Virus record (IMG/VR): IMGVR_UViG_3300037189_012887
Span: 1-64,000 of that record
DNA length: 64,000 bases
Reading direction: 5' to 3' (one strand)
Source: a virus
Shown here: positions 1 through 64,000 of the stretch, in pieces
Position numbering within the stretch: the first letter of the stretch is position 1
Layout of the letters: every line of letters starts with the position of its first letter
Notes under the pieces: model-generated
What the model was told of the DNA's origin: nothing
Seen by the model: only the letters and a program-made list of their open reading frames with translations
Database searches by the model: none
Program-made: the position numbers and the translations under genes

Positions 1-22
1 AGGCCAACGCCTCGACCATGGG

Positions 23-51
23 TTGACAATGTGCCGAGAGTGGTGTATAAT
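23..51 (+). promoter_or_regulatory. sigma70-type promoter of the clamp-loader operon
   Basis: TTGACA at 23-28 and TATAAT at 46-51 are separated by 17 bases, a perfect consensus promoter. The predicted start is near 58, giving a leader of about 32 bases before the gp44 gene. Confidence 0.88.
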
Positions 52-63
52 ACCACTCTCGGC
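33..63. repeat. perfect inverted repeat around the -10 box
   Basis: GCCGAGAGTGGT (33-44) and ACCACTCTCGGC (52-63) form a perfect 12-bp inverted repeat whose 7-base centre contains the -10 box. It could be a repressor operator, or an upstream terminator overlapping the promoter. No T-run follows it, so an operator seems likelier. Confidence 0.7.
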
Positions 64-89
64 ATCCCCTTTATATCATGGAGTACATT

Positions 90-1028
90 ATGGACAAGGA
101 CTTTCTCTGGGTCGAGAAGTATCGACCACACGCGATCGCTGACACCATCCTTCCTGCCGAGCTCAAGACTACTTTCCAGCAGTTCGTAGATCAGCGCAAC
201 ATCCCCAACTTAATCCTATCTGGTAGCGCGGGCGTCGGCAAGACCACCGTGGCTCGAGCCATGCTTGAAGAGCTCGAGTGTGACTACATCGTAATCAACG
301 GGTCTATGAATGGCAACATCGATACCCTTCGAAACGAGATCCTTAACTTTGCCTCGTCTGTCTCACTGTCTGGAGGTCGCAAGTATGTTATTCTTGACGA
401 AGCTGACTATCTTAATGCCAATAGCACTCAGCCTGCTCTGCGTAACTTTATGGAAGAGTTCTCACGGAATTGTGGCTTCATCCTTACATGTAACTTTCGC
501 AATCGTATTATTGAGCCTCTCCATTCTCGTTGTTCTGTCATAGACTTCAAGATCGTTAAGGCAGACATCCCTAAGCTTGCCGGTCAGTTCTTCAAGCGCG
601 TCACCGGCATCCTCGAGAAGGAGGGCATCGAGTTCGACCAAGCGGTAGTCGCAGAGGTGATCAAGAAGCACTTCCCCGACTGGCGTCGCGTACTCAACGA
701 GCTTCAGCGCTACTCGGCCACCGGTCGCATTGACTCCGGCATCCTCAACAACATGATCGAGGTATCCATCAAGGACCTCGTTCTCATGATGAAGAATAAG
801 GAGTTCAGTAACATCCGTAAGTGGGTCGGTGAGAACTCCGACGTAGACCAGATCACTGTATTCCGTGGCCTGTACGACGCGTCAAGCACCATCCTCAAGG
901 CTCAGTCGGTTCCCGAGCTCATCCTTATCTTGGCTAAATACCAGTATCAGGCTGCCTTCGCCGCCGACCATGAGATCAACCTCATGGCCTGCCTGACCGA
1001 GCTCATGATGGAGCTCCAATTCGCATGA
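90..1028 (+). CDS. 44: sliding-clamp loader large subunit (T4 gp44-like AAA+ ATPase)
   Basis: AAA+ ATPase that, with gp62, loads the gp45 clamp on primer-template junctions. The sequence shows the RFC/gp44 opening VEKYRP, Walker A GSAGVGKT near residue 47, Walker B VILDEAD near residue 100, and the SRC motif (LHSRCS) near residue 147 that marks clamp-loader small-subunit ATPases. The start at 90 is chosen because GGAG at 80-83 precedes it by 6 bases; an ATG at 78 lacks a ribosome site. It overlaps the next gene by 4 bases. Codon use turns T-ending between about 340 and 560, unlike the flanks. Confidence 0.96.
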   Translation: MDKDFLWVEKYRPHAIADTILPAELKTTFQQFVDQRNIPNLILSGSAGVGKTTVARAMLEELECDYIVINGSMNGNIDTLRNEILNFASSVSLSGGRKYVILDEADYLNANSTQPALRNFMEEFSRNCGFILTCNFRNRIIEPLHSRCSVIDFKIVKADIPKLAGQFFKRVTGILEKEGIEFDQAVVAEVIKKHFPDWRRVLNELQRYSATGRIDSGILNNMIEVSIKDLVLMMKNKEFSNIRKWVGENSDVDQITVFRGLYDASSTILKAQSVPELILILAKYQYQAAFAADHEINLMACLTELMMELQFA

Positions 1029-1402
1029 ACCCGTTTGATGTAATCAAAGCCGTCGGCCAGACCAAGGAGAATCTGCTCACTGAAGACGTATCCGAGGGAT
1101 CCTACCCATCTTTCATGGTGAACCGTGGACTCTCATACTTCGTCGACTGTATCGCCTACGCCCAGGAAATGAACGTAAACCACCATCTAGATGGCCGTCT
1201 TCAATTCGACTATCTAATAAATACCATCAGAAAAGGCAAACGCTTCTCAAAGTGGCACAAACCGCAGCGGGACGTTGACTTTAAGCTCGTTCAAGAGTAC
1301 TTCGGATACAACACTCGGAACACCGAGGTTGCCCTAAGGATACTTACCAGAGAGCAGCTTGATGAGATAAAACAAAAACAAGAAAAGGGTGGTATTAAAT
1401 GA
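1025..1402 (+). CDS. 62: clamp loader small subunit (T4 gp62-like)
   Basis: Partner of gp44 in the T4 clamp loader, with no ATPase of its own. Recognised by the family pattern FMVN...LS followed by the RKGKRFSKW block (about residues 57-66), which matches the PRGKRYGKW region of T4 gp62, and by its place between gp44 and regA. At 125 residues it is shorter than the 187-residue T4 protein. It overlaps both neighbours by ATGA, so translation is probably coupled. Confidence 0.88.
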   Translation: MNPFDVIKAVGQTKENLLTEDVSEGSYPSFMVNRGLSYFVDCIAYAQEMNVNHHLDGRLQFDYLINTIRKGKRFSKWHKPQRDVDFKLVQEYFGYNTRNTEVALRILTREQLDEIKQKQEKGGIK

Positions 1403-1797
1403 ACCTCGTCGATACTCTGGTCGAGATTAAGATAGGAGAAGAAGAAGACTTCCTGAAGATTAAAGAGACTCTGACCAGGATCGGCGTCGCTTCACGTAAG
1501 GAAAAGAAGCTCTATCAGTCTTGTCATATCCTACACAAGCAGGGTAAGTACTACATCGTCCACTTCAAAGAGCTCTTCGCGCTCGACGGTAAGCCTACTA
1601 ACTTCTCAGACGAGGACAAGGGCAGGAGGAACGTCATCGTGTCACTCCTAGAGCAGTGGGACCTAGCCAAGGTAGTCGACCCCGACGTCATAGCAGACCC
1701 TCGTGCCCCTATGAGTCAGATCAAGATCCTACCTCACAAGGAAAAGAATGAGTGGGAGCTGGTAGCTAAATATAACATCGGTAGAAAGAAAGTTTAA
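1399..1797 (+). CDS. regA: RegA translational repressor
   Basis: RNA-binding repressor that blocks ribosome access on early mRNAs. The product (132 residues; T4 RegA has 122) matches T4 RegA closely over the first 60 residues: KETLTR, LYQSCHILHKQGKYYIVHFKE, and near the end WELVAKYNIG. It is the third gene of the 44-62-regA operon, coupled to gp62 by an ATGA overlap, as in T4. Confidence 0.96.
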   Translation: MNLVDTLVEIKIGEEEDFLKIKETLTRIGVASRKEKKLYQSCHILHKQGKYYIVHFKELFALDGKPTNFSDEDKGRRNVIVSLLEQWDLAKVVDPDVIADPRAPMSQIKILPHKEKNEWELVAKYNIGRKKV

Positions 1798-1813
1798 TAG
1801 TGGAGTCTATATC

Positions 1814-2011
1814 ATGCAGAGTCCTCCGGACTATGAAGAACCTCCGGTAAACACCGAGAGCGTGAATAAGCCATATCGCGAACAGCGATTAGAACTATGT
1901 AGATCATGTGAGAACTATAACAGCACGTTCAAGACGTGCAGCCTCTGCGGCTGCTTTATGCCTCTGAAGAGCTGGCTTAAGTTCTCAATCTGCCCAGCAG
2001 GGAAGTGGTAA
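1814..2011 (+). CDS. small cysteine-rich phage protein
   Basis: A 65-residue protein of unknown function. The C-terminal half has CRSC, CSLCGC and CPAGKW blocks, enough cysteines for a zinc ribbon. Small proteins of this CxxC...CxxCxCFM...CPxGKW type occur in T4-like phages. It follows regA by 16 bases and overlaps the next start by one base (TAATG). Confidence 0.8.
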   Translation: MQSPPDYEEPPVNTESVNKPYREQRLELCRSCENYNSTFKTCSLCGCFMPLKSWLKFSICPAGKW

Positions 2012-2370
2012 TGTTTAAGATATTTGGATATAAGAAGAAGACACCGGCGGAACAGAAGCTCGCAGATCTTACGGAGATCTTGTTCCCTAAGCCTAAGGTT
2101 CAGATCGGAGCAGACGGCTCTAAGTACCATATCGAGTACTCATTGGACTACAACCTAGAAGGCGCGCTGACGGACCTCGAGATGGGCCACAACGACGCCG
2201 TAGTCCAGAAGACTCTTAGAGAGATATGTAAGTCTCTCGGTAAAGCTCGTAGGCTACTACAGCCTAGAGAAGACGTCGACGAGGACATCACGTTCTTCAT
2301 CGTCGACACACCTGAGGTCTCCGATGAGAGTCCGACGGATCGCGTAGAGGCCCGAGAGGAAGGCTTCTAA
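2011..2370 (+). CDS. hypothetical protein, last gene of the clamp-loader operon
   Basis: A 119-residue basic-then-acidic protein with no motif I recognise. The ATG at 2011 is chosen over an in-frame GTG at 2005 because GGGAAG lies 6-7 bases upstream of it. The TAATG overlap with the preceding stop suggests coupling. Confidence 0.75.
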   Translation: MFKIFGYKKKTPAEQKLADLTEILFPKPKVQIGADGSKYHIEYSLDYNLEGALTDLEMGHNDAVVQKTLREICKSLGKARRLLQPREDVDEDITFFIVDTPEVSDESPTDRVEAREEGF

Positions 2371-2380
2371 TTCTTATCAT

Positions 2381-2388
2381 CATAAATA
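2381..2388 (+). promoter_or_regulatory. late promoter, CATAAATA
   Basis: One mismatch to the T4 late -10 element TATAAATA, about 75 bases upstream of the transglycosylase gene, which is a typical late product. Confidence 0.5.
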
Positions 2389-2461
2389 GTAAATCGCACT
2401 GTATCCTTTGGTGCGAAGTAAGGTATTGGCAGAACCGATGCCCCAACCCTAAGGAGAATAA

Positions 2462-2920
2462 ATGAAGATAGCAGCAATTGCAGCCGCTGCATTGCTATCG
2501 ATGCCGACGATGACCATCGACAACGACTACGTACCGATGGTGTCAATTGGAAGGGCCCACGCCCAAGAATCAATCCAAGAAATGGTATCGAGAAAGGCGG
2601 CTGACCATGGTGTGCCTGAGAGATTCGCGCACGCAGTGGTCAAAGTAGAGTCTAACTATGACCCTAAATTGAGAGGCTCTCATGGTGAATATGGACTCGG
2701 TCAAATCAAGTGCTCAACGGCACGAGATGTGGGATTCACCGGTAAGTGCCAAGAGCTCGCAATGCCTGAGATCAACCTCGAGTACAGTATGAGGTATCTC
2801 AGTGAAGCTTTAAAGGTAGCAGACGGCAACCTCTGCGGCGCTTCCACAGTCTACAATGCTGGCATAAATCATAAGCCTACCAAGTCCCAGTATTGTAGGA
2901 TGGTGCTCAGTCAAATGTAG
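2462..2920 (+). CDS. secreted lytic transglycosylase (SLT/lysozyme-like)
   Basis: A 152-residue protein with an N-terminal signal peptide (hydrophobic AAIAAAALLSM, later AHAQE cleavage-like site near residue 35). It has the goose-lysozyme/SLT hallmarks: catalytic glutamate in VKVESNYDP (about residue 60), the GLGQIK motif (about 78) and YNAG (about 131). It should cleave the glycan backbone of peptidoglycan in the periplasm, at entry or lysis. AAGGAG lies 7 bases before the ATG. A strong terminator follows. Confidence 0.88.
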   Translation: MKIAAIAAAALLSMPTMTIDNDYVPMVSIGRAHAQESIQEMVSRKAADHGVPERFAHAVVKVESNYDPKLRGSHGEYGLGQIKCSTARDVGFTGKCQELAMPEINLEYSMRYLSEALKVADGNLCGASTVYNAGINHKPTKSQYCRMVLSQM

Positions 2921-2933
2921 CACATATAAAGAG

Positions 2934-2962
2934 AAAAGGAGGGGAACATCCCCTCCTTTTTT
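2934..2962. terminator. bidirectional intrinsic terminator
   Basis: A 12-bp perfect stem, AAAAGGAGGGGA (2934-2945) with TCCCCTCCTTTT (2949-2960), has a 3-base loop and A/T runs on both sides. It separates two convergent genes; the stop of the minus-strand gene lies in the T-run. Confidence 0.93.
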
Positions 2963-3443
2963 ATGTTCTAGCTTTTTCCATCTTACCGAGAGTGATGACC
3001 AGACGGTTGTCTCTCTCGTCTTTGTATGGCTTTAGGTCTAGGTCTTTCGGCACGCTCGTGAGCTTCTCGTGACCTTCTAGCTTGATGTACCTGTCGATGA
3101 ACCTGCTGTACTTTTCCCAGTTGATCCCTGCCTGTACTACCGCGTCGTGCTCTACTGCAGTCGCGATGAGGTGGGCTTCTTGGTACTTTAGTCCGAAACC
3201 GTCGATTAAAGCCTTCTCAACTTTCTCGTGCATCTCGATGAACTTCTGTATGTCCTTGCCGTTCGGCATCTTGAAGTTGGCGTGTCTGTCGAAGTAGACC
3301 GTGCTTCCGTCTCTTGAGTATCCCCCGACATACGGTACGTCGAACGTCTTGACTACCCTGTATGGTCTATTGAACAGTCTCTTGAACTTCGGGTCTGTGA
3401 GGTACTTGAACTCACTAAAGGACAGCTTTCTTGGAAGCTTCAT
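2961..3443 (-). CDS. conserved phage protein with HExxE-type motif
   Basis: A 160-residue protein. The central part has MHEKVEKAL followed 16 residues later by AHLIATAVEHD, a histidine/glutamate spacing seen in a family of small putative metal-binding phage and bacterial proteins; activity is unproven. The start at 3443 is set by AAGGAG 5 bases upstream; a longer reading frame would overlap the upstream gene. Confidence 0.78.
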   Translation of the reverse strand: MKLPRKLSFSEFKYLTDPKFKRLFNRPYRVVKTFDVPYVGGYSRDGSTVYFDRHANFKMPNGKDIQKFIEMHEKVEKALIDGFGLKYQEAHLIATAVEHDAVVQAGINWEKYSRFIDRYIKLEGHEKLTSVPKDLDLKPYKDERDNRLVITLGKMEKART

Positions 3444-3445
3444 GA

Positions 3446-4126
3446 TTACTCCTTCTTGAAAAGCTCGTTGAGCTCCTCTAGGGTATTGACGGACGCGTCT
3501 GATCTGCATAGATCTAGATATTTATCCTTGTCCGTGCTCCATGTATCCCCGTCCCACCACTCAAATCCTGGAAAGCCAGCCTTATACAGGGAGCTCTCGT
3601 CGTATCCAGGACCGAAGTAGATGTGCTCACATCCGAGGTCTTTGGCGAACTGGATCTCGAAGTCTACTATCTTGCGTCCGAGCGACAGCTTAGGCTCAGC
3701 GTAGTCCCAAGCTGTGAACTGGCTCTCTACTCCGCCGTCGTACTCGATGAACTTGGTAAACGCTACCATGACGCCGTCTTTCTTGATGGCGACTAGGGAT
3801 GCCCTGTCGAGGTCGCAGTAGAGGTCGAAGTGTGGTGTGAAGCCTCTTGCCTCAAGGAACGCCGCATAGACACGATCCACCTCTGGAGTCTTCTCCATGG
3901 TGAGTATGTATTCGACAGTGTGTCCCTTGATAGGCTTTGGATTCTTGACGAAAGCGTCGACCCTGATGCGGGTCAGACGGGACTGCAACCACTTTCCGTC
4001 GTAGATAGACCAACCGTTATCGAGCGCCACGCTCTCAGGCGTGTCGCCAAGCTCCAAGCTGAGTTTAACCAGCTGGAGATCGAACGTGTCTTGTCTCCCG
4101 AAGAAGTGGTTTATCTTGGTCTTCAT
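3446..4126 (-). CDS. GNAT-fold acyltransferase-like protein (ATE1-like C-terminal half)
   Basis: A 226-residue protein. The segment from about 105 to 190 (LSLGRKIVDFEIQFAKDLG, then HIYFGPGYDESSLYKAGF) resembles the C-terminal GNAT domain of arginyl/leucyl-tRNA-protein transferases, where LSLG is followed by a helix and a YxGY-like strand. Substrate cannot be told from sequence. It overlaps the upstream GNAT gene by 62 bases. A GAAGGA site sits close to the ATG. Confidence 0.7.
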   Translation of the reverse strand: MKTKINHFFGRQDTFDLQLVKLSLELGDTPESVALDNGWSIYDGKWLQSRLTRIRVDAFVKNPKPIKGHTVEYILTMEKTPEVDRVYAAFLEARGFTPHFDLYCDLDRASLVAIKKDGVMVAFTKFIEYDGGVESQFTAWDYAEPKLSLGRKIVDFEIQFAKDLGCEHIYFGPGYDESSLYKAGFPGFEWWDGDTWSTDKDKYLDLCRSDASVNTLEELNELFKKE

Positions 4127-4541
4127 GTTCCTTCAGCATATACAATGCTGACCTCCCGTCCTCGTAAAAGTTGTCTACCGTCTCAACGATCTTAAATCCG
4201 CATGACTCATAAAGAGATATGGCCGATTGGTTGTCTGATGAGACGTGGAGGGAGTAGATCGAATTCTCAGTGGAAATGAATTTATCAAGTAGCAGTCGTG
4301 AATATCCCTTACGTCTACTATATTTATTCACTGCCAGACTGTATAGGTAGCAGTTTCCAGAAATATTATCATAATTAAAATACCAAACCGCATAGGCGAC
4401 GACTTCTCCATCGACTTCTAGCACGTAGGTCTCTGGGCTCTCGTCCAGCAGTTCCTCGGTAATGAAGTCGGTGGAGAAGCTGGAGTACTCTATCTCGAGT
4501 ATCTTGGGATAGTCCTCCCTCGTCGCCCTGCGAACTATCAT
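4065..4541 (-). CDS. GNAT acetyltransferase, RimI-like
   Basis: A 158-residue N-acetyltransferase. It shows the GNAT core: VAYAVWYF strand, LYSLAVNKYSRRKGYSRLLL as motif A with the R/K-x-x-G-x-[GS] acetyl-CoA loop (about residues 67-86), and the SAISLYESCGF motif B. The middle of the gene is clearly more AT-rich than its neighbours. Coupled to the upstream gene by an ATGA overlap. Confidence 0.85.
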   Translation of the reverse strand: MIVRRATREDYPKILEIEYSSFSTDFITEELLDESPETYVLEVDGEVVAYAVWYFNYDNISGNCYLYSLAVNKYSRRKGYSRLLLDKFISTENSIYSLHVSSDNQSAISLYESCGFKIVETVDNFYEDGRSALYMLKEHEDQDKPLLRETRHVRSPAG

Positions 4542-5407
4542 CTAAACTTGCTCTCCATAGCCTCTCTGAACTTGCTGGCGCGGTCGTACTGGTGTACGAT
4601 AGAGAACGGCGACCCTGCTTGCCCTACCACTAAGCCTAGCTCGTCGAGCTCTGGGTCTGGACACACCATGTTGTCCCTGACGCTCTTCTCGGTGATGTAG
4701 CCCCTGACGAAGTGCTGGCCTATCTCACCCGAGCCTTCCCTGATGGCGTGGGTAGACGTTCCTAGGTGGCATACGAAGCCTGTATTGGTATCTTGGAACG
4801 AAGTCTTGCTGATGAAGGCATCGAGAGACAGCACTAGGTTCATCGCAGACTGGTCAGCGATACCGTTGGGTCCGTACTGGAGGATTGGAGCCTTGCACAG
4901 CATGTAGGAGGCCCAGAGAAGGTCGGCCACGGCGTCCCTCTTACCTCCTATGACTCCACAGCAGTAGACAGGAGTGTCGAGCATGCGGTTGAGGCTGTCG
5001 CGACCAAACATCTGGAGCATGTTGTTCTTGCTCCACGGCTCGTCTCGGTACTTGAAGTTCTCGGCTCCGACTACTAGGTCTCTGTTGAAGACGCTGAGCC
5101 ACTTCATAGGATCTGTCTGGAAGACCACGTCCCTGACGTCCGTGAACACTACGCGCTCGACGTCTTCCATCCCATATAAGATCTCGGCGATCTGAGCAAA
5201 GCGCTGGACGTGAACTGCCTGCCCTTCTATACTGGCACGCACCACCTCAAAGCCGTTCTCTTTGATCTTGGCAATCGTATCGTCGCTGGCCCTGTAGACC
5301 ACCAACACCTTCCTGCCAGTGAACCCACACCTGTTTACGGAGTTGATCCACATCTTCATCTGGTCATATTCATAGTTATCGACAGCGCCGATTATCAAGT
5401 CAGTCAT
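4538..5407 (-). CDS. glycosyltransferase-like protein (GT-A type)
   Basis: A 289-residue protein with ERVVFTDVRDVVFQTDP near residue 90, which fits the DxD metal/nucleotide-sugar site of GT-A glycosyltransferases. IADQSAMN near residue 185 and the overall layout agree with sugar transferases that act on surface glycans. The start at 5407 follows GGAG by 6 bases; an ATG at 5419 is part of the ribosome site. First gene of a three-gene coupled group. Confidence 0.72.
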   Translation of the reverse strand: MTDLIIGAVDNYEYDQMKMWINSVNRCGFTGRKVLVVYRASDDTIAKIKENGFEVVRASIEGQAVHVQRFAQIAEILYGMEDVERVVFTDVRDVVFQTDPMKWLSVFNRDLVVGAENFKYRDEPWSKNNMLQMFGRDSLNRMLDTPVYCCGVIGGKRDAVADLLWASYMLCKAPILQYGPNGIADQSAMNLVLSLDAFISKTSFQDTNTGFVCHLGTSTHAIREGSGEIGQHFVRGYITEKSVRDNMVCPDPELDELGLVVGQAGSPFSIVHQYDRASKFREAMESKFR

Positions 5408-5426
5408 CGTGTTCTCCATAAAGCAA

Positions 5427-5456
5427 GGGGGTCCATACTTTTATATATGGACCCCC
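5427..5456. terminator. stem-loop terminator
   Basis: GGGGGTCCATA (5427-5437) pairs perfectly with TATGGACCCCC (5446-5456) around an 8-base loop. It lies between tRNA-Ser and the glycosyltransferase gene, so it could end upstream transcription or act as a processing site. It lacks a long T-run. Confidence 0.6.
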
Positions 5457-5461
5457 GTAAT

Positions 5462-5549
5462 TGGCGGAGCGTATAGGAGTTGAACCTATTCTACCCTTGC
5501 GGGTAGTACGGTTTAGCAAACCGCTGCATTACCGTCCTGCCCACGCTCC
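5462..5549 (-). tRNA. tRNA-Ser(GCT)
   Basis: Full cloverleaf with GGAGCG acceptor, long variable arm, GCT anticodon (complement at 5515-5517), G73 and encoded CCA. Confidence 0.93.
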
Positions 5550-5557
5550 TTAGGTTA

Positions 5558-6223
5558 TCAGAACGAGAACTTGTAGCCTACGAGGACGCCGTCGTCCGTA
5601 GCGCCGAAGTCCTTGTCATAGCTGCGATAGACCTTGGCGTACACCGAGTGTGCGTCAGAGATCTTGTAGGTCACGCCGGTACCGATCTGGTGCGACTCAA
5701 ATCCTTTCGACGAATCGAAGGAGTCGCGGTAGCGGTACTGTACTGCGTTCCAAGTAAGGTTAGACGAGAGCTTGACGTCTGCGCCGAGACGGCCGACGTA
5801 GTAGCTGTACTCGTCGCCTGGAACCCAGCGTTCACCCACGCCGACCGAACCCTTGAGGTCGACCGAAGAGGTGACTGGAAGCTTGTAGCCGATCGAGCCC
5901 TCGACCGAGTCCTTCTCACCTGAAGCTACGGTGTCCTGACGCTGTACCTGACCAGCGATGAACGCGCCGCCGCCGAGCTGGTGCTCGACACCGAGTGTGT
6001 ATGCAGTCTTGTTACGGTCGTTAGTACCTGCATCTACCTCGACGCCGACGTCTGCAGACACAGATGTCGTAGGTGCCGATGGAGCTGGAGCAGCGACGGG
6101 GGCGACCTGAGCAGCTACTGCTGCAGGGTGCTTAGCGACGTGCTTCTTCTTTAGTGGGAGGTCCGTTGCATAAGCCGACGAAGCCACGGTAAGCGCTGCG
6201 AGCGCGATGATGAGTTTCTTCAT
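5558..6223 (-). CDS. outer-membrane beta-barrel (porin-like) protein
   Basis: A 221-residue protein with a clear signal peptide (MKKLIIALAALTVASSAYA), an Ala/Pro-rich linker (residues 30-55), then about 160 residues of alternating hydrophobic strands and aromatic girdle residues, ending in YKFSF with the terminal phenylalanine that BAM needs. This is the pattern of small alphaproteobacterial barrels. A phage could use it to change the host surface, for example to block superinfection. AAGGAGA precedes the ATG. It sits between two tRNA genes, in the late-strand region. Confidence 0.82.
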   Translation of the reverse strand: MKKLIIALAALTVASSAYATDLPLKKKHVAKHPAAVAAQVAPVAAPAPSAPTTSVSADVGVEVDAGTNDRNKTAYTLGVEHQLGGGAFIAGQVQRQDTVASGEKDSVEGSIGYKLPVTSSVDLKGSVGVGERWVPGDEYSYYVGRLGADVKLSSNLTWNAVQYRYRDSFDSSKGFESHQIGTGVTYKISDAHSVYAKVYRSYDKDFGATDDGVLVGYKFSF

Positions 6224-6243
6224 TTAGTCTCTCCTTGTTGAAT

Positions 6244-6321
6244 TGGTGCCCCATCTCAGATTCGAACTGAGAACCTCTAGATTCTAAGTCTAGCACCTCT
6301 AACCAGTTGGGCTAATGGGGC
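6244..6321 (-). tRNA. tRNA-Leu(TAG)-like, with a short variable loop
   Basis: Acceptor GCCCCAT/ATGGGGC, A73 and CCA are perfect, and the anticodon stem CTAGA/TCTAG carries loop CTTAGAA (anticodon TAG). The variable region is only 5 bases, unlike class II bacterial leucine tRNAs, and the D stem has mismatches. Identity is by anticodon only. Confidence 0.75.
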
Positions 6322-6355
6322 ATTATATTTACTATACTATATATTGCAGTTGTTG

Positions 6356-7417
6356 TCAATGGTATTTCATACTATAATCAGCCATGATGTGCGAGGGGAA
6401 GACTCCTCCTTGCTTATTTCTGATGTTTATCTTGAGTGACATCTTGGGTGTATCTACGTAGATGTCGACACGCTTAGCGGTACCGATTGGGTACCTGACT
6501 TTCACGCTGTTGATCGTCGTCGCTTCATCGAGAAACTTAGACGTTACGGGAAACTGGTGGACTACCTTTCCGGTCTTATGCACGAGATGGAAGCCGTAGC
6601 CGATACCTGACTTGAGAAAGTTTGATAGGATTCTCTTATCTATGTGTTGAGTGACGTCGACCATCTGCTCGTTACTTACTCCTCCGTACGCGTTGAACAC
6701 CGAGCAGAACTTGACATTGTCGATCCCAAACATATTTAAGAAAGTAAGACCGTTGACGTTCTTTATAGAGCCAGACTTTATCTCGTCCTGTGTTAGTATG
6801 CTCGCGACGCCGATGTTGAAGAACGTAACCGTGCCGCCAAACTTGGCACTGATGAATATCTTCTTTGAAGTGGTGGTGACAGTGACGTCGGTCACCGTCT
6901 GACCTATGTCTCCCGGAGGTCCACCGATGTACGGCTGACTTCCCATGAAGGTAAGAGGTCGACGCTGATTTAGTGCGCCTTCTGCTTTGACACCGCCTGT
7001 CAGTATCTTTAGAGTCGGCGAGCTGTTGAGACCATACATGGAGACGAAGTCGGATACAAACTGAGGGTTCTCAAACTTGGCGCTGAGACCTTCTTGGTCA
7101 AATAAGACTAGGTCCCTTACTATCTCTCCCTCGAACCCAATGCCCCTGTTACCTGCACCGGCATTTCCTCTGCTGCCGTTTCCGAAGTCAATAGAGAGTC
7201 CGGGAGCGTGCGATCTCATCTCAGCTAGAGTCACCTTGCTCGAGAAAGACCTCAAGACTTTGACCTTGTTAGGTGAGTTTCTGTCTATGGCCATGGGGTC
7301 TTTGACCGCTGGAACCTTAGCTGTCAAGAAGACGTAGAGGGCGTTGAGAGCCGTGAAGGTCCTAAGATTGGCTTTACCTATCTCTTCAGCAGACTTAGGG
7401 ACAAAGTTGTACGCCAT
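6356..7417 (-). CDS. hypothetical late protein
   Basis: A 353-residue protein I do not recognise. It has a Gly/Asn-rich patch (about residues 80-95: FGNGSRGNAGAGNRGIGF), beta-rich spacing afterwards and no signal peptide or membrane segment. GGAG lies 9 bases before the ATG and a late-type -10 element lies 24 bases upstream, so it is probably expressed late. A virion or DNA-processing role is possible; nothing in the sequence decides. Confidence 0.78.
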   Translation of the reverse strand: MAYNFVPKSAEEIGKANLRTFTALNALYVFLTAKVPAVKDPMAIDRNSPNKVKVLRSFSSKVTLAEMRSHAPGLSIDFGNGSRGNAGAGNRGIGFEGEIVRDLVLFDQEGLSAKFENPQFVSDFVSMYGLNSSPTLKILTGGVKAEGALNQRRPLTFMGSQPYIGGPPGDIGQTVTDVTVTTTSKKIFISAKFGGTVTFFNIGVASILTQDEIKSGSIKNVNGLTFLNMFGIDNVKFCSVFNAYGGVSNEQMVDVTQHIDKRILSNFLKSGIGYGFHLVHKTGKVVHQFPVTSKFLDEATTINSVKVRYPIGTAKRVDIYVDTPKMSLKINIRNKQGGVFPSHIMADYSMKYH

Positions 7418-7440
7418 AAAGAAGTTCTCCGTTTATGGTG

Positions 7441-7448
7441 TATTTATT
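7441..7448 (-). promoter_or_regulatory. late promoter, AATAAATA
   Basis: One mismatch from the T4 late consensus, 24 bases upstream of the 353-codon gene. It touches the CCA end of tRNA-Gln. Confidence 0.5.
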
Positions 7449-7523
7449 GGCTGGGGATCAAGGGCTCGAACCTCGGACATCCAGATTCAGAGTCTGGCGT
7501 TCTACCAACTGAACTAATCCCCA
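7448..7523 (-). tRNA. tRNA-Gln(CTG)
   Basis: Acceptor TGGGGAT/ATCCCCA, loop CTCTGAA (anticodon CTG), G73 as expected for glutamine, and encoded CCA. Confidence 0.93.
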
Positions 7524-7524
7524 A

Positions 7525-7599
7525 TGGTGCTGACAGACAGGATCGAACTGTCGACCTCATCATTACCAATGATGTGCACTACCACTGTGCTATGTCAGC
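7525..7599 (-). tRNA. tRNA-Thr(GGT)
   Basis: Acceptor GCTGACA/TGTCAGC, anticodon stem CATCA/TGATG with loop TTGGTAA (GGT), A73 and CCA. Confidence 0.93.
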
Positions 7600-7612
7600 T
7601 CTAATCTATATA

Positions 7613-7689
7613 TGGTGCGACCGAGAGGACTCGAACCTCCAACGCCTAGCACCTCAAGCTAGTGTCTCTACCAGTTGGACTACGGTCGC
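7613..7689 (-). tRNA. tRNA-Leu(GAG)-like, with a short variable loop
   Basis: Acceptor GCGACCG/CGGTCGC, anticodon stem CTAGC/GCTAG and loop TTGAGGT give anticodon GAG. The variable region is 5 bases, so it lacks the long arm of normal leucine tRNAs. The stop codon of the GIY-YIG gene overlaps its 5' end by 10 bases. Confidence 0.8.
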
Positions 7690-8300
7690 TTAATACGTCT
7701 GCCTTTAACAAACCCATTGTCTAGATATTCTTTTAATTCTTCGTTCTTTATCTTTTTGGAATTTGAACCGTCTGTAACCCAACACGTTCCATATTGAGAA
7801 TTTTTACTTCCAGAATGTGCTTCACTCATTCTCTTTTTTACATCATCAGTATGTTTCATACCAGTTGTATCTGGAATGAAAGTATATGTACCGTTTTTCC
7901 AATGTTGTTTTGCTGAAACTCTTTTCTCTTCTATCCATTCTGTTGTGACGTAAGAAGTATCTGTTTTTGAATAGTCACGCTTGTCAGCTATTTTTTGATT
8001 ATGTTCATGATGGTTTCTGGTACGATTTATATAGCTAAATCCTACTCGACCTCCTTCACAAAGATTATACGTTTCTTCAGAAATGACGACTAGTTCTTTT
8101 TCTGCATTATTCATATCTTCTTCATTATCAAAGATATGAAGTATTTCTTTTTTGAAGTTCTCAATCCCATACTTCTTGATAGCTATTTTTAAGAGTTTAC
8201 CAGAACCCATATATCCATCATTTAAGTCTTTAGTCTGATGTTTTCCAATATAGTATTTTCTATTGACTAAATTGGTGATTTTATATATGAGATATTTCAT
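7680..8300 (-). CDS. GIY-YIG homing endonuclease (Seg-like)
   Basis: A 206-residue free-standing nuclease. The N-terminal catalytic module shows YLIYKITN...KYYIGKHQT (residues 3-22), the GSGKLL...AIKKYGIENFKKEIL block and the glutamate in NAEKELV (about 68). The C-terminal part has NUMOD-like DNA-binding repeats (KHTDDVKKRMSEAHSG). The gene is far more AT-rich than its surroundings, a sign of recent arrival. Its stop lies inside tRNA-Leu(GAG). Expression appears gated by a hairpin and late promoter (see 8303-8355), as for T4 I-TevI. Confidence 0.93.
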   Translation of the reverse strand: MKYLIYKITNLVNRKYYIGKHQTKDLNDGYMGSGKLLKIAIKKYGIENFKKEILHIFDNEEDMNNAEKELVVISEETYNLCEGGRVGFSYINRTRNHHEHNQKIADKRDYSKTDTSYVTTEWIEEKRVSAKQHWKNGTYTFIPDTTGMKHTDDVKKRMSEAHSGSKNSQYGTCWVTDGSNSKKIKNEELKEYLDNGFVKGRRIKRP

Positions 8301-8302
8301 AA

Positions 8303-8355
8303 GAAAGACTCTGCTGCAATAGGGTTTACGAACTATTTATACAGCAGAGTCTTTC
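8303..8355 (-). promoter_or_regulatory. late promoter inside an RNA hairpin controlling the homing endonuclease
   Basis: A perfect 14-bp inverted repeat (8303-8316 and 8342-8355) flanks a consensus late -10 TATAAATA (8334-8341, minus strand). A read-through transcript would fold and hide the region just before the ATG at 8300. A late transcript starting near 8327 loses one arm and leaves the start open. Confidence 0.8.
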
Positions 8356-8567
8356 AATGTGGAGGATAGCGGAATCGAACCGCTGAGTCCTGCGTGCAAG
8401 GCAGGCATGTTCCCACTAGCATCAATCCCCCGTGAGTAGTACTTATTGTAGAAGAATAGCTCCGCCATGTCTGACGGGTACTCTTGAAACTTCTTTCTCT
8501 CAAGCTTAGGCAGCCTGTCAAACCATTCCCAGAACTTTGCTTTGAAGTCAGGGTTATCGAAGTCCAT
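8337..8567 (-). CDS. small hypothetical protein reading into tRNA-Ala
   Basis: A 76-residue frame. Residues 1-47 look like a real acidic/aromatic phage protein (KFWEWFDRLPKLERKKFQEY). From about residue 48 the frame is the tRNA-Ala gene read as protein, and its stop lies in the late promoter of the homing endonuclease. The start lies 14 bases inside the upstream gene and has no clear ribosome site, so coupling is likely. The original 3' end was probably lost when the tRNA/endonuclease cassette arrived. Confidence 0.6.
   Translation of the reverse strand: MDFDNPDFKAKFWEWFDRLPKLERKKFQEYPSDMAELFFYNKYYSRGIDASGNMPALHAGLSGSIPLSSTLKDSAV
8360..8431 (-). tRNA. tRNA-Ala(TGC)
   Basis: Acceptor GGGGGAT/ATCCTCC (one G-T pair), anticodon stem CCTGC/GCAGG with loop CTTGCAC (TGC). 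A73 is present but CCA is not encoded, and the D arm is irregular. Confidence 0.8.
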
Positions 8568-9027
8568 CGTTTGACCAGTACGATACGTAGTCGCTGCAGA
8601 CGCCGTAGCAGCGCTGAGTAGCCTGTACCATGTTGTCGAGACCGAACGTGTGCTCGGGCAGGACCGCTATGCTGTTCTTGGTTAGGATCAGCTTAGGGTT
8701 AGGGTAGGTCCAGATGAACGTCTCCTCGATCAGCGTGCAGTCGTCGTCCTGATGAAAGAACATGTGAGGCTCTAGCGGTAGGTAGTCGATGGCCCAGTCG
8801 AGAGACTCGACGGTCTTGCAGTGTACCCAAAACTTCTCGTTATTGAGGAAGTCTAGGTCTACCTCGTACTGTGGTTCCCAGTGACCGAGAAACGGCTTGC
8901 CATCCTTGACGTGAAGGTCGATCTCGACGTCGTAGCCCCAGTCCAGTGCTCGCTGGATCTGGTCGGGATGGTTCTCTAACAAAATGTCTGGACCGTTGAA
9001 GAGTCCTCTGTGTGCGATTAGCTTCAT
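8554..9027 (-). CDS. glycerophosphodiester phosphodiesterase-like protein
   Basis: A 157-residue protein. The start shows LIAHRG (residues 3-8), then LLENHPDQIQRALDWGYDVEIDLH (about 16-40), matching the HRG...PENT...DxxEID/DVH active-site layout of GDPD enzymes, which use a metal and two histidines. It is shorter than full bacterial enzymes. It may act on lipid- or teichoic-like glycerol phosphates on the surface. Start at 9027 is set by a GGAG site and an ATGA overlap with the upstream FkbM gene. Confidence 0.78.
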   Translation of the reverse strand: MKLIAHRGLFNGPDILLENHPDQIQRALDWGYDVEIDLHVKDGKPFLGHWEPQYEVDLDFLNNEKFWVHCKTVESLDWAIDYLPLEPHMFFHQDDDCTLIEETFIWTYPNPKLILTKNSIAVLPEHTFGLDNMVQATQRCYGVCSDYVSYWSNDGLR

Positions 9028-9626
9028 TGCGGTCTCCGAAACTTGATGTTGGCTTCTGTCTTGAACTCTGGATGGTCGTACTCTACGTCGTAGACGAAGC
9101 CCATCTCGGTCAGCCACTTAGAGACGCTGTCATATGAGTTATCAACGCCTTTGTAGAGCGGTACGTTGTAGGATACCTCTACCTGTCCTGCCTGCACGAT
9201 GTCTATGTATCTTCCGAGGCTCTTGAGAACGTTGAAGTCGCTGCCCTGTGCGTCGACGTGCAGGTAGTCAATGTTGGTGATGCCGTGCATCTCGATGAAG
9301 TTGTCGAGACGGATAGTCATGACCGACTGCTTGCCAGTAAAGTGGAAGTCAAACCCGTTCCACCTCTCCTTCACTCCGTCGGTGAACTCGTTGAGCGAGC
9401 TGCATCCCCAGTCCTGCCATCCAGCGACGTTGAAGGTAGTAAACCTGTTCTCGACGTCTACCGCGAGCGGGACGATCTTTACTCGCTCGTCCCAGCCGAA
9501 CTTCTCGTTGAGGGTCTTTACCAGCTCGATCGTAGGCTCAAATCCGTAAAGCACCATGTCTGACTGTGTAAGGTATCCAGGAGTGTCGGTACCTTGGTTC
9601 ATTCCAACTTCAAATACAGTTCTCAT
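9024..9626 (-). CDS. FkbM-family SAM-dependent methyltransferase
   Basis: A 200-residue methyltransferase. It has VFEVGMNQGTDT as the SAM-binding motif I (about residues 4-15), the acidic YGFEP strand end (about 27), and IDYLHVDAQGSD as the catalytic DxQG-type motif (about 119-130), all typical of FkbM enzymes that methylate sugar hydroxyls. It lies between sugar-related genes and is coupled to the GDPD-like gene. Confidence 0.88.
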   Translation of the reverse strand: MRTVFEVGMNQGTDTPGYLTQSDMVLYGFEPTIELVKTLNEKFGWDERVKIVPLAVDVENRFTTFNVAGWQDWGCSSLNEFTDGVKERWNGFDFHFTGKQSVMTIRLDNFIEMHGITNIDYLHVDAQGSDFNVLKSLGRYIDIVQAGQVEVSYNVPLYKGVDNSYDSVSKWLTEMGFVYDVEYDHPEFKTEANIKFRRPQ

Positions 9627-9634
9627 AGCTTCTC

Positions 9635-10324
9635 TCAGTAATATTGTTTCTTGTCGTCCCTGCGAAGGACGTAGTCGACGAGCTTCTCCTGCACTATGTC
9701 GAGACCGAGATGCTTCATTGAGTTGAGGAGCAGTCGGTGAGGAGGTGTCTCGTGGCTGTCGTCATACTTAGGCGAATAGAACTCGTCCATTATGAACTCA
9801 GACATGCCGACGATGTTGTCGCGACTCGACATGAAGATCCAGTCGTTGGGGTACGTGTTAGCCGAGTCGATCGTCACTGAGCTCGGGTTGACCATGATCG
9901 GCGTGGTCGAGTAGACCAAGTCACACCTCGACTTGATGACGAAGTCGTACCTGAACCCCTGAAGCTTCTCGTGTGCCTCCATGAGCTGGACAGCCTGACG
10001 GAACTTTAGGTACTGATAGTAGGTGCTCTCGTGATCGCGATGACGAGGGTCGACGTTGTCGGGTACCTTGTAGTTCTCTGAGTTGTCGTCGATCAGGACA
10101 CCCTGAAGGTCTATTCCCGAGAACAGATCATAGATGCGGTCGCTGTCTAGTATCTCGTCGTCTTGGTATCCGAACTTACCCTGTATGTGTGGGTGGTAGT
10201 TGTATCGTCTGTTGTAAGTAGATAGGAATACGTCGGGCTTGAGGTGGGAAAACATTCCAAGAAAGCTGTCTTTGGTCTGGTCCCATGTTCGGACGTTTCC
10301 TGACAATAAGATAGCCGTCCTCAT
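9635..10324 (-). CDS. putative glycosyltransferase-like protein
   Basis: A 229-residue protein opening with AILLSGNVRTW and then PDVFLSTYN (about residue 27), and with YDFVIKSRCDLVY near residue 115, where a DxxY/DxD-type acidic pair follows a strand. This layout is shared by a family of uncharacterised bacterial and phage sugar transferases. The start at 10324 overlaps the upstream stop by ATGA; a longer frame would read through the HAD-nucleotidyltransferase gene. Confidence 0.7.
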   Translation of the reverse strand: MRTAILLSGNVRTWDQTKDSFLGMFSHLKPDVFLSTYNRRYNYHPHIQGKFGYQDDEILDSDRIYDLFSGIDLQGVLIDDNSENYKVPDNVDPRHRDHESTYYQYLKFRQAVQLMEAHEKLQGFRYDFVIKSRCDLVYSTTPIMVNPSSVTIDSANTYPNDWIFMSSRDNIVGMSEFIMDEFYSPKYDDSHETPPHRLLLNSMKHLGLDIVQEKLVDYVLRRDDKKQYY

Positions 10325-11694
10325 TTGTGGTGCTCCAGGAAGTAGCCGAGGTCTTCGGGAGTGCCGATGCCCCACATCTTCTTTACTTCCTTGATGCGGA
10401 CTCGCTTGCCGTCCTGAATAGCCTCGTTGAACACTGGACAGACGTAGAACTCGTTGTTGACTCGGATGTCCTTGGCTATCATCTGCTCTGCGTACTTGAC
10501 GTAGTCGGATCCCTTGTTCCAGTAGTACACGCCTACGGTCGCGTGGTCTGAGATGACTTTCTTCTCAGCTACCTCAGAGACGAACCCGTTCTCATCTAGG
10601 CTGGCATACGACCACTTGGGATGGGTAGACTTGAAGGTCAAGATACCGGCGTCGATATTGTCGGCACCGAAGGCGTACATCGCCTCGTTAGAGTCCCACT
10701 CGATGAACTGGTCGCTGTTGGCGATGACTAGGTGCTCGTCGTTGTCGATGAACTCTTTGGCGAGGAGAGTAGTACAAGCTGCACCCTCGGTCAACCCGTC
10801 GACCTGAACGATCTTGCAGTTGGGAGCGATGAGTCCGAGTACGTACTTGAGGTTGTACTTCTCGTAGTGCTCTCGCTGGACGATGAAGACGTAGTTGGCC
10901 TGCATGTTCAGGTTGTCGACGACCACTTGGATCATCGGCTTGCCGTGCACCTCGATGAGCGGCTTGGGGAACGTGTAGCCGGCAGCTGCGAACCTAGAAC
11001 CCGCACCGGCCATCGGGATGAGCACGTTGAGCTTTGAATCGCGCCACGGCACTTTGACTTCAGTAAATTCACTCTCGAGTTCGTTCATCTTGTTAATCAC
11101 CTTCTCTACGCTGAGATCATATGAGTCTTCTACGGGAAGCAAGTGACCGCCGGAGTCGAGAGCGCCCCTGCGACCGATGTGAGAGTCCTCGACGATGAGG
11201 GTGTTCTTCGGCAGGGCGTTCAGCGCTATCATGCAGCGCCAGTACATCTCGGGGAACGGCTTGGCATACTTGACGTCCTCGTTACTCATTATATAGTCAA
11301 CCATCGGGAGGACGCCGATCGCGTTGAGTGCGATGCGGATGGTCTCACGGATAGAGTTGCTGGCTACCGCTACCTTCCACCCACGCCCCTTTGCGGTGGT
11401 GATGATGGACTGAGCGGCGTAGTTGGGACCGAGTCTAGACAGGTGGTAGAACGTAGCCTCCTGCTTCTTCTTCCAGATCTGGTCGAAGTACCTGCGGTCG
11501 AGACCCTTCCTAGTCGAGAGCATCTCTAGCTTCTTGGTAGTGTTTAGTCCGTCGTACGTGCTGAGGTGTTCGTCCCTCGATATGACGTACTCTTCTCCGA
11601 CTTCCCTGAGTGCGTCGTTGAGCGCTTCAAAGTGGATGTCGCGTGACTCGATGAGCGTCCCATCGAGGTCCAGTATTAGCAGCTTATTTGTCAT
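10321..11694 (-). CDS. HAD phosphatase-sugar nucleotidyltransferase fusion
   Basis: A 457-residue two-domain enzyme. Residues 1-210 are a HAD phosphatase: DLDGTL motif I (9-14), VASNS motif II (about 111), and the K...IVEDSHIG motif III/IV (about 145-175). Residues 222-457 are a nucleotidyltransferase: LIPMAGAGSRFAAAGY...PKPLIEV (about 226-248) is the nucleotide-binding signature, with IANSDQF as the metal site (about 330). Such fusions make NDP-activated sugars or alditols for surface polysaccharide. Coupled to both neighbours by overlaps. Confidence 0.92.
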   Translation of the reverse strand: MTNKLLILDLDGTLIESRDIHFEALNDALREVGEEYVISRDEHLSTYDGLNTTKKLEMLSTRKGLDRRYFDQIWKKKQEATFYHLSRLGPNYAAQSIITTAKGRGWKVAVASNSIRETIRIALNAIGVLPMVDYIMSNEDVKYAKPFPEMYWRCMIALNALPKNTLIVEDSHIGRRGALDSGGHLLPVEDSYDLSVEKVINKMNELESEFTEVKVPWRDSKLNVLIPMAGAGSRFAAAGYTFPKPLIEVHGKPMIQVVVDNLNMQANYVFIVQREHYEKYNLKYVLGLIAPNCKIVQVDGLTEGAACTTLLAKEFIDNDEHLVIANSDQFIEWDSNEAMYAFGADNIDAGILTFKSTHPKWSYASLDENGFVSEVAEKKVISDHATVGVYYWNKGSDYVKYAEQMIAKDIRVNNEFYVCPVFNEAIQDGKRVRIKEVKKMWGIGTPEDLGYFLEHHK

Positions 11695-12652
11695 CTATCA
11701 ACCTCATAATATCGTCCACAGTGTTACTTATAAGGTGGTTCTCCATGGCGTATCGCTTGCGAGGTATCAGGACGTCGTAGTTCTTTGGTGTCCTGTAGTC
11801 GCGCATGAACTGCAGCAGCTGTTGGTCTTCCTTGTAGGTGAAGCCGTAGTCACGCATGAGTCGAGCGCCCGCGTTGTACCTAGCGGCCCAAGGTGTTAAG
11901 TTGACCATCGCTTCGAGCAGTACTAGACCAAACCCTTCCTTGAAGGAGTGCATGACGTATAGGTCGGCTTCCTTCAGTGCGTTGAGTACGTCTTGGCGGT
12001 CGTCGAGTATTAGGTTCTTGACGTACCTAGAGTCTTGTGGTATCAGGCTCGGGTCGAGTGAGTAGCCGGTGGTTACCATGGTGACGTCGGTGCGACCTAG
12101 CTGGTTGAACAGGTCGACAAGCTCCTTCATGGCCTTGTTCTGCCAGTATCCACCGCACGACAGGAACATGTACTCCGTGTCGATGCCGAACTTCTTCTTG
12201 AAGCCGTCGACACCGATTGCTTTCTTCATGTCGATGCCGTGACGGACCTGCACGCCCCTGCCTTGACAGTTGACGTCGGCCCATTCCCAGTCCTCCTCGG
12301 TAGAGCATCCCACGAACGCGACGTTCTTAGAGGCGCGCTTGTACAGGTCGCTGTTGGAAGGTAAGATGAGCATGAACAGGATAGGGGAAGGGATGTGCTG
12401 TGCCTGTCTGAGGACGAAGTCCTGTACTCCGACGTCCCCGCCGTGTACGATGATCAGGTCGAACGGAGTACCCAAGATGCTTGAGTCGCTCGTCACGTTG
12501 ACGCCGTTGATGTTGTTGCCCTTGTGGGTACCAGTAAAGACCCAGACCTCGTGGCCTCTCTTTACTGATTCCTCGGCCATGTCCCTGACGTAGTTCTCAG
12601 AGCCTCCGGGAAATGGTGCGTAGCGGTGTACTACGTACAGTAGTCTCTTCAT
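11684..12652 (-). CDS. glycosyltransferase, GT4-like (GT-B fold)
   Basis: A 322-residue enzyme. The N-terminus HRYAPFPGGSENYV is the usual acceptor-side opening of GT4 enzymes, and HSFKEGFGLVLLEAMVNLTPWAA (about residue 235 on) is the donor-binding EX7E-type block. The start at 12652 has GGAG 8 bases upstream; a longer frame from 12715 only reads the tRNA-Gly gene. Probably transfers a sugar to a host or phage surface glycan. Confidence 0.9.
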   Translation of the reverse strand: MKRLLYVVHRYAPFPGGSENYVRDMAEESVKRGHEVWVFTGTHKGNNINGVNVTSDSSILGTPFDLIIVHGGDVGVQDFVLRQAQHIPSPILFMLILPSNSDLYKRASKNVAFVGCSTEEDWEWADVNCQGRGVQVRHGIDMKKAIGVDGFKKKFGIDTEYMFLSCGGYWQNKAMKELVDLFNQLGRTDVTMVTTGYSLDPSLIPQDSRYVKNLILDDRQDVLNALKEADLYVMHSFKEGFGLVLLEAMVNLTPWAARYNAGARLMRDYGFTYKEDQQLLQFMRDYRTPKNYDVLIPRKRYAMENHLISNTVDDIMRLIDDK

Positions 12653-12670
12653 GACAAACACTCCAAAGAT

Positions 12671-12745
12671 TGGAGCGGACGATGGGATTCGAACCCACGA
12701 CATTTTGCTTGGCAAGCAAAAACTCTACCCCTGAGTTACGTCCGC
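12671..12745 (-). tRNA. tRNA-Gly(GCC)
   Basis: Acceptor GCGGACG/CGTCCGC, loop TTGCCAA (GCC), U73 and encoded CCA. Confidence 0.94.
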
Positions 12746-12783
12746 ATTAAACATATATATCTATAGAGAACAGGAGGATAATT

Positions 12784-13275
12784 ATGTCTCTAGTATGGAT
12801 GAATACCGCAAAGAGCTTGGTAGGTACCAAGGAGTTTCCAGGAAACGCAAACAACCCTGAGATCATTCATTGGGCAAAGATGGTCGGAGGCTTCGCTTCC
12901 AAGTACTATACTGCCGACTCGATCCCATGGTGTGGACTGTTCGTCGCTCACTGTCTTGAGGCTGCCGATGCGTCGGTACCGAGCAACCCTCTCAGCGCAC
13001 TAGCCTATGCTGACTGGGGAACTCGCCTTAACGAGCCGTCGTTCGGCGCCGTCATGGTGTTCAAGAGATCTGGTGGTGGGCACGTAGGGTTCTACGTCGG
13101 TGAAGACGATGAGTCCTACCACATACTCGGTGGTAACCAGAGCGACATGGTCGACGTTACTCGTGTCGGTAAAGAGAGGCTTCATGCGATTCGTTGGCCG
13201 AGCGAAGTCGAGCTAGTCCACACTGGCCCGATAGTAGAGGAATACGCAGGACCCCTCTCGGTCAACGAACAGTAA
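12784..13275 (+). CDS. endolysin-like TIGR02594/NlpC-P60-type peptidase
   Basis: A 163-residue protein of the TIGR02594 family of phage cell-wall peptidases. The catalytic cysteine is in IPWCGLFVAHCL (about residue 50), the histidine in GGGHVGFYVG (about 98), and LGGNQSDMV is the usual polar third site (about 114). It has no signal peptide, so it would need a holin. AGGAGG lies 6 bases before the ATG. It is the only plus-strand gene in this part of the minus-strand late region. Confidence 0.9.
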   Translation: MSLVWMNTAKSLVGTKEFPGNANNPEIIHWAKMVGGFASKYYTADSIPWCGLFVAHCLEAADASVPSNPLSALAYADWGTRLNEPSFGAVMVFKRSGGGHVGFYVGEDDESYHILGGNQSDMVDVTRVGKERLHAIRWPSEVELVHTGPIVEEYAGPLSVNEQ

Positions 13276-13276
13276 C

Positions 13277-13351
13277 TGGAGCGGGCGAAGGGGATCGAAC
13301 CCTCGACAGTCAGTTTGGAAAACTGAAGCTCTACCACTGAGCTACACCCGC
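13277..13351 (-). tRNA. tRNA-Gly(TCC)
   Basis: Acceptor GCGGGTG/CGCCCGC, anticodon stem TCAGT/ACTGA with loop TTTCCAA (TCC), encoded CCA. Confidence 0.94.
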
Positions 13352-13361
13352 AAAACTTTAC

Positions 13362-14138
13362 TTACTCTTGTGAATCAACAGTATAGTGGTGCACCCTGTA
13401 ATGCTCACCGTTATCATCGTGATGGTGAGTCGTATGACTATACGTGAGCTTAGTTCCAGCAGGTATAATCGTCTCGTGTTCTCCTTGGTACAGGGAACGG
13501 TTACCTACGTGAAAAGCTTTGTCTTTCGGCTTTAAGTGTACGTGCATTATATCGTATCCACGACTCTGTATTCCCTTTCGCTTTGCAAAATTTCTTGCAA
13601 TGTCTACGTCGTGAGAAGTAGATATGTGTGATGGGGAATAGAGAATCTTTGATTCTTTGGCAGCTTTTTCGCCGACAAAGCGCATTCCAGAATAGACGTG
13701 GGCTTCTCTGCCCATGGGTGTAGATGCAAGACCCGATATTCTTTTATGAATAGCTGCGTCATGTGTGCTTAAACCAGAAGTCGCGGGTAGCCCTTGCTCA
13801 TGATTTGATATAAGAGTTGTGTTTATTCTTGCAGAAGCGTTAGCATTACCATTTCTATTGTATGCGCTGTACTTATGTATGGCATTCTGGTCTTTTTTTT
13901 CCAGTTCACCATGAGACGCGTGAATCTCATCAGACTTCTTCATGAAGTGATCTAGACGACTACCTTCGACGCTCTGTCCAGGAAGAGTATGAAGATGAGA
14001 CGTCTCTGGTCTCGCATCTTCTTTTATTCCGGATCTTTTATCTTTCTTATGAACGATAGATATCGGCTTACTTGGAACTACATGACCATTATGATCTATG
14101 AAATAACCTTTGTCTATGTAGTTCTTAAACGTCAACAT
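13362..14138 (-). CDS. RSE-type ADP-ribosyltransferase with capsid-targeting-like N-terminus
   Basis: A 258-residue protein. The C-terminal half fits arginine-type ADP-ribosyltransferases: arginine in VYSGMRF (R153), the STS strand in HISTSHDVDIARNFA (173-175), and the catalytic ExE pair in YQGEHETIIPAG (E220, E222). The first residues (MLTFKNYIDKG) resemble five other proteins here and the T4 capsid-targeting sequence, so it may be a packaged Alt-like enzyme that modifies host proteins at infection. A late-type promoter lies 33 bases upstream. It lacks the usual acidic residue at the predicted prohead cleavage point. Confidence 0.87.
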   Translation of the reverse strand: MLTFKNYIDKGYFIDHNGHVVPSKPISIVHKKDKRSGIKEDARPETSHLHTLPGQSVEGSRLDHFMKKSDEIHASHGELEKKDQNAIHKYSAYNRNGNANASARINTTLISNHEQGLPATSGLSTHDAAIHKRISGLASTPMGREAHVYSGMRFVGEKAAKESKILYSPSHISTSHDVDIARNFAKRKGIQSRGYDIMHVHLKPKDKAFHVGNRSLYQGEHETIIPAGTKLTYSHTTHHHDDNGEHYRVHHYTVDSQE

Positions 14139-14170
14139 TATGTTCTACTCCTTATGGCTCAAGCTTAAAA

Positions 14171-14178
14171 TATTTATT
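14171..14178 (-). promoter_or_regulatory. late promoter, AATAAATA
   Basis: Near-consensus late element within a short palindrome (AGCTTAA / TTAAGCT), 33 bases upstream of the ADP-ribosyltransferase gene. It overlaps the stop of the upstream gene. Confidence 0.55.
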
Positions 14179-14647
14179 AAGCTACCATGTATTCCTTGAG
14201 CCTGTCAGCCGCATACGAAGCGGCGAAGGCGTTAGGCTTTACCATGGGAACCACGTTGCACATACCCCTGATGTACCCTACGGCCTCGTTGATTACGCAC
14301 GATGAGCCGTGGTGTTCGTCAGGGTTGATGTCGAGATGGACCTCGACGTATCGATCTTCAAGTACCTCGCCGAGTCTCAGGTAGAGCTCAGCGATCTTGT
14401 AGACCTCGTTCATGAGACGCAGCCTAGGCTTACCCTTGACGGTGTCGTAGTCGCGCTCGCGCTGGATCTCACCGAATATCTTGCATCCCCTCTTGCCGTC
14501 CATGTGTACCACTACGACTAACGTGTAGTCGGCGTGCCATTGACCCTTGATGGGAAATCTCTCGGAGTCGCAGCCGATGTAGATCTTCGTCTCCGGTCCG
14601 AGAGTTTCAAGGAACTCCTTTACTTCGTTGACGTCGATCTTCTTCAT
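14177..14647 (-). CDS. RNase H-like fold protein, YkuK/DUF458 family
   Basis: A 156-residue protein. IYIGCDS (about residues 22-28) gives the first acidic residue, FGEIQRERDYD the next, and VEVHLDINPDEHHGSSCVINEAVGYIRG (about 101-128) the third, followed by KPNAFAASYAAD. This order is that of the DUF458 RNase H-like family, whose members lack a settled activity. AGGAGG precedes the ATG. Confidence 0.88.
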   Translation of the reverse strand: MKKIDVNEVKEFLETLGPETKIYIGCDSERFPIKGQWHADYTLVVVVHMDGKRGCKIFGEIQRERDYDTVKGKPRLRLMNEVYKIAELYLRLGEVLEDRYVEVHLDINPDEHHGSSCVINEAVGYIRGMCNVVPMVKPNAFAASYAADRLKEYMVA

Positions 14648-14668
14648 CAGTGCCTCCTGTCTTATATA

Positions 14669-14745
14669 TGGAGGACACGAGAGGACTCAAACCCCTAACC
14701 TCCGCGTTCGTAGCGCGGCGCTCTGTTCAGTTGAGCTACGTGTCC
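14669..14745 (-). tRNA. tRNA-Arg(ACG)
   Basis: Acceptor GGACACG/CGTGTCC, anticodon stem CCGCG/CGCGG with loop CTACGAA (ACG), encoded CCA. Confidence 0.93.
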
Positions 14746-14749
14746 GTTA

Positions 14750-14825
14750 TGGTGCTTGGAGACGGGATCGAACCGCCCACACTCGGTTCTTCAGACCGAT
14801 GCTCTACCAACTGAGCTACTCAAGC
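14750..14825 (-). tRNA. tRNA-Phe(GAA)
   Basis: Anticodon stem TCGGT/ACCGA with loop CTGAAGA (GAA), A73 and CCA; one acceptor mismatch. It directly abuts the stop of the upstream coding gene. Confidence 0.9.
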
Positions 14826-15482
14826 TTATCTCTTCATTAGTTCCTCTACAAAGTCTAGCAATAGACCGTGGTTCTTCTTCTCTATGTCTCCGTTCCATAC
14901 CTTCTTCATCCAGCTGTACTCGGTGTACCAGTGCTTCTGAGCTTCAGGGTGGGAACCTATGAGACCTATCCTGTCTTGATAGCCGGCCATCACGTCACCG
15001 TTTCCATATCTAGCGACCACGTCGAACCGGCCGCTGCCGACGATGCTGCAGCCGTCGTACCAGAACATCTTCTCTTTCTCGTCTTTCCACGTGACTTCTA
15101 GATGCTTGGCGTGCGGCCTTCTCGTATCCGTCTTAGGACGTGCAAGGTACTGTACGCAGTCGCGATTGTCTAAGATGTCTAGGTATTCTTTTCCAGCCCA
15201 GTAGGCGCCCATGCATATGCCGAGATAGCGACCTCCTCTGTTTAAGATGAAGTCTCTTATCACGGGTATATGCCACCTCATGATCATGCTAAACTTAGAT
15301 GCGTCGCCTAGACCTCCAGGAACCGCTATCATCTCGACGTCGTCGAACCAGTCATCATAGAGAATATCTTGTCTAGTAAAGATCTTAAACTGGTAGTACG
15401 GTTGAAGCACGTTCAGTATGCCGTTGACGCCGTGGATCGAGCAGTATGGATGGTCTATGAATAGCGCGATCTTCTTGTTCAT
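14826..15482 (-). CDS. class I glutamine amidotransferase-like protein, BPL_N family
   Basis: A 218-residue protein with a GATase1-like fold. GGRYLGICMGAYWAG (about residues 83-97) carries the nucleophile-elbow cysteine, and GSHPEAQKHW (about 175-184) supplies the late histidine. This pairing is that of the biotin-protein-ligase N-terminal (BPL_N) family, whose substrate is unknown. Its stop codon directly touches tRNA-Phe. Confidence 0.84.
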   Translation of the reverse strand: MNKKIALFIDHPYCSIHGVNGILNVLQPYYQFKIFTRQDILYDDWFDDVEMIAVPGGLGDASKFSMIMRWHIPVIRDFILNRGGRYLGICMGAYWAGKEYLDILDNRDCVQYLARPKTDTRRPHAKHLEVTWKDEKEKMFWYDGCSIVGSGRFDVVARYGNGDVMAGYQDRIGLIGSHPEAQKHWYTEYSWMKKVWNGDIEKKNHGLLLDFVEELMKR

Positions 15483-15503
15483 ATAGTTCTCTGTTTAAGA
15501 TGC

Positions 15504-15578
15504 TGGCACCGGTCCTCAGAATCGAACTGAGTTCTCAAGGTTTTGGAGACCTGCGGATTACCACTTTCCCTGACCGAT
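15504..15578 (-). tRNA. tRNA-Trp(CCA)
   Basis: Acceptor ATCGGTC/GACCGGT, loop CTCCAAA (CCA anticodon), G73 and encoded CCA. Confidence 0.92.
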
Positions 15579-16331
15579 TTAAGCTTTGTAGGAGAACACC
15601 GGTGACTGCTTCTTCACCGCCTCGCTGGTAGTCTTGAACGGCTTGACACCATGTCTCAGGCCTCTCAAGAATCCAGGAAGGTTCTCCCAGTTCGTCTCGG
15701 CGTTCCCCTTCTCGGGGGCCTGAGCATACGTATCCCTGTCACCGACCTCGGCGACGACCAGCGGTGGGTCGACTGCCATGAGGTTCATGCCGAAGGAGTT
15801 GTTGACTCCCATAAGACCGTCCACGTTCATGGTGATGTGGTTGGTGTAGAATATAGCGCCGAGCATCTTCCTAGCCGTCATCGGCGTGATGGCATAGGCG
15901 TGTGTACCCTCGAAGTGGTCTACCTTCTTGAAAGATACCCTCTCGTTAGGTACTGAGTAGTCGTCTCGGTTCCATACGCGCGGGCCGAGCCATAGGATCT
16001 CGCCGTCGTTGACCTTGATGCCGTCGAGTGGTGCCTTGACCACCGCGTCGTGCTCGAGTACCACGGCCGGCTGGTTCTCTTGAATGATCTTCATCCAGAT
16101 AAACATGTGACCGAGTGAGCAGCAGAACTCTCTATGGTACTGACGATCGTCGTCGAAGGTTCCGGGACGACCCATGGTGTACCCGTACTTCTTCGTGATG
16201 TCGGCGTTGAGTAGTCCGTGCACTCCCTCGAAGAGCTCGGCGTCGACACCGTGCTCCTTGCAGGAGGCCAGCGTGTCGAGAGCGTACTTCTTGGAGTCAC
16301 CCTTGTCAATGTATAAGATGTAGGCCTTCAT
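15579..16331 (-). CDS. glycosyltransferase family 25 (LPS-type)
   Basis: A 250-residue protein. The start KAYILYIDKGDSKKYALDTL and the segment CSLGHMFIWMKIIQENQPAVVLEHDAVV (about 70-97) match GT25 enzymes, with the EHDAVV motif as the metal-nucleotide site. MNVDGLMGV (about 167) is the usual D...L block. It would add a sugar to lipooligosaccharide or a similar acceptor. Its stop abuts tRNA-Trp. Confidence 0.87.
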   Translation of the reverse strand: MKAYILYIDKGDSKKYALDTLASCKEHGVDAELFEGVHGLLNADITKKYGYTMGRPGTFDDDRQYHREFCCSLGHMFIWMKIIQENQPAVVLEHDAVVKAPLDGIKVNDGEILWLGPRVWNRDDYSVPNERVSFKKVDHFEGTHAYAITPMTARKMLGAIFYTNHITMNVDGLMGVNNSFGMNLMAVDPPLVVAEVGDRDTYAQAPEKGNAETNWENLPGFLRGLRHGVKPFKTTSEAVKKQSPVFSYKA

Positions 16332-16372
16332 GATTAATCCTCGTCTAGCGTTGTCGTCACTAGTTTATATAT

Positions 16373-16447
16373 TGGTGCAGGAAGTTGGAGTCGAACCAAC
16401 CTTAAAAGCCTTATGAGGACTCCTCGACACCTTGCCGACCTACCTGC
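16373..16447 (-). tRNA. tRNA-Met(CAT)
   Basis: Anticodon loop CTCATAA (CAT), acceptor GCAGGTA/TTCCTGC with one mismatch, A73 and CCA. A CAT anticodon could also be a modified isoleucine tRNA. Confidence 0.85.
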
Positions 16448-16452
16448 GTCGT

Positions 16453-16527
16453 TGGTACTGTCTACTGGTATCGATCCAGTTCTACGAGTGCCACAAACTC
16501 GTGTGCAACCTTTAACACTTAGACAGC
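16453..16527 (-). tRNA. tRNA-His(GTG)
   Basis: Anticodon stem CGAGT/ACTCG with loop TTGTGGC (GTG), acceptor GCTGTCT/AGACAGT and CCA. The T loop starts with A, and C73 is not seen. Confidence 0.85.
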
Positions 16528-16528
16528 A

Positions 16529-16602
16529 TGGTTGTCCTACTTGGTTACGATCCAAGGTCTCGCGATTATCAGTCGCGTGCTCTCCCATTGAGCTATAGGA
16601 CA
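16529..16602 (-). tRNA. tRNA-Ile(GAT)
   Basis: Acceptor TGTCCTA/TAGGACA, stem GCGA/TCGC with loop CTGATAA (GAT), A73 and CCA. Confidence 0.92.
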
Positions 16603-16608
16603 ATGAAC

Positions 16609-16670
16609 TGGGCGGGAGAGAAGGACTCGAACCTTCAAGCTGCAGCTACTGTTTCCAGACAGCTCTCCCG
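16609..16670 (-). tRNA. tRNA-Ser(GGA)-like element lacking a D arm
   Basis: A 62-base element. Acceptor CGGGAGA/TCTCCCG, T arm GAAGG-TTCGAGT-CCTTC and CCA are perfect, and CTGT/ACAG encloses a GGA-containing loop followed by a short self-paired segment (AGCTGCAGCT) in the variable position. No D arm fits between acceptor and this stem. It is either a truncated tRNA or an armless functional one. Confidence 0.5.
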
Positions 16671-16674
16671 AGGT

Positions 16675-16743
16675 TGTCGCTGGTCCGATTCGAACGGTGT
16701 CCTAGTGTTGACCATCTGCACTTCCCACAGTACTGACAGCGAC
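16675..16743 (-). pseudogene. degenerate tRNA-like element
   Basis: A perfect 7-bp acceptor stem (GTCGCTG/CAGCGAC), a D stem (GTAC/GTGC) and a T loop (TTCGAAT) are visible, but no anticodon stem-loop of normal geometry forms and the T stem is weak. Best read as a decaying tRNA gene. Confidence 0.5.
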
Positions 16744-16841
16744 TCAATGTAGCGGCTCTTTTCTCTAATCACTCCCGATAGATGCTGGCCAGCATAGGGC
16801 ATAGAGGTCTGAACGGTGGACGCCACCCTTTCACTACAATA

Positions 16842-16890
16842 TGGTGCCGGATGTCGGGATTGAACTGACGACCTACCGCTTCCTAGCACT
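16842..16890 (-). pseudogene. 3' half of a tRNA interrupted by the HNH gene
   Basis: The T arm and 3' acceptor strand (ATCCGGC, A73, CCA at 16842-16852) are present, preceded by a loop-like CTAGGAA. The sequence upstream is the HNH gene instead of a D arm. The matching 5' strand GCCGGAT followed by TAGCTC occurs at 17382-17394, beyond the HNH gene and tRNA-Thr. Confidence 0.6.
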
Positions 16891-17256
16891 GTTTTTATTT
16901 TTAGCTCTAAATGTGTCCGTTTGAGAATGACAGTTAGGACACAAGAACTCTAAATTCTCTAATATGTTATTGGATGCATTTCCATCAATATGATGGACTT
17001 CTAAAGTTATATCTTTCTCGAGCCAAGACTCTATTTTACAACTTTCACATTTATAACCTTTTTTATCGATCAATAAACGTCTAGACCATCCTCTAATTTG
17101 GAAAAGTTGACCACTGTTTTTACCATCTAAAAAACTTTGCATTTTATTTTTAGACTGATATTCATGCTGACATGAATTATTGCAGTATTTTTTACCGCGT
17201 AAGTTCTTTCTTCCTTTAGTTGGAATAAGCTCGTTGTTACAGTTTAGACAGTGCAT
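16873..17256 (-). CDS. HNH homing endonuclease
   Basis: A 127-residue free-standing HNH nuclease. The core LEVHHIDGNASNN (about residues 87-99) with LEFLCPNCHSQ (about 105) gives the H-N-H metal site, and CESC, CLNC and CNNSC cysteine pairs form zinc knuckles. It is very AT-rich and its stop lies within the 3' half of a broken tRNA, so it arrived by insertion in the tRNA array. Confidence 0.92.
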   Translation of the reverse strand: MHCLNCNNELIPTKGRKNLRGKKYCNNSCQHEYQSKNKMQSFLDGKNSGQLFQIRGWSRRLLIDKKGYKCESCKIESWLEKDITLEVHHIDGNASNNILENLEFLCPNCHSQTDTFRAKNKNSARKR

Positions 17257-17311
17257 TGTGTTTCCTTGTAAAGCATTTACTATATTTATAATGCTTTACA
17301 TTTAATAGTAC

Positions 17312-17385
17312 TGGTGCTCCCACTTAGAATCGAACTAAGAACTGATGCTTACAAGGCAACTGTTATACCATTTAACTATAAGAGC
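17312..17385 (-). tRNA. tRNA-Thr(TGT)
   Basis: Acceptor GCTCTTA/TGGGAGC with G-T pairs, D arm GTTA/TAAC, loop CTTGTAA (TGT), A73 and CCA. Confidence 0.87.
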
Positions 17386-17400
17386 TAATCCGGCATAATA

Positions 17401-17493
17401 TGGTGGGTGAGGTTGGATTCGAACCAACAGTGTTTACCTATAAGGACCGGATTTACAGTCCGGGGATGCACACGCCGTAGCATCAACTCACCC
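17401..17493 (-). tRNA. tRNA-Tyr(GTA)
   Basis: Class II tRNA with long variable arm; anticodon stem CCGGA/TCCGG with loop CTGTAAA (GTA); acceptor GGGTGAG/CTCACCC; A73 and CCA. Confidence 0.94.
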
Positions 17494-17500
17494 ATTGTAT

Positions 17501-17575
17501 TGGCGACCCGTAGGGGTTTCGAACCCCTCTAACTCGTTAGACAGACGAGTATCCACACCAGCTGATTCACGGACC
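17501..17575 (-). tRNA. tRNA-Asp(GTC)
   Basis: Stem CTCGT/ACGAG with loop CTGTCTA (GTC), G73 and CCA; acceptor has two G-T pairs. The upstream small gene ends inside its 5' strand. Confidence 0.92.
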
Positions 17576-17758
17576 TTTATTCTTTAACCATTCCTGATAA
17601 TCTTTTTGATTATCTACATTAAAGAAAACATTTTTAGTTTCTAAAATAGAAAGGTTCTTATAAACTTCTTTATAATACTTATTGCATAAGAGCATAAGAG
17701 TTTGATGAATTAACAAGTTTACATCTTTATCTCCAGTAATGGAAGCTATTTTAGTCAT
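17567..17758 (-). CDS. small AT-rich hypothetical protein
   Basis: A 63-residue protein with no recognised domain. GAGGAG lies 9 bases before the ATG, so it is likely translated. Its codons are strongly AT-biased like the two homing endonuclease genes, and its stop overlaps tRNA-Asp by 9 bases. It may be cargo or a remnant of a mobile unit. Confidence 0.65.
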   Translation of the reverse strand: MTKIASITGDKDVNLLIHQTLMLLCNKYYKEVYKNLSILETKNVFFNVDNQKDYQEWLKNKGP

Positions 17759-17786
17759 TCTAATTACTCCTCAATGGCGCCGCCGA

Positions 17787-17870
17787 AACATTCGTCTAAC
17801 CTCATGTCTTCACGGTAGCTAACTCCGTTACTAGCTAGGTAGGACTTCAGAGGTCCGTGTCTCGAATGTT
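17787..17870 (-). ncRNA. candidate structured RNA between tRNA genes
   Basis: An 84-base segment closed by a perfect 8-bp stem (AACATTCG/CGAATGTT) with inner pairing (CTAGCT region). It does not fold as a tRNA. Position recalls T4 RNA C and D, stable non-tRNA products of the T4 tRNA cluster. Confidence 0.35.
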
Positions 17871-17882
17871 CCAGCGATTAGT

Positions 17883-17959
17883 TGGAGGGGAAGATGGGAT
17901 TCGAACCCACATTCCAAGGTTTTGCAGACCTCGCAGTAGCCATTCCTGCACACTTCCCC
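17883..17959 (-). tRNA. tRNA-Cys(GCA)
   Basis: Acceptor GGGGAAG/CTTCCCC, loop CTGCAAA (GCA), U73 as in cysteine tRNAs, and CCA. Confidence 0.92.
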
Positions 17960-18055
17960 ATGAATAGCCACCGTACTTCCATTCGTCAATGGAGATCACC
18001 TGTTGATTCAGGTTCCTGATGTTGCGCTTCGTCGAGAGGCGTAGGCGGTGAATAA
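17960..18055 (-). ncRNA. candidate structured RNA between tRNA genes
   Basis: No gene is visible in these 96 bases. The minus strand can form a closing CACCG/CGGTG stem and an inner hairpin TCCATT/AATGGA. Function unknown. Confidence 0.3.
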
Positions 18056-18132
18056 TGGCTCCGGGAGTTGGAATCGAACCAACCTGATGAACAGATTAAC
18101 AGTCTGCTGTCCCACCTTGTGACCGTCCCGGA
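18056..18132 (-). tRNA. tRNA-Asn(GTT)
   Basis: Acceptor TCCGGGA/TCCCGGA, stem CAGA/TCTG with loop CTGTTAA (GTT), G73 and CCA. Confidence 0.93.
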
Positions 18133-18144
18133 ATAAATCTTATC

Positions 18145-18423
18145 TTACTGACTCGGCTTCTTGTCGTCGTAGCCGAGCCACTTCTTTACGGCTCCAACTG
18201 CCTGCTTACCAAGTCTAGCGCCGTAGGTGGCGCCGAGACCGACAGCTATCGGCTCGGTAACCGGAGCGGCAGGACCACCCAGTGAACCTAGAGCGGCACC
18301 AGCTGCGGCACCTGCAGCTCCACCTACTACCTTACCTGTAGTGGTGGCTAGGTCGTCCTCGTCGTCGTCCTCGTCGACTACCTTTTTATTTCCGGTCTTA
18401 GTAAATTCTCTAAAAGACTTCAT
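18145..18423 (-). CDS. small glycine-zipper protein with capsid-targeting-like N-terminus
   Basis: A 92-residue protein. It opens MKSFREFTKTG, close to the other capsid-targeting-like starts, then has an acidic run (DEDDDEDD), then a long Gly/Ala zipper (about residues 33-72) that could insert in a membrane, and a basic tail. A perfect late promoter lies about 25 bases upstream. An alternative ATG lies one codon earlier. It could be a packaged membrane-active protein. Confidence 0.75.
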   Translation of the reverse strand: MKSFREFTKTGNKKVVDEDDDEDDLATTTGKVVGGAAGAAAGAALGSLGGPAAPVTEPIAVGLGATYGARLGKQAVGAVKKWLGYDDKKPSQ

Positions 18424-18448
18424 CATCGATCCTCTGCGTCGGTCGACT

Positions 18449-18456
18449 TATTTATA
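18449..18456 (-). promoter_or_regulatory. late promoter, TATAAATA
   Basis: Perfect T4-type late -10 element, about 25 bases upstream of the glycine-zipper gene. Confidence 0.75.
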
Positions 18457-18462
18457 GACCGA

Positions 18463-18584
18463 GATGAAAGCGAGGGTTTTGTTGTGTCAGGATGACCCTC
18501 AAACCCCGGACCGACAGCCCATCTCACATTTCGTCGGTCGCGGAAGCGGAAGCAGCACATGGAGCGCCGATGAGTCCGCTGTAT
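18463..18584. other. gene-free stretch in the tRNA array
   Basis: I see no convincing gene, tRNA fold or repeat here. A 62-codon minus-strand frame starting at 18611 reads through tRNA-Lys and is not convincing. Confidence 0.4.
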
Positions 18585-18661
18585 TGGTGATCCCCCTTGG
18601 ACTCGAACCAAGGACCCGCTGATTAAGAGTCAGCTGCTCTAACCAACTGAGCTAGGGGATC
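18585..18661 (-). tRNA. tRNA-Lys(CTT)
   Basis: Acceptor GATCCCC/GGGGATC, stem CTGA/TCAG with loop CTCTTAA (CTT), A73 and CCA. A CATAAATA late-type element lies just upstream at 18669-18676. Confidence 0.94.
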
Positions 18662-18691
18662 AAAGATTATTTATGATCCCCTCTGAGTAGC

Positions 18692-18934
18692 TCAGACGAG
18701 ACCGGCAGCCAGTGCCTTGTAGCCTGCTGCGATGACCTTACGCGAAGCCGAGCCGAGACGATAGCGTGACGTCTTGCCTGACTTGTTGAGATAGATCGGA
18801 TAACCCTGCATACGAAGTGTCGAGACAGTCGCGGTCGGGTTGGCTACGTTGAAGCGAGAAGCGATCTGCTTCGATGTAAGCTCTTCACCGGACTTGAATG
18901 CTTCGAGTACGCGCTGTGTTGCAGAAGTCGTCAT
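18692..18934 (-). CDS. helix-turn-helix (winged) protein
   Basis: An 80-residue protein. TSKQIASRFNVANPTATVSTLRMQG (about residues 18-42) reads as a winged-helix recognition unit followed by IYLNK...RYRLG as the wing. It may regulate phage or host transcription. Start at 18934 is set by GGAG 9 bases upstream; an earlier ATG is part of that site. It has its own early promoter. Confidence 0.8.
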   Translation of the reverse strand: MTTSATQRVLEAFKSGEELTSKQIASRFNVANPTATVSTLRMQGYPIYLNKSGKTSRYRLGSASRKVIAAGYKALAAGLV

Positions 18935-18983
18935 TAGTATGTTCTCCATTACGATTAAACTCGTGGGCTCTTCCCACTATCTA

Positions 18984-19012
18984 ATACTACCATAGTTTAG
19001 ATTACTTGTCAA
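18984..19012 (-). promoter_or_regulatory. early sigma70-type promoter
   Basis: TTGACA (complement at 19007-19012) and TAGTAT (complement at 18984-18989), spacer 17; drives the HTH gene. Confidence 0.8.
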
Positions 19013-19022
19013 CTAGAAAGAT

Positions 19023-19098
19023 TGGCGCTCCCAACCGGATTTGAACCGGTGTGATCCGCGTGAGAGGCGGGTATCCTAGGCCGCTAGATGATGGGAGC
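19023..19098 (-). tRNA. tRNA-Glu(CTC)
   Basis: Acceptor GCTCCCA/TGGGAGC, loop CTCTCAC (CTC), G73 and CCA. Confidence 0.93.
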
Positions 19099-19104
19099 GG
19101 ATAT

Positions 19105-19181
<77 letters not shown>

Positions 19182-19188
19182 ATTATAC

Positions 19189-19265
19189 TGGCGCGGCGTA
19201 TCGGACTCGAACCGATATTGTTCTCCTTGAAAGGGAGGATTCCTATGCCGTTAGAAGAACGCCGC
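19189..19265 (-). tRNA. tRNA-Glu(TTC)
   Basis: Acceptor GCGGCGT/ACGCCGC, stem CTCC/GGAG with loop CTTTCAA (TTC), G73 and CCA. A 128-base stretch without visible genes separates it from tRNA-Val(GAC). Confidence 0.93.
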
Positions 19266-19393
19266 TTGTTCATAAATATCGTCGTATGATGTTAAGGTGG
19301 CACGACGAGGATAGTAGACCAGAGTCTTTTCCACCTTTCGATTCTGGGCTCAACGAATTGGCAGTCGAGTACTCGAATCGTCTCATACAAACT

Positions 19394-19468
19394 TGGTGCA
19401 TCCTGCAGGGATTGAACCTACGACCTCTACGATGTCAACGTAGCGCTCTACCGCTAAGCTAAGGATGC
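19394..19468 (-). tRNA. tRNA-Val(GAC)
   Basis: Acceptor GCATCCT/AGGATGC, stem CTACG/CGTAG with loop TTGACAT (GAC), A73 and CCA. Confidence 0.94.
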
Positions 19469-19477
19469 GTTGTCTAT

Positions 19478-19553
19478 TGGTGATCACTCTGGGACTCGAA
19501 CCCAGCACATGCAAGTTAAAAGCTTGCCGCTCTACCAACTGAGCTAAGTGATC
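19478..19553 (-). tRNA. tRNA-Lys(TTT)
   Basis: Acceptor GATCACT/AGTGATC, stem GCAAG/CTTGC with loop CTTTTAA (TTT), A73 and CCA. Confidence 0.94.
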
Positions 19554-20053
19554 GAGTTAGTTGGCATTTGTTCTGTTTGATGATCGATGATCAACCGCAT
19601 TCCTACCATCTCCGTAGGTGCTTCACCGGCAGTGCCACGCTGCCACGATTAGTTGTTTGGCTACTAGTGGGACTGGCATCCCTCGTTCGTGTCCCTGCCA
19701 GAGGACACAGATACCAGCGCGCTGGCCAGTACCGTCCAAATCCTATTGTCTCTGCAAAGATACTACATAGAATCGAATTTCGGAGTCGGGTGCTTCCCTT
19801 CCTTAGCCATTGATCGGGTTGTCTCAGGATGGCAAGATGGCCCTATCATCCGTAGTGCATGCGTCCATGCACGATACCCCGTGTAGTATCCGTGGAGAGA
19901 CAACAATTGTCTCTGCAAGGATACACCGCACCTGCAACAGTGCCTACGCTGCTCGTTGCAGAGCTTATAAGCCATAGCACCGCAGTCGTGTATCCGTGGA
20001 GAGACAACCGAAGTTGTCTTTCGTTTAACGATGTCAATCAGCCATTCAGATTA
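19554..20053 (-). ncRNA. 500-base untranslated leader with repeated hairpins
   Basis: No credible gene is present. The minus-strand transcript from the promoter at 20061-20089 would start here and enter the tRNA array. Near-repeats centred at about 19735-19770, 19885-19930 and 19985-20025 share a TTGTCTCT...GGATAC core; the middle one forms a long hairpin (GTATCC/GGATAC enclosing AGAGACAA/TTGTCTCT). These may be processing or regulatory structures. Confidence 0.5.
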
Positions 20054-20060
20054 TATTAAG

Positions 20061-20089
20061 ATAGTACCATAGTCTGAATTATTTGTCAA
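20061..20089 (-). promoter_or_regulatory. early promoter upstream of the tRNA array
   Basis: TTGACA (complement 20084-20089), spacer 17, TACTAT (complement 20061-20066). No coding gene lies immediately downstream, so it probably transcribes the untranslated leader and tRNAs. Confidence 0.85.
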
Positions 20090-20100
20090 CTGAAAAGAGA

Positions 20101-20133
20101 AGGGGCGCCTCACTCTTTACTGTGGGCGCCCCT
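20101..20133 (-). terminator. stem-loop terminator
   Basis: AGGGGCGCC (20101-20109) pairs with GGCGCCCCT (20125-20133) around a 15-base loop. On the minus strand it is followed by TCTCTTTTC. It isolates the upstream two-gene unit from the tRNA-array promoter. Confidence 0.7.
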
Positions 20134-20272
20134 TGAACTTACTCTTCTGAGTCAAAGATTCAAGATCGCCCTCGCGTTGGTTCGCGACCATTATCCCATG
20201 TCTGGGCAATGACGCAGAACGCGCTCGGCATGCTATACGGAAGAGGGTGTTTAACTGTTGTGTTCATACTTT

Positions 20273-20280
20273 TATTTATA
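20273..20280 (-). promoter_or_regulatory. late promoter-like TATAAATA
   Basis: Perfect late element in the minus direction, followed by about 140 bases and the terminator at 20101-20133. That unit contains a 35-codon frame starting at 20266 without a ribosome site. It may specify a short late RNA. Confidence 0.4.
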
Positions 20281-20285
20281 CGACA

Positions 20286-20465
20286 TCAACTTAAAAAGTC
20301 GACGATGTTTCCATTTTTATCTACTGCTCGCACCTGCCACTTCTTAGAGGTCTTGAGCTCTTGCATGAGCTGACGGATGCGCTGTGAGTTACCCGCTGGT
20401 GTGTCGCTGTACGTACGCCAGATGCCCATAGGGTCACACGCCTGTATCTTTACGTAGTCTATCAT
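20286..20465 (-). CDS. small hypothetical protein
   Basis: A 59-residue protein (starts MIDYVKIQACDPMG, ends GNIVDFLS) of unknown function. GGAGGGG lies just before the ATG, and the start overlaps the upstream stop by ATGA, so it is very likely translated as the second gene of an early pair. Confidence 0.75.
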   Translation of the reverse strand: MIDYVKIQACDPMGIWRTYSDTPAGNSQRIRQLMQELKTSKKWQVRAVDKNGNIVDFLS

Positions 20466-20866
20466 CCCCTCCGTGAACGTGACCCCAGCCCAGTCTTATC
20501 CGACTCAGGACTGAAGTACATGGTAGGTCCCTTGTTGTACGCGACCGTGGTACGCTGAGCCTTCTCAAGGATGGCCTTCTGTACCTCGGGCTTCTCCTTG
20601 TGCAGGTTCTCCATGATGCCGCGCTTGAAGCCGTTGCCGACGCCGTTGGACAGCTCGTACTTGGTCTCGACGCGCAGGTCAGGCAGAGCGATGGTGTGCT
20701 TGCCCTTGAATGCTCGCTGCAAGTTACGCTGCTCGGGATGCAGGCCGCGGTCGCGCAGCCACTGATCGTGCTTAGCGGTAGACTCAGCGAGCTTCTTGCT
20801 CTTGGACGGCTTGCGCTTGGTCGAGCCGGTGGTCGTGAAGTATACTGGTGCTAGATGCATTGACAT
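20462..20866 (-). CDS. hypothetical basic protein
   Basis: A 134-residue basic protein of unknown function. The start at 20866 has GAGGA 7 bases upstream. It contains a Lys/Arg-rich segment (about residues 12-22) and a Gly/Arg-rich end. It has its own early promoter and is coupled to the next gene. Confidence 0.72.
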   Translation of the reverse strand: MSMHLAPVYFTTTGSTKRKPSKSKKLAESTAKHDQWLRDRGLHPEQRNLQRAFKGKHTIALPDLRVETKYELSNGVGNGFKRGIMENLHKEKPEVQKAILEKAQRTTVAYNKGPTMYFSPESDKTGLGSRSRRG

Positions 20867-20888
20867 GGCTAAATCCTCATTATGATAT

Positions 20889-20917
20889 ATCATACCACAG
20901 GTTGGATTATTTGTCAA
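20889..20917 (-). promoter_or_regulatory. early sigma70-type promoter
   Basis: TTGACA (complement 20912-20917), spacer 17, extended -10 TGG-TATGAT (complement 20889-20894). Confidence 0.87.
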
Positions 20918-20925
20918 CTAAAAAG

Positions 20926-21000
20926 TGGTAGTCCGAGAGGGGATCGAACCCCCGACCTTCTCCGTGTAAAGGAGCTGCGCTACCGCTGCGCCATCGGACC
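20926..21000 (-). tRNA. tRNA-Val(TAC)
   Basis: Acceptor GGTCCGA/TCGGACT, stem CTCC/GGAG with loop TTTACAC (TAC), A73 and CCA. Confidence 0.92.
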
Positions 21001-21004
21001 ATCG

Positions 21005-21082
21005 TTGGTGATCACGGCATGACTCGAACATGCGACCCCGAATTTAGGAAATTCGTGCTCTATCCTGCTGAGCTACGTGACC
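21005..21082 (-). tRNA. tRNA-Arg(CCT)
   Basis: Acceptor GGTCACG/CGTGATC, stem CGAAT/ATTCG with loop TTCCTAA (CCT), A73 and CCA. Confidence 0.92.
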
Positions 21083-21091
21083 GTGAAAGAG

Positions 21092-21181
21092 TGGCGGAGT
21101 GATGGCGGAATCGAACCCCTGGCCTTACGGCTCCAACCGCTTTCAAGGCGGTGCTAGCATCCCCGGCTAGACATGCACTCC
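21092..21181 (-). tRNA. tRNA-Ser(TGA)
   Basis: Class II tRNA with long variable arm; stem ACCGC/GCGGT with loop CTTGAAA (TGA); G73 and CCA; acceptor GGAGTG/CACTCC. Confidence 0.93.
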
Positions 21182-21190
21182 GTGTTCTAT

Positions 21191-21919
21191 TTATTTCCAG
21201 TGGATGATCTCCCAAGTACCATCCATGTGTTCTACTAGAGCCGTGCAGCTCTCGACCCAGTCGCCGCAGTTCATGTAGTCAATCTCACCAACCTTACGAA
21301 TGTTTGGATGGTGTATATGACCACATATGATACCATCAGCTGACTTAGCCTTTGCATATGATGAGAGGTTCTCCTCGTAGCTGCCGATGAAGTTGACCGC
21401 TTCCTTGACCTTATACTTCAGCCACTTCGAGAGGGACCAGTACGGTAGGCCAAAGATGTTCCTTATCCTAGTTAAGAAGACGTTGACGGCGATGGACTGG
21501 TCGTATGCCCAGCTGCCTAGGTGGCTGAGCCACTTAGCGTTGGTTATGACCGCGTCGAACTCGTCGCCGTGCATCACTATGTACTTCTTACCGGTACCAG
21601 ACACGTACACGCCGTTCTTGAGAAGAGAGACGTTGCCGAAGTGGTTGTCGCAGAACGAGCGAAGGAACTCATCGTGGTTTCCGGGAATGAACGTGATGTG
21701 CGTGTTCTTTCTAGCCCGTCTCAAGATCTTCTGTACTACGTCGTTGTTCTCCTGTGGCCAGAAGAAGTTCCGAGAGAGTGCCCAGCCGTCGATGATGTCA
21801 CCGACTAGGTAGAGCTGGTCACACTCAAACGTCTTCAAGAACTGAAGAAGAAGATCAGGCCGACTCATCTTGGTGCCGAGATGGACATCGGAGATGAAGA
21901 CGGCTCGATACTTGATCAT
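21191..21919 (-). CDS. calcineurin-like phosphoesterase, LpxH-like UDP-diacylglucosamine hydrolase
   Basis: A 242-residue metallophosphoesterase. All five signature blocks are visible in order: SDVHLG (about residue 10), VGDIIDGW (about 40), PGNHDE (about 79), MHGDEFDA (about 115) and GHIHHP (about 199). The layout matches LpxH-like enzymes of lipid A synthesis. A phage copy could alter lipid A or act on a related nucleotide-linked lipid. Coupled to the cytidylyltransferase gene by an ATGA overlap. Confidence 0.87.
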   Translation of the reverse strand: MIKYRAVFISDVHLGTKMSRPDLLLQFLKTFECDQLYLVGDIIDGWALSRNFFWPQENNDVVQKILRRARKNTHITFIPGNHDEFLRSFCDNHFGNVSLLKNGVYVSGTGKKYIVMHGDEFDAVITNAKWLSHLGSWAYDQSIAVNVFLTRIRNIFGLPYWSLSKWLKYKVKEAVNFIGSYEENLSSYAKAKSADGIICGHIHHPNIRKVGEIDYMNCGDWVESCTALVEHMDGTWEIIHWK

Positions 21920-22323
21920 AGCTTTGCACGCTTACGCAGCTCAGTGGTAGACCAACCATGCCTGCGCTGGTTGTAGAAGATCTCGATACCGTTCTCTACG
22001 CAGTACTGGAAGCCGGTGAACTCGACGTGCCGGTACTCCTCACCGACGAACCTGACGTGCATCGGTATGGTGGCCAGCATGTCCATCAAGTCCTTCTCGG
22101 TAGAGTAGGGGACGATCTCGTCGACGAACTTACAGCCATGAAGCTGGACGAACCGCTCGTACACGCTCTGTGCCGGCTTGTTCTTCGTGTCGGGTCGATC
22201 TATGGTGGGATCGGTCTGGAGACCTACGATCAGCCAGTCACAGTTCTCTTTGCACTCACGCAGCATGGCCACGTGTCCGGCATGTAACAGGTCGAACGTA
22301 CTGCAGGTGAAACCGATCTTCAT
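21916..22323 (-). CDS. TagD-like cytidylyltransferase
   Basis: A 135-residue HxGH nucleotidyltransferase. TCSTFDLLHAGHVAML (about residues 6-21) contains the HxGH ATP/CTP site and WSTTELRKR (near 125) the STT-x-R end motif. Length and motifs match glycerol-3-phosphate cytidylyltransferase. It could make CDP-glycerol or a similar activated alcohol for the surface-modification genes. Confidence 0.88.
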   Translation of the reverse strand: MKIGFTCSTFDLLHAGHVAMLRECKENCDWLIVGLQTDPTIDRPDTKNKPAQSVYERFVQLHGCKFVDEIVPYSTEKDLMDMLATIPMHVRFVGEEYRHVEFTGFQYCVENGIEIFYNQRRHGWSTTELRKRAKL

Positions 22324-22343
22324 ATCAAAGTCTCCAGTAAATT

Positions 22344-22416
22344 TGGTTGCGGTCGCTGGTGACGCTCCAGTTCTCTAGCTTATGAGGCTAGCGTGGCACT
22401 TTTCCACTACCCCGCA
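22344..22416 (-). tRNA. tRNA-Met(CAT)-like, divergent
   Basis: The anticodon arm CTAGC-CTCATAA-GCTAG is perfect and the 3' end has A73 and CCA, but the T loop reads AGCGTCA, the D loop lacks GG, and two acceptor pairs are mismatched. It may be a specialised or decaying tRNA. Confidence 0.6.
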
Positions 22417-22422
22417 GTGAAC

Positions 22423-22716
22423 TCAATTCTGTTGGCAGACCCGACGCCAACCTACCTGATAGCCGTCCTCGTATACGGGACGCTTGAAGCAGATGACTAT
22501 TGGACCGTCTTCGTCCATCGGGTAGTCGTACCGCTGATAGTTGTTGTAGCGCTGGTAGTGATCGTAGTGATCGTACCGAGGGTGATTGATGGCCTCGTTG
22601 AGGATGGCACCTGCAAACAGACCACCTACGAACGGCCAAGGGTTGCCACCTGCATGGGCGGCCTGAGAGGTGACCAGAGTAGACACCAATGTAGTAACCA
22701 ATAAGAACTTCTTCAT
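22423..22716 (-). CDS. small secreted protein
   Basis: A 97-residue protein with a signal peptide (KKFLLVTTLVSTLVTSQAAHA, cleavage after about residue 22), a short glycine-rich hydrophobic stretch, a Tyr/His-rich repeat (YDHYDHYQRY) and a C-terminal VGWRRVCQ. Function unknown; probably periplasmic. The ATG at 22716 is preferred over an upstream GTG because AGGTGG lies upstream. Confidence 0.75.
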   Translation of the reverse strand: MKKFLLVTTLVSTLVTSQAAHAGGNPWPFVGGLFAGAILNEAINHPRYDHYDHYQRYNNYQRYDYPMDEDGPIVICFKRPVYEDGYQVGWRRVCQQN

Positions 22717-22725
22717 CTTCACCAC

Positions 22726-22890
22726 CTATCTAATTTGGCGTGGGCTACGCTCGTCTCAGGAGACTCCCGTTGTCTTAAGCGTGACCCCCACGCAGTCACG
22801 CAGCACTCCCCGAACAAGCTGGGCGGGCCCAGGTCCCAGACAGCCGCTAGGGAGTGCAGCGATCTAGCTAGTCGGCTCTTTAGCTCCGAC
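22726..22890. other. structured gene-free stretch
   Basis: No gene is visible. The segment contains pairing GCACTCC/GGAGTGC and AGTCGG/CCGACT, the latter followed by a T-rich run on the plus strand. It would be the leader of a transcript from the late promoter at 22898-22905. Confidence 0.35.
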
Positions 22891-22897
22891 TCATTTT

Positions 22898-22905
22898 TAT
22901 TTATA
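22898..22905 (-). promoter_or_regulatory. late promoter, TATAAATA
   Basis: Perfect late -10 element on the minus strand, upstream of the small secreted protein gene with an unusually long leader (about 175 bases). Confidence 0.6.
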
Positions 22906-22906
22906 C

Positions 22907-23149
22907 TCAGAAAGTGAATTTGCTAGGACACCGTGAGTGGTTACACACCATGCTTAAAGCAATAGTACGACCCATTGAGTCAGTGAACGACTTGCCGCAT
23001 ACCCGACAGCAGGCCTGCATCTCAGGGCTGGTCGGATAGGCAGGGATGCTCGGGAAGGGAACTGGAGGGAGCTGTGGCTTTATACCCCAGCCCTCGAGAT
23101 ACCCGTCCTTGAACCCGTCGCGGTACCCGTCTTTGTACTCTTCACTCAT
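22907..23149 (-). CDS. small protein with a zinc-finger-like cysteine set
   Basis: An 80-residue protein. The N-terminus has repeated YKDGYRDGFKDGY, the middle is proline-rich, and the C-terminus has CCRVCGKSF...CNHSRC, which could bind zinc. GGAGAG precedes the ATG. Unknown function; it follows the AAA ATPase gene. Confidence 0.75.
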   Translation of the reverse strand: MSEEYKDGYRDGFKDGYLEGWGIKPQLPPVPFPSIPAYPTSPEMQACCRVCGKSFTDSMGRTIALSMVCNHSRCPSKFTF

Positions 23150-23160
23150 CTTCTCTCTCC

Positions 23161-23994
23161 TCAGTTCTTGCAGCAGGTGACTCGGGCCACCTTGCGGAAG
23201 TTGGCGGCGCCCATCTTGCGGACGTCGGCGATCTTGATGACCATCCGGAGCGAGAGCTCGCGGAGGCGGTCCTGCTCTTCCTCGATGAAGGCGACGACGT
23301 CAGCCCGCTGACCAGCGTCGAGACCTGACAGGAGACCTGCGTCGATGACCTGCTTGATGCGGACCAGATAGTCACGCTTGGTCTTCATGGCCAAGTCGAT
23401 GTAGTGCGACCGAGACACGAGGGCCTGAAGGTGAGGGGCAAGCTTGTGACCCTTGTCGATCAGGGCATCGAAGTCGAGGTTGGTGATGAACACCACCGTG
23501 CCGTTGAAGGTGAACGACCGAGGCATGCGCTCACCGGTATCCTCGTCGATCAGGGAACCCTCAGCGCGCCAGCCGACACGACGGACACCGGTGGTGTCGC
23601 ATACCGCCTTGAGCAGGTTGAGGCTGATGTCGTCGAAGAACACCGAGTCGGCGTCGTCGAGCACCAACACCTGACCCTCGTTGGAGTGCTGGTACAGGAG
23701 CTTGTAGAGGCCGGTGGCACGAACGAAGCCCTTGACGAAGGTGTAGCGCTCACCGGTCGGGTCGATCTCGTTGAGGACCTGCTCGACCGTGTGGGACTTG
23801 CCGAGACCGGCAGGGCCCGAGACGATCATGGAGCGGCATGAGCCCATGGCACAGGCCTCGGTGAAGGTCGACAGGACCTCGAACCGCTCACCGATGCGCT
23901 TTGAGATCTGTTCGTCAGACTCGAACTTGACGACGTTGGTGAAGGAAGGAACCGACTTGGACTGGGACTTGCGAGCGTAGACACCACGTGGCAT
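23161..23994 (-). CDS. AAA-family ATPase
   Basis: A 277-residue P-loop ATPase. Walker A is GPAGLGKSHT (about residues 60-69), Walker B is VLVLDDADS (about 109-117), and VVFITNLDF is the sensor 1 strand (about 166). It is the largest gene of the minus-strand early region and has an AGGAG site and its own early promoter. A role in host takeover or DNA/protein remodelling is plausible but not shown. Confidence 0.87.
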   Translation of the reverse strand: MPRGVYARKSQSKSVPSFTNVVKFESDEQISKRIGERFEVLSTFTEACAMGSCRSMIVSGPAGLGKSHTVEQVLNEIDPTGERYTFVKGFVRATGLYKLLYQHSNEGQVLVLDDADSVFFDDISLNLLKAVCDTTGVRRVGWRAEGSLIDEDTGERMPRSFTFNGTVVFITNLDFDALIDKGHKLAPHLQALVSRSHYIDLAMKTKRDYLVRIKQVIDAGLLSGLDAGQRADVVAFIEEEQDRLRELSLRMVIKIADVRKMGAANFRKVARVTCCKN

Positions 23995-24023
23995 GAGATA
24001 GACTCCTGATTGACTATATTAAG

Positions 24024-24052
24024 ATCTTATCACAAGAACGAATTATTGTCAA
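24024..24052 (-). promoter_or_regulatory. early promoter
   Basis: TTGACA (complement 24047-24052), spacer 17, TAAGAT with TGA extension (complement 24024-24029). Confidence 0.85.
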
Positions 24053-24057
24053 CCACT

Positions 24058-24264
24058 TTATGCGGCGACCACCATCTTGTCGAGGTACTGCTCATCAGCG
24101 AAAGCCGACATCTCGAGGTCGAGCTCGTCAGCGAGGTTGCGGTACTCGCTCGCGATCTTGCGGATCTCGTAGCGGAGGTCATCCGCGTCGTAGAAGTACG
24201 TGTGTGAGCGGCGGACGAGAGACTCGAGACGCTCGGCGAGGTCGACTGCTTCATTGACTGTCAT
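24058..24264 (-). CDS. small hypothetical helical protein
   Basis: A 68-residue acidic, helix-rich protein of unknown function. The start at 24264 is the first ATG after an AAGGAAGGG site; upstream frame is leader sequence. Confidence 0.65.
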   Translation of the reverse strand: MTVNEAVDLAERLESLVRRSHTYFYDADDLRYEIRKIASEYRNLADELDLEMSAFADEQYLDKMVVAA

Positions 24265-24293
24265 TGCGTTATCCCTTCCTTGATTATGATATA

Positions 24294-24322
24294 ATCTTAT
24301 CACAAGAACGAATTATTGTCAA
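24294..24322 (-). promoter_or_regulatory. early promoter
   Basis: TTGACA (complement 24317-24322), spacer 17, TAAGAT (complement 24294-24299). The -35 box contains the stop codon of the gene upstream. Confidence 0.85.
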
Positions 24323-24540
24323 TAGGCTAAACCCTCGAAGAAGCGGATGTCGGCCTCGGACGCGTAGGGATCCATGGCACGGATGCGGCTCGTCAGAGCC
24401 TCCATGAGGCCGTCGATCTTGTCCTTGAGGGCAGCCGCCAGCCCATAGGCTTGACAGTCCATGGCGAACCCATAGTTGGCCTCCATGTGGTCCAGAGCGG
24501 CTCGGATCTGCTCGATAGTGAGGTCGTTGTACTTAGCCAT
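24319..24540 (-). CDS. small hypothetical protein
   Basis: A 73-residue, probably helical protein of unknown function. AGGAAAGGA precedes the ATG at 24540. Its TGA stop is part of the next promoter's TTGACA. Confidence 0.68.
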   Translation of the reverse strand: MAKYNDLTIEQIRAALDHMEANYGFAMDCQAYGLAAALKDKIDGLMEALTSRIRAMDPYASEADIRFFEGLAY

Positions 24541-24566
24541 GTCGGGTCCTTTCCTGATCATGATTA

Positions 24567-24595
24567 AATATACCATGGGATCGAATTATTGTCAA
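24567..24595 (-). promoter_or_regulatory. early promoter
   Basis: TTGACA (complement 24590-24595), spacer 17, TGG-TATATT (complement 24567-24572). Confidence 0.87.
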
Positions 24596-25008
24596 CCCTT
24601 AATTTCGTCGAGACGTTCGGCGAGGGATGAGTAGCCACCCTTGTATCCGGCCCGCTTGAACTTCCACTCGAGACCGTCGAATACGTAGAAGTAGTCCACA
24701 CCCTTGTGGGCGCCCTCCGCGTAGTGGAGTGAGTGGAAGTCCTTTGCATCCACACCACCCTCTCCACGGTCACGTCCGTAGGCCAGACACCACTCCTTGT
24801 TGGTCGGCTTATTGAAGTCCTGCTTCTCACCGATCTGAGTCCCGAGAGACGAGAGGTCGCCGAGTTCCATCAGGGACTCGACCTTCTCGATCGTGTCCCA
24901 GTAGTTCTTGAGAGTGACACCTACGCCCTCGATGTATCCATCGAAGTGGCAGTAGATGGCGGTGATGTTCGAGCCGTTGTCGAAAGCAATCATCGAGCGT
25001 GTTGACAT
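24592..25008 (-). CDS. conserved phage protein of the STRS...YCHFDGY type
   Basis: A 138-residue protein. The start MSTRSMIAFDNG followed by IYCHFDGYIEGVGVTLKNYW (about residues 16-36) is shared by many uncharacterised phage and bacterial proteins. Start at 25008 is preferred because the earlier frame overlaps the upstream gene; GAAGG lies 10 bases before it. Its stop is in the next -35 box. Confidence 0.78.
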   Translation of the reverse strand: MSTRSMIAFDNGSNITAIYCHFDGYIEGVGVTLKNYWDTIEKVESLMELGDLSSLGTQIGEKQDFNKPTNKEWCLAYGRDRGEGGVDAKDFHSLHYAEGAHKGVDYFYVFDGLEWKFKRAGYKGGYSSLAERLDEIKG

Positions 25009-25010
25009 GA

Positions 25011-25325
25011 TCAAGCAGCCTTCAGCATGTTGAGGGGAACGTTGTACAGTACAGTCGCAGGGACCGGCTGCATTCTGGAGTTGTATGCTCGGGTGTTCGG
25101 CATGAGACACTCGACCACGGCTTTCTTGACCTTGACAGACTTCAGAGTACCGTTGTAGGTGACGCCCTTGTGAGTAAAGACGACGGGCATGCCGGCCTTG
25201 AAGGAGTACTTTGCAAGCTTAGAAAGCTTCTCGCGGCGGAACTTCATCGCCTCCATGAGATTCTCGAGTTGGTCTTGAGTGGCGTCGAGGGTGACGAAGG
25301 AGAGAACGGTATTGAAGTCGGTCAT
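25011..25325 (-). CDS. small protein with a KOW/SH3-like core
   Basis: A 104-residue protein. KAGMPVVFTHKGVTYNGTLKSVK (about residues 42-64) reads as a small beta-barrel like KOW or SH3 domains. AAGGAA lies 8 bases before the ATG. Function unknown; it may bind RNA, ribosome or polymerase. Confidence 0.68.
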   Translation of the reverse strand: MTDFNTVLSFVTLDATQDQLENLMEAMKFRREKLSKLAKYSFKAGMPVVFTHKGVTYNGTLKSVKVKKAVVECLMPNTRAYNSRMQPVPATVLYNVPLNMLKAA

Positions 25326-25355
25326 GGTGTTTTCCTTAGTTGTCATCATAAGAAG

Positions 25356-25384
25356 ATATTACCACAGGTAGGATTAAATGTCAA
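25356..25384 (-). promoter_or_regulatory. early promoter
   Basis: TTGACA (complement 25379-25384), spacer 17, TGG-TAATAT (complement 25356-25361). Confidence 0.87.
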
Positions 25385-25568
25385 CCGTCTTTGGTGAGGA
25401 GAAGAGGACGGTCTCGTGGATCTGGAAGTCGGTCTTGGTGTAGTCGACGTGGTGACGGCCGTAGTCGTGGGCACCAGCCCACGAGTCGAACACCATCGGG
25501 TTACCGATCATGCGCCCGAACGACCGGTCGGTGCCGACCTTGTGGAACGTGAGGATGTAGTATGTCAT
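25374..25568 (-). CDS. small hypothetical protein
   Basis: A 64-residue protein, Tyr/His/Phe-rich, unknown function. AAGGAAGGG precedes the ATG. The last codons read through the next -35 box. Confidence 0.66.
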   Translation of the reverse strand: MTYYILTFHKVGTDRSFGRMIGNPMVFDSWAGAHDYGRHHVDYTKTDFQIHETVLFSSPKTVDI

Positions 25569-25597
25569 GTCGGTAGCCCTTCCTTGATTATGATATT

Positions 25598-25626
25598 ATA
25601 TTATCATGAGAAAGAATTTTTGTCAA
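25598..25626 (-). promoter_or_regulatory. early promoter
   Basis: TTGACA (complement 25621-25626), spacer 17, TGA-TAATAT (complement 25598-25603). Confidence 0.87.
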
Positions 25627-25635
25627 CTCATCCAA

Positions 25636-25667
25636 GGCATACCTGCCATGACGAGAAGTCATACCTC
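25636..25667 (-). repeat. intergenic hairpin repeat, copy 1
   Basis: Minus-strand GAGGTATGAC-TTCTC-GTCATGG followed by AGGTATGCC. Contains the stop of the upstream gene. Other copies: 26081-26110, 27781-27815, 28163-28194, 28866-28897 and 29498-29529. Confidence 0.8.
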
Positions 25668-25847
25668 GACGGCCTTGATGCCGTGGATGACGAGCTCGTA
25701 GGAGCGGTCGTGGGCGTACTTCTTGATCTTGGCCTGAAGGTCGGCGACTCGAGAGTCGAGAGCCTCACGGGTGTCGTATGTCTCAGTCCACTCGTCGGCA
25801 CTCTCTGGATCCCGCTGGCTCAGGGTGATCTCGTACTTGGTGGTCAT
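25659..25847 (-). CDS. small hypothetical protein
   Basis: A 62-residue protein (starts MTTKYEITLSQRD), probably an alpha/beta unit with an acidic helix. AGAAGGG precedes the ATG at 25847. Ends inside hairpin repeat copy 1. Confidence 0.66.
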   Translation of the reverse strand: MTTKYEITLSQRDPESADEWTETYDTREALDSRVADLQAKIKKYAHDRSYELVIHGIKAVEV

Positions 25848-25876
25848 GTCGGTATCCCTTCTCTGATTATGATATG

Positions 25877-25905
25877 ATCTTATCATGAGAACGAATTATT
25901 GTCAA
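25877..25905 (-). promoter_or_regulatory. early promoter
   Basis: TTGACA (complement 25900-25905), spacer 17, TGA-TAAGAT (complement 25877-25882). Confidence 0.87.
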
Positions 25906-26015
25906 CCCTTCTGCCGAGCCTTCTTGCGGTCATAGGAGCCCTTGCCCCTGCGGGGCTTGACGACTCGTTGACGGTACTTGGACTCGGCGAGGGCCTTGGC
26001 ATATGGGCAGCGCAT
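25902..26015 (-). CDS. arfA: ArfA-like alternative ribosome-rescue factor
   Basis: A 37-residue protein. YRQRVVKPRRGKGSYDRKK (residues 14-32) matches the ArfA core FRQRVEKNKKGKGSYMRK, including the GKGSY block that enters the empty mRNA channel of stalled ribosomes. Known ArfA recruits RF2 to release nonstop peptides; its active form is also C-terminally shortened, as here. AAGGAAGGA precedes the ATG and the gene has its own early promoter. Host ArfA is typical of beta- and gammaproteobacteria, so a copy in this phage is notable. Confidence 0.8.
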   Translation of the reverse strand: MRCPYAKALAESKYRQRVVKPRRGKGSYDRKKARQKG

Positions 26016-26042
26016 GACTCGTTCCTTCCTGATCATGATGTT

Positions 26043-26071
26043 ATCCTATCATGGAAACGATTTTTTGTCAA
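26043..26071 (-). promoter_or_regulatory. early promoter
   Basis: TTGACA (complement 26066-26071), spacer 17, TGA-TAGGAT (complement 26043-26048); drives the ArfA-like gene. Confidence 0.85.
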
Positions 26072-26080
26072 CTCATCCAA

Positions 26081-26110
26081 GGCATACCTGCCATGACGAG
26101 AAGTCATGGC
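26081..26110 (-). repeat. intergenic hairpin repeat, copy 2
   Basis: Nearly identical to copy 1 over 30 bases. It contains the stop of the gene at 26104. Confidence 0.8.
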
Positions 26111-26286
26111 TCATTGATCTCTTCCTCGTAGGTAAACACCCAGTAACCGACGGGGCTGGGCTTCCCCATGTAGGTAGGCAGGGTCAGGGGCTTGACGTTG
26201 TACTTGCGGATGAGCATGGCAAGGTAGGCATGACCCTGAGCCTCCGTGAACGTATCCCTAGACCTAATCACTTTCTTCTTCTTCAT
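26104..26286 (-). CDS. small hypothetical protein
   Basis: A 60-residue basic protein (starts MKKKKVIRSRD) of unknown function. The ATG at 26286 overlaps the stop of a 20-residue membrane peptide (ATGA), so translation is probably coupled. A GTG start at 26343 in the same frame is possible. Confidence 0.6.
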   Translation of the reverse strand: MKKKKVIRSRDTFTEAQGHAYLAMLIRKYNVKPLTLPTYMGKPSPVGYWVFTYEEEINEP

Positions 26287-26345
26287 CTCGACCAATACAC
26301 CAGCAACACGACCAACACGACGACCAGATGGAGGGCCAGCCACAC
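26283..26345 (-). CDS. membrane micropeptide 3
   Basis: A GTG-initiated 20-residue peptide, LALHLVVVLVVLLVYW in the centre, enough for one transmembrane helix. GGGAG lies upstream and the start comes 3 bases after the stop of micropeptide 2. Hydrophobicity partly reflects CTGGTC-type DNA repeats here, so expression needs proof. Confidence 0.5.
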   Translation of the reverse strand: MWLALHLVVVLVVLLVYWSR

Positions 26346-26348
26346 GAC

Positions 26349-26408
26349 TCAGCTCCCTATTATCAAGAACGATACCAGTATGAACACCATTATAGAGAGC
26401 AGACCCAT
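26349..26408 (-). CDS. membrane micropeptide 2
   Basis: A 19-residue peptide, LLSIMVFILVSFLIIG in the centre, one likely transmembrane helix. The ATG comes 3 bases after the stop of micropeptide 1, and GGGGTAGG lies upstream. Confidence 0.5.
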   Translation of the reverse strand: MGLLSIMVFILVSFLIIGS

Positions 26409-26411
26409 GAC

Positions 26412-26483
26412 CTACCCCACGACCAGCAAGTAGACCAGACCACCCAGCACGACCAGCTCCAGTATAGAGACCAGACTACTCAT
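26412..26483 (-). CDS. membrane micropeptide 1
   Basis: A 23-residue peptide ending ELVVLGGLVYLLVVG, one likely transmembrane helix. The ATG overlaps the end of the ribbon-helix-helix gene (GATGAGTAG), a re-initiation arrangement. Confidence 0.5.
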   Translation of the reverse strand: MSSLVSILELVVLGGLVYLLVVG

Positions 26484-26811
26484 CGAGAAGCTTCCTACTG
26501 ACAGCAGTCCAACCCATCAGGTCTTCCGACCTACGAGTATGACCTACCGGCGGAGCTGACAATCGACCCGGAACGCTACCCGGCTCACGACCTGCACTGT
26601 ACCTCTCCCGAAGATATACTCCGACAGCTTCACGAATACAAGCAGAAGGATCCTTACCAATAGACACCGCGTAGTCATACAGCCTCTCGTACAAGATCTC
26701 GTTCATTCTAAAGGATACGATACGGTTCTCCATACCACGCTTATTAGTATAGAAAGTAGTAGCCTCGTCGTGCTTTCGATGCTTCCTAGGCTTATCTTCC
26801 CTCTTACGCAT
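26476..26811 (-). CDS. ribbon-helix-helix DNA-binding protein
   Basis: A 111-residue protein. Residues about 28-71 (RIVSFRMNEILYERLYDYA, then PSACIREAVGVYLRERY) read as a beta strand plus two helices of the MetJ/Arc fold, used by dimeric repressors. The start at 26811 has a GGGAAAG site; an in-frame ATG at 26898 would add a hydrophobic glycine-rich segment but has no ribosome site. It heads a run of coupled micro-genes and may regulate them. Confidence 0.72.
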   Translation of the reverse strand: MRKREDKPRKHRKHDEATTFYTNKRGMENRIVSFRMNEILYERLYDYAVSIGKDPSACIREAVGVYLRERYSAGREPGSVPGRLSAPPVGHTRRSEDLMGWTAVSRKLLDE

Positions 26812-27129
26812 ATAGTCTTTCCCTATAAAGAAACAAACGGCACCTATAAAGATACCAATACAATGACCAGAGTATAGACCAGCATCGATACCAGCCATTA
26901 GACCAGCATGTAGACCAATAGAATGGCCTACAGTTGGGCCTATTCTTAGATCAGAACACTGATCCTCCTGACCTATTTATTAAAAAAGGCCAAAGTTTGT
27001 AATACTAGTATGACTATGCCTCCGGCAGCCCAGAGCCAACTAGGCCACCAGAGAGCACACCTATATAGCGGCCAGAACAGTAACCTGCACTGAGACCTAA
27101 AGAGAGACCAGTAATCGCGCCAGATCTAG
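26812..27129. other. low-complexity stretch rich in CCAG/CTGGTC motifs
   Basis: No certain gene. The minus strand holds two frames rich in GxxxG-type glycine spacing (about 26812-26960 and 27014-27129) without good starts, an AGGAGG followed by hairpin GATCAG/CTGATC near 26950-26972, and an AATAAATA element at 26974-26981. It may encode further membrane peptides with unusual starts or be degenerate. Confidence 0.35.
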
Positions 27130-27444
27130 TCAGTTGTACGTGCGCACTTCTGCTAAGTACACGTCGAACCGAGAGCCGTGCTCTTTGCGGATGCACTGAG
27201 AAGACCAGCGGTAGTACAGACCACCGCGGCGGTAGAGTGAAGCAAAGGGAGAGTCCTTGCCGAGACGAGCCCGCACTACTACACGGAACCGCTTGGTGTA
27301 CATCTTGGGCTTACCCTTCGACTCGGCCACGATCTCCTCGGCCTTCTGCTCGAGGCCCATGAGCTTGGCCTTGACTTTCAGGTCGGCGATGCGAGTGTCA
27401 GAGAGGTCGGTCGTGGTGAACCGGTAGGCGGAGGTGCGAGTCAT
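27130..27444 (-). CDS. hypothetical protein
   Basis: A 104-residue basic protein of unknown function. The start at 27444 follows AAGGAAA; upstream frame overlaps the promoter. A central basic strand-rich part (KRFRVVVRARLG) may contact nucleic acid. Confidence 0.68.
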   Translation of the reverse strand: MTRTSAYRFTTTDLSDTRIADLKVKAKLMGLEQKAEEIVAESKGKPKMYTKRFRVVVRARLGKDSPFASLYRRGGLYYRWSSQCIRKEHGSRFDVYLAEVRTYN

Positions 27445-27472
27445 GCAGTGTTTCCTTACTGTTGATAGAATC

Positions 27473-27500
27473 ATTATACCATATTTGGATTAAATGTCAA
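27473..27500 (-). promoter_or_regulatory. early promoter
   Basis: TTGACA (complement 27495-27500), spacer 16, TATAAT (complement 27473-27478). Confidence 0.87.
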
Positions 27501-27516
27501 GGCACTTGTTCAGTGC

Positions 27517-27717
27517 TTAACCCATATCGTTGAGGCCGGACTCGACCTCGTCGGCCACTCTGAGTACGATCTGGCCGACGACGGGCATGAGCTTGTCCTC
27601 GAGGGCTCCGGTGAGCGAGTCGAGGAAGTAGTCGTCGAACTCGTAGGAGGCCTTGTTGAACGCGTTGAGGATGGCCTCCGTGACCGGTATCCGGAGAGTG
27701 ACTGTGATCTCTTTCAT
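27517..27717 (-). CDS. small hypothetical acidic protein
   Basis: A 66-residue acidic protein, probably one strand plus two helices. AAGGAAAGGG precedes the ATG. Unknown function. Confidence 0.67.
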   Translation of the reverse strand: MKEITVTLRIPVTEAILNAFNKASYEFDDYFLDSLTGALEDKLMPVVGQIVLRVADEVESGLNDMG

Positions 27718-27744
27718 GGGTAACCCTTTCCTTGATTATGATTA

Positions 27745-27773
27745 AATCTATCACGGTTCTCATTATTTGTACA
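27745..27773 (-). promoter_or_regulatory. early promoter with changed -35
   Basis: TAGATT (complement 27745-27750) and TGTACA instead of TTGACA (complement 27768-27773), spacer 17. Probably weaker than its relatives. Confidence 0.65.
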
Positions 27774-27780
27774 CCACCTT

Positions 27781-27843
27781 TTAGGCATAGGTGGTATGAC
27801 TTTTTTGCATACCTCCGGAGGCGCGCAGGTCCAGCGTTCCCAT
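27781..27843 (-). CDS. 20-residue micropeptide, paralogue A
   Basis: Starts MGTLDLRASGGM and ends TTYA; GGGAG lies 4 bases before the ATG and a strong early promoter about 30 bases upstream serves only this frame. It shares 12 of 20 residues with paralogue B at 28160-28222. Its 3' half overlaps the hairpin repeat (copy 3). It may be a leader peptide or a functional small protein. Confidence 0.5.
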   Translation of the reverse strand: MGTLDLRASGGMQKSHTTYA

Positions 27844-27877
27844 TCTACTCCCTTTCGGGTATCTTTGAATTAAGAAT

Positions 27878-27906
27878 ATAGTATCACAAGAAAGATTATT
27901 TGTCAA
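27878..27906 (-). promoter_or_regulatory. early promoter
   Basis: TTGACA (complement 27901-27906), spacer 17, TACTAT (complement 27878-27883); first frame downstream is micropeptide A. Confidence 0.85.
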
Positions 27907-27909
27907 CCC

Positions 27910-28098
27910 TTATTTCTCGAGGTCGACGATCTTTTCCTCGATTGAGGAGATGACTTCCTCGATGGCGCAGTGGAGGTCGTAGCACTCGATGGCCTCAGAG
28001 TCTTGAGTGTCGACGAAGGCAGCCTGCATTTGGGAGTCCGCGGCGTCGAGGATGTCGATGGCGTTTTTGAGGAGGGCGATGCGTTCGAGGTTTGTCAT
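27910..28098 (-). CDS. small hypothetical acidic protein
   Basis: A 62-residue acidic helical protein (starts MTNLERIALLKNAIDIL). AGGAAAGGA precedes the ATG at 28098. Unknown function. Confidence 0.67.
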   Translation of the reverse strand: MTNLERIALLKNAIDILDAADSQMQAAFVDTQDSEAIECYDLHCAIEEVISSIEEKIVDLEK

Positions 28099-28124
28099 GT
28101 TTGGTCCTTTCCTGATCATGATTA

Positions 28125-28153
28125 AATCTATCACGGTTCCAATTATCTGTCAA
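28125..28153 (-). promoter_or_regulatory. early promoter
   Basis: TTGACA (complement 28148-28153), spacer 17, TGA-TAGATT (complement 28125-28130). Confidence 0.85.
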
Positions 28154-28159
28154 CTCATT

Positions 28160-28222
28160 TCAGGCATACCTGCCATGACGAGAAGTCATACCTCTGGAAG
28201 CGCGCAGGGCCGACGTTCCCAT
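28160..28222 (-). CDS. 20-residue micropeptide, paralogue B
   Basis: Starts MGTSALRASRGM and ends GRYA; AAGGGG abuts the ATG and a dedicated early promoter lies about 20 bases upstream. Related to paralogue A. The 3' half is hairpin repeat copy 4 (28163-28194). Confidence 0.52.
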   Translation of the reverse strand: MGTSALRASRGMTSRHGRYA

Positions 28223-28239
28223 CCCCTTGGATTAAGATA

Positions 28240-28268
28240 ATAGTATCACAGATTCGAATAAATGTCAA
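28240..28268 (-). promoter_or_regulatory. early promoter
   Basis: TTGACA (complement 28263-28268), spacer 17, TACTAT (complement 28240-28245); drives micropeptide B. Confidence 0.86.
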
Positions 28269-28465
28269 CCCCCCTATCTCGATAGACTGTGTTCTGGAGA
28301 GAGGCCTCAAAAATGGGCCGAAAACAGCCCTGAAAACCCTGCATTGAGGCCCAAAACCCAGGGTTTCGAGGCCTTTTTTGGGCCGTTTTTGAGGCACTTC
28401 CAGAAACCCTGCACAGCACTGCTCTGGGTAGGGTACCATGGCTGGCCCGTGTAGAACCCTGCGTT
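28269..28465. repeat. gene-free stretch with inverted and direct repeats
   Basis: Four GCAGGGTT-like direct repeats (minus strand) and long imperfect inverted repeats of GCCTCAAAAA with GGCCC cores fill about 200 bases with no credible gene. It may be a large terminator-like structure or a replication element near the strand switch. Confidence 0.5.
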
Positions 28466-28594
28466 CTATCGCGAGAGGCTGTAGACGCACACGGAGTGGG
28501 AGTGGCTGACCTCGCACTGGGCCATGGAGCCGTCGTCGCGGAGGACGAGGTAGACGGAGGCGAGGATGCCGAGGACGATGAGGAGCTTGGCCAT
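28466..28594 (-). CDS. small membrane/secreted protein
   Basis: A 42-residue protein with an N-terminal hydrophobic helix (LLIVLGILASVYLVL) and a C-terminal half with two cysteines (QCEVSHSHSVCVYSL). Similar short proteins occur in alphaproteobacterial phages. AAAGG lies 8 bases before the ATG; the gene follows the upstream stop by one base. Confidence 0.72.
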   Translation of the reverse strand: MAKLLIVLGILASVYLVLRDDGSMAQCEVSHSHSVCVYSLSR

Positions 28595-28595
28595 G

Positions 28596-28805
28596 TCAGT
28601 TGCCTTTCGTGAGGAGGTCGCGGAGGAGGAAGAGGGTGGTGAGCATCTCGTCGAGGCAGTTGATCTCGGTGATCTGGGCCTCGGTGGGACGGGAGTAGGT
28701 GTCGAGGGCGGTCAGGCGGGTCTTGATGGCCCCGATCCGGTAGGAGACGAGGAGGGTAGGGTCGGCGTAGATGTGGTCCATGGCGGACATCGCGGTCTTA
28801 GACAT
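28596..28805 (-). CDS. small hypothetical helical protein
   Basis: A 69-residue helix-rich protein, first gene of the minus-strand early region. AAAGGAAA precedes the ATG at 28805. Unknown function. Confidence 0.68.
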   Translation of the reverse strand: MSKTAMSAMDHIYADPTLLVSYRIGAIKTRLTALDTYSRPTEAQITEINCLDEMLTTLFLLRDLLTKGN

Positions 28806-28831
28806 TGGTGTTTCCTTTTTGATCATGATAC

Positions 28832-28860
28832 ATCCTACCATGGATCGGGATATTTGTCAA
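28832..28860 (-). promoter_or_regulatory. early promoter, first on the minus side of the divergent switch
   Basis: TTGACA (complement 28855-28860), spacer 17, TAGGAT (complement 28832-28837). Confidence 0.85.
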
Positions 28861-28865
28861 CCCCT

Positions 28866-28897
28866 GAGGTATGACATTTTGTCATAGGAGGTATACC
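28866..28897 (+). repeat. hairpin repeat, copy 5, in the divergent promoter gap
   Basis: GAGGTATGAC-ATTTT-GTCATAGGAGGTATACC: stem kept while loop changes relative to other copies. Lies between the two divergent early promoters. Confidence 0.8.
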
Positions 28898-28906
28898 GTA
28901 GGAGGG

Positions 28907-28935
28907 TTGACATTTATTGGCGGTGATGGTATATT
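28907..28935 (+). promoter_or_regulatory. early promoter, first on the plus side
   Basis: TTGACA 28907-28912, spacer 17, TGG-TATATT 28930-28935. Confidence 0.88.
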
Positions 28936-28961
28936 AAATCATGATCAAGAAAGGACTCCAT

Positions 28962-29126
28962 ATGAACCGCTACCGCTGCACCTTCATCCCCTTCACCCCG
29001 TGGCACGGGCCCGAGTACAACTACGGCATGGTCATCTACCACGACAAGACTAATGGGGCCACCCCGAGCTCCTGCAACTGGATAATCCTCGACATCGACG
29101 ACCGGTGGAACTCAGATATCGGTTGA
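28962..29126 (+). CDS. small hypothetical protein
   Basis: A 54-residue protein, Tyr/Trp-rich (starts MNRYRCTFIPFTPWHG), unknown function. AAAGGA precedes the ATG. Its TGA stop is within the next TTGACA. Confidence 0.7.
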   Translation: MNRYRCTFIPFTPWHGPEYNYGMVIYHDKTNGATPSSCNWIILDIDDRWNSDIG

Positions 29127-29150
29127 CATCTACCCAGACTCGTGTATAAT
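29123..29150 (+). promoter_or_regulatory. early promoter
   Basis: TTGACA 29123-29128, spacer 16, TATAAT 29145-29150. Confidence 0.88.
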
Positions 29151-29180
29151 AGATCTATCAGCAGTGACAAAGGAATCAGC

Positions 29181-29342
29181 ATGAAGCTCACGTTCACAAG
29201 CCTCCTAGCCCTAGTGTTCATCACCCTCAAGCTCGTGGGGTACATCGACTGGTCGTGGCTCTGGGTGCTGGCCCCCATCTGGGTAGAGTGGCTCGTCGCG
29301 GGCGTGCTCGTCTCCATCGACGTCTCGCTGAGGGGCAAGTGA
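29181..29342 (+). CDS. small two-helix membrane protein
   Basis: A 53-residue protein with two hydrophobic segments (LLALVFITLKLVGYI and LWVLAPIWVEWLVAGVLV). AAAGGA precedes the ATG. Stop overlaps the next start (TGATG). Unknown function, inner membrane likely. Confidence 0.72.
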   Translation: MKLTFTSLLALVFITLKLVGYIDWSWLWVLAPIWVEWLVAGVLVSIDVSLRGK

Positions 29343-29506
29343 TGGGGTACGACCGCCTCGCCGAGCTCGTGGTGGACTACTGCGCCTCCCGCAACCTCGA
29401 CCTCGAGTACTACGTCCAGGGGCTGCTCAGGGGTGGTCCCCTGTCAGAGCCCATGGTCGCCACCCTCATCCGCTACCACAGGGACTGGCTTCGGATCGAG
29501 GTATGA
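29342..29506 (+). CDS. small hypothetical protein
   Basis: A 54-residue helical protein coupled to the membrane protein gene. Its last codons (RIEV) and stop lie in hairpin repeat copy 6. Unknown function. Confidence 0.68.
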   Translation: MGYDRLAELVVDYCASRNLDLEYYVQGLLRGGPLSEPMVATLIRYHRDWLRIEV

Positions 29507-29529
29507 CTTCTAGTCATAGGAGGTATACC
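29498..29529 (+). repeat. hairpin repeat, copy 6
   Basis: GAGGTATGAC-TTCTA-GTCATAGGAGGTATACC, matching copy 5 except in the loop. Confidence 0.8.
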
Positions 29530-29538
29530 GATAGGGGG

Positions 29539-29567
29539 TTGACAAATAATGGTACCCGTGGTATATT
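29539..29567 (+). promoter_or_regulatory. early promoter
   Basis: TTGACA 29539-29544, spacer 17, TGG-TATATT 29562-29567. Confidence 0.88.
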
Positions 29568-29595
29568 AAATCATAATCAAGGAAAGGACTACCCC

Positions 29596-30156
29596 ATGAA
29601 GCTCTCCACCCCCTTCGCCCACTTCGCCCCTCAGGTCGAGCTCGCCGGCCTCACCCCCGTCAAGCAGTCCGACTCGATCTACTTCGTCAAGGTCGGCTCG
29701 GTCAAGGTCGAGTTCAACTGCAACTCCGGTACGTTCAAGGTCATCGCCGGCGCCCCGCTGGCTGCCATCACGGACGCCCTGTCGGACTGGACCATCGTCT
29801 CCCGCAACAAGGGCTGGACGGTCATCGCCATCCCTGCCCTCGGCGTCTCGGGCTCGTCTGAGATCGTCGCCTCGTTCATCCGTCTGGCCCACGAGGTCGG
29901 CTCGGTGACTCCCCTCAAGGCCAAGGCCGAGAAGGTCGCCAAGGCCCCTAAGCAGAAGACGGTCAAGATGTCGTCGATCCTCAAGGTGGTCGGCAAGAAC
30001 TTCTCTGAGAAGCAGGCCATCCGCGCCCGCAACCTCGAGCTCATGAAGAAGGTCTCGGCCCGACTCAAGGGCGACGAGCAGGAAGCCCTCCCCTCCTTCG
30101 ACTCCTTCGAGGAGCAGGGTGAGCGTCTCGACCTCCGCGAACTGGGAGTGATGTGA
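29596..30156 (+). CDS. hypothetical early protein
   Basis: A 186-residue protein (starts MKLSTPFAHFAPQVEL). The N-terminal 110 residues look alpha/beta; about residues 115-135 are Lys/Ala-rich (KAKAEKVAKAPKQKTVK), then a helical acidic end. AAGGAAAGGA precedes the ATG. Longer frame from 29503 crosses the promoter. Unknown function; the basic linker suggests nucleic-acid contact. Confidence 0.73.
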   Translation: MKLSTPFAHFAPQVELAGLTPVKQSDSIYFVKVGSVKVEFNCNSGTFKVIAGAPLAAITDALSDWTIVSRNKGWTVIAIPALGVSGSSEIVASFIRLAHEVGSVTPLKAKAEKVAKAPKQKTVKMSSILKVVGKNFSEKQAIRARNLELMKKVSARLKGDEQEALPSFDSFEEQGERLDLRELGVM

Positions 30157-30157
30157 G

Positions 30158-30427
30158 ATGGGTAGGTTCACAGTCAGTCACGTGCCGCGCGTCTATATAG
30201 ACTACACGGCCGATCAGTGGGAGCTCTACGACCATCCGGACTCGGTCGTGGCCGCTCAGGCCCTGAACCGCGTCTTCGTGGAGCTCGTCGACGTCGGCTA
30301 CGGTCGAGATCAAGTCATGATGGGTATGGAGGTCGTCATGCGGCTCTGGGCCCACGTCGGCGCTCTGGACAGCGAGCCCTACCGCACACTGCAGTACCTC
30401 CTGGACAAGACGTTCCCGGTGGATTGA
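30158..30427 (+). CDS. hypothetical helical protein
   Basis: An 89-residue protein of unknown function, one base after the upstream stop. Its TGA stop is part of the next TTGACA. Confidence 0.72.
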   Translation: MGRFTVSHVPRVYIDYTADQWELYDHPDSVVAAQALNRVFVELVDVGYGRDQVMMGMEVVMRLWAHVGALDSEPYRTLQYLLDKTFPVD

Positions 30428-30452
30428 CATTTATTCCCCTCTATGGTACTAT
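30424..30452 (+). promoter_or_regulatory. early promoter
   Basis: TTGACA 30424-30429, spacer 17, TACTAT 30447-30452. It heads a run of about 12 overlapping small genes. Confidence 0.87.
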
Positions 30453-30480
30453 CTTAATATAATATAACAGGAGCCAATTG

Positions 30481-30888
30481 ATGTCAACTTCAGTCACGCT
30501 ACCCGCCGGCCGCTATCTCATAGGCGACCTCTGCTACCTCGATCAAGAAGATGCGGATGAGCTGTTCGCTGATTATCAGCCGGGCAGGGTTAGGACCCTT
30601 CACGATGGTCGCAAGTACGTCTATCTCAACACCGCGTACGGCGACGGTGAGTACCTCGATCAGGACGGTGAGGGCTACTTCGTCGACAGCGGCACGATCG
30701 GCGTCATCCAGTTCGACGGCGTCGCGTCTACGGGCATGGGACGGACTCACGACTTCCCAGAGCCCTTCGAGGTCTACTCTGAGGACGGGCTGCTCGTCTT
30801 CGGACACGTGTGCATCCAGACGGGCGCCACTGACGAGGCCCGCGACTGGGGCATGGAGTGGTACGACACTAGCATGGAGCTCGCGTGA
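30481..30888 (+). CDS. conserved phage protein (RYLIGDLCYL type)
   Basis: A 135-residue protein with RYLIGDLCYL near the start and DSGTIGVI (about residue 75); proteins with a GxYxIGDxCY opening are common in phages and uncharacterised. AGGAG lies 8 bases before the ATG at 30481. TGATG overlap with the next gene. Confidence 0.75.
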   Translation: MSTSVTLPAGRYLIGDLCYLDQEDADELFADYQPGRVRTLHDGRKYVYLNTAYGDGEYLDQDGEGYFVDSGTIGVIQFDGVASTGMGRTHDFPEPFEVYSEDGLLVFGHVCIQTGATDEARDWGMEWYDTSMELA

Positions 30889-30995
30889 TGATCGAGATCG
30901 GACCCAACTTAATGGTGGCTATCGAGGTCGTATGCGCGGTACTCGGCGGCACTTCATTCTTGTTTTTCATGTACAGACTGGTGAGGGATAACTAA
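30888..30995 (+). CDS. small membrane protein
   Basis: A 35-residue peptide with a hydrophobic centre (VVCAVLGGTSFLFFMY), one likely transmembrane helix. Start and stop both overlap neighbours (TGATG and TAATG). Confidence 0.65.
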   Translation: MIEIGPNLMVAIEVVCAVLGGTSFLFFMYRLVRDN

Positions 30996-31342
30996 TGACT
31001 AAGATCGTATACAACGGCAGCTACGGCGGGTTCAGCCTGTCTGAGAAGGCTGTACAGCGCTACTCGGATCTGGCTGGGCTAGGTCTCACCTACAAGAAAC
31101 ATGAAGATTCACCGTGGAGTAATTGGTATACACCCGGTGGTGAGTGTTGGTATGATAGGGATCTGAATCGCTCAGATCCCCTGCTGGTGCAGGTGGTCGA
31201 GGAGCTGGGTGAAGAGACTAATGGTCTATACGCGCGCCTGGATATCATGGACCTCCCTGAGGGTACTCTGTACCGCATCGACGAGTACGACGGCATGGAG
31301 TCGGTGATGACGCAGGACGACTACGATTGGAGTGTGGCGTGA
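30995..31342 (+). CDS. conserved phage protein (GGFSLSEKA family)
   Basis: A 115-residue protein with NGSYGGFSLSEKAVQRY at the start, RSDPLLVQVVEELG in the middle and IDEYDGMESV near the end, a pattern repeated in many phages; function unknown. A GAGGGAT site precedes the ATG. Confidence 0.82.
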   Translation: MTKIVYNGSYGGFSLSEKAVQRYSDLAGLGLTYKKHEDSPWSNWYTPGGECWYDRDLNRSDPLLVQVVEELGEETNGLYARLDIMDLPEGTLYRIDEYDGMESVMTQDDYDWSVA

Positions 31343-31497
31343 TGACTCTTGCGTGGATCTGCTACGGATATGATGAAGAGGAACCAGTGATCCTGTTCGA
31401 TGAGCCAGAGCGTTATATGGATTATGCTCGAGTGATCCCCATCGTGTTTGCTCGAGTGATCCCCATCGTGTTTGCTGAGTTGAAGGAGAAGAAGTGA
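31342..31497 (+). CDS. small phage protein with an internal 8-residue duplication
   Basis: A 51-residue protein. YGYDEEEPVILFDEPERY resembles a small conserved phage family. The segment ARVIPIVF occurs twice in tandem because of a 24-base duplication. Coupled on both sides. Confidence 0.7.
   Translation: MTLAWICYGYDEEEPVILFDEPERYMDYARVIPIVFARVIPIVFAELKEKK
31426..31473 (+). repeat. perfect 24-bp tandem duplication
   Basis: The unit 31426-31449 is repeated exactly at 31450-31473, in frame within a coding gene. Confidence 0.97.
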
Positions 31498-31655
31498 TGC
31501 TGCGTTGGTTATGGGACCTGCTGTTCACTCGCAGCCAGTGGACTATTATAAACACATACCCTCTGGTCTGGGGTGCTAATACTACCCCACACGGCACGCG
31601 CTACGTCCTGCAGGATCAATGGGGTAACATCAAACAGAAAGATGTGACGTCATGA
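31497..31655 (+). CDS. small hypothetical protein
   Basis: A 52-residue Trp-rich protein (MLRWLWDLLFTRSQW at the start) with an amphipathic N-terminus that may sit on a membrane. Overlaps both neighbours by 1-4 bases. Unknown function. Confidence 0.66.
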   Translation: MLRWLWDLLFTRSQWTIINTYPLVWGANTTPHGTRYVLQDQWGNIKQKDVTS

Positions 31656-31822
31656 CTAGGTTTCAGATTAGAGCCCACGCGCTGGTCACCCTGATCATGA
31701 TCTTCGGCGGGTGCACACTCCTTGGGTACGCCACTAGTTGGCTGGTAGGCCTCGGCGTGTTCTTTAGCCTGTGGGGTCTCGCTGGAGTCATAGAGATGAT
31801 CATTGGATGGAGAAGTGAGTGA
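31652..31822 (+). CDS. small two-helix membrane protein
   Basis: A 56-residue protein with two hydrophobic spans (LVTLIMIFGGCTLLGYA and LVGLGVFFSLWGLAGVI). Coupled to both neighbours. Unknown function. Confidence 0.7.
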   Translation: MTRFQIRAHALVTLIMIFGGCTLLGYATSWLVGLGVFFSLWGLAGVIEMIIGWRSE

Positions 31823-32037
31823 TGGACGGTTACACGATTGAGGACGATGGCAAGGGCAACATCAGGTTGCGCTGTGAACACGGTGAGGAATATACCCGCA
31901 CCTCAGCCATTGGAATGTTCTGCGACAAGCAAGATTGCACCTGCGAGTTCCTGACACGCGAGATGATGGCTGACATCGGTCAGTTCATGAAACAGTTAGG
32001 CTTCTCAGAGACACCACCTGCAGCAGGTTGGAGATAA
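31822..32037 (+). CDS. small cysteine-containing phage protein
   Basis: A 71-residue protein with CEHGEEYT and CDKQDCTCEF, possibly metal-binding. ATG at 31822 overlaps the upstream stop. Unknown function. Confidence 0.7.
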   Translation: MDGYTIEDDGKGNIRLRCEHGEEYTRTSAIGMFCDKQDCTCEFLTREMMADIGQFMKQLGFSETPPAAGWR

Positions 32038-32040
32038 GTG

Positions 32041-32238
32041 ATGGGTGCAAGAGAGGACATACACGAGCTTCGTGCAGTAATAGCTATGCACGATGTAGTC
32101 TATGGCGACAGGATCAAGGAGCTCGAGTCCGTCATCCGTGAGATCCTATCGCAGATCGATCAGGGCGGGTCAGGTGGTAAGGTATTTGCTCGGGATTATT
32201 GTATCGAGCGTGCACGTGATGTGATGGAGAAGAAGTGA
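32041..32238 (+). CDS. small helical protein
   Basis: A 65-residue charged helical protein. GGAG lies 7 bases before the ATG at 32041. Ends in TGATG overlap. Unknown function. Confidence 0.68.
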   Translation: MGAREDIHELRAVIAMHDVVYGDRIKELESVIREILSQIDQGGSGGKVFARDYCIERARDVMEKK

Positions 32239-32327
32239 TGTACACGGTCACTAACACTTATTACGGCACAGGTGAGGGTCTCACGTACATGGTTCTGTTC
32301 ACCAAGGGTTACGTGAATTTTAGCTAG
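32238..32327 (+). CDS. tiny hypothetical protein
   Basis: A 29-residue peptide, coupled to the upstream gene by TGATG. No recognised motif. Confidence 0.5.
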   Translation: MYTVTNTYYGTGEGLTYMVLFTKGYVNFS

Positions 32328-32337
32328 GAGAAGAGTG

Positions 32338-32604
32338 ATGAAGTACATCAAGAAGCCCATCCCAGTCGACGCGTGGCAGATCGACACGCTGGAGATCGAG
32401 CACCAGGGGAACATCCCTGACTGGGTGCACGAGGCGCTGAAGGCTGATAGAATAATGAGAGGCTACAGGTGTCTTATCATACTCTCACTTGAGGGAATGA
32501 TGGCTGCTCATGACGGAGACTACCTCATCAGGGGTCCCAAGGGCGAGTACTGGTTCAACAAGCGAGACATCTTCGAGGAGATGTACGAGCCGGTTGACAA
32601 ATAG
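32338..32604 (+). CDS. PGDYG-type conserved phage protein
   Basis: An 88-residue protein. KKPIPVDAWQI at the start, PDWV (about residue 28) and GDYLIRGPKGEYWFNKRDIFEEMYE at the end (about 60-84) match a phage family widely found with a GDYIIRGVKGE signature. Function unknown. AGGAGAAG precedes the ATG. The stop follows codons that also form the next TTGACA. Confidence 0.85.
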   Translation: MKYIKKPIPVDAWQIDTLEIEHQGNIPDWVHEALKADRIMRGYRCLIILSLEGMMAAHDGDYLIRGPKGEYWFNKRDIFEEMYEPVDK

Positions 32605-32622
32605 TCTGATGTGGTGTACTAT
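32594..32622 (+). promoter_or_regulatory. early promoter
   Basis: TTGACA 32594-32599, spacer 17, TACTAT 32617-32622. Confidence 0.86.
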
Positions 32623-32648
32623 GGCTATATTAGCAATGGAGGCGGGTG

Positions 32649-32891
32649 ATGAGCGGCGGGCACTTCGACTACAATCAGAATAGGATCCTATACATAATCG
32701 AGGACATCGAGCGTCTCTTTGATGGAGATGTAAGGTACAGCCCTGGGACTATGGTGGAGTTCGGTGAGGCCATACGTGCGTTGAAGATTGCTTATGTGTT
32801 TGCCCAGCGTATCGACTGGCTGGTGTCTGGCGACGACGGCGAGGACACGTTCCACAAGCGCCTCAAGCAAGAATTATATGAGTTGAAGTGA
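32649..32891 (+). CDS. conserved phage protein (MSGGHFDY family)
   Basis: An 80-residue protein. The opening MSGGHFDYNQNRILYIIEDIE is shared by many phage proteins of unknown function. Start at 32649, overlap TGATG at the end. Confidence 0.82.
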   Translation: MSGGHFDYNQNRILYIIEDIERLFDGDVRYSPGTMVEFGEAIRALKIAYVFAQRIDWLVSGDDGEDTFHKRLKQELYELK

Positions 32892-33127
32892 TGCACATTG
32901 ATGGCTTCGTGATTGTGCCTCCTCTCAATCTTTGGGATGAGAAGGACAGAGAGACAATTATACCACGCATGTCTTATAATACTTTTGCTTTAACAGCAAC
33001 GGAAGCATGGGCTAGACACGCTCAGGTACAACCATACGAAGATGACTACTCCAGGAGAGTTCAAGCTTGGCATGACAATGGATACCGCCTCAGAGAAGCC
33101 ACACTAACTATCAAGGGAGTAGAGTAA
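32891..33127 (+). CDS. hypothetical protein
   Basis: A 78-residue protein with TEAWARHAQ (about residue 38), a short motif seen in other phage proteins that ends with a YRLREATLTI strand. Coupled on both sides. Confidence 0.7.
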   Translation: MHIDGFVIVPPLNLWDEKDRETIIPRMSYNTFALTATEAWARHAQVQPYEDDYSRRVQAWHDNGYRLREATLTIKGVE

Positions 33128-33852
33128 TGATGCACAGCACGTACGACGAACAGAGAATACTAGACTGGATTGCTAAACGGGATGACGGCGAACACTTTAC
33201 GCGGGATACCGTAATCAACCACCTGTCTCCTATCAGCTTTAGTCTCGTCGACTATATCCTTGATCGGGAGGTCGAGAGGGGCAGCATATATCAGAGTGGC
33301 CCGACGGGTAAGTACTACATGAAGAAGGATTCTTATAGGATGGACACTGGAATTGAAGAGGCGCGGCGGGTAGTACACTGGATCGACATGCTGCGAGATG
33401 ATCGGACGTTCACGCGTAAGGACGTCTTTAATGAGTTGAACGGCGACGGCTTGCCCGTTCCGATGTCGGTGATCGACAACGTGCTGGACTGGCAGGTCAT
33501 CAACGGAAAAGTAGAAGTCGTCTCTAGCATGTCTAGCCTGATGCGCACCGTACTGAGGAAGGTCAAGAAAGTGGACAATGAAGTTCGTAGGCAGCTCGAC
33601 GAGATCGAGGCCCTCCTCAAGAAGATCTCCGAAAAGGTAGACGCGCTCCCCGACAAGAAGCCCCGTCTGTGGCGCCCGATGACCCACTCGACAGACCATA
33701 ACAGCCCCGCATTCTTCGCCGTCAACGGCAGTCTCATCGACGTCATGCTCGCGAGCGGCGAGGTGGTGACTAAGATGGAGCGCACTCGAGTCCCCGTGAG
33801 GGACTACCCCGACGACCCCAGGAACGTGATCGCTTGGCGGGAGTCAGAGTGA
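33127..33852 (+). CDS. protein with two winged-helix-like repeats and a coiled coil
   Basis: A 241-residue protein. Residues about 6-60 and 76-135 look like duplicated units (ILDWIAKRDDGEHFTRDTV...VDYILDREVERGSI and VVHWIDMLRDDRTFTRKDV...VIDNVLDWQVINGKV), each with the helix pattern of a winged helix. A heptad-like region follows (about 150-178), then a C-terminal beta-rich part. It could be a transcription regulator. TAATG overlap at the start. Confidence 0.72.
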   Translation: MMHSTYDEQRILDWIAKRDDGEHFTRDTVINHLSPISFSLVDYILDREVERGSIYQSGPTGKYYMKKDSYRMDTGIEEARRVVHWIDMLRDDRTFTRKDVFNELNGDGLPVPMSVIDNVLDWQVINGKVEVVSSMSSLMRTVLRKVKKVDNEVRRQLDEIEALLKKISEKVDALPDKKPRLWRPMTHSTDHNSPAFFAVNGSLIDVMLASGEVVTKMERTRVPVRDYPDDPRNVIAWRESE

Positions 33853-34088
33853 TGAGTGACCATTATGAGGAGCTCCCTCTCAAAGCGGTGGTGTCCATGA
33901 TCTACGAGGACGAGATCGAGAGTCTAAATGCCTTCAAGAAAGTGGTGAGGTTCATCTGCAGCGACAGCATTGAGCTGAGCTACGAGAAGGCCGTGCTGCA
34001 GCGGGACGACTGGAAGAAGCGCTGCGAGCATGCACTCGAAGAGTACCACAGCGCTGGAGGACGATACAGTGTCACAAGAAATGATTGA
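33852..34088 (+). CDS. hypothetical protein with charged helix
   Basis: A 78-residue acidic protein; the C-terminal LQRDDWKKRCEHALEEY recalls a similar segment in the gene at 35090. Start overlaps the upstream stop. Confidence 0.68.
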   Translation: MSDHYEELPLKAVVSMIYEDEIESLNAFKKVVRFICSDSIELSYEKAVLQRDDWKKRCEHALEEYHSAGGRYSVTRND

Positions 34089-34218
34089 GAAGTTCGCCAT
34101 CCGACTAGCCCTAGGCAACAACGGCGGCAAGTGGGCAACGCACTACAACGAGGATCAGAAGGAGCACTGGCGACAGTTCGTCCGTGACCTAATCAAGGAG
34201 CTGAGTGATGGACTTTAA
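34069..34218 (+). CDS. small conserved phage protein (GTG start)
   Basis: A 49-residue protein; IEKFAIRLALGNNGGKWATHYNEDQKEHWRQFVRDL is a pattern repeated in phage genomes. The GTG at 34069 has GGAGG 8-9 bases upstream. It overlaps both neighbours. Confidence 0.72.
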   Translation: MSQEMIEKFAIRLALGNNGGKWATHYNEDQKEHWRQFVRDLIKELSDGL

Positions 34219-34360
34219 GTGGTACTTCATCATGATGACGGTGGTCGCCGCGCTGATCTTCGGTGGGATCGGCGTCTCCGAGTGGCGCAAGATGGACTGT
34301 CGACTCTCGCTTGGTCAGGCAGGGCGTCCCGTAGCCGAGATCACGGAGATCTGCAAGTGA
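34208..34360 (+). CDS. small membrane protein
   Basis: A 50-residue protein with an N-terminal transmembrane helix (FIMMTVVAALIFGGIGV) and a short soluble tail. Overlaps the upstream gene by 11 bases and the next by GTGA. Confidence 0.72.
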   Translation: MDFKWYFIMMTVVAALIFGGIGVSEWRKMDCRLSLGQAGRPVAEITEICK

Positions 34361-34650
34361 ACCGCCGCTCCCTATTTGGAATGTTCGCCCTCTCTCCCCT
34401 GATGGCGGTCTCTGCCTTCGCCAAGGAGGAGGCTTCCGGCGCTCCCCCGAAGCACGCGGTGAACCTCACACTGATGGGTACCGTCAAGGAGAAGAATCAG
34501 AACGACCTCATGTACCTCAGCAACGGTCCCGCCTCTAACCTCAACATGCCTGTCGACCCCAGCAAGTCCGTGGCGATGGCTGTGGGCGACGACGGCAGGC
34601 TCTGGCTCAAGTCTAAGGGCGGTCAGTGGAAGCGAGTGATGACGGAATGA
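34357..34650 (+). CDS. small exported phage protein (GTG start)
   Basis: A 97-residue protein. It starts NRRSLFGMFALSPLMAVSAFA, a signal-peptide-like opening common in alphaproteobacterial phages, followed by a mature part with DGRLWLKSKGGQWKRV. GTG at 34357 overlaps the upstream stop. Confidence 0.78.
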   Translation: MNRRSLFGMFALSPLMAVSAFAKEEASGAPPKHAVNLTLMGTVKEKNQNDLMYLSNGPASNLNMPVDPSKSVAMAVGDDGRLWLKSKGGQWKRVMTE

Positions 34651-34826
34651 CTGAGGAGTACGTCGACGTTCTGGCACTGAGGGAGGAGGTTGCGGAGCTG
34701 GTCTCTCGTAACAGGTACCTCGAGCGGTCTCTCATGGACCTCAAGCAGACCATCTCCGACAAGGAGGACGAGATCTACCGTCTGACACAGAAGATCAGGG
34801 AGGGCCTCCGTGATGGAGAAGAGTGA
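34647..34826 (+). CDS. coiled-coil protein
   Basis: A 59-residue protein, almost entirely a predicted coiled coil (LREEVAELVSRNRYLERSL). Overlaps both neighbours. Confidence 0.7.
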   Translation: MTEEYVDVLALREEVAELVSRNRYLERSLMDLKQTISDKEDEIYRLTQKIREGLRDGEE

Positions 34827-35040
34827 GGTCAAGGACATCGCGTATAAGCAGGCGAAGTACGCCGTACTGGACATGCTGGCCGACTTGACTGTCTCTCATC
34901 ATATAGAGAGGGTCTCGATCACGGGGCACGGTAAGAAGCAGGTCTGTCTGGTGACCACGGTGTCGGTCGCCGGAAAGACAGTGAGCGCCGGGGCCATCCC
35001 CATTAGGGACCTCAAGGAAGTCTTGGACTACATGGAGTAA
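34813..35040 (+). CDS. hypothetical protein
   Basis: A 75-residue alpha/beta protein with a central strand-rich part (IERVSITGHGKKQVCLVTTVSV). ATG at 34813 lies inside the coiled-coil gene. Unknown function. Confidence 0.7.
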   Translation: MEKSEVKDIAYKQAKYAVLDMLADLTVSHHIERVSITGHGKKQVCLVTTVSVAGKTVSAGAIPIRDLKEVLDYME

Positions 35041-35089
35041 GGGCTCCAAAAAATTTCCGCACACCTATGTGGTAACAGAGGAAGAACAG

Positions 35090-35404
35090 ATGGACATTAC
35101 AGATCGACTAGAATCGTGGGCAGAGCAGTGTGAGGGTCCGCTGGACGACGACATCAGAGAGATCGTGAACGAGCTTCGAGTCACTCGAGCCGACCGCGAC
35201 CTCTGGATAAGTAAGACTCAGACGGCAGTCTGGTCTGACTCCGAGTACTGCAAGTTCTTGGAAAGAGAGCACCGTAGACTCTACAGCGTCATGTTCTCCA
35301 TCTCTACGGAAGAACTAGAAGTAGCGCCCGAGATGGTCAAGTTTCAGCGAGACGAGTGGCGTCGTCGAGCCAAGGAAGTAGCCGACGTAAAGATCAACGA
35401 CTAA
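35090..35404 (+). CDS. hypothetical helical protein
   Basis: A 104-residue acidic helical protein ending in FQRDEWRRRAKEV, resembling the gene at 33852. GAGG lies 8 bases before the ATG at 35090; an upstream GTG is less likely. Confidence 0.7.
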   Translation: MDITDRLESWAEQCEGPLDDDIREIVNELRVTRADRDLWISKTQTAVWSDSEYCKFLEREHRRLYSVMFSISTEELEVAPEMVKFQRDEWRRRAKEVADVKIND

Positions 35405-35419
35405 GTCAGGAGATATACT

Positions 35420-35632
35420 ATGTTTGAAGAAGAATACGAGACCACCGTAACCATGATCGCCACTTCTCGCAGCGACGATCCCGACTTTCCCAGTAACCGC
35501 GTGACCATCACCTTCGACGCCACTGACGCGCACATGAGCGTCATGCTCCGTAAGTTTCAAGACCTGCTCAACGCCATGGGATACGTCACGGACGGTCGTC
35601 ACCTCGAGCTGGTAGACGGCCACGCCATATGA
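35420..35632 (+). CDS. hypothetical protein
   Basis: A 70-residue acidic protein; strand-rich N-terminus and a helical FQDLLNAMGY end. AGGAGATATACT precedes the ATG. ATGA overlap with the next gene. Confidence 0.72.
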   Translation: MFEEEYETTVTMIATSRSDDPDFPSNRVTITFDATDAHMSVMLRKFQDLLNAMGYVTDGRHLELVDGHAI

Positions 35633-36036
35633 GCGACGAAGTAGACGAGGCGGATCTCAAGCTCGTAGAGGCCTGCGACTACCAGACTAGGCTCGCGGTC
35701 ACCGCTTGGGTGTTCAAGAACGTCGTAGATCAGGCTCGAGAGGGTGGTTCTTTTCGATACTTGATCTACGATCGCCTTGGATTTGAGCCTGATGCCTACG
35801 TTCCTCTCTACATGGCGGGCGGGATGACTATCTCTAACGAGTTCGACCTCACGAGAGACGAAGAAGTCAGAGAAGTCGTGAGAGATAAGCGGATAGAAGA
35901 GCTAAAACCTCTTCTTGGGATGTGTGACGAGCCTGGATGCTTTATGACTGCCTCTAGCGGGTGGCCCGAAACCGCTCCAGAGGGTGAATCTAGGTATCGT
36001 CACACATGTTCCGCTCATTCTAAGCACGATAAATAG
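35629..36036 (+). CDS. hypothetical protein with C-terminal cysteine/histidine cluster
   Basis: A 135-residue protein. The C-terminus has CDEPGCFM and RHTCSAHSKH, a possible zinc site. Unknown function. Last gene before a terminator. Confidence 0.73.
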   Translation: MSDEVDEADLKLVEACDYQTRLAVTAWVFKNVVDQAREGGSFRYLIYDRLGFEPDAYVPLYMAGGMTISNEFDLTRDEEVREVVRDKRIEELKPLLGMCDEPGCFMTASSGWPETAPEGESRYRHTCSAHSKHDK

Positions 36037-36074
36037 GTAGAAGATGACTTTCTGACGCTTTTTAGGATGAAAAG

Positions 36075-36116
36075 TGCGTGATTTTGCGACAAAAGTCGTG
36101 TTTTCACGCATTTTTT
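36075..36116 (+). terminator. intrinsic terminator with nested hairpin
   Basis: TGCGTGA (36075-36081) pairs with TCACGCA (36104-36110), enclosing a GCGAC/GTCG hairpin, followed by TTTTTT. Confidence 0.85.
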
Positions 36117-36132
36117 GACCTAGAGAGGCCGA

Positions 36133-36417
36133 ATGAACGTCGTAAAACACATAATCAAGATAGAGCCATACAGCGCAGCTGGGAAGACGACCATTGTCGT
36201 GCCCTCTAACTCGAAGTTTCTTGAGTTCTCGACAGATCATCACGGAAACATCGTCGCTTGGTTCCTAGAACCCAACTCTCGCGACCAAGAAGAGTGGACG
36301 ATCAAGCTCGCGTACCCCGGACCTAACAGACACGTCGACTACGACGACATATATCTCGGAATGCACGTCGAGGAGAACCTAGTCAGACACTATTTTGCGA
36401 CGATCCGCGACATCTAG
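36133..36417 (+). CDS. hypothetical protein
   Basis: A 94-residue protein, mixed alpha/beta, unknown function. GAGAGG precedes the ATG. It ends just before an early promoter. Confidence 0.73.
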   Translation: MNVVKHIIKIEPYSAAGKTTIVVPSNSKFLEFSTDHHGNIVAWFLEPNSRDQEEWTIKLAYPGPNRHVDYDDIYLGMHVEENLVRHYFATIRDI

Positions 36418-36419
36418 GG

Positions 36420-36448
36420 TTGACATTTAATTCTCGTTGATATATAAT
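36420..36448 (+). promoter_or_regulatory. sigma70-type promoter
   Basis: TTGACA 36420-36425, spacer 17, TATAAT 36443-36448. Confidence 0.88.
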
Positions 36449-36476
36449 GATAATATGATCAAACGTGGAGGTCAAT

Positions 36477-36671
36477 ATGTCTGGATACAAGTACGCGGTC
36501 AAGTGGGACGTCAAGTTTACTACTCCTAAGCACAGCCTCTATGGAGTCATCGTGACTAAGGAGTGCAAGTTCCCCGACGTATCGTCGGCGACTAAGTTTG
36601 CAATGCGTATTCAGGCTAAAGTCTTGTCTGGAGAACAGCTGATCGGTAAGCCGATCTTGGAGAATTTATAA
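36477..36671 (+). CDS. small hypothetical protein
   Basis: A 64-residue protein (starts MSGYKYAVKWDVKF), strand-rich. GGAG lies 7 bases before the ATG at 36477. TAATG overlap with the next gene. Confidence 0.72.
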   Translation: MSGYKYAVKWDVKFTTPKHSLYGVIVTKECKFPDVSSATKFAMRIQAKVLSGEQLIGKPILENL

Positions 36672-37015
36672 TGCAGGCACATTACAAGTATAACATCGGT
36701 ACTACGTTCTTCGTCCCTCGCGTTAAGGAAGACCACGAGCGCTTGACTACGGTAGTCGACGGTCTTGAGTACGAGCACATCAAGACCTCGTATCACCCAC
36801 ACGTTAAGCAGAAGAAGATCGTAGACGTTCAGATCCAGATCACCGAGCGCGACACTGCTGTCACGTACTACGTCGAGAACGTAGAAAAAAATGAGTACGA
36901 GTACGACATGGGCACGTACGTCGACGAGGAAGACTTGAACTGCTTCTCGGAGTACGAGGCCTTCAGGATAGCTGAGGAGTACGCAGCAAACGAAAAGACC
37001 TGCTACGACTACTGA
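36671..37015 (+). CDS. hypothetical protein
   Basis: A 114-residue acidic, tyrosine-rich protein. TTFFVPR...VDGLEYEHIKTSYHPHVKQKKI suggests an SH3-like or beta fold. Converges with the outer spanin gene, overlapping it by 7 bases. Confidence 0.74.
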   Translation: MQAHYKYNIGTTFFVPRVKEDHERLTTVVDGLEYEHIKTSYHPHVKQKKIVDVQIQITERDTAVTYYVENVEKNEYEYDMGTYVDEEDLNCFSEYEAFRIAEEYAANEKTCYDY

Positions 37016-37287
37016 TTGACGGTCTTCTTAGCGCTGTCTATGTAGGTCTTGATCGACTCGATGCTTACCCTGCAGGTTCTGTTGTTTCTCTGCAGCGTGA
37101 CGATGATCCTAGCGACTTCTACGTCGGTCAGGGTCTCTACCTTAGGGTAGCTCGCCATGACTGGGCAGTTATACATGCTAGCTGGCGGCTCGACTACCGT
37201 GAACTTCTGAGTAGTGATTACTTGAGTTCCAGTCGACTGACAGGCAGCCAGTAGCAGGAACGCTGGAATTAAGAAGAGCTTCTTCAT
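37009..37287 (-). CDS. outer-membrane spanin lipoprotein (o-spanin)
   Basis: A 92-residue protein with a lipoprotein signal (KLFLIPAFLLLAACQS; lipobox LAAC, Cys about 16), then a short periplasmic domain with two more cysteines. With the adjacent inner-membrane partner this is the classical two-component spanin arrangement that fuses inner and outer membranes at lysis. Confidence 0.83.
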   Translation of the reverse strand: MKKLFLIPAFLLLAACQSTGTQVITTQKFTVVEPPASMYNCPVMASYPKVETLTDVEVARIIVTLQRNNRTCRVSIESIKTYIDSAKKTVNQ

Positions 37288-37288
37288 T

Positions 37289-37663
37289 TTATTCTCCAGC
37301 CAGCTTCTTGATAGTCTTCTTAAGGACTTCAGATGCTGGTCTATTAGACTTCTGAGCTTCGGGTGAAGACAAGAACGAGTCGATTGAGTTGAACTTCTTC
37401 GTGATGACTTCGTTCTGTCGAGCTAGACTGTCAGACAGAGACTTCTGAGTATCCTCGATGGTCCTCATCTTGTTCTGAAAGTCTTGCTGGTCTTGGATTA
37501 CCTGTTCCAGCTGTTTCCGGTTATAGTCGGAGAGAGCTGCTGCCTCGATCTGGTGCTTCCAACCGATGTACCCTATCGTGAGCATACCGATCAGAAAAGT
37601 ACCTATGGCTAGATACAGCTGTATCTTACCAAAGTTAATGAAGCCTAATAAGAACTTTAACAT
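37289..37663 (-). CDS. inner-membrane spanin (i-spanin)
   Basis: A 124-residue protein: one transmembrane helix (LYLAIGTFLIGMLTIGYIGW, about residues 17-36) and a long periplasmic coiled coil (about 50-105). It directly precedes the lipoprotein gene and has a perfect late promoter. ACGGAGG precedes the ATG. Confidence 0.83.
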   Translation of the reverse strand: MLKFLLGFINFGKIQLYLAIGTFLIGMLTIGYIGWKHQIEAAALSDYNRKQLEQVIQDQQDFQNKMRTIEDTQKSLSDSLARQNEVITKKFNSIDSFLSSPEAQKSNRPASEVLKKTIKKLAGE

Positions 37664-37686
37664 GATAACCTCCGTGTCAGACCGGA

Positions 37687-37694
37687 TATTTATA
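37687..37694 (-). promoter_or_regulatory. late promoter, TATAAATA
   Basis: Perfect late element on the minus strand, 24 bases upstream of the i-spanin start. Confidence 0.78.
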
Positions 37695-37704
37695 GGAGAA
37701 ACAA

Positions 37705-37875
37705 ATGGAAGTAGTTGAGATCATTAAGAACGAAGACGGAAGCGGCGTGTTTCAATTCGACTTCACCGAAGAAGAGATGAAGATCTTTGCCCGCTACGGC
37801 ATCATCTACGCGCTGAAGAAGGCGATCGAGGAAGACGAGTTTAATCCTCAAGAGGAGACGACTGATGAAGGTTGA
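37705..37875 (+). CDS. small conserved T4-like phage protein
   Basis: A 56-residue acidic protein; FDFTEEEMKIFARYGIIYALKKAIEE is a stable signature across T4-like phages, function unknown. AGGAGAAACAA precedes the ATG. Confidence 0.8.
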   Translation: MEVVEIIKNEDGSGVFQFDFTEEEMKIFARYGIIYALKKAIEEDEFNPQEETTDEG

Positions 37876-38527
37876 TATTGGACCGTACGTCTCTACATGG
37901 AGCACATATCGTGTCTATAGGAAGTGGCTCGAGTGGCGCTACGGCGAACACATCTTGCTGATTGAAGACGAAGACACCGACGCGTATGACTTCATCATCG
38001 AGAAGGTCCTCGACGCTTGGCAGGTCGTCCTAGACGCTACGATCAACAAGTTCATCACTTGGCGCGGTCGTCGTGAGAAGGTCCGCATCGACCCCTATGA
38101 TACTTGGAGCATGGACCACACCCTCGCCCTGATCATCGTGCCGATGCTCAAGCAGCTCAAGGTCACCAACCACGGCTTCCAGTTCACCGATCCCGAAGAC
38201 GCTCCCACTATCGGCAAGGGAGACGAGGTTGACTTCGGTCACTCTGACACTAAGGCGTCGGAGCGCTGGGACTGGGTCATGGACGAGATGATCTGGGCCT
38301 TCTCTCAGATCTCTAGAGAGTGGGACGACGGTGAAGAGACCTACTACGACAAGTACCAGCCAGACGAAGAAGTCAGTCGTGTAAAAGTCGGCGACAAATA
38401 CATCGAGACCGAAGAAGAAGCCCGCGAGCGCGGAAAGTTCAATCCCGATAAATACAAAGAGTACAACGACAGGATCGCCAACGGTCTTCGCTTGTTCGGA
38501 AAGTACTATCGTGGTCTTTGGGACTGA
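37865..38527 (+). CDS. conserved large-phage protein of unknown function
   Basis: A 220-residue protein. KVRIDPYDTWSMDHTLALIIVPML (about residues 75-98) and WDWVMDEMIWAF (about 138-149) are hallmarks of a family found in many large phages. Overlaps the upstream gene by 11 bases. Probably cytosolic. Confidence 0.82.
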   Translation: MKVDIGPYVSTWSTYRVYRKWLEWRYGEHILLIEDEDTDAYDFIIEKVLDAWQVVLDATINKFITWRGRREKVRIDPYDTWSMDHTLALIIVPMLKQLKVTNHGFQFTDPEDAPTIGKGDEVDFGHSDTKASERWDWVMDEMIWAFSQISREWDDGEETYYDKYQPDEEVSRVKVGDKYIETEEEARERGKFNPDKYKEYNDRIANGLRLFGKYYRGLWD

Positions 38528-38531
38528 GGAA

Positions 38532-38741
38532 ATGGTTCGCGTAAGCAACATCCAGATCATCGACGAGGAGATCGTCTTGCAGGCAGCTGAGTTCCTCGGA
38601 GGAAACAGCGCCTTCACTAAGATGCTGGGTGTCGCGGACGAGTACAGGGAGGCAGACATGACTCCTATGTTCCTGCTTGACTTAGACAGCAAGTACGTGT
38701 TCTGCGTCGCCAAGGAAACGTTCAATAAAAAATTGAACTGA
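38532..38741 (+). CDS. hypothetical protein
   Basis: A 69-residue protein of unknown function; start at 38532 after GAGGA. Confidence 0.72.
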   Translation: MVRVSNIQIIDEEIVLQAAEFLGGNSAFTKMLGVADEYREADMTPMFLLDLDSKYVFCVAKETFNKKLN

Positions 38742-38835
38742 GTCTATTGACTTTTTAGAAAAGATGACTAAATAATATCATGGGTTGCCATTTGGGACCC
38801 ATGATACATCAACCTTGCCTTACAGGAGGTCTAAT

Positions 38836-39366
38836 ATGAATAAGCTTTTTGATCACACCTTTGCTGAGCTCGACAAGTTCAACAAGTTCTTTGTCGGGAG
38901 TGACAAGTTCACGGAGCGCTGGAACGACGCCGTCAACCAGCTCGCCAACACCGCAGTCAACACTGCATATCCCCCTTTCAATCTCAAGAAGACAGAAGAG
39001 AACACGTACGTTATCGAGATGGCAGTAGCCGGATTCGGTAAGAACGATCTCGAGATGACTCTTGAAGATAACAAGCTCACCGTCAACGGAAAGACTACCA
39101 TCGATAATCTCGTAGCCGACGGTATTGAGCAGACCTTCCTCCACAAGGGCATCTCCGACCGCCCATTCACTCGTACCTTCACCCTCGCTGACAACGTCGT
39201 CATTAACAACGCGGCACTCGTAAATGGCCTGCTTAAGATCTGGCTTGAACACATTATCCCCGAGGATAAGAAGCCTAAGAAGATCGACATCACCGACGAG
39301 GAAACTTCAAACGTGAAGACTCCTCGCGCAAAGCAGCCGTACACAGACGAAGATAAGGTAAGATAA
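38836..39366 (+). CDS. small heat-shock protein, Hsp20/IbpA-like
   Basis: A 176-residue chaperone. Residues about 42-135 form the alpha-crystallin domain: YVIEMAVAGFGKNDLEMTLEDNKLTVNGK, then FLHKGISDRPFTRTFTLADNVV and a GLLKIWLEHIIPE end. The C-terminal tail carries an IxI-type motif (IDI). Such genes are frequent in T4-like phages of cyanobacteria and other hosts and may aid folding of virion proteins. AGGAGG precedes the ATG. Confidence 0.92.
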   Translation: MNKLFDHTFAELDKFNKFFVGSDKFTERWNDAVNQLANTAVNTAYPPFNLKKTEENTYVIEMAVAGFGKNDLEMTLEDNKLTVNGKTTIDNLVADGIEQTFLHKGISDRPFTRTFTLADNVVINNAALVNGLLKIWLEHIIPEDKKPKKIDITDEETSNVKTPRAKQPYTDEDKVR

Positions 39367-39519
39367 ATGTCAGACATCATAAAGAACGTTCGTTCTTGGC
39401 TTAAGCGCCAGGAGCGAGTACGAAGGACTATCTATGAGCTATCGTCTCTAAACGACAAAGAGCTATCAGACATCGGTGTCAACAGGTCAGACATCTATAG
39501 AATCGCTAGGGAGGTCTAA
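39367..39519 (+). CDS. DUF1127 protein
   Basis: A 50-residue protein ending in a DUF1127 core: RRTIYELSSLNDKELSDIGVNRSDIYRIA. This short Arg-rich domain is abundant in alphaproteobacteria, where members regulate RNA turnover and phosphate/carbon metabolism. A phage copy could interfere with host RNA regulation. It directly follows the Hsp20 gene. Confidence 0.86.
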   Translation: MSDIIKNVRSWLKRQERVRRTIYELSSLNDKELSDIGVNRSDIYRIAREV

Positions 39520-39520
39520 C

Positions 39521-39568
39521 ATGTGGCCATACACGGTAGACGAACTAGTGATAATCAACGGTAAATAA
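39521..39568 (+). CDS. 15-residue micropeptide
   Basis: Starts MWPYTVDELVI; GGGAGG lies 6 bases before the ATG. Very short, but the ribosome site and placement before a strong terminator support translation. Confidence 0.5.
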   Translation: MWPYTVDELVIINGK

Positions 39569-39570
39569 TC

Positions 39571-39600
39571 AGAGGGGGGATCTTCCCCCTCTTTTCTTTT
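39571..39600 (+). terminator. intrinsic terminator
   Basis: AGAGGGGG (39571-39578) with CCCCCTCT (39585-39592), then TTTTCTTTTT. Confidence 0.93.
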
Positions 39601-39603
39601 TGG

Positions 39604-39632
39604 TTGACAAATATCTCAAAACATGGTATATT
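39604..39632 (+). promoter_or_regulatory. gp43 promoter
   Basis: TTGACA 39604-39609, spacer 17, TATATT 39627-39632. The expected start falls on the A of the gp43 ATG. Confidence 0.87.
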
Positions 39633-39638
39633 AACACT

Positions 39639-42155
39639 ATGAATTTCTATACACACGTCCATATCATGCGAGACTCGATCTACCTTCGCGGCTACTCTAA
39701 TGGGAAGCGCGTTCTAGAGACGATCGAATATGAGCCGTACCTGTTTGAGGTAACCGGACGCAAGTCCGAGTATTCTACCCTCGACGGAAAGCCCGCCGAG
39801 AAGATCCCATTCAAGTCCATGCGCGAGGCCAAGGAGTACGTCGAGCTATACAAGGACACTATGGGTAAGCGAGTCTATGGACTCACCAACTTCCAGTACG
39901 TCTTTCTCAACGATGAGTATCCGGGCGAGCTTGAGTACGACCCGAGTCAGATCTCGGTAGTAAGCCTCGACATCGAGACCGACTCGAGCGGTGGATTCCC
40001 GAACATCAAGGAAGCCGACAAGGCCATCACTGCGATCTCGATATCTAAGAACGGTAAGAAGATCGTCTTAGGTACTCGCTTCTATAAGTCAAAGTCGAAC
40101 GACGTCGTCTACAGAATGTGTAAAGACGAGAAAGACCTGCTCAATAAGTTCCTCGTCGTTTGGACACATGAGGACTGGGCTCCCGACGTCGTGACCGGCT
40201 GGAACGTCGAGATGTTCGACATCCCTTACATCTACAACCGAATCCGAGTCGTGCTAGGTGAGAAGAGCGCCAAGATGCTGTCGCCTTGGGGTCGAGTACA
40301 CGAACGTGAGATCGTTCGCGGTAAGTCTTCTTCTAATGCCAGCAAAGACCTCGAAGGTAGAGTAGACCATGTGTACGACATGGTCGGCATCGCCGTTCTC
40401 GACTACCTCCAGCTGTACAAGAAGTTCTCGTTTAAGAACCAAGCGTCCTACAAGCTCGACCACATCGCCAACGTCGAGCTCGGTGAGAGGAAGCTAGACT
40501 ACTCAGAGTACGGGTCACTCAACGACCTCTATGAGAAGAACTACGAGCTCTTCATTGACTACAACATCCACGACGTCGTCTTGGTCGATCGACTCGAGGA
40601 GAAGCTTGGTCTTATCAAGCAGGTGTTTGCCATGGCCTACGACGCCAAGGTGAACTACGTCGACGTCTTGACTACGGTGCGCCCTTGGGACGTCATCATC
40701 CACAACTACCTTATGGGCAAGAAGACCGTAATCCCTCAGTTCGAGAAGGGTGACGACGACTTCAACCTCGTCGGCGGTCACGTCAAGGAACCTCAGCTCG
40801 GTATGCATAAGTGGGTCGCGTCTTTCGACTTGAACTCACTCTACCCGCACCTGATCATGCAGTACAACATCTCTCCCGAGACGTTCGTCGAGAAGCTCGA
40901 CTCTTTTCCAAGCATCGACTCTCTGCTCGAGCGGTCGACAGACTATGAGTACAACGAGGAGTGGTCGTACGCCGCAAACGGCTGCGTGTACCGCAGGGAC
41001 AAGCTTGGGTTCCTTCCCGAGCTGATGCAGAAGATGTACGACGATCGCGCCAAGTACAAGAAGATGATGATCGAGGCGAAGAAGAGGTACGAGGAGACTC
41101 ACTCTCGCAAAGACGAGAACGACATTGCTCGATACCACAACCTTCAGCTCGCCAAGAAGATCCAGCTAAACTCGGCTTACGGCGCACTCGGCAACGCGTA
41201 CTTCCGCTGGTTCAACTTCGATCACGCCGAGGCCATCACCACTTCTGGTCAGCTGTCTATTCGCTGGATCGAGAAGCGGATGAACGAGTTCCTAAACAAG
41301 CTGCTCAAGACTGATAACTTCGACTTCGTCATCGCCTCCGACACCGACTCGATCTACGTCAACCTTGAGCCGCTGGTCAACTCGGTATTTCCAGGCGAGA
41401 CCGACAAGCTTAAGATCGTCGACGCCCTCGACAAGTTCATCGAGGTAAAGATCCAGCCGTTCATGGACAAGACGTATCAAGACCTCGCCGACTACATGAA
41501 CGCTCGTCAGCAGAAGATGAAGATGAAGCGTGAGACGATCGCCGACAAGGGGATCTGGATCGCGAAGAAGATGTACATGCTGAACGCTTGGGACATCGAG
41601 GGCGTGCGCTATGAGAAGCCAAAGCTGAAGGTGATGGGTATCGCGTCCGTAAGGTCTTCTACTCCGGCGTCGTGTCGCTCGGCACTCGAGACCGGCATCA
41701 CCAAGATCATGAATGAGGACGAGGAGTCAGTCATCGACTTCATCGCGAAGTTCAGGGAAGAGTTTGAGACTCTCCCGTTTGAGGAGATCGCGTTCCCTCG
41801 CGGTATTAAGAACATGAACAAGTATCGCGACAGCCTGACCATCTATAAGAAGGCTACTCCGATTCAGGTCAAGGGAGCCTTGATATATAATAAGTTCGTC
41901 CAGAAATTCGGCAACAAGTACATGCCGATCTCGGACGGTGACAAGGTAAAGTTCGCATACCTCAAGATCCCAAACATAGTCCATGAGCACGTGATCGCAG
42001 TTCCGGACGAGATGCCCGACGAGTTTGATCTCAACAAGTATCTCGACCGCGACATGCAGTTTGATAAGGGCTTCCTTGAGCCTATAAGGTCTATTCTCGA
42101 GGTTATCGGCTGGTCGACCGAGAAGAAGTCGACTCTTGAAGACTTCTTTGGATAA
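39639..42155 (+). CDS. 43: DNA polymerase, family B (T4 gp43-like)
   Basis: An 838-residue replicative polymerase with 3'-5' exonuclease. Exo motifs: SLDIETDSSG (about residue 110), NVEMFDIPYIYNR (about 190) and YNIHDVVLVD (about 308). Polymerase motifs: A, SFDLNSLYPHL (about 396); B, KKIQLNSAYGALGN (about 507); C, ASDTDSIYV (about 562). The start at 39639 is the first ATG after the promoter and matches the T4 N-terminus; the mRNA would be leaderless. Family length is about 900 in T4. Confidence 0.97.
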   Translation: MNFYTHVHIMRDSIYLRGYSNGKRVLETIEYEPYLFEVTGRKSEYSTLDGKPAEKIPFKSMREAKEYVELYKDTMGKRVYGLTNFQYVFLNDEYPGELEYDPSQISVVSLDIETDSSGGFPNIKEADKAITAISISKNGKKIVLGTRFYKSKSNDVVYRMCKDEKDLLNKFLVVWTHEDWAPDVVTGWNVEMFDIPYIYNRIRVVLGEKSAKMLSPWGRVHEREIVRGKSSSNASKDLEGRVDHVYDMVGIAVLDYLQLYKKFSFKNQASYKLDHIANVELGERKLDYSEYGSLNDLYEKNYELFIDYNIHDVVLVDRLEEKLGLIKQVFAMAYDAKVNYVDVLTTVRPWDVIIHNYLMGKKTVIPQFEKGDDDFNLVGGHVKEPQLGMHKWVASFDLNSLYPHLIMQYNISPETFVEKLDSFPSIDSLLERSTDYEYNEEWSYAANGCVYRRDKLGFLPELMQKMYDDRAKYKKMMIEAKKRYEETHSRKDENDIARYHNLQLAKKIQLNSAYGALGNAYFRWFNFDHAEAITTSGQLSIRWIEKRMNEFLNKLLKTDNFDFVIASDTDSIYVNLEPLVNSVFPGETDKLKIVDALDKFIEVKIQPFMDKTYQDLADYMNARQQKMKMKRETIADKGIWIAKKMYMLNAWDIEGVRYEKPKLKVMGIASVRSSTPASCRSALETGITKIMNEDEESVIDFIAKFREEFETLPFEEIAFPRGIKNMNKYRDSLTIYKKATPIQVKGALIYNKFVQKFGNKYMPISDGDKVKFAYLKIPNIVHEHVIAVPDEMPDEFDLNKYLDRDMQFDKGFLEPIRSILEVIGWSTEKKSTLEDFFG

Positions 42156-42166
42156 GGAAAGACAAG

Positions 42167-42445
42167 ATGAACATTGACGACGACTTTGGATTCTCACTAG
42201 TATCTGAGACTGAACTTAAAGCACACGAAGAGACTCTTAAGAAGAAAGTCGAGGAGCAGTCTCGAGTAGTCGAGAAGACCTCGAAGGAAGCTAAGGATAA
42301 GATCCACACGCTGCGTGACATGATCATGCCTCTTCTCAACAACCTATCAAAGGATCCGTCTAAGGAGTACATCCTCTGGCCGGATCGCGCAGCCAAGATT
42401 CAAGCATTTATCAAGAAGATCAACGACTTCGTGGATGAGAAATGA
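42167..42445 (+). CDS. conserved T4-like protein downstream of gp43
   Basis: A 92-residue protein; coiled-coil start then LRDMIMPLLNNLSKDPSKEYILWPDRAAKIQAF, a strong signature of T4-like phages. Function unknown. Coupled to the next gene by ATGA. Confidence 0.85.
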   Translation: MNIDDDFGFSLVSETELKAHEETLKKKVEEQSRVVEKTSKEAKDKIHTLRDMIMPLLNNLSKDPSKEYILWPDRAAKIQAFIKKINDFVDEK

Positions 42446-43296
42446 TCGACTACATCGCTCTGTCGATAGCCCTCTCGGTGTCAGCTGTCTCGGGATACTA
42501 CTCAATCATCGGGTTGACTACTATCTTCTCGGCTTCTTTCTGGCCAGTTGTGGTCATGGGCTGCGTACTCGAGGCAGGTAAGCTCGTCTCTGCGTCTTGG
42601 CTGTACCGTAACTGGAAGACTGCGCCGCTCTTTCTCAAGTCATACCTTACACTGGCAGTAGTCGTCTTGATGCTCATCACGAGCATGGGTATCTTTGGGT
42701 TCCTATCCAAGGCACACATCGATCAACAGATAAACATAACTACCGGCAACGCCGATAAAGTACTCGTCATCAATAATAAGATCGATGTCGAGACTCAGAC
42801 AATCAAGGACATCGATCTGCAGATATCACAGATCGACAACGCAGTAACTAAGATGACAGACAAGGGGCAGGCCCAGTCGTCTCTGAACGCGGCAGACAGA
42901 CAGAGGAAGCTTCGAGATGATCTCACTAAACAAAAGAACGCACATGTCGATACGCTATCAAAGCTTAAAGAAGAAAAGATACCGCTTGAGTCTAGTCTCA
43001 AGAAGATGGAAGCTGAAGTCGGACCAATCAAGTACATCGCTCAGCTACTATTTACCGATGCTGGCAGCGAAAATCTCGAGAGAGCCATCAGAGGTGTCAT
43101 TCTTCTCTTGGTGATCGTGTTCGACCCTCTCGCGGTAGTCCTTCTCATCGCAGCGAACAGCGGGCTAGCTCGCAATCAAGTCGAAGAAGAAGTGAGACCT
43201 AAAAAGAAGCAGTTGACAAATAAGCCAAAACGTGATAATATATTAAAGATCGATAATAACAACATTACGCAGTTCATAGACAAGGAGAAGCCATGA
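42442..43296 (+). CDS. multi-pass membrane protein with long coiled coil
   Basis: A 284-residue protein. Hydrophobic spans at about 5-45, 62-88 and 211-235 flank a soluble coiled-coil region (about 100-195). Similar proteins sit near polymerase/recA genes in many T4-like phages; the role is unknown, perhaps anchoring replication to the membrane. An internal promoter for uvsX lies near its 3' end. Confidence 0.85.
   Translation: MIDYIALSIALSVSAVSGYYSIIGLTTIFSASFWPVVVMGCVLEAGKLVSASWLYRNWKTAPLFLKSYLTLAVVVLMLITSMGIFGFLSKAHIDQQINITTGNADKVLVINNKIDVETQTIKDIDLQISQIDNAVTKMTDKGQAQSSLNAADRQRKLRDDLTKQKNAHVDTLSKLKEEKIPLESSLKKMEAEVGPIKYIAQLLFTDAGSENLERAIRGVILLLVIVFDPLAVVLLIAANSGLARNQVEEEVRPKKKQLTNKPKRDNILKIDNNNITQFIDKEKP
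43213..43241 (+). promoter_or_regulatory. internal promoter for uvsX
   Basis: TTGACA 43213-43218, spacer 17, TAATAT 43236-43241, within the 3' end of the upstream gene; gives a leader of about 45 bases. Confidence 0.82.
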
Positions 43297-44366
43297 GTAA
43301 TTTCTTTCGTAACTTCGTTGAGCAGATCAAGGACGACGATACCTCGATCATGGCCGACGGCAAGGGCTCAGCCGAGTTCAGCGGAACCATCGACACAGGC
43401 AGCTACATCATGAACGCTGTCTTGTCTGGAAGTCTCTATGGCGGCATCCCAAACAACAAGATCACTGCCTTTGCGGGTGAGTCAGCTACCGGTAAGACGT
43501 TCTTCGTCCTCGGCATCGTTAAGTCGTTCCTTGACCAGAACCCCAATGCCGGTGTAGTCTACTACGACACCGAGGCAGCGGTCACCAAGAACATGATGGA
43601 GGAGCGCGGCATCGACACGCAGCGAGTCGTCATCGCCGAGGTCGACACTGTCCAGAAGTTCCGTCACCACGCTCTCAAGATGATCGACTCCTATGAGAAG
43701 GTCAAGGAGAAGGAGCGTCCGCCTATGATGTTCATCCTTGACTCGCTCGGCCAGCTGTCGTCTACCAAGGAAATGGAAGACACTGCCGAGGGCAAGGAGA
43801 CCCGCGACATGACGAAGGCACAGATCATCAAGGCAGCCTTCCGCGTCTTGACTCTCCGACTCGCCAAGGTCGGCGTCCCTATGCTCGTCACCAACCACGT
43901 CTACGCTGCCATGGGTTCTATGTTCCCGACCAACGAGATGGCCGGCGGCTCTGGTCTCAAGTACTCTGCCTCCACGATCGCCATGCTCTCGAAGCGCAAG
44001 GAGAAGGACGGCAACGAGGTCATCGGCAACATCGTCCACGTCAAGATGTACAAGTCTCGTCTCTCCAAGGAGAACAAGATGGTCGACGTCCTCCTTACCT
44101 ACAAGGACGGTCTCGACCGCTGGTACGGTCTGCTCGAGTTGGCCGAGCGTCATGGCGTGTTCAAGAAGGTCAGCACTCGCTTCGAGATGCCAGACGGCTC
44201 TAAGGTCTTTGGTAAGACGATCAACGACAATCCCGAGAAGTACTTTACCAAGGAAGTGATGGCGATGCTCGAGGCTGCGGCCAACAAGGAGTTCCGCTAC
44301 GGCTCCGGTGACGAGCCGGTCAAGTATGACCCAGAGACCGGAGAGATCAATGAGACTGACGAATGA
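43293..44366 (+). CDS. uvsX: RecA-like recombinase UvsX
   Basis: A 357-residue strand-exchange protein. Walker A is GESATGKTFF (about residues 62-71), Walker B is MMFILDSLGQL (about 148), and MAGGSGLKYSASTIAML (about 217) is the L2/DNA-binding neighbourhood. The sequence matches UvsX of T4-like phages in length and motif order. ATGA overlap with the upstream gene. Confidence 0.96.
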   Translation: MSNFFRNFVEQIKDDDTSIMADGKGSAEFSGTIDTGSYIMNAVLSGSLYGGIPNNKITAFAGESATGKTFFVLGIVKSFLDQNPNAGVVYYDTEAAVTKNMMEERGIDTQRVVIAEVDTVQKFRHHALKMIDSYEKVKEKERPPMMFILDSLGQLSSTKEMEDTAEGKETRDMTKAQIIKAAFRVLTLRLAKVGVPMLVTNHVYAAMGSMFPTNEMAGGSGLKYSASTIAMLSKRKEKDGNEVIGNIVHVKMYKSRLSKENKMVDVLLTYKDGLDRWYGLLELAERHGVFKKVSTRFEMPDGSKVFGKTINDNPEKYFTKEVMAMLEAAANKEFRYGSGDEPVKYDPETGEINETDE

Positions 44367-44613
44367 GGTCTTCTACAGTCTAGATAGAAGGCGCAAGGGT
44401 GAGGTCAGAGTAGACGGCGACGTCTACGTCTGCCTCTTCTTTGAAGATGATAAACTGATTGGTGTCCAGCCATGTCCAGACAAGAGCATCTGGTGGGCTC
44501 GCGACGTAGCTGAGAACTTTACACTGGGGATTCTGAATGTCGATAGAGAAGGTGATCTTCGCGAACCTGCTGGCGACGGAGGGGTTCGGACGGAAGGTAA
44601 TCCCGTTCCTTAA
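44350..44613 (+). CDS. small protein between uvsX and gp41
   Basis: An 87-residue protein, start inside uvsX and end inside gp41 (77-base overlap). Residues 1-60 are conserved-looking (DGDVYVCLFFEDDKLIGVQPCPDKSIWW); the tail reads over the helicase start. T4 has gene 40 here, but no similarity is evident. Confidence 0.68.
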   Translation: MRLTNEVFYSLDRRRKGEVRVDGDVYVCLFFEDDKLIGVQPCPDKSIWWARDVAENFTLGILNVDREGDLREPAGDGGVRTEGNPVP

Positions 44614-45940
44614 GTCTGAGTACTTTCTCGATCACGGCGATCGAGTAGTATTCGACGTCATCAACGAGTACGTCAACAAGTACAACGGCTTTCCTTCCAA
44701 GGAAGCGCTGCTCATCGAGCTCTCGAACAGGTCGGGAGTCGGTGAGAACCAATACAAGTCAATCAAGGAGACTGTCGAGTCACTCGATGTCAGAGGCGAG
44801 ACCAACGTCGACTGGCTCGTAGACCAGACCGAGAAGTTCTGCAAAGACAAGGCAGTCTACAACGCGATCATGGCGTCTATCCAGATCATCGACGACAAGA
44901 CGGGTAAGCTGTCGCCGGGGACCATCCCTCAGCTCCTCAGCGACGCACTCGGCGTAAGCTTCGATACGAACATCGGTCACGACTTCATCGAGGACGCCAC
45001 AGAGCGATTTGACTTCTATCACCAGAAACTAAACAGGGTTCCGTTCGATCTCGAGTACTTCAACACGATAACGAACGGAGGGTTGCCGAACAAAACACTT
45101 AACGTTGCTCTAGCCGGTACAGGCGTGGGTAAGTCTTTGTTTATGTGTCACTGTGCCGCCGGCAACCTAACCAAGGGACAGCGAGTGCTCTACATCACTA
45201 TGGAAATGGCTGAGAAGGAGATAGCAAAGCGCGTCGATGCTAACCTTCTCGATGTGACGATGGACGAGCTCTCGCTGCTTCCCAAGGACTTATATGACAA
45301 GAAGGTGGCAAAGGTAAGGGCCAAGACTGTCGGCAAGCTTATCATCAAGGAGTACCCGACTGCCGGTGCCGGCTCTGCCAACTTCAGACACCTTCTCAAC
45401 GAGCTCAAGATCAAGAAGAACTTCACGCCGGACATCATCTATATCGACTACCTGAACATCTGTCTGTCGTCTCGTCTCAAGCTCAGTGCCAACGTCAACT
45501 CCTACACCTACGTAAAGGCAATCGCCGAGGAGCTTCGCGGCCTAGCCGTCGAGTTCAACGTCCCGATCGTCACCGCTACCCAGACTACTCGTTCCGGCTT
45601 TGCCTCGAGTGACGTCGAGCTTACCGACACGTCAGAGTCGTTCGGTCTTCCAGCCACTGCCGACTTCATGTTCGCCCTAGTCTCAAACGAGAAGCTGGCC
45701 GACCTGAGTCAGCTTCTGGTCAAGCAGCTCAAGAACAGGTACAACGACCCTGCTAAGAACCGAAAGTTCGTAGTCGGTATTGACAGGTCAAAGATGAGAC
45801 TCTACGACGTAGAGGACTCAGCGCAGGAAGACTTACTCGACGGTCCAGTCTTCGACTCATCGAAGTTCGGGGATGAAGACAATGAGCGCGGTAAGAAGGG
45901 TAAGAAGTTCGACAAGTCAAAGTTTGAGGGATTCAAATGA
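44537..45940 (+). CDS. 41: replicative DNA helicase (T4 gp41/DnaB-like)
   Basis: A 467-residue hexameric 5'-3' helicase. N-terminal helical domain, then Walker A GTGVGKSLF (about residue 195), YITMEMAEKEIA (H1a, about 217), DIIYIDYLNIC (Walker B, about 305), VTATQTTRSG (H3, about 352), and the arginine finger region at the end. Works with gp61 primase at the fork. Overlaps both neighbours. Confidence 0.96.
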   Translation: MSIEKVIFANLLATEGFGRKVIPFLKSEYFLDHGDRVVFDVINEYVNKYNGFPSKEALLIELSNRSGVGENQYKSIKETVESLDVRGETNVDWLVDQTEKFCKDKAVYNAIMASIQIIDDKTGKLSPGTIPQLLSDALGVSFDTNIGHDFIEDATERFDFYHQKLNRVPFDLEYFNTITNGGLPNKTLNVALAGTGVGKSLFMCHCAAGNLTKGQRVLYITMEMAEKEIAKRVDANLLDVTMDELSLLPKDLYDKKVAKVRAKTVGKLIIKEYPTAGAGSANFRHLLNELKIKKNFTPDIIYIDYLNICLSSRLKLSANVNSYTYVKAIAEELRGLAVEFNVPIVTATQTTRSGFASSDVELTDTSESFGLPATADFMFALVSNEKLADLSQLLVKQLKNRYNDPAKNRKFVVGIDRSKMRLYDVEDSAQEDLLDGPVFDSSKFGDEDNERGKKGKKFDKSKFEGFK

Positions 45941-46152
45941 ACTGCGAAGTAGTCAAGTGGAACGACCGAAAGTTCTCAGTAGTCGAGAAGAGGACAGAAT
46001 GCATACTATCTGACTTTCCTAACCACAAAGATGCTAAGAACTACGCTAGGTTCTTAAACATGGGTGGTGGGTTTGACGGGTGGACTCCCTTCTTTATTTT
46101 GAAAAAAATTAATGTAGATGAGCTAGAAAATACGAGAGACTCGTATAAATAA
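45937..46152 (+). CDS. small hypothetical protein
   Basis: A 71-residue protein of unknown function coupled to gp41 by ATGA. Strand-helix layout with FPNHKDAKNYARFLNMGGGFDGWTPFF. Confidence 0.77.
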   Translation: MNCEVVKWNDRKFSVVEKRTECILSDFPNHKDAKNYARFLNMGGGFDGWTPFFILKKINVDELENTRDSYK

Positions 46153-46189
46153 CTTCATGATTATATTTTTTGATCATCTCGACGTGTTT

Positions 46190-46310
46190 GTGTCTGCAGC
46201 ACAAGTGGCAAGCCGTAAGGATTGGAATTGACAGGTCGCCGTCTAGGTAGGTGGGGTTCCTCCTGTCCGCGTTGTTAAAGCAAGGGAAGCTCGAAAGGGC
46301 TTCCCTTTTT
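46190..46310 (+). ncRNA. candidate small RNA ending in a terminator
   Basis: Gene-free segment between gp41 and the virion block. It has pairing GACAGG/CCTGTC (about 46230-46269) and a strong terminator at 46282-46310. No start signal is certain, so it may equally be a 3' end structure. Confidence 0.4.
46282..46310 (+). terminator. intrinsic terminator
   Basis: AAGGGAAGC (46282-46290) pairs with GCTTCCCTT (46299-46307) and is followed by Ts. Confidence 0.9.
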
Positions 46311-46315
46311 TATTA

Positions 46316-46323
46316 GATAAATA
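46316..46323 (+). promoter_or_regulatory. late promoter, GATAAATA
   Basis: One mismatch from the consensus, 34 bases upstream of the virion-block first gene. Confidence 0.55.
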
Positions 46324-46356
46324 TCATATCGCGGCTATGAGCTAATAGGATTAAGC

Positions 46357-47304
46357 ATGAAGTCTTTTAAGAGCTTTATCACCGAAGGCATAAGACAGGG
46401 TCTTCCTCACATCACTACTATGGACCATAACCAGATAAGCGATCTGGTTCACGGTGGAAAAGTCAAGATAGATCAGGCGACTGAGAAGACTGACGGATCT
46501 ACCATGATGATGGGCCACGACGAGCATGGATTCTATACACAGAGTTCGGGTTCCGGTGACGAGAGGATGAGGGAGCCCGCCGACTATATCGATAGAGCCA
46601 AGAGACGAGCTGAACAGACTGGTAAGCCTCTCGACCTGACCGCCGCTAACGCGTTCGGCGAGGCACATGCTCAGATGCAGGGCAACAAGAACCTTACCGA
46701 CCATCTTAAGCAGAGGGCTGAAGAGTCCGGCGGTGAGACCAAGGTCCGCGGTGAGCTATTCTCCAAGAGACTCTCCCGACCTTCTGAGACTCCTGGCGAG
46801 ATCAAGTTCGTCGGAACGTCTTACGACCCCAGCCACATGGGCAGCACCGGAAAGTTCGTCATCCATACCAAGCTCCCAGAGAACCAAGGACACGATGTCG
46901 AGAAGTTTAAGAACGAGTTGTCTACTCCCGGACTCAACTTCGACGACGACAACATCAAGGGCTTCAAGCCAAGCGAGATCGATGTCGCCAAGGAAGCCAA
47001 GGACCTCGGCAGCGTGAACAGGGAGCTCCTCTCTTCTAGGACTACCCCTAAGAACAAGGCTGCTAAGGAAGCCGAGAACGAGAAGCTGATGGAGATCAAG
47101 AAGAGGGTCTCCGACAAAGTCGACACACACATCAAGTCTCAAGGATTCTCTCCTAAGTGGGGTTCAGGATCCGAGGGTATCGTAGTCCACCCACCTAAGA
47201 ACTCGACAGCACCAAGATTCAAAGTAACGTCTGACGCATTCAGGGAGTACAAGGCTGACCCTGAGAACGCGAAGAAGTTCAAAGAAAGGACCCCGAAGCA
47301 ATGA
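46357..47304 (+). CDS. ligase-type nucleotidyltransferase with capsid-targeting-like N-terminus
   Basis: A 315-residue protein. The start MKSFKSFITE closely resembles the T4 capsid-targeting sequence MKTYQEFIAE, including an I-x-E cleavage point. The rest shows covalent nucleotidyltransferase motifs in order: EKTDGST (motif I, K44), RGELFS (about 131), SEGIVVHPP (motif IV, E273) and RFKVTS (motif V, K289). These are features of RNA/DNA ligases and capping enzymes. It starts a coupled three-gene set (ATGA overlap with the next) behind a late promoter. Ligase activity is inferred from motifs. Confidence 0.8.
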   Translation: MKSFKSFITEGIRQGLPHITTMDHNQISDLVHGGKVKIDQATEKTDGSTMMMGHDEHGFYTQSSGSGDERMREPADYIDRAKRRAEQTGKPLDLTAANAFGEAHAQMQGNKNLTDHLKQRAEESGGETKVRGELFSKRLSRPSETPGEIKFVGTSYDPSHMGSTGKFVIHTKLPENQGHDVEKFKNELSTPGLNFDDDNIKGFKPSEIDVAKEAKDLGSVNRELLSSRTTPKNKAAKEAENEKLMEIKKRVSDKVDTHIKSQGFSPKWGSGSEGIVVHPPKNSTAPRFKVTSDAFREYKADPENAKKFKERTPKQ

Positions 47305-48785
47305 TCACTTTCAAGAACTTCATACTCAAAGAAGGCGGCAACATCAAGGTCAAGACCGTCGACGGCGAGGTAGCTGCGGCTCCGTTCAAGGTCAAGGACA
47401 GGTCAAAGCAGGCAGGCGATATCAAGGACGCTCTCGGAGCCATGCACGACTCCTTTAGTAAGGAGCACGGAGCAGACCTCTTTGGTAAAGGTAAGAAGGC
47501 ACTTAATTCAGGTTCAATGTTTGCTGGCTCGACTCGTCAGTTCATGGACTCCAGTATCCCTGATGATGAGTTCAAGAAGCACAAGCCGATCGTCGGCGAC
47601 ATCGACGCACAGTTCCCAGCTGAGCACAAGGACAAGCTAGTTACACACCTGACTCCTGGACGCAAGTTCGGTAAGTATACTGTAATCGGTACAAGGAAGC
47701 ACGGCACCGAGGTCTCTGCGGTAATCAAGCACGACAACGGCGAGCACCATCAGGTCGACTTTGAGCCAGTTCACTATCATAACGATGAGCCGACTCCAGG
47801 CGAGCAGCTTTTGCACAACTCATCATGGGAAGACACTAAGGCCGGCATAAAGGGTCTCCACCACAAGGTGCTCCTCAACGCAACGGGTCTCGACCACCAT
47901 AAGTTCTCTATCAGCCACGGACTAAGGTCTAGGTCTGATGAGTCAGACATGGGAGTCAAGGAACCTGAGCAGGTCACATCGGGACTGTTCGGCAAGAAAG
48001 CAGATCCGAGCAAGATAACGTCATTCCAGGGCGTAACGCAGCTCATCAAGAAGCACATCCCTAAGGAACAGCATCAGGCCATCTACGAGAAGTTCAGGGA
48101 CAGCGTAAGCAAGATGAAGGGTACCGACCACTCGGCAGCCCTAGCCCACCTCAGACAGCATCTGGACGTCAAGGACGCCGTCAGCGAGGAGAGCATGGGC
48201 GACCAGCACGCCTCGGCCATCCCTATGGTAGGTTTCAGCCCGATCTCTCACATGGGACACGCGCAGGACCTCGGCGGAGCGCTGAAAAAGCTTCCGGGAT
48301 CAAAGCACATCGGCATCTCCTCTAAGGCTGACGCTTTCTCTCCCGAAGAGAGAAAGTCTATCCTTAGCAGACAGTGGGGCGACACCGACAACAATCACGT
48401 CCATATCGTAGGCGGTGCAGGCGAGACTATCAGGAGAGCCCATGACTCGATGACTGGTCCTGGAAGAAAGATCCTACATATTCTCGTAGGTAAGGACAGG
48501 GCATCGTTTGCCGAGGGTCTCAAGAAGTCACTCGAGCAGGGCAAGATAAAGGAGATGGAGGGTCGCAAGTTCGACGAGGTCCACGTTCACTATCCCGAGG
48601 ATACCGAGCGGACCCACGGCATGAGCGGTACTAGGATGAGGGCGGCGGCTAACGAGGACGGCAAGGATGCCGCCGACGAGTTCCACCGCCACTTAGGTTC
48701 GATGTTCAGTCGCGATGAGTCGAACAACATCAAGAGCAAGATCAAGGCAGGAATCCAGTCAGGTAAGATCCCACTTAAGAGGTAA
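47301..48785 (+). CDS. dual nucleotidyltransferase (Pol-beta-like plus HxGH) with capsid-targeting-like N-terminus
   Basis: A 494-residue protein. The start MITFKNFILKE fits the capsid-targeting pattern. Residues about 70-200 contain AGSTRQF...GDIDAQF (G76, D100, D102) and a later acidic VDFEP (D153), as in Pol-beta-fold nucleotidyltransferases. Residues about 310-455 contain SHMGHAQDL (HxGH, 317-320) and MSGTRMRAA (STxxR-type end motif), as in cytidylyl/NMN adenylyltransferases. Substrates unknown. Overlaps the upstream gene by ATGA. Confidence 0.75.
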   Translation: MITFKNFILKEGGNIKVKTVDGEVAAAPFKVKDRSKQAGDIKDALGAMHDSFSKEHGADLFGKGKKALNSGSMFAGSTRQFMDSSIPDDEFKKHKPIVGDIDAQFPAEHKDKLVTHLTPGRKFGKYTVIGTRKHGTEVSAVIKHDNGEHHQVDFEPVHYHNDEPTPGEQLLHNSSWEDTKAGIKGLHHKVLLNATGLDHHKFSISHGLRSRSDESDMGVKEPEQVTSGLFGKKADPSKITSFQGVTQLIKKHIPKEQHQAIYEKFRDSVSKMKGTDHSAALAHLRQHLDVKDAVSEESMGDQHASAIPMVGFSPISHMGHAQDLGGALKKLPGSKHIGISSKADAFSPEERKSILSRQWGDTDNNHVHIVGGAGETIRRAHDSMTGPGRKILHILVGKDRASFAEGLKKSLEQGKIKEMEGRKFDEVHVHYPEDTERTHGMSGTRMRAAANEDGKDAADEFHRHLGSMFSRDESNNIKSKIKAGIQSGKIPLKR

Positions 48786-48790
48786 GGTAG

Positions 48791-49396
48791 ATGAAGAGCT
48801 TCAGCGAGTACATCATAGAGAACAGCGTACACTTCTTCGACGTCGACAAGACGCTGATGGACACGGGTAGTACTCACGTGCACGTCAAGGACGAGAACGG
48901 CAATACCGTGCAGAAGCTCGACCCGCAGGAGTACAACCATCACAAGCTGCAGCCCGGTCACAGCTACGACTTCCACGAGTTCAAATCATCCGATAAGTTC
49001 GCCAAGTCAGCAAAGCCTATCCGCAAGGTGCTGGCTAAGATGAAGGCTATCAAGAAGAACGGCGGTAGGACTGAGATCTTAACTGCCCGCGCTGACTTCG
49101 ACGACAAGGACAAGTTCGCTAAGAAGTGGAAGTCTTTCGGTGTCGACATCGGTCCAGGTCAGACCCACGTCAGGCGAGCCGGTAACATCAAGCTTCCAAC
49201 TCACGAGGCTAAGGCTAAGATCATATCTGATCAGATCAAGAAGAACGGATATAAGAAAGTTCACCTGTACGACGATCACTTACCTAACATACAATCGATG
49301 ATGGACCTCAAGAAAGATCATCCCGACGTCGAGTTCCACGGATATCACGTAAAGCACGGTCCCGATGGCGTGACCATGGACCACTACAAGGCATAA
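48791..49396 (+). CDS. HAD-family phosphatase with capsid-targeting-like N-terminus
   Basis: A 201-residue protein. MKSFSEYIIEN is the capsid-targeting-like opening. HAD motif I is FFDVDKTLMDT (D17, D19), motif II TEILTARAD (about 95) and motif IV KKVHLYDDHLPN (about 157). It lacks a big cap domain, like polynucleotide 3'-phosphatases, which would fit a nucleic-acid end-repair role beside the ligase-like gene, but a sugar or nucleotide substrate is equally possible. Confidence 0.8.
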   Translation: MKSFSEYIIENSVHFFDVDKTLMDTGSTHVHVKDENGNTVQKLDPQEYNHHKLQPGHSYDFHEFKSSDKFAKSAKPIRKVLAKMKAIKKNGGRTEILTARADFDDKDKFAKKWKSFGVDIGPGQTHVRRAGNIKLPTHEAKAKIISDQIKKNGYKKVHLYDDHLPNIQSMMDLKKDHPDVEFHGYHVKHGPDGVTMDHYKA

Positions 49397-49397
49397 G

Positions 49398-50126
49398 ATG
49401 ATAGACGAAGAGAAGCTTCTAAAAAGTTTTGCCAAGGCTCTCGGCGCTGAGAATGTGCTGTCTGCTATGGAAGAGAAGAAGATTAAAGAGAAGAAGCTTC
49501 TCGAGAGTATGGACAGGGCTCTCTATAGAATAAGCAATCCGCCGATTGAGGACTTAGCTCCAGCTGTTAATGTTAAAGAAGAACTCAAAGAAGAAGCCGT
49601 TAGTGAAGAAGTCACTCTGATTACTGAGATCGGCAGGCAACCAGAACCTCAGCTTCCAAAGAACGACATCATCAACGCTACGGTCAAGGCACTCTCTGCA
49701 GCGCCTCAAGAAAAGATCCAGCAGGTAGCAGACGGGATTCCAGACTCATACCGTAAAGAGCTCGACATCATAAAGAAGTCAATAGCCGACTTCCACAGGT
49801 TCGCTCTAAACCATTCACAGCTCGGCGGTGGCGGTGCAGGAGACATGGTCCATCTCGATCACCCTGCAAAGACCGTCTATTCAGACTATACATTTACAAA
49901 CAAAGACTACTATGTCGGAGTCGGAGCTACCCCTGCTACGATAACTTTGCCGGCCAAAGCTAAGAACGGCAGGTATATAATAATCAAAGACGAGGTCGGT
50001 AACTGCTCGTCTAACCCTATTACAGTACTCGGAACTGTCGACAACGACTCAGGCGGGTTCATTCTCGCAGAGAATAACGGCGGCGTTCAAATGATCTATA
50101 ACAATGGAAGTTGGAGAATAGTATGA
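49398..50126 (+). CDS. virion structural protein
   Basis: A 242-residue protein. The N-terminal half is a charged coiled coil; the C-terminal half (VYSDYTFTNKDYYVGVGATPATITLP, then GRYIIIKDEVGNCSSNPITV...GGVQMIYNNGSWRIV) is a beta module repeated in many structural proteins of T4-like phages from cyanobacteria and marine hosts. Probably a fibre or whisker-type component. Confidence 0.82.
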   Translation: MIDEEKLLKSFAKALGAENVLSAMEEKKIKEKKLLESMDRALYRISNPPIEDLAPAVNVKEELKEEAVSEEVTLITEIGRQPEPQLPKNDIINATVKALSAAPQEKIQQVADGIPDSYRKELDIIKKSIADFHRFALNHSQLGGGGAGDMVHLDHPAKTVYSDYTFTNKDYYVGVGATPATITLPAKAKNGRYIIIKDEVGNCSSNPITVLGTVDNDSGGFILAENNGGVQMIYNNGSWRIV

Positions 50127-51559
50127 CGTATCTCTTTAGCAATACCATCGGCGGTAACGTCAGCATCTTCAACAGCAACAGCGTCGCTATCACGGCGACT
50201 AACAGGCTTCCGGTCGATATCGGCAACTCATCAGTTAACTTCCCTGCTACGCAGAACGTTCAGGTACTCTCGAATACTACAAACTACGTCTTCGTACAGC
50301 AAGCCCCTACTTGGTCGGTCGATGCCCTATCAAAGCTTAGGGTGTCTACTATTCAGAATCAAGACTTCTTTACTCCAGTCGTCGACGATGATACCACGTA
50401 CAAGTGGAATCAGGCAACTGTCGGTACTCTAGCAAACTCGTCTTTCCTAGCAAACACGTCTGAGATCTCCATGACATCGGGTAACTCGGCGTCAGGTTCA
50501 GTGATAAGACAGACCTACGTCAAGTACAAGATCATTCCTGGAACTTCACATACCGTCTATACTACAGTCAACTTCAGTGCAAACAGCACCGACAGCGGCG
50601 TGACTCGTCGTACTGGAATGTTTGATACCAATGACGGCATCTTCTGGGAACAGAATGCCAACACTCTCGCAGTCGTTGTTAGGAGAACTCTGGCTAACGG
50701 GTCTATAGTAGAAGATAGGACGTATGCTAACAACTTCAACACAGACAAGCTCGACGGTACCGGACCTTCAGGGTTCAATATATTCTCAAAAGGTCTGAAT
50801 AACTACTATACTTTCTGGTTCGACATGATCGGAGGCAGGACAGGTCGTATTAGATTTGGTATGGGCGGCCCCAACGGTCCTCAGATCTGTCATGTTCAGA
50901 GCTACAGCGGCGTCAACGCGCAGAACACCAACTTTATATCTGCTGCGAGCTTGCCTCTCAGAAGAGAGATCTTCAACAGCACGGTACAGCCGAACATCCC
51001 ATACTTTAACATGTCGGGAATCGCGTATCAGGCAGAAGCCCCGACTAGATACAACTCATCACCGGCTACCGCCTACAACATCAATGGCTTCGTTCCAGGA
51101 AATTCTTTGACTCCGATACTGACCATCGGTCTGAGATCGGGTACACCGTACGACCACTCAGACATATCTCCAGGAGAGTTCACTCTCGTAGAGCAGAACA
51201 ACCAAGGTAAGAACGCGACTGCGGGTACCTTCCTCTACACCGTAGTCTACAACGCAAACGTGAACGGGACTTACGCCTATGCCGGCAACAGCTCAGTCTC
51301 TAACTCGACGATAGGAAGGTCGGCTAGGCAGTGGACTTGGTCGAACACCGCTACGATCTCAGGAGGTCTAACAGTTCTCTCAGGGGTAACTCAGTCGGGC
51401 ATCGGACAGCAGATCTTCGACGGATTGCCGGACACGTTCAACCTCGGTTCGGACATAAACCGCAATCCCGCTACGCTTACCATCTGCATCCAGCAACTGA
51501 CTGCTGGCGGCGGTGCTTCAAACGTAGTCTGTACTTGGAACTTCGTAGAACAGCTCTGA
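50123..51559 (+). CDS. virion structural protein, fibre-like
   Basis: A 478-residue Ser/Asn/Thr-rich beta protein; QNVQVLSNTTNYVFVQQAPTW and later RTGRIRFGMGG, PNIPYFNMSGIAYQ blocks resemble large structural proteins of T4-like phages. GGAG precedes the ATG at 50123, which overlaps the upstream stop. Likely surface exposed. Confidence 0.82.
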   Translation: MTYLFSNTIGGNVSIFNSNSVAITATNRLPVDIGNSSVNFPATQNVQVLSNTTNYVFVQQAPTWSVDALSKLRVSTIQNQDFFTPVVDDDTTYKWNQATVGTLANSSFLANTSEISMTSGNSASGSVIRQTYVKYKIIPGTSHTVYTTVNFSANSTDSGVTRRTGMFDTNDGIFWEQNANTLAVVVRRTLANGSIVEDRTYANNFNTDKLDGTGPSGFNIFSKGLNNYYTFWFDMIGGRTGRIRFGMGGPNGPQICHVQSYSGVNAQNTNFISAASLPLRREIFNSTVQPNIPYFNMSGIAYQAEAPTRYNSSPATAYNINGFVPGNSLTPILTIGLRSGTPYDHSDISPGEFTLVEQNNQGKNATAGTFLYTVVYNANVNGTYAYAGNSSVSNSTIGRSARQWTWSNTATISGGLTVLSGVTQSGIGQQIFDGLPDTFNLGSDINRNPATLTICIQQLTAGGGASNVVCTWNFVEQL

Positions 51560-51561
51560 TG

Positions 51562-51569
51562 TATAAATA
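51562..51569 (+). promoter_or_regulatory. late promoter, TATAAATA
   Basis: Perfect late -10 element at the 3' end of the fibre-like gene; leader of about 65 bases before the next gene. Confidence 0.8.
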
Positions 51570-51640
51570 AAAATGCGGTGCAGTAAAAAGGCTACGGCAA
51601 TCCTGCGCGATGTTCATGGATAAGCCCAAGGGAAACTCCA

Positions 51641-52492
51641 ATGCTAAGAAAGAACGATCTCCCTAGTCCTCAGCTAGAATTGGTTGAGCATGGCGCAGGA
51701 GATGTCGTAGTCCTCACCGACAAGATCAAGCTCTCCCTATACAAGAAGTCTAAATCCAGCGGGTTCGACACGGACACGCTAGAAGAAGTGTACCTTCGTG
51801 GGCTCGAGAGCTTCTATTCACTATACGAGAGCGTCGAGATCACAGAGACGCCAGAACAGTACGCATTCAACAGGGTTAACTCATTTATAGCGGGTGGAGC
51901 TGCAGCAGAGATGGATAAAGATCTACAAGAGAAGCGCGGCCTTTGGGACAACATCCACGCCAAGCGCGAGAGAATCAAGCACGGTTCTGGCGAACACATG
52001 AGAAAGCCTGGATCAAAGGGAGCCCCTACTGCTGATGACTTTAGATCGTCACAGGTCAAGGAAGGCGAGACCCAGTCCAAGGATCAAGACGACCCGAGCT
52101 CAAGGTTCGTCGGCACAGACTCACTGGTCAACATCTACAAGAAAGACACTCCTGGCTACATCGACACCATCAAGAAGACGGTTCGTGAGTCGGTCGAGAG
52201 GTCTGAGTGTGAGAACGGTACCTGCCCATGCATGGTCAATGAGGCCAAGTTTCAGGGCAGAGAGGTACCACTCAACAAGCCTATGAAGGGCGACGTCAAG
52301 AAGTCAAAGGTGTTCGTCAAGGATCCATCGACTGGAAACGTTAAGAAGGTAAACTTCGGCGACAAGACCCTCAGCATCAAGAAGAACCAGCCAGCTCGCA
52401 AGCGCTCCTACTGCGCACGCTCGAGTGGACAGGGTAACCTCACAGACAAGACCAAGGCTAACTACTGGTCACGTCGCGCTTGGGACTGCTGA
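51641..52492 (+). CDS. DUF5872-type conserved phage protein
   Basis: A 283-residue protein. The C-terminal 80 residues (REVPLNKPMKGDVKKSKVFV, then RKRSYCARSSGQ and NYWSRRAWDC) are the widespread T4-like module with paired cysteines. A CPCM cluster precedes it. N-terminal half is helical. Virion association is likely from its place. Confidence 0.82.
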   Translation: MLRKNDLPSPQLELVEHGAGDVVVLTDKIKLSLYKKSKSSGFDTDTLEEVYLRGLESFYSLYESVEITETPEQYAFNRVNSFIAGGAAAEMDKDLQEKRGLWDNIHAKRERIKHGSGEHMRKPGSKGAPTADDFRSSQVKEGETQSKDQDDPSSRFVGTDSLVNIYKKDTPGYIDTIKKTVRESVERSECENGTCPCMVNEAKFQGREVPLNKPMKGDVKKSKVFVKDPSTGNVKKVNFGDKTLSIKKNQPARKRSYCARSSGQGNLTDKTKANYWSRRAWDC

Positions 52493-52493
52493 A

Positions 52494-52649
52494 ATGAAGA
52501 AGTTTAGAGAATATATAGCTGAGCTGGACGTCAGAGACGCTTCTGGTAAAGTTATACATATAAAGAAGGTACCGATCAGAATGGCTGACGGCACCATCAA
52601 GATGAAAGATCCCGGTAAGAGCGGAAGCTCCGGCGGGGGTGGAAAATAA
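52494..52649 (+). CDS. 51-residue protein with capsid-targeting-like N-terminus
   Basis: MKKFREYIAEL is the closest match in the window to the T4 capsid-targeting sequence, including IAE. The remainder (VRDASGKVIHIKKVPIRMAD, then a Gly/Ser tail) is basic and small, like T4 internal proteins. The frame starts one base after the upstream stop. Confidence 0.75.
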   Translation: MKKFREYIAELDVRDASGKVIHIKKVPIRMADGTIKMKDPGKSGSSGGGGK

Positions 52650-52664
52650 ACAGGAGAAGTTAAG

Positions 52665-52895
52665 ATGGAATTTATTGTATTCTCACTATTTGGTCTCTTG
52701 ACTCTACTCGGAGTGTGGATCATCTATACTATGATGACTAAGAAAGAGAGTCTCCAGGACGCTATCAGCGACGTTGAAGTTCAAGTAAAAGCCGATGCGG
52801 TTAAGCTTGAGCAGGAAGTCGTTGATGAAGTCAAGACGGTCGTGAAGAAGGTCAGGGCTAAGAAGGCTCCAGCAGCAAATACGGCGGCTCAGTAA
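52665..52895 (+). CDS. single-pass membrane protein
   Basis: A 76-residue protein: one N-terminal helix (FIVFSLFGLLTLLGVWIIYTM) and a charged coiled-coil tail. AGGAGAAG precedes the ATG. Holin-like size, but no evidence beyond that. Confidence 0.78.
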   Translation: MEFIVFSLFGLLTLLGVWIIYTMMTKKESLQDAISDVEVQVKADAVKLEQEVVDEVKTVVKKVRAKKAPAANTAAQ

Positions 52896-52896
52896 G

Positions 52897-53331
52897 ATGA
52901 ATGAACTCATCGAGAAGATGAAGGTACTTCAGGCCAGCGTCTTCTCGCTGTACTTGAAGGCCCACTACTTTCACTGGAACGTTGAGGGACCAAACTTCCC
53001 TCAATATCATGAGTTCCTTGGTAACCTATATGAAGAGATCTTTGGCTCGATCGACACGATAGCCGAGGAGACTAGGACTCTTGGAGCCTATGCTCCAGGA
53101 TCGTTCAAGCGCTTCTCTGAGCTGACCCTCGTCGAGGACGAGCTCAACGTGCCTGATCCTCTGAGGATGATGAAGATCCTTCAGATGGACAACATGATCG
53201 TCATCGGGGAGTTGAAGAAGGCTAGAGAGCTCGCCGACACAAACGGTGCTTTCGGCTTGGTTAACTTTCTCGAAGACAGACTAGACAAGCACTGGAAACA
53301 CAACTGGATGCTGACATCCATTATCAAGTAA
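52897..53331 (+). CDS. Dps-family ferritin-like protein
   Basis: A 144-residue four-helix protein. AHYFHWNVEGPNFPQYHEFLG (about residues 22-42) and SIDTIAEETRTLGAYAPG (about 51-68) carry the inter-subunit ferroxidase residues (His, His, Asp, Glu) of Dps. Bacterial Dps forms 12-mers that bind iron and DNA and protect from peroxide. A phage version in the late block may protect DNA during assembly or entry. Confidence 0.9.
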   Translation: MNELIEKMKVLQASVFSLYLKAHYFHWNVEGPNFPQYHEFLGNLYEEIFGSIDTIAEETRTLGAYAPGSFKRFSELTLVEDELNVPDPLRMMKILQMDNMIVIGELKKARELADTNGAFGLVNFLEDRLDKHWKHNWMLTSIIK

Positions 53332-53342
53332 GGCAGGCTTAA

Positions 53343-55520
53343 ATGAAGTACTCGAGCTTAGAATCACAGATCAGACGCGTTATGGAAGCTAAGGCTGACC
53401 GTAACTCTAAAGCGCGTGAGAAGATAGTCAACGTCGCTAGACAAGACGACGCAGCCCCGACTGACCCTAGGTCTAAGCTCGTTAAGCAGGCCGAGATCAA
53501 GACCAAGGTCATCGACGAGAACGAGATCCTCAGCGAGGTCAACCGAGACCCAGACTTTCAGAGCTTCCTAGACCAGAATAAGTGGAAGACTGGAAGCGAG
53601 ACTAAAGTTGGACAGTCTTTCACGTTTGGTGGAAAGTCGGATGCAGTTCGCGCAGGTGAGGGGCCATATCAGGTCTATCAGCGTCTAAGCACGCAGAAAG
53701 AAAAGCCTGCCGTTCCTTCATCTACCCCTTCTGACAACGGTCCAAAGCCTACACCTAAAGACACGACTCCGACAGCGACACCGAGCGCTGCCGACGATTC
53801 AAAGAGCGGCAACAGCCCACTCGCAGCAGGGATCAAGTCGTACGACAGGGACGCGCTCGATAAGATGAACGACAAGATGAGCGCTGATCAGCAGGCACTG
53901 CGCGATCGCTCATACGAGCGTTCCATTCCAAAGCCGCAGGTCGCTGCTTCTGTACCTTCTGACAACGGTCCAAAGCCGTCACCAAAGTCTCCAGAGCCTT
54001 CTCAGTCACGCGACTCTGGCGGATCTCAGTCGGCTCCTGCAAAGTCCCCTGAGCCTTCACAGTCACGCGACTCGGGCGGATCTCAGTCAGCGCCTGATTC
54101 CGGTGACAATGAAAGACTCAAGTCGACTTATGACCTCACCGATAAGTTTGCTGATCGTGGTCGTGAGACAATGTCGCCTCTCACTGGCACGCGTGCAGGT
54201 ACTTCTACCCGTTCATTTGCCGGCGATATGGCCAACATCGGCATCGACGTCAAATCAAAGAAAGACACAGTCAAGGAATCTATTCTTAGAGTAATAAACT
54301 CAAAAGATAATAGAAAACAAAAAGATGAGGAACTCTTGTTCGGAAAAGGTCCTCCGGATAACATGCCCATTCCTCCTTCCAATGTTAACGGCCGTATAGA
54401 TACTTCAATGTCTTCACCAAAGATGCCTCGCATAGATCCTGCAAAGGACGCGGCTCTATTAGGTATAACTAAGACTGCAAAGATGCCTAGCGTATATGAT
54501 TCGTGGCCATTTGCTAAAGCCATATCTGACGAGAAAGTCCCTGCTGTTAAGAAGTCTGTAAAAGAGTCGATCTTAAAAGTTACTGATCCTAAGGCCAACG
54601 ACGCTAGGAAGATCATGGGTGGTCAGACTCAGATCGATCTAAACCCTAAGACCGACGATCGCCCTGAGATCGAGCAGCAGGCTAAGAAGAAGCCGGTCTT
54701 CAAGAGCAACTTCAATGCCCCTATCAAGGAGCAGGACTCACATTATGGCTCTGCAGGTACTAGCCTTCATCAGAAGGAGAGGGAAGCAAAGCGCCGTCGC
54801 GACGATCTAGAAGACAAGAGTCAGACTAGAGCACAGATGAATAAACTTAAGCCAAAGATGGAGGAAGAAGAGATGTCAGACGCAGTATTGACGGAGAAGG
54901 AGCTGGCAGCTCTCGAGGAGATCGCAGCCTCATTCTCTGAAGGTAAGAAGATCAAGGAAGGCAGCAACAAGCCTACCGTCGGCAACCAAGCCGGTGAGAA
55001 GGGCGACCAGAGCGGTGAGAACCCAAAGAACAGCACCGCTCGCTACGACATCAGCGACGAGGTAGTCGTTGAGAAGCTCGTAGGCGGTCAGAAGAACCTT
55101 GACAAGAACCACAACGGTAAGATCGACGCAGAAGACTTCAAGCTTCTAAAGAAGAGCAAGATGAAAGAAGAAGTCGAGATGACTATTCTCTCAGCAGAGC
55201 ATATAGAGCGCTTCAACGCCGTACTCGAGGCAGAGGCAGTCAAGCGCGGTCGCGGTCGTCCTAAGAAGAACCCAGAAGGTGACGAGCCACGTCCAGAAGG
55301 TCGTGACCCACGTCAGCACATCCAGGTCATCGCTGGTCAGGCCGGTGCAGGCCGCGTCATCGACTTCAAGCACGACGACGGCTCGTCGACAAAGATCACA
55401 GCCCCTATGGGCAGGTCAATCGTCGCCCATCTAAACAACCTCAAGCCAAAAGAGCGTCACGACGCCGTCCAGTCTATCCACGGCAGTGCCGGCGGTCTAA
55501 AGAAGACAATGGGAATCTAA
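53343..55520 (+). CDS. large modular virion-associated protein with EF-hand and AT-hook
   Basis: A 725-residue, largely disordered protein. A SPEPSQSRDSGGSQSAP unit is repeated in tandem (about residues 217-252). A short ESIL/ESQI motif recurs three times (about 5, 318 and 402), each followed by a Lys/Asp-rich run. KNLDKNHNGKIDAEDF (about 600) is a complete EF-hand calcium loop, and KRGRGRPKKNP (about 645) is an AT-hook. The last 80 residues form a compact domain. Bases about 54250-54560 are more AT-rich than the flanks. A scaffold or DNA-binding internal head protein is possible. Confidence 0.8.
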   Translation: MKYSSLESQIRRVMEAKADRNSKAREKIVNVARQDDAAPTDPRSKLVKQAEIKTKVIDENEILSEVNRDPDFQSFLDQNKWKTGSETKVGQSFTFGGKSDAVRAGEGPYQVYQRLSTQKEKPAVPSSTPSDNGPKPTPKDTTPTATPSAADDSKSGNSPLAAGIKSYDRDALDKMNDKMSADQQALRDRSYERSIPKPQVAASVPSDNGPKPSPKSPEPSQSRDSGGSQSAPAKSPEPSQSRDSGGSQSAPDSGDNERLKSTYDLTDKFADRGRETMSPLTGTRAGTSTRSFAGDMANIGIDVKSKKDTVKESILRVINSKDNRKQKDEELLFGKGPPDNMPIPPSNVNGRIDTSMSSPKMPRIDPAKDAALLGITKTAKMPSVYDSWPFAKAISDEKVPAVKKSVKESILKVTDPKANDARKIMGGQTQIDLNPKTDDRPEIEQQAKKKPVFKSNFNAPIKEQDSHYGSAGTSLHQKEREAKRRRDDLEDKSQTRAQMNKLKPKMEEEEMSDAVLTEKELAALEEIAASFSEGKKIKEGSNKPTVGNQAGEKGDQSGENPKNSTARYDISDEVVVEKLVGGQKNLDKNHNGKIDAEDFKLLKKSKMKEEVEMTILSAEHIERFNAVLEAEAVKRGRGRPKKNPEGDEPRPEGRDPRQHIQVIAGQAGAGRVIDFKHDDGSSTKITAPMGRSIVAHLNNLKPKERHDAVQSIHGSAGGLKKTMGI

Positions 55521-55523
55521 TAC

Positions 55524-55721
55524 ATGACGATTGATGATGAAAGATCGGGGCCGGCTTCAGAGCCGGCTCAAGACTTCGAAGAGCGCGGGGCCATGAGATC
55601 CCCAGCTCCACCAAACACGCATGATGAGAAGCACCACACCCTGATTGTGAACGGTGTGGAGAAGAAGATAAGCAAGAAGTCTCGTTACCTACTCGACATG
55701 TTGACTCTTGATGATGAATAA
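55524..55721 (+). CDS. small hypothetical protein
   Basis: A 65-residue charged protein of unknown function ending in KKISKKSRYLLDMLTLDDE. Weak ribosome site; placement directly after the large gene supports it. Confidence 0.65.
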   Translation: MTIDDERSGPASEPAQDFEERGAMRSPAPPNTHDEKHHTLIVNGVEKKISKKSRYLLDMLTLDDE

Positions 55722-55725
55722 ATAA
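55718..55725 (+). promoter_or_regulatory. late promoter, AATAAATA
   Basis: One mismatch from the consensus, 29 bases upstream of the next structural gene. Confidence 0.6.
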
Positions 55726-55753
55726 GCAAAGAAACTCATAAGGAGACACGACT

Positions 55754-56518
55754 ATGGCCCAGTGGGGAAGAAACGATCAGGCGGTTACTGCTAACAGCAC
55801 GACCACTAAGGAATCATCTAACGGCGCGCCGATTGGAACCTACGCCCTCGTCAAGGGTAGCGGCGGCGGTGTCGTTCCAGTAAGCATGAGCGCTAACGCG
55901 CACTTCGGCAACTCATCGGGTGGATCGCGTGCAAACGTCGACGTCGCGATGTTCAACAATACGACTCCAGGCGCGTTCATTTCTGGACAAGCTGTCGGTA
56001 TCTTCGGCGTAAGCGCTACTGAAAAAGCAAACAACACGACCAACAGCTCAAAAGAAGCGCCCGCACATGCTGGTTGGGTAGTCCGCAAAGCTGGAACTGG
56101 TCCAGTAATCAGCGTATCTATCAGCGGTACACCTACAGCGTACAACAACAACGACGTCCTTACAGTAGCTTCACAGCAGGCTGGCGGCAACTCGACCGTG
56201 AACTTCACGACAAACTCGACCGGCGGCAACCTAAGCTTCACCGTCACGACAGCGGGTGCAGGTTTCACCAACTCGACTATCAACAGCTCGATGTCGATCA
56301 TGGCTATCACCAACTCGACCGGTGGAACTGCAGCAGGAAACTCTTCAGTCAACAGCATCACCGTCGCAGTCGGTGGACGTGCAGGGCGAGTACATACTGA
56401 GGTTCTCGTGGCTATGGGTTCTCTTGGTGTCAACAGCACGTCATCGACTGGTGTGGTCGGCGCTGCTGGTACCGTCACCGACGCTTCTACGGATAATACT
56501 CAGTATCCTGGCGTCTAA
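55754..56518 (+). CDS. virion structural protein (Asn/Ser/Thr-rich)
   Basis: A 254-residue protein, rich in Asn-Ser and Asn-Thr pairs, with WGRNDQAVTANST at the start and HAGWVVRKAGTGPV (about residue 95), a set found in structural proteins of T4-like phages from diverse hosts. AGGAGACA precedes the ATG. Possibly a capsid decoration or neck component. Confidence 0.82.
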   Translation: MAQWGRNDQAVTANSTTTKESSNGAPIGTYALVKGSGGGVVPVSMSANAHFGNSSGGSRANVDVAMFNNTTPGAFISGQAVGIFGVSATEKANNTTNSSKEAPAHAGWVVRKAGTGPVISVSISGTPTAYNNNDVLTVASQQAGGNSTVNFTTNSTGGNLSFTVTTAGAGFTNSTINSSMSIMAITNSTGGTAAGNSSVNSITVAVGGRAGRVHTEVLVAMGSLGVNSTSSTGVVGAAGTVTDASTDNTQYPGV

Positions 56519-56536
56519 TAACTAGGATATAATATA

Positions 56537-57355
56537 ATGGCTAATGAGCAGAGAAGACTTTCTGATCTTCCTCAAGCCTCGGCAGTGCAGGGTTCTGATA
56601 GGATAGTTTTCCTTCAGAACTCTGCATCTACCCCGATGGCCAGAACTATAAATGTCACTAACTTCGCTAACTCAATCTCTATCAGCACACTCCGAAACAG
56701 TGGTCAGACGGTAGCCCTGTCCAACAGTGGAACGCTGACTTTTACCAATGGTGGCAAGCTCGGCGCTAACATCGAGGGCGATGCTATAGGGTTTGAACTC
56801 AGCGGGCCCGCTACTCTAGACTATGTCGGCATATCTTACGGCCAAGATCCGGTCAACGGCAACTCTAGCTACTTGTCGTTATATAAAGAAAACTACGGAT
56901 CAAACAGCTCGCATGGTTTCACAATTCAGATGTGGAAAGGTAATTCAGCTGGTAACTTTGCACAGTGGACTTTTAATTCTAATAACACGCTATCGATCCC
57001 AGGACCGATCGCGGGTGCTACAGAGACCCAGACCTACGTTAGCACTACTATCGAGTTAGACCTTAACAAGACGGTCAACAAGCTGACTCCACATGCAGCA
57101 GCGGGTGCCCCACACTACCACCTCAGTAGCGGTACCGAGGGGCAGATCATGTATCTCGTCCCAAATGATAATGGTCCGACAAACGGCTCAGAGTCTACTA
57201 CCATGAGCTTTAGTGCTGCACGATGGGTAGGTAGCGGCTATGTCAGCAGCTACGCTCCGGCTAACGGCTGGAAACCTTTCGGCAACGGTTCTGCAGTAGT
57301 CACTCTACTCTTTTCAGACGGCTATTGGAACCTTCCTCACACAGTCTTCGGCTAA
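56537..57355 (+). CDS. virion fibre-like protein
   Basis: A 272-residue beta-rich protein. RLSDLPQASAVQGSDRIVFLQ at the start is the usual N-terminal adaptor of phage fibres; the C-terminal part has GAPHYHLSSGTEGQIMYLVPN and SDGYWNLPHTVFG, a sandwich end shared with other phage surface proteins. Could bind the host or attach at vertices. Confidence 0.78.
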   Translation: MANEQRRLSDLPQASAVQGSDRIVFLQNSASTPMARTINVTNFANSISISTLRNSGQTVALSNSGTLTFTNGGKLGANIEGDAIGFELSGPATLDYVGISYGQDPVNGNSSYLSLYKENYGSNSSHGFTIQMWKGNSAGNFAQWTFNSNNTLSIPGPIAGATETQTYVSTTIELDLNKTVNKLTPHAAAGAPHYHLSSGTEGQIMYLVPNDNGPTNGSESTTMSFSAARWVGSGYVSSYAPANGWKPFGNGSAVVTLLFSDGYWNLPHTVFG

Positions 57356-57361
57356 TGGTTC

Positions 57362-57748
57362 ATGGACAGACTTGATGATTCTAACTTCTTGATATACTGC
57401 GCGAAGCACTACGATAATCCTCAGTGTCAATCCACCGAGGAGTTCCTTGAAGACCTTAAACGAATAAAGTACATCAAGAAGTTGATTACACGATACATTG
57501 AGACGGGTGAACTTAAAGAGAGGTTGATCTTGAATCACCTCATCGTCCTGAGTAACGTGTTCAGACCTGAGCATCTCTGTAAGATACTGTACTTAAAGGT
57601 AAATAAGCATATGAAGTATGTGAAGCCTTTCATCATACTTCTCAACGTAATGCCGTCCACTATAAAGTACGTTAACGACGAAGTTATCATAAATATGGAT
57701 GAGATCCCCATGGACGAGGGGGTTATAAGAGTACTAAGGAAGATCTGA
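57362..57748 (+). CDS. conserved T4-like protein (DUF7207 type)
   Basis: A 128-residue helical protein. NFLIYCAKHYDNPQCQSTEEFLEDLKRIKYIKKL (residues 8-41) is a stable T4-superfamily signature. Function unknown. Confidence 0.83.
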   Translation: MDRLDDSNFLIYCAKHYDNPQCQSTEEFLEDLKRIKYIKKLITRYIETGELKERLILNHLIVLSNVFRPEHLCKILYLKVNKHMKYVKPFIILLNVMPSTIKYVNDEVIINMDEIPMDEGVIRVLRKI

Positions 57749-57936
57749 TGATCAAGGAAGACGCAACATCGACGGTGCCGGCTAACTCAGCTCAGGCTGG
57801 AGGCGGCGGTGTCGCAGGTCTAGGCGGTGCTTCTGGCGAGCCGCCAGGAATACCTGCTTCTAAGAAGAAGCGTAGGCCGCTGAGCGCTATCTTGACACAG
57901 ACTCCTATCAAGCGCAAGCCACCAACGGGAGTCTAA
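57748..57936 (+). CDS. small Gly/Ala/Lys-rich T4-like protein
   Basis: A 62-residue protein; ANSAQAGGGGVAGLGGASGE then a basic KKKRRP block, an arrangement conserved in T4-like phages. TGATG coupling to the upstream gene. Function unknown. Confidence 0.78.
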   Translation: MIKEDATSTVPANSAQAGGGGVAGLGGASGEPPGIPASKKKRRPLSAILTQTPIKRKPPTGV

Positions 57937-57937
57937 A

Positions 57938-58360
57938 ATGGAACCGTCACTGGGAACTCTAGACATAGTTAATCCACGCCTCGACAGAATGGAGAGCGTA
58001 CTCGAGCGACTCAGTGAAGTCTCTGTAGACATCAAGCAGCTGCTTGCAGTACACGAGCAGCGTCTCGGCCAGCACGAGAAGTTTCATGACTACATCGATA
58101 ACCAGCTTGAGAAGAGAAAAGAAGACCTAGACTCAAAGATCGACGCAGTTTACGTTACAATGAAAAAACAAGACAACAGCGTCTTTGATGAGATCAAGAA
58201 GCTCCGAGAAGAGTCTCTCTCACAATATGATAAGATCAATGATAAGATCTCTCACATGGAGAAGTACATCTGGATCGCGATCGGCGGTACCGGATTCTTA
58301 TCATGGCTGATCGCGTACGGACTTCCTGGACTCTCTAAAATAATTGCCGTCGCACACTAA
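57938..58360 (+). CDS. coiled-coil protein with C-terminal membrane helix
   Basis: A 140-residue protein: coiled coil (about residues 15-105), then one hydrophobic helix (WIAIGGTGFLSWLIAYG). Holin- or anchor-like topology; function unknown. Follows the upstream stop by one base. Confidence 0.77.
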   Translation: MEPSLGTLDIVNPRLDRMESVLERLSEVSVDIKQLLAVHEQRLGQHEKFHDYIDNQLEKRKEDLDSKIDAVYVTMKKQDNSVFDEIKKLREESLSQYDKINDKISHMEKYIWIAIGGTGFLSWLIAYGLPGLSKIIAVAH

Positions 58361-58377
58361 ATAATTCACCTTTCCTA

Positions 58378-58405
58378 TTTACAAATATTCTAAACCGTGT
58401 ATAAT
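58378..58405 (+). promoter_or_regulatory. promoter of the primase-nucleotide operon
   Basis: TTTACA 58378-58383, spacer 16, TATAAT 58400-58405; leader of about 26 bases. Confidence 0.75.
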
Positions 58406-58437
58406 AGCTTTATGCACAGTAAAAAAGGATATTGTCG

Positions 58438-59469
58438 ATGAGTTGGCTTGAAGAGAAGTATATCGGGCTGATGTCCGGAAGGCTTAGGAACTTCAAGCGC
58501 AGGGGTCCAGGTCGGTACTCGTTCTCGTGTCCTATCTGCGGTGATTCTGAGTCTGACAAGCGCAAGGCCAGGGGCAACATCTATACCAAGCAGGGACGAC
58601 TCATGTTCCACTGCTTCAACTGCTCAGCCTCGACCAACGTACCCAACCTCATCAAGTCCATAGACGCGTCCCTCTACTCTGAGTACTCCATCGAGCGACT
58701 CAGGGAGGAGAAGTCACCTCAGCAGGTAGAGCTTGAGGAGTTCGTCATGAAGATGAAGACTCCGGTGTTCATGAGCTCTGGTCCGCTCAGGGGTCTCAAG
58801 AAGGTCAGCCAGCTGTCGCCCGACGACCCTATCAAGAAGTACGTCGACTCGCGCAGGATCCCAAACCCCTACCACGCCAAGATGTTCAAGTGCCCCAACT
58901 TCTTCGCTTGGGTCAACGAGGTCGTGCCTGGAAAGTTCGAGACCTCGGCGCTGACACACGACGAGACTCGACTACTCATCCCCTTCCTAGGTAAGGACAA
59001 GATGATGCACGCCTTTCAGGGCAGGTCACTCAGCGTCAAGAGCCGCACCAAGTACATCACCGTGGTTAACGACGAGACTCAGCCGAAGCTCTACGGCCTC
59101 GACGCGGTCGACCTAAGTAAGACGACGTACGTGATGGAGGGTCCAATTGATTCTATGTTTATCAATAATAGTATTGCTACTGCTGGCGGTGATCTTGTTT
59201 CTAGTCTCAGTCCTCTTAACTCCTCCAAGTCTTCCTTGGTAGTAGTCTACGACAACGAGCCGAGGTCGGTCGAGACGATCAAGAAGATCGACAAGGCCAT
59301 CATGCAGGGCTACAGCGTCTGCATCTGGCCGGACAACCTCGAGCACAAGGACGTCAACGACATGGTGATGGCGGGGTTGACATCTGAGTTCATTCAGTAT
59401 ATAATAGACCAGAACACTGTTCGGGACCTGCAGGCAAAGCTGGCGCTGCAGCGGTGGAGGAGGGCGTGA
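58438..59469 (+). CDS. 61: DNA primase (T4 gp61-like)
   Basis: A 343-residue primase. The N-terminal zinc site is CPICGDSESDK...FHCFNCSAS (about residues 30-64). The TOPRIM-like catalytic block is YVMEGPIDSMFINNS (about 230) with LVVVYDNEPR (about 263). Makes RNA primers with gp41. AAGGAT precedes the ATG at 58438. A short segment (about 59145-59240) uses T-ending codons unlike the rest. Confidence 0.95.
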   Translation: MSWLEEKYIGLMSGRLRNFKRRGPGRYSFSCPICGDSESDKRKARGNIYTKQGRLMFHCFNCSASTNVPNLIKSIDASLYSEYSIERLREEKSPQQVELEEFVMKMKTPVFMSSGPLRGLKKVSQLSPDDPIKKYVDSRRIPNPYHAKMFKCPNFFAWVNEVVPGKFETSALTHDETRLLIPFLGKDKMMHAFQGRSLSVKSRTKYITVVNDETQPKLYGLDAVDLSKTTYVMEGPIDSMFINNSIATAGGDLVSSLSPLNSSKSSLVVVYDNEPRSVETIKKIDKAIMQGYSVCIWPDNLEHKDVNDMVMAGLTSEFIQYIIDQNTVRDLQAKLALQRWRRA

Positions 59470-59750
59470 TGCTTACTAAGCAAGAGATGGAAAATATATG
59501 GAACTACGAGCGTGTCGACTTCTTAAAGAACCTAGTTAAGAAGAAAAAGAACCACGTTAAGTACAGGGTTACCTTTATGCCTTACGAGCGCGTGTATCAC
59601 GATCCAATCGAAGTCGAGGTGTGGGCTAAAGACAGAGCATATGCGATAGACGAAGCAGTGATGGAAGGTGACATACACAATACTATGCGTGAGAAGTTCG
59701 GCGCAGATAAATGGTATGGATACGATACTAAAGTGGAGCAAGTAAGATGA
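59469..59750 (+). CDS. hypothetical protein
   Basis: A 93-residue basic-to-acidic protein; KYRVTFMPYERVYHDPIEVEVWAKDRAYAIDEAV suggests a small beta-alpha fold. Start overlaps the primase stop (TGATG), end overlaps thyX by ATGA. Confidence 0.77.
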   Translation: MLTKQEMENIWNYERVDFLKNLVKKKKNHVKYRVTFMPYERVYHDPIEVEVWAKDRAYAIDEAVMEGDIHNTMREKFGADKWYGYDTKVEQVR

Positions 59751-60409
59751 ATACAGCAAACATCATTGCAGTGACTAGGCCTACGAGCGGGCTGGACGTC
59801 GATGACTTCATCGCGTACATCGCTCGAGTATCAAACCCTTCTAACCAGAACAATAAAGAGACTGCGCAGAAACTCATTAAGTATCTCATGAAGAACAAGC
59901 ACTGGTCGCCGTTCGAGATGGTGCATGTAGTCATGGAGATCAATACCACTCGTGATATCGCTAGACAGATTCTACGCCACCGTTCATTCTCTTTCCAAGA
60001 GTTTAGCCAGAGATACGCGGATCCAACCCAAGACCTTGGATTCGTCACTCGTGAAGCCCGTCTCCAAGATACAAAGAACAGACAAAACTCAATCGAAGTT
60101 AAAGACGATCCAGAGCTCAAACACATGTGGAATGAGCGTCAAAAGATAGTAATTGAATATGCACAAAAGGAATATGATTGGGCTATTAAAAATGGAATCG
60201 CAAAAGAACAAGCTCGTTCAGTTCTTCCTGAAGGTCTTACTGTCTCTCGTCTTTATATGGCTGGTTCTCTTAGAAGTTGGATACACTACTGCGAGCTACG
60301 TATGGCTAGTGGCACGCAGAAAGAGCATCGAGAGATAGCCCTCGACGCTTGGTACAAGATCACAGAGGTATTTCCCTCGCTTAGGGACACACTAGACATC
60401 GGTAAATAA
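59747..60409 (+). CDS. thyX: FAD-dependent thymidylate synthase ThyX
   Basis: A 220-residue enzyme that methylates dUMP with FAD and NADPH. The signature RHRSFSFQEFSQRY (about residues 78-91) is complete; SPFEMVHVVMEI (about 50) and ARSVLPEGLTVSRLYMAGSLRSWIHYCELR (about 158-187) match the ThyX core. Part of the gene (about 60080-60260) is AT-rich with A/T-ending codons. Confidence 0.97.
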   Translation: MNTANIIAVTRPTSGLDVDDFIAYIARVSNPSNQNNKETAQKLIKYLMKNKHWSPFEMVHVVMEINTTRDIARQILRHRSFSFQEFSQRYADPTQDLGFVTREARLQDTKNRQNSIEVKDDPELKHMWNERQKIVIEYAQKEYDWAIKNGIAKEQARSVLPEGLTVSRLYMAGSLRSWIHYCELRMASGTQKEHREIALDAWYKITEVFPSLRDTLDIGK

Positions 60410-60419
60410 AGAGGAATAG

Positions 60420-62708
60420 ATGACAATAACAGTAACCAAGAGGGACGGATCTAAAGAGCCCCTTAACCTAGAGAAGTTTCATCGAGTAGTGAGCTGGGCC
60501 TGCGAGGACCTCAGCGGGGTCTCTGAGTCCGAGATCGAGCTTAGGTCCCAGATCCAATTCTACAGTGGCATCAAGACCTCTGACATCCAAGAGACGCTCA
60601 TCAAGGCAGCGGCTGACCTCATCAGCGACGAGGCACCCAACTACCAGTACGTAGCCGGCGCACTCATCAACTATCACCTGCGCAAGAACGTCTATGACAA
60701 GTATGAGCCGAACAACCTCAAGGACCACATCCGCTACGTGGTGTCCGAGGGCTACTACGACCCCGAGATCTTAGAGTGGTACACCGACGACGAGCTCTCA
60801 AAGCTCAACGACTTCATCGACCACGACCGTGACTTTGACTTGACCTACGCTGCTATGGAGCAGCTTCGCGGCAAGTACCTCGTCAAGAACAGAGTCACCG
60901 GTAAGTACTACGAGACTCCTCAGATGTCGTCGATGCTCATCGCGATGGTCCTGTTTCGTGAGTACCCAAAGGGTACCCGTCTCAAGTGGGTACGTGAGCT
61001 CTATGACTCGGTAAGCAAGTTTGAGATCTCACTACCGACCCCCATCATGGCTGGCCTCCGTACCCCGCAGAAGCAGTTCAGCTCTTGCGTGCTCATCGAG
61101 ACCGACGACTCTCTGGACTCGATCAATGCAACCGCTTCTTCTATCGTCAAGTACGTTTCTCAGAAAGCTGGCATCGGCATCGGTGCAGGTCGCATTCGCG
61201 CTGTTGGTAGTCCTATTCGTAATGGTGATGCGTCTCACACTGGCGTCATTCCGTTCTATAAGCACTTTCAGTCAGCAGTCAAGTCTTGCAGCCAAGGAGG
61301 CGTACGAGGTGGCGCGGCTACTCTGTACTATCCTGTATGGCATCTGGAAGTCGAGGACATCTTAGTACTCAAGAACAACAAGGGCACGGAGGACAATCGT
61401 GTACGACACCTCGACTATGGAGTCCAGTTTAACAAGGTTATGTACGAGCGCCTTCTTTCTGGGCTCAACATCACTCTTTTCAGCCCTAACGATGTACCAG
61501 ATCTATATGACGCCTTTTATATTGACAATGACAAGTTTCGAGAACTCTATGAAAAGTATGAGCGAAACCCAAAGATCAAGAAGAAGGTAATCTCGGCCAT
61601 CGACCTGTTCTCTGCTTTCATGCAGGAACGCAAGGACACCGGCCGTATCTACCTAATGAATGTCGACCACGCAAACGACCACGGCTCGTTCATCAAGGAG
61701 CTCGCACCGATTCGTCAGTCGAACCTCTGCTCAGAGATCGATCTCCCTACCAAGCCGCTCAAGGACCTCAACGATCCCGACGGCGAGATCTCGCTCTGCA
61801 CCCTAGCTGCCATCAACTGGGGCAAGATCCGTGTAGCAGCCGACTTCGAGCGTCCGTGCACCCTAGTCGTCCGCGCACTCGATGAGCTGCTCAGCTACCA
61901 AGACTATCCGGTCCTTGCGGCCAGAAACTCTACTATGGCTCGTCGCCCACTCGGCATCGGCATCATCAACCTCGCGTACTGGCTCGCCAAGAACGACTTC
62001 ACGTATCAGGGCATCAGCCAAGAGGGTCTCGCAAAGATCCATGAGTTCGCCGAGGCCTGGTCCTACTACCTCATCAGCGCGTCGATCGACCTAGCCGAGG
62101 AGAAGGGCGCGCCGAGTAAGTCAAACGAGACGAAGTACTCACAGGGAATCTTCCCGATCGACACCTATAAGCGAGAAGTCGACGAACTTGTAACTCCAGT
62201 TTACAACTTGGACTGGGAAGCCTTAAGAGAGAGGGCAAAGAAGTATGGCATCCGCAATTCCACGCTCATGGCACTCATGCCCGCGGAGACCTCCGCTCAG
62301 ATTTCAAACTCGACCAACGGGATTGAGCCTGCTAGGTCTCTGGTCACGGTTAAACAGAGCAAGGACGGAGTTCTCAAGCAGGTGGTACCCGATATCAGAA
62401 AGCTTAAGAAAAAGTACGATCTACTTTGGGACCAAGTATCCCCTGAGGGTTACCTTAAGATCGTCGCCGTCCTACAAAAGTTTATCGATCAAGGCATCTC
62501 GGTAAACACCTCTTACAACCCTAAGTTCTACGAGGGCGAGCAGATCCCAATGTCGACCATGCTCCAGCACATCTTGATGTTCTACAAGTACGGCGGCAAG
62601 CAGCTCTACTACTTCAACACCAACGACGGCGCCGGCGAGATCGACGTCAAGCCTGAGTTGGCCCTAGGTGAGATGGACGACGAGAACTGTGTGGCATGCG
62701 TGATCTAA
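60420..62708 (+). CDS. nrdA: class I ribonucleotide reductase alpha subunit
   Basis: A 762-residue enzyme. An ATP-cone fills residues 1-85. The catalytic core shows SSCVLIETDDSLDSI (active-site Cys about 221), NLCSEIDLPT (active-site N-x-C-x-E, about 438), MALMPAETSAQISNST (about 620) and the C-terminal redox CVACVI. It makes dNDPs with NrdB. Codon use shifts to T-ending forms between about 61130 and 61570. Confidence 0.97.
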   Translation: MTITVTKRDGSKEPLNLEKFHRVVSWACEDLSGVSESEIELRSQIQFYSGIKTSDIQETLIKAAADLISDEAPNYQYVAGALINYHLRKNVYDKYEPNNLKDHIRYVVSEGYYDPEILEWYTDDELSKLNDFIDHDRDFDLTYAAMEQLRGKYLVKNRVTGKYYETPQMSSMLIAMVLFREYPKGTRLKWVRELYDSVSKFEISLPTPIMAGLRTPQKQFSSCVLIETDDSLDSINATASSIVKYVSQKAGIGIGAGRIRAVGSPIRNGDASHTGVIPFYKHFQSAVKSCSQGGVRGGAATLYYPVWHLEVEDILVLKNNKGTEDNRVRHLDYGVQFNKVMYERLLSGLNITLFSPNDVPDLYDAFYIDNDKFRELYEKYERNPKIKKKVISAIDLFSAFMQERKDTGRIYLMNVDHANDHGSFIKELAPIRQSNLCSEIDLPTKPLKDLNDPDGEISLCTLAAINWGKIRVAADFERPCTLVVRALDELLSYQDYPVLAARNSTMARRPLGIGIINLAYWLAKNDFTYQGISQEGLAKIHEFAEAWSYYLISASIDLAEEKGAPSKSNETKYSQGIFPIDTYKREVDELVTPVYNLDWEALRERAKKYGIRNSTLMALMPAETSAQISNSTNGIEPARSLVTVKQSKDGVLKQVVPDIRKLKKKYDLLWDQVSPEGYLKIVAVLQKFIDQGISVNTSYNPKFYEGEQIPMSTMLQHILMFYKYGGKQLYYFNTNDGAGEIDVKPELALGEMDDENCVACVI

Positions 62709-62896
62709 CTATCAAGATTGCTAAATACGCAAGGTGGTCTAGTTTTGACTTGGCGATCCAGTTTAATCCAGTCCGTTGGTGGGTGGTTAGCTGGTTCGCT
62801 CAAGGCCCGACCGACATGGATCCGGGTAGTTACTGCTTAAGCATTAGGTTTATCATGTTCAGGTTAAACGTAATCTTAGACGACGGGAGCTACTAA
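62696..62896 (+). CDS. small hypothetical protein
   Basis: A 66-residue protein, Trp/Phe-rich, with RFIMFRLNVILDDGSY near the end. Starts inside nrdA (13-base overlap). Unknown function. Confidence 0.7.
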   Translation: MRDLTIKIAKYARWSSFDLAIQFNPVRWWVVSWFAQGPTDMDPGSYCLSIRFIMFRLNVILDDGSY

Positions 62897-63102
62897 TGAG
62901 CGATCATAAAGTTCTAGAAGAAGCTAACAACGTAATCTTTAGAAAGATGGAGATAGGAGACTACTGCATCGTGCACCTTAAAGAGTCGATGGAACCAAGG
63001 ATATATGACCAAGACTCTAAGACCCTCTACGTACCGCCAGAGGGATACATGAAGTTCGACAACGACAACTTTCAAAGAAGACGCAGGATCGCAGGGATTT
63101 AA
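62896..63102 (+). CDS. small hypothetical protein
   Basis: A 68-residue protein of unknown function between nrdA and nrdB; TAATG coupling to the upstream gene. Confidence 0.73.
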   Translation: MSDHKVLEEANNVIFRKMEIGDYCIVHLKESMEPRIYDQDSKTLYVPPEGYMKFDNDNFQRRRRIAGI

Positions 63103-63104
63103 CT

Positions 63105-64000
63105 ATGAGTTTTTCAGTATTCGACGCAACTAACAAGAAGGACTCGACCAAGGTTCGAGCCTTCTTTGACAGCCCTCCAACAATCGCTCGTTATGATAAG
63201 CAGAAGTATCCGTTCCTCGAGAAGTTGACCGAGAAGCAGCTCGGCTTCTTCTGGAGGCCGGAAGAGATCGACGTGTTTCGTGACGGCAAGGACTTTAAGG
63301 CACTGACAGATCATGAGCAGCACATCTTCACTTCTAACCTTAAGCGACAGATCTTACTGGACAGCGTACAGGGTCGCGCTCCTACTGCAGCCTTCGGCCC
63401 AATTTGTAGTCTACCAGAACTAGAGAACTGGATCCTTACATGGGCGTTTAGTGAGTCCATCCACTCGCGCTCCTATACTCACATCATTAGAAACGTATAC
63501 GCTAACCCATCAGTCATCTTCGACGGTATGATGGACATGCAGGAGATCGTCGACTGTGCAGGCGACATCAGCGAGTGCTACGACCAGCTTATCTCCCTCA
63601 ACAACGACGAACTGGTCGGCGGTGGGTACGGACACAAGACAGTCTTGTGGAAGACTCTCATGTCGGTCAACATCCTTGAGGGCGTACGCTTCTACGTCAG
63701 CTTTGCCTGCTCGTGGGCGTTCGCTGAGGTCAAGAAGATGGAGGGCAACGCTAAGATCATCAAGCTGATCGCTCGCGACGAGAATCTCCACCTTGCTGGA
63801 ACCCAGCAGCTGCTCAAGGTACTGCCTACAGACGACCCCGACTTCGCTAAGATCCGCGAGGAGACCAAGGAAGAGTGCATCAATATGTTCATCTCCGCGG
63901 TCGATCAGGAGAAGGCATGGGCTCGCTACCTCTTCAAGGACGGGTCGATGATCGGTCTAAACGAGAAGCTACTGAGTGAATATATAGAGTGGATCGCACA
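63105..64000 (+). CDS. nrdB: class I ribonucleotide reductase beta subunit (cut by the window end)
   Basis: The first 298 residues are present and the frame is open to the window edge. Iron-radical ligands fit: FTSNLKRQILLDSVQGR (carboxylate helix), WILTWAFSESIHSRSYTHIIRN (about residues 108-129; Glu and His with the radical Tyr) and DENLHLAGTQQLL (about 225-237). Supplies the tyrosyl radical for NrdA. Confidence 0.96.
   Translation, partial: MSFSVFDATNKKDSTKVRAFFDSPPTIARYDKQKYPFLEKLTEKQLGFFWRPEEIDVFRDGKDFKALTDHEQHIFTSNLKRQILLDSVQGRAPTAAFGPICSLPELENWILTWAFSESIHSRSYTHIIRNVYANPSVIFDGMMDMQEIVDCAGDISECYDQLISLNNDELVGGGYGHKTVLWKTLMSVNILEGVRFYVSFACSWAFAEVKKMEGNAKIIKLIARDENLHLAGTQQLLKVLPTDDPDFAKIREETKEECINMFISAVDQEKAWARYLFKDGSMIGLNEKLLSEYIEWIA

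Follow-up and report, generated by a model that had tools for sequence, protein, structure and literature searches.

Our analysis favours, at somewhat better than even chances, the reading that three adjacent genes of this virus encode a nucleic-acid repair set carried in the virion and delivered with it, most likely for tRNAs or other RNAs cut by the host. The genes lie in the window, by which we mean the whole 64,000-nucleotide stretch analysed, itself part of a 150,648-base virus record that also holds T4-type homologues of uvsX, gp41 helicase, gp43 polymerase, gp17, gp18, gp19, gp20, gp21, gp22, gp23 and gp55. After uvsX and gp41 come directly the ligase, Pol-beta/HIGH and HAD genes (Table 1), and the three open reading frames, with an ATGA overlap joining the first two (47301-47304), are present where the first-pass annotation had placed them. 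Comparison with the near relative L001 gave dN/dS values of 0.071, 0.075 and 0.033 for the three genes (about 0.03-0.08), so the proteins are under strong purifying selection. The catalytic residues that the annotation had singled out (K44, D100/D102, H317/H320 and D17/D19) are likewise kept in homologues, being invariant in alignments of 21, 15 and 22 sequences. Elsewhere in the window, 27 tRNA genes covering most amino acids occupy the minus strand (5462-21082), and a probable Dps/ferritin-like protein, judged by eye, is encoded directly after the cluster (52897-53331).

Table 1. Positions, in window coordinates, of the repair-set genes, their domains and predicted processing signals, and nearby elements.
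Feature	Position	Strand	Details
T4-type late promoter TATAAATA	46144..46151	+	Upstream of short putative RNA; exact genome-wide motif
Late-promoter-like element GATAAATA	46316..46323	+	33 nt before ligase start; one mismatch to TATAAATA
Ligase ORF; KxDG ligase-superfamily nucleotidyltransferase, RNA-ligase-like	46357..47304	+	315 aa; invariant motifs, AlphaFold, Foldseek
Ligase putative capsid-targeting signal MKSFKSFITE	46357..46386	+	Register F4/F7/I8/E10; predicted cleavage after E10 (I-T-E)
Pol-beta + HIGH ORF	47301..48785	+	494 aa
Pol-beta putative capsid-targeting signal MITFKNFILKE	47301..47333	+	Predicted cleavage E11/GGN (L-K-E)
Pol-beta-type nucleotidyltransferase domain	47334..48155	+	Residues 12-285; GS...GDID...HQVDF; motifs, profile match, weak Foldseek
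Pol-beta/HIGH interdomain linker	48156..48206	+	[LIVM]-x-E kept in relatives, as V-S-E in this phage; possible second protease cut
HIGH-superfamily nucleotidyltransferase domain	48207..48785	+	HMGH...SGTRMR; phrog_395, Foldseek
HAD ORF; HAD-superfamily phosphatase, accessory set member	48791..49396	+	201 aa; motifs, phrog_415
HAD putative capsid-targeting signal MKSFSEYIIE	48791..48820	+	T4 register F4/Y7/I8/E10
51-aa protein, signal MKKFREYIAE	52494..52649	+	Glycine-rich end KSGSSGGGG; passes capsid-targeting test

To evaluate the putative targeting signals, we relied on the T4 internal protein IPIII, whose first ten residues are enough for targeting to the capsid; positions 4 and 7 are important in the targeting step, 8 and 10 in processing, and T4 gp21 cleaves after L/I-x-E (PMC9026906). 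This register rule was applied to all ATG starts of the genome. Calibration on T4 itself returned 5 of 1303 starts (IPII, IPIII, the hypothetical gp61.1 and two false ones) and missed IPI and Alt, so the test is specific rather than sensitive. In the genome under study 5 of 1315 starts pass, namely those of the ligase, Pol-beta/HIGH and HAD genes, the reading frame at 52494 and one internal methionine, which argues that the capsid-targeting-like starts proposed by the first-pass annotation are not due to chance. Residues 1-14 of the ligase and 1-12 of the Pol-beta/HIGH protein are disordered in the AlphaFold models, and among relatives the strict test is passed by 38 of about 48 non-truncated unique ligases, most of the others having visible variants of the signal. 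Judging from its sequence, the 51-aa protein is a probable fourth packaged product; L016 and L017 have a comparable mini-gene separating HAD from ligase, and a tail like its own is fused to HAD in L070. Just before it, the window encodes a protein with a weak DUF6321 match (51641-52492), and a similar protein of L016 has a capsid-targeting-like signal. Two further observations concern other genomes: T4 gp61.1 (L086, 18966-19130), annotated as hypothetical, begins MKTFKEFIKE, a full match to the rule, and near the HAD genes of L042 (5684-6124), L043 and L047 lies a gene whose product looks Nudix-like by eye and begins with a peptide resembling a capsid-targeting signal.

The predicted cleavage sites are conserved as well. 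L/I-x-E stands directly before GGN in 15/15 members of the Pol-beta alignment and just before the conserved body in 19/21 ligases, the background chance of such a site within five positions being about 2%. Fusions of ligase and Pol-beta (L011, L028, L108) have lost the internal signal and kept IME/GGN, LRE/GGN or LNE/GGN (slash, predicted cut), while the separate HIGH genes of several relatives often carry a signal of their own. The untagged Pol-beta homologues of Va1, X1, Mendera and L221 start MGGN, so that the predicted cleavage would recreate the same GGN N-terminus. Less securely, a second cut may fall in the linker between Pol-beta and HIGH, where [LIVM]-x-E is found in 15/15 alignment members (strictly L/I in 8) and residues 294-299 are disordered in the model (pLDDT <50). 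The genome encodes homologues of the gp21-type prohead protease (129596-130015 of the record, E 2e-23) and of the gp22 scaffold (E 8e-7), and L-T-E occupies the maturation position in the gp23 that this phage encodes. The set thus resembles T4-type internal proteins in its N-terminal signals and cleavage sites, with a gp21-type protease and scaffold in the same genome, and from these sequence features we infer that the three enzymes would be packaged, cleaved and ejected with the DNA. The case for packaging is firmer than the first-pass annotation could make it.

The late-gene status suggested by the first-pass annotation is supported by an excess of TATAAATA in the genome (17 exact copies against 2.0 expected), by the exact and one-mismatch copies ahead of the ligase, and the gp55 homologue encoded in the genome is a late sigma factor homologue. 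Because a terminator-like hairpin (~46280-46311) separates the two upstream elements, the promoter nearest to the ligase is GATAAATA rather than the perfect copy. TATAAATA or AATAAATA occurs at a comparable position in L006, L012, L013, L018, L023 and L028. From the perfect promoter to the strong terminator hairpin runs a predicted transcript of ~160 nt (46152-46311). This possible RNA is predicted to fold just moderately better than shuffled sequences do (z -2.4), matches no Rfam family and, of the 21 upstream regions compared, turned up in no more than two, those of the window and of near-identical L001; on these grounds we dropped it as a substrate or guide.

Evaluating the enzymes themselves, we found ligase motifs I (K44, EKTDG), III, IV (EGxV) and V (K) to be invariant across the 21-sequence alignment. 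The AlphaFold model (pLDDT 89.6) matched TbREL1 best in Foldseek searches of the PDB, followed by LigIV and T4 Rnl1; TbREL1 was the only match with E <0.001, and nearly all others were ligases or capping enzymes. In a viral structure library the close matches were unnamed and the named ones mostly RNA ligase. These results bear out the proposed KxDG ligase with an RNA-ligase-like core, a diverged one given that TM-scores to PDB entries are low overall (~0.3). The Pfam RNA_ligase profile (PF09414) scored 14.7 bits, under its curated cut-off of 27, with a best relative at E 0.0024. Only 26 residues remain after motif V (K289), so the protein would have no OB domain, and neither PF01068 nor PF01653 matches anywhere in the genome, which sets it apart from the known DNA ligase families; gp30 has no match there either. 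Neither the window ligase nor a diverged ligase found a match among annotated phages. Single-sequence and profile searches against PDB sequences returned nothing useful, the ferritin matches being noise.

The second gene carries the double nucleotidyltransferase originally proposed, with the HIGH fold supported, the Pol-beta fold weakly so, and the catalytic residues invariant. Pol-beta motifs GS76-77, D100, D102 and the third aspartate D153 do not vary in the 15-sequence alignment, the family profile matches the homologues of Va1, X1, Mendera and CP220 (E 5e-29), and Foldseek gave weak matches to FAM46, JHP933 and a terminal U-transferase (best E 0.02-0.05). The aspartate triad and profile thus point to the Pol-beta superfamily, with the modelled fold lending weak agreement. 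Membership in RlaP was ruled out, as PF10127 has no match anywhere in the genome; T4 nrdC.11, taken as a candidate member of that family, gave E 0.32. In the HIGH half, H317-x-G-H320 and SGTxxR are invariant in the same alignment, phrog_395 (cytidyltransferase) matches at E 5e-4, and Foldseek returned PPAT and NadD with probabilities up to 1.00 and TM ~0.6 by target. Its counterpart in X1 matches CTP_transf_like (E 1e-6), and in several relatives the domain is a separate gene.

All motifs of the predicted compact HAD phosphatase, D17/D19/T21 (DxDxT), T98 and D161/D162, are invariant in the 22-sequence alignment, in agreement with the first-pass assignment. The protein matches phrog_415 (polynucleotide kinase) at E 1e-5, remains under the Pfam cut-off, and has a weak local match to T4 PseT (E 1.5e-3), while its relatives reach E 1e-5 against Acid_phosphat_B. 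The window HAD has no match among annotated phages, and a diverged HAD matched one uncultured phage.

Linkage in relatives was counted at loci found by the ligase alone and clustered at 90% identity, to leave a non-redundant set. This revealed Pol-beta directly downstream of the ligase in 31/31 loci and HIGH near it in 27/27, which supports membership of one functional set. The three-gene unit as first described is not conserved, however, since HAD lies near the ligase (within 6.5 kb) in only 8/24 loci; it is often present without a ligase, and HIGH and HAD genes also pair without one. The obligate core is therefore ligase, Pol-beta and HIGH nucleotidyltransferase, and HAD, rejected as a core member, is accessory. 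The core occurs as three genes, as Pol-beta+HIGH, as ligase+HIGH, or with all three fused. Untagged triads are found in Vibrio phage Va1, Xanthomonas phage X1, Stenotrophomonas phage Mendera and two virus lineages from metagenomes. The latter, L216 and L221, lie outside the clade of the window phage, have the genes for Pol-beta, ligase and HIGH consecutive or almost so, and match the window family by profile (ligase E 8e-8, HIGH E 1e-5). Va1, X1 and Mendera hold the same three families, adjacent or nearly, with ligases recognised by motif only; those of X1 and Mendera gave no significant match to the window-family profile (E 0.3), and by sequence L221 and L216 appear to bridge this gap. Three untagged triads have an extra gene between Pol-beta and ligase (L076 6846-7850, L084 9911-10855, L221 7005-8171), and the extra proteins of X1 and Mendera show no mutual similarity.

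A P-loop kinase domain of AAA_33/zeta type joins the set in L028 and L215, where it would supply a 5' kinase if the domain acts on RNA; no 5' kinase was found adjoining the set in the window phage. The L028 protein (7044-13652) is 2202 aa long, starts with a capsid-targeting-like signal and combines ligase, Pol-beta, HIGH, an HExxH-like segment, the P-loop kinase (Zeta_toxin/AAA_33), DUF5872 and DUF6321. L206, L211 and L215 have a tagged Pol-beta and, in the stretch examined, no recognised ligase; downstream of that Pol-beta lie genes for P-loop ATPases or kinases whose N-termini carry signals of a similar kind.

In the reading that we favour, the enzymes would be expressed from late T4-like genes and loaded into the prohead through their N-terminal signals, which the gp21-type protease would trim, exposing the mature N-termini before delivery with the genome. 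The core would bring together an RNA-ligase-like sealer of nicks or breaks, a Pol-beta-type terminal nucleotidyltransferase and the HIGH nucleotidyltransferase, helped here by a HAD 3'-phosphatase. Most likely it would at once mend tRNAs or other RNAs that host defence ribonucleases have cut, with HAD removing 3' phosphates, Pol-beta restoring lost nucleotides and the ligase sealing, while the HIGH enzyme may serve in end activation or cofactor supply. The repair role and the RNA substrate are both inferred, RNA being preferred over DNA because the ligase has no OB domain and matches RNA ligases in fold, and because tRNA genes number 27 in this phage. RNA repair has no recognised step for a HIGH domain, and this is the main gap in the RNA-repair reading.

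That known T4 internal proteins act against restriction enzymes at DNA entry (PMC12373910, PMC3012670), and that no other DNA ligase family was detected in the genome, would suit a packaged kit, somewhat like the LigD set of polymerase, ligase and phosphatase, that mends nicks or breaks of the incoming phage DNA such as restriction cuts or packaging ends. We consider this unlikely, since the stretch of the ligase beyond motif V is just 26 residues long and leaves no room for an OB domain, most of its viral structure library matches that carry a name are RNA ligases, neither Ku nor a primase-polymerase was noticed as a partner among the ORFs of the window, and the HIGH enzyme would be left unexplained. 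Another possibility is that the packaged proteins act against immune signalling by making or destroying a small molecule, for instance NAD+ or a nucleotide signal. In its favour, PPAT and NadD are the fold matches of the HIGH enzyme, the corresponding domain of Va1 is similar to a phage NMN adenylyltransferase (phrog_3462, E 4e-7), HIGH and HAD genes co-occur without ligase, and packaging of phage NAD+ enzymes has been proposed (PMC9503650). Such enzymes are hard to square with an obligate ligase partner, in some relatives a fused one, whose motifs I, III, IV and V are intact, or with the lack of any identified NAD+-binding Ia domain or NadV partner beside the set, and we rate them slightly less probable again.

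Untagged triads in other phages must work after synthesis, and the genes here might similarly act within the host cell late in infection, the N-terminal peptide having no use in packaging. The exact T4 targeting register, the late promoters, the protease site kept even in fusions and the tags gained by each split gene make this quite improbable.

Comparison with described systems clarifies which parts of the proposed virion-delivered repair set are new. T4 IPI, IPII and IPIII are internal proteins with a capsid targeting sequence (PMC9026906, PMC12373910), and they share with this set a 10-residue N-terminal signal with aromatics at 4 and 7, L/I-x-E cleavage and T4-like late genes; they are small restriction inhibitors, however, whereas the cargo here is predicted to be linked nucleotidyltransferases and a phosphatase. 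T4 PseT (Pnkp) and RnlA mend anticodon-nuclease cuts with a phosphatase and a ligase, and the window HAD weakly matches PseT, but they are made after infection, have neither capsid signal nor Pol-beta or HIGH, and RnlA and the window ligase are at most distantly related (E 0.12-0.16). The untagged triads of Va1, X1 and Mendera comprise the same three enzyme families (Pol-beta by homology, ligase by motif) without the signal, and are annotated as hypothetical or cytidyltransferase. Packaged polyvalent proteins are effectors of several domains whose entry together with phage DNA is predicted, and the 2202-aa protein of L028 resembles one, whereas the set otherwise consists mostly of separate genes or protease-cleavable fusions; within the part of that account considered here, the ligase/Pol-beta/HIGH repair combination was not found among them (PMC5512222).

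The first-pass annotation knew of no described system of this make-up, which goes too far. A phage RNA repair syntax of ATP-grasp RNA ligase, RlaP Pol-beta and HAD phosphatase has been published (PMC7824862) and shares the ligase, Pol-beta nucleotidyltransferase and HAD phosphatase with our set, but here Pol-beta is not RlaP by Pfam, HIGH is obligate, packaging is predicted and the cluster has no kinase in this phage. Our literature search, outside which lay the 2016 RNA-repair review of Burroughs and Aravind, returned no description of packaged repair ligases or of the HIGH partner, so that, to the extent of that search, this partner and the predicted delivery in the capsid are new. We put at a little under even the chance that a virion-carried RNA repair complex, with optional phosphatase and kinase and in some phages a polyprotein cut by the prohead protease, repairs tRNAs before phage expression as a new counter-defence. 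If this is true, the phage would be mending damage rather than blocking the attacker, whereas the T4 proteins known to be injected act by inhibiting restriction or by modifying proteins of the host. It would also account for a gene triad that several phage lineages conserve but that has no name, and it would make testable both the repair of host-cut tRNAs at phage entry and the processing of enzyme polyproteins by the prohead protease.
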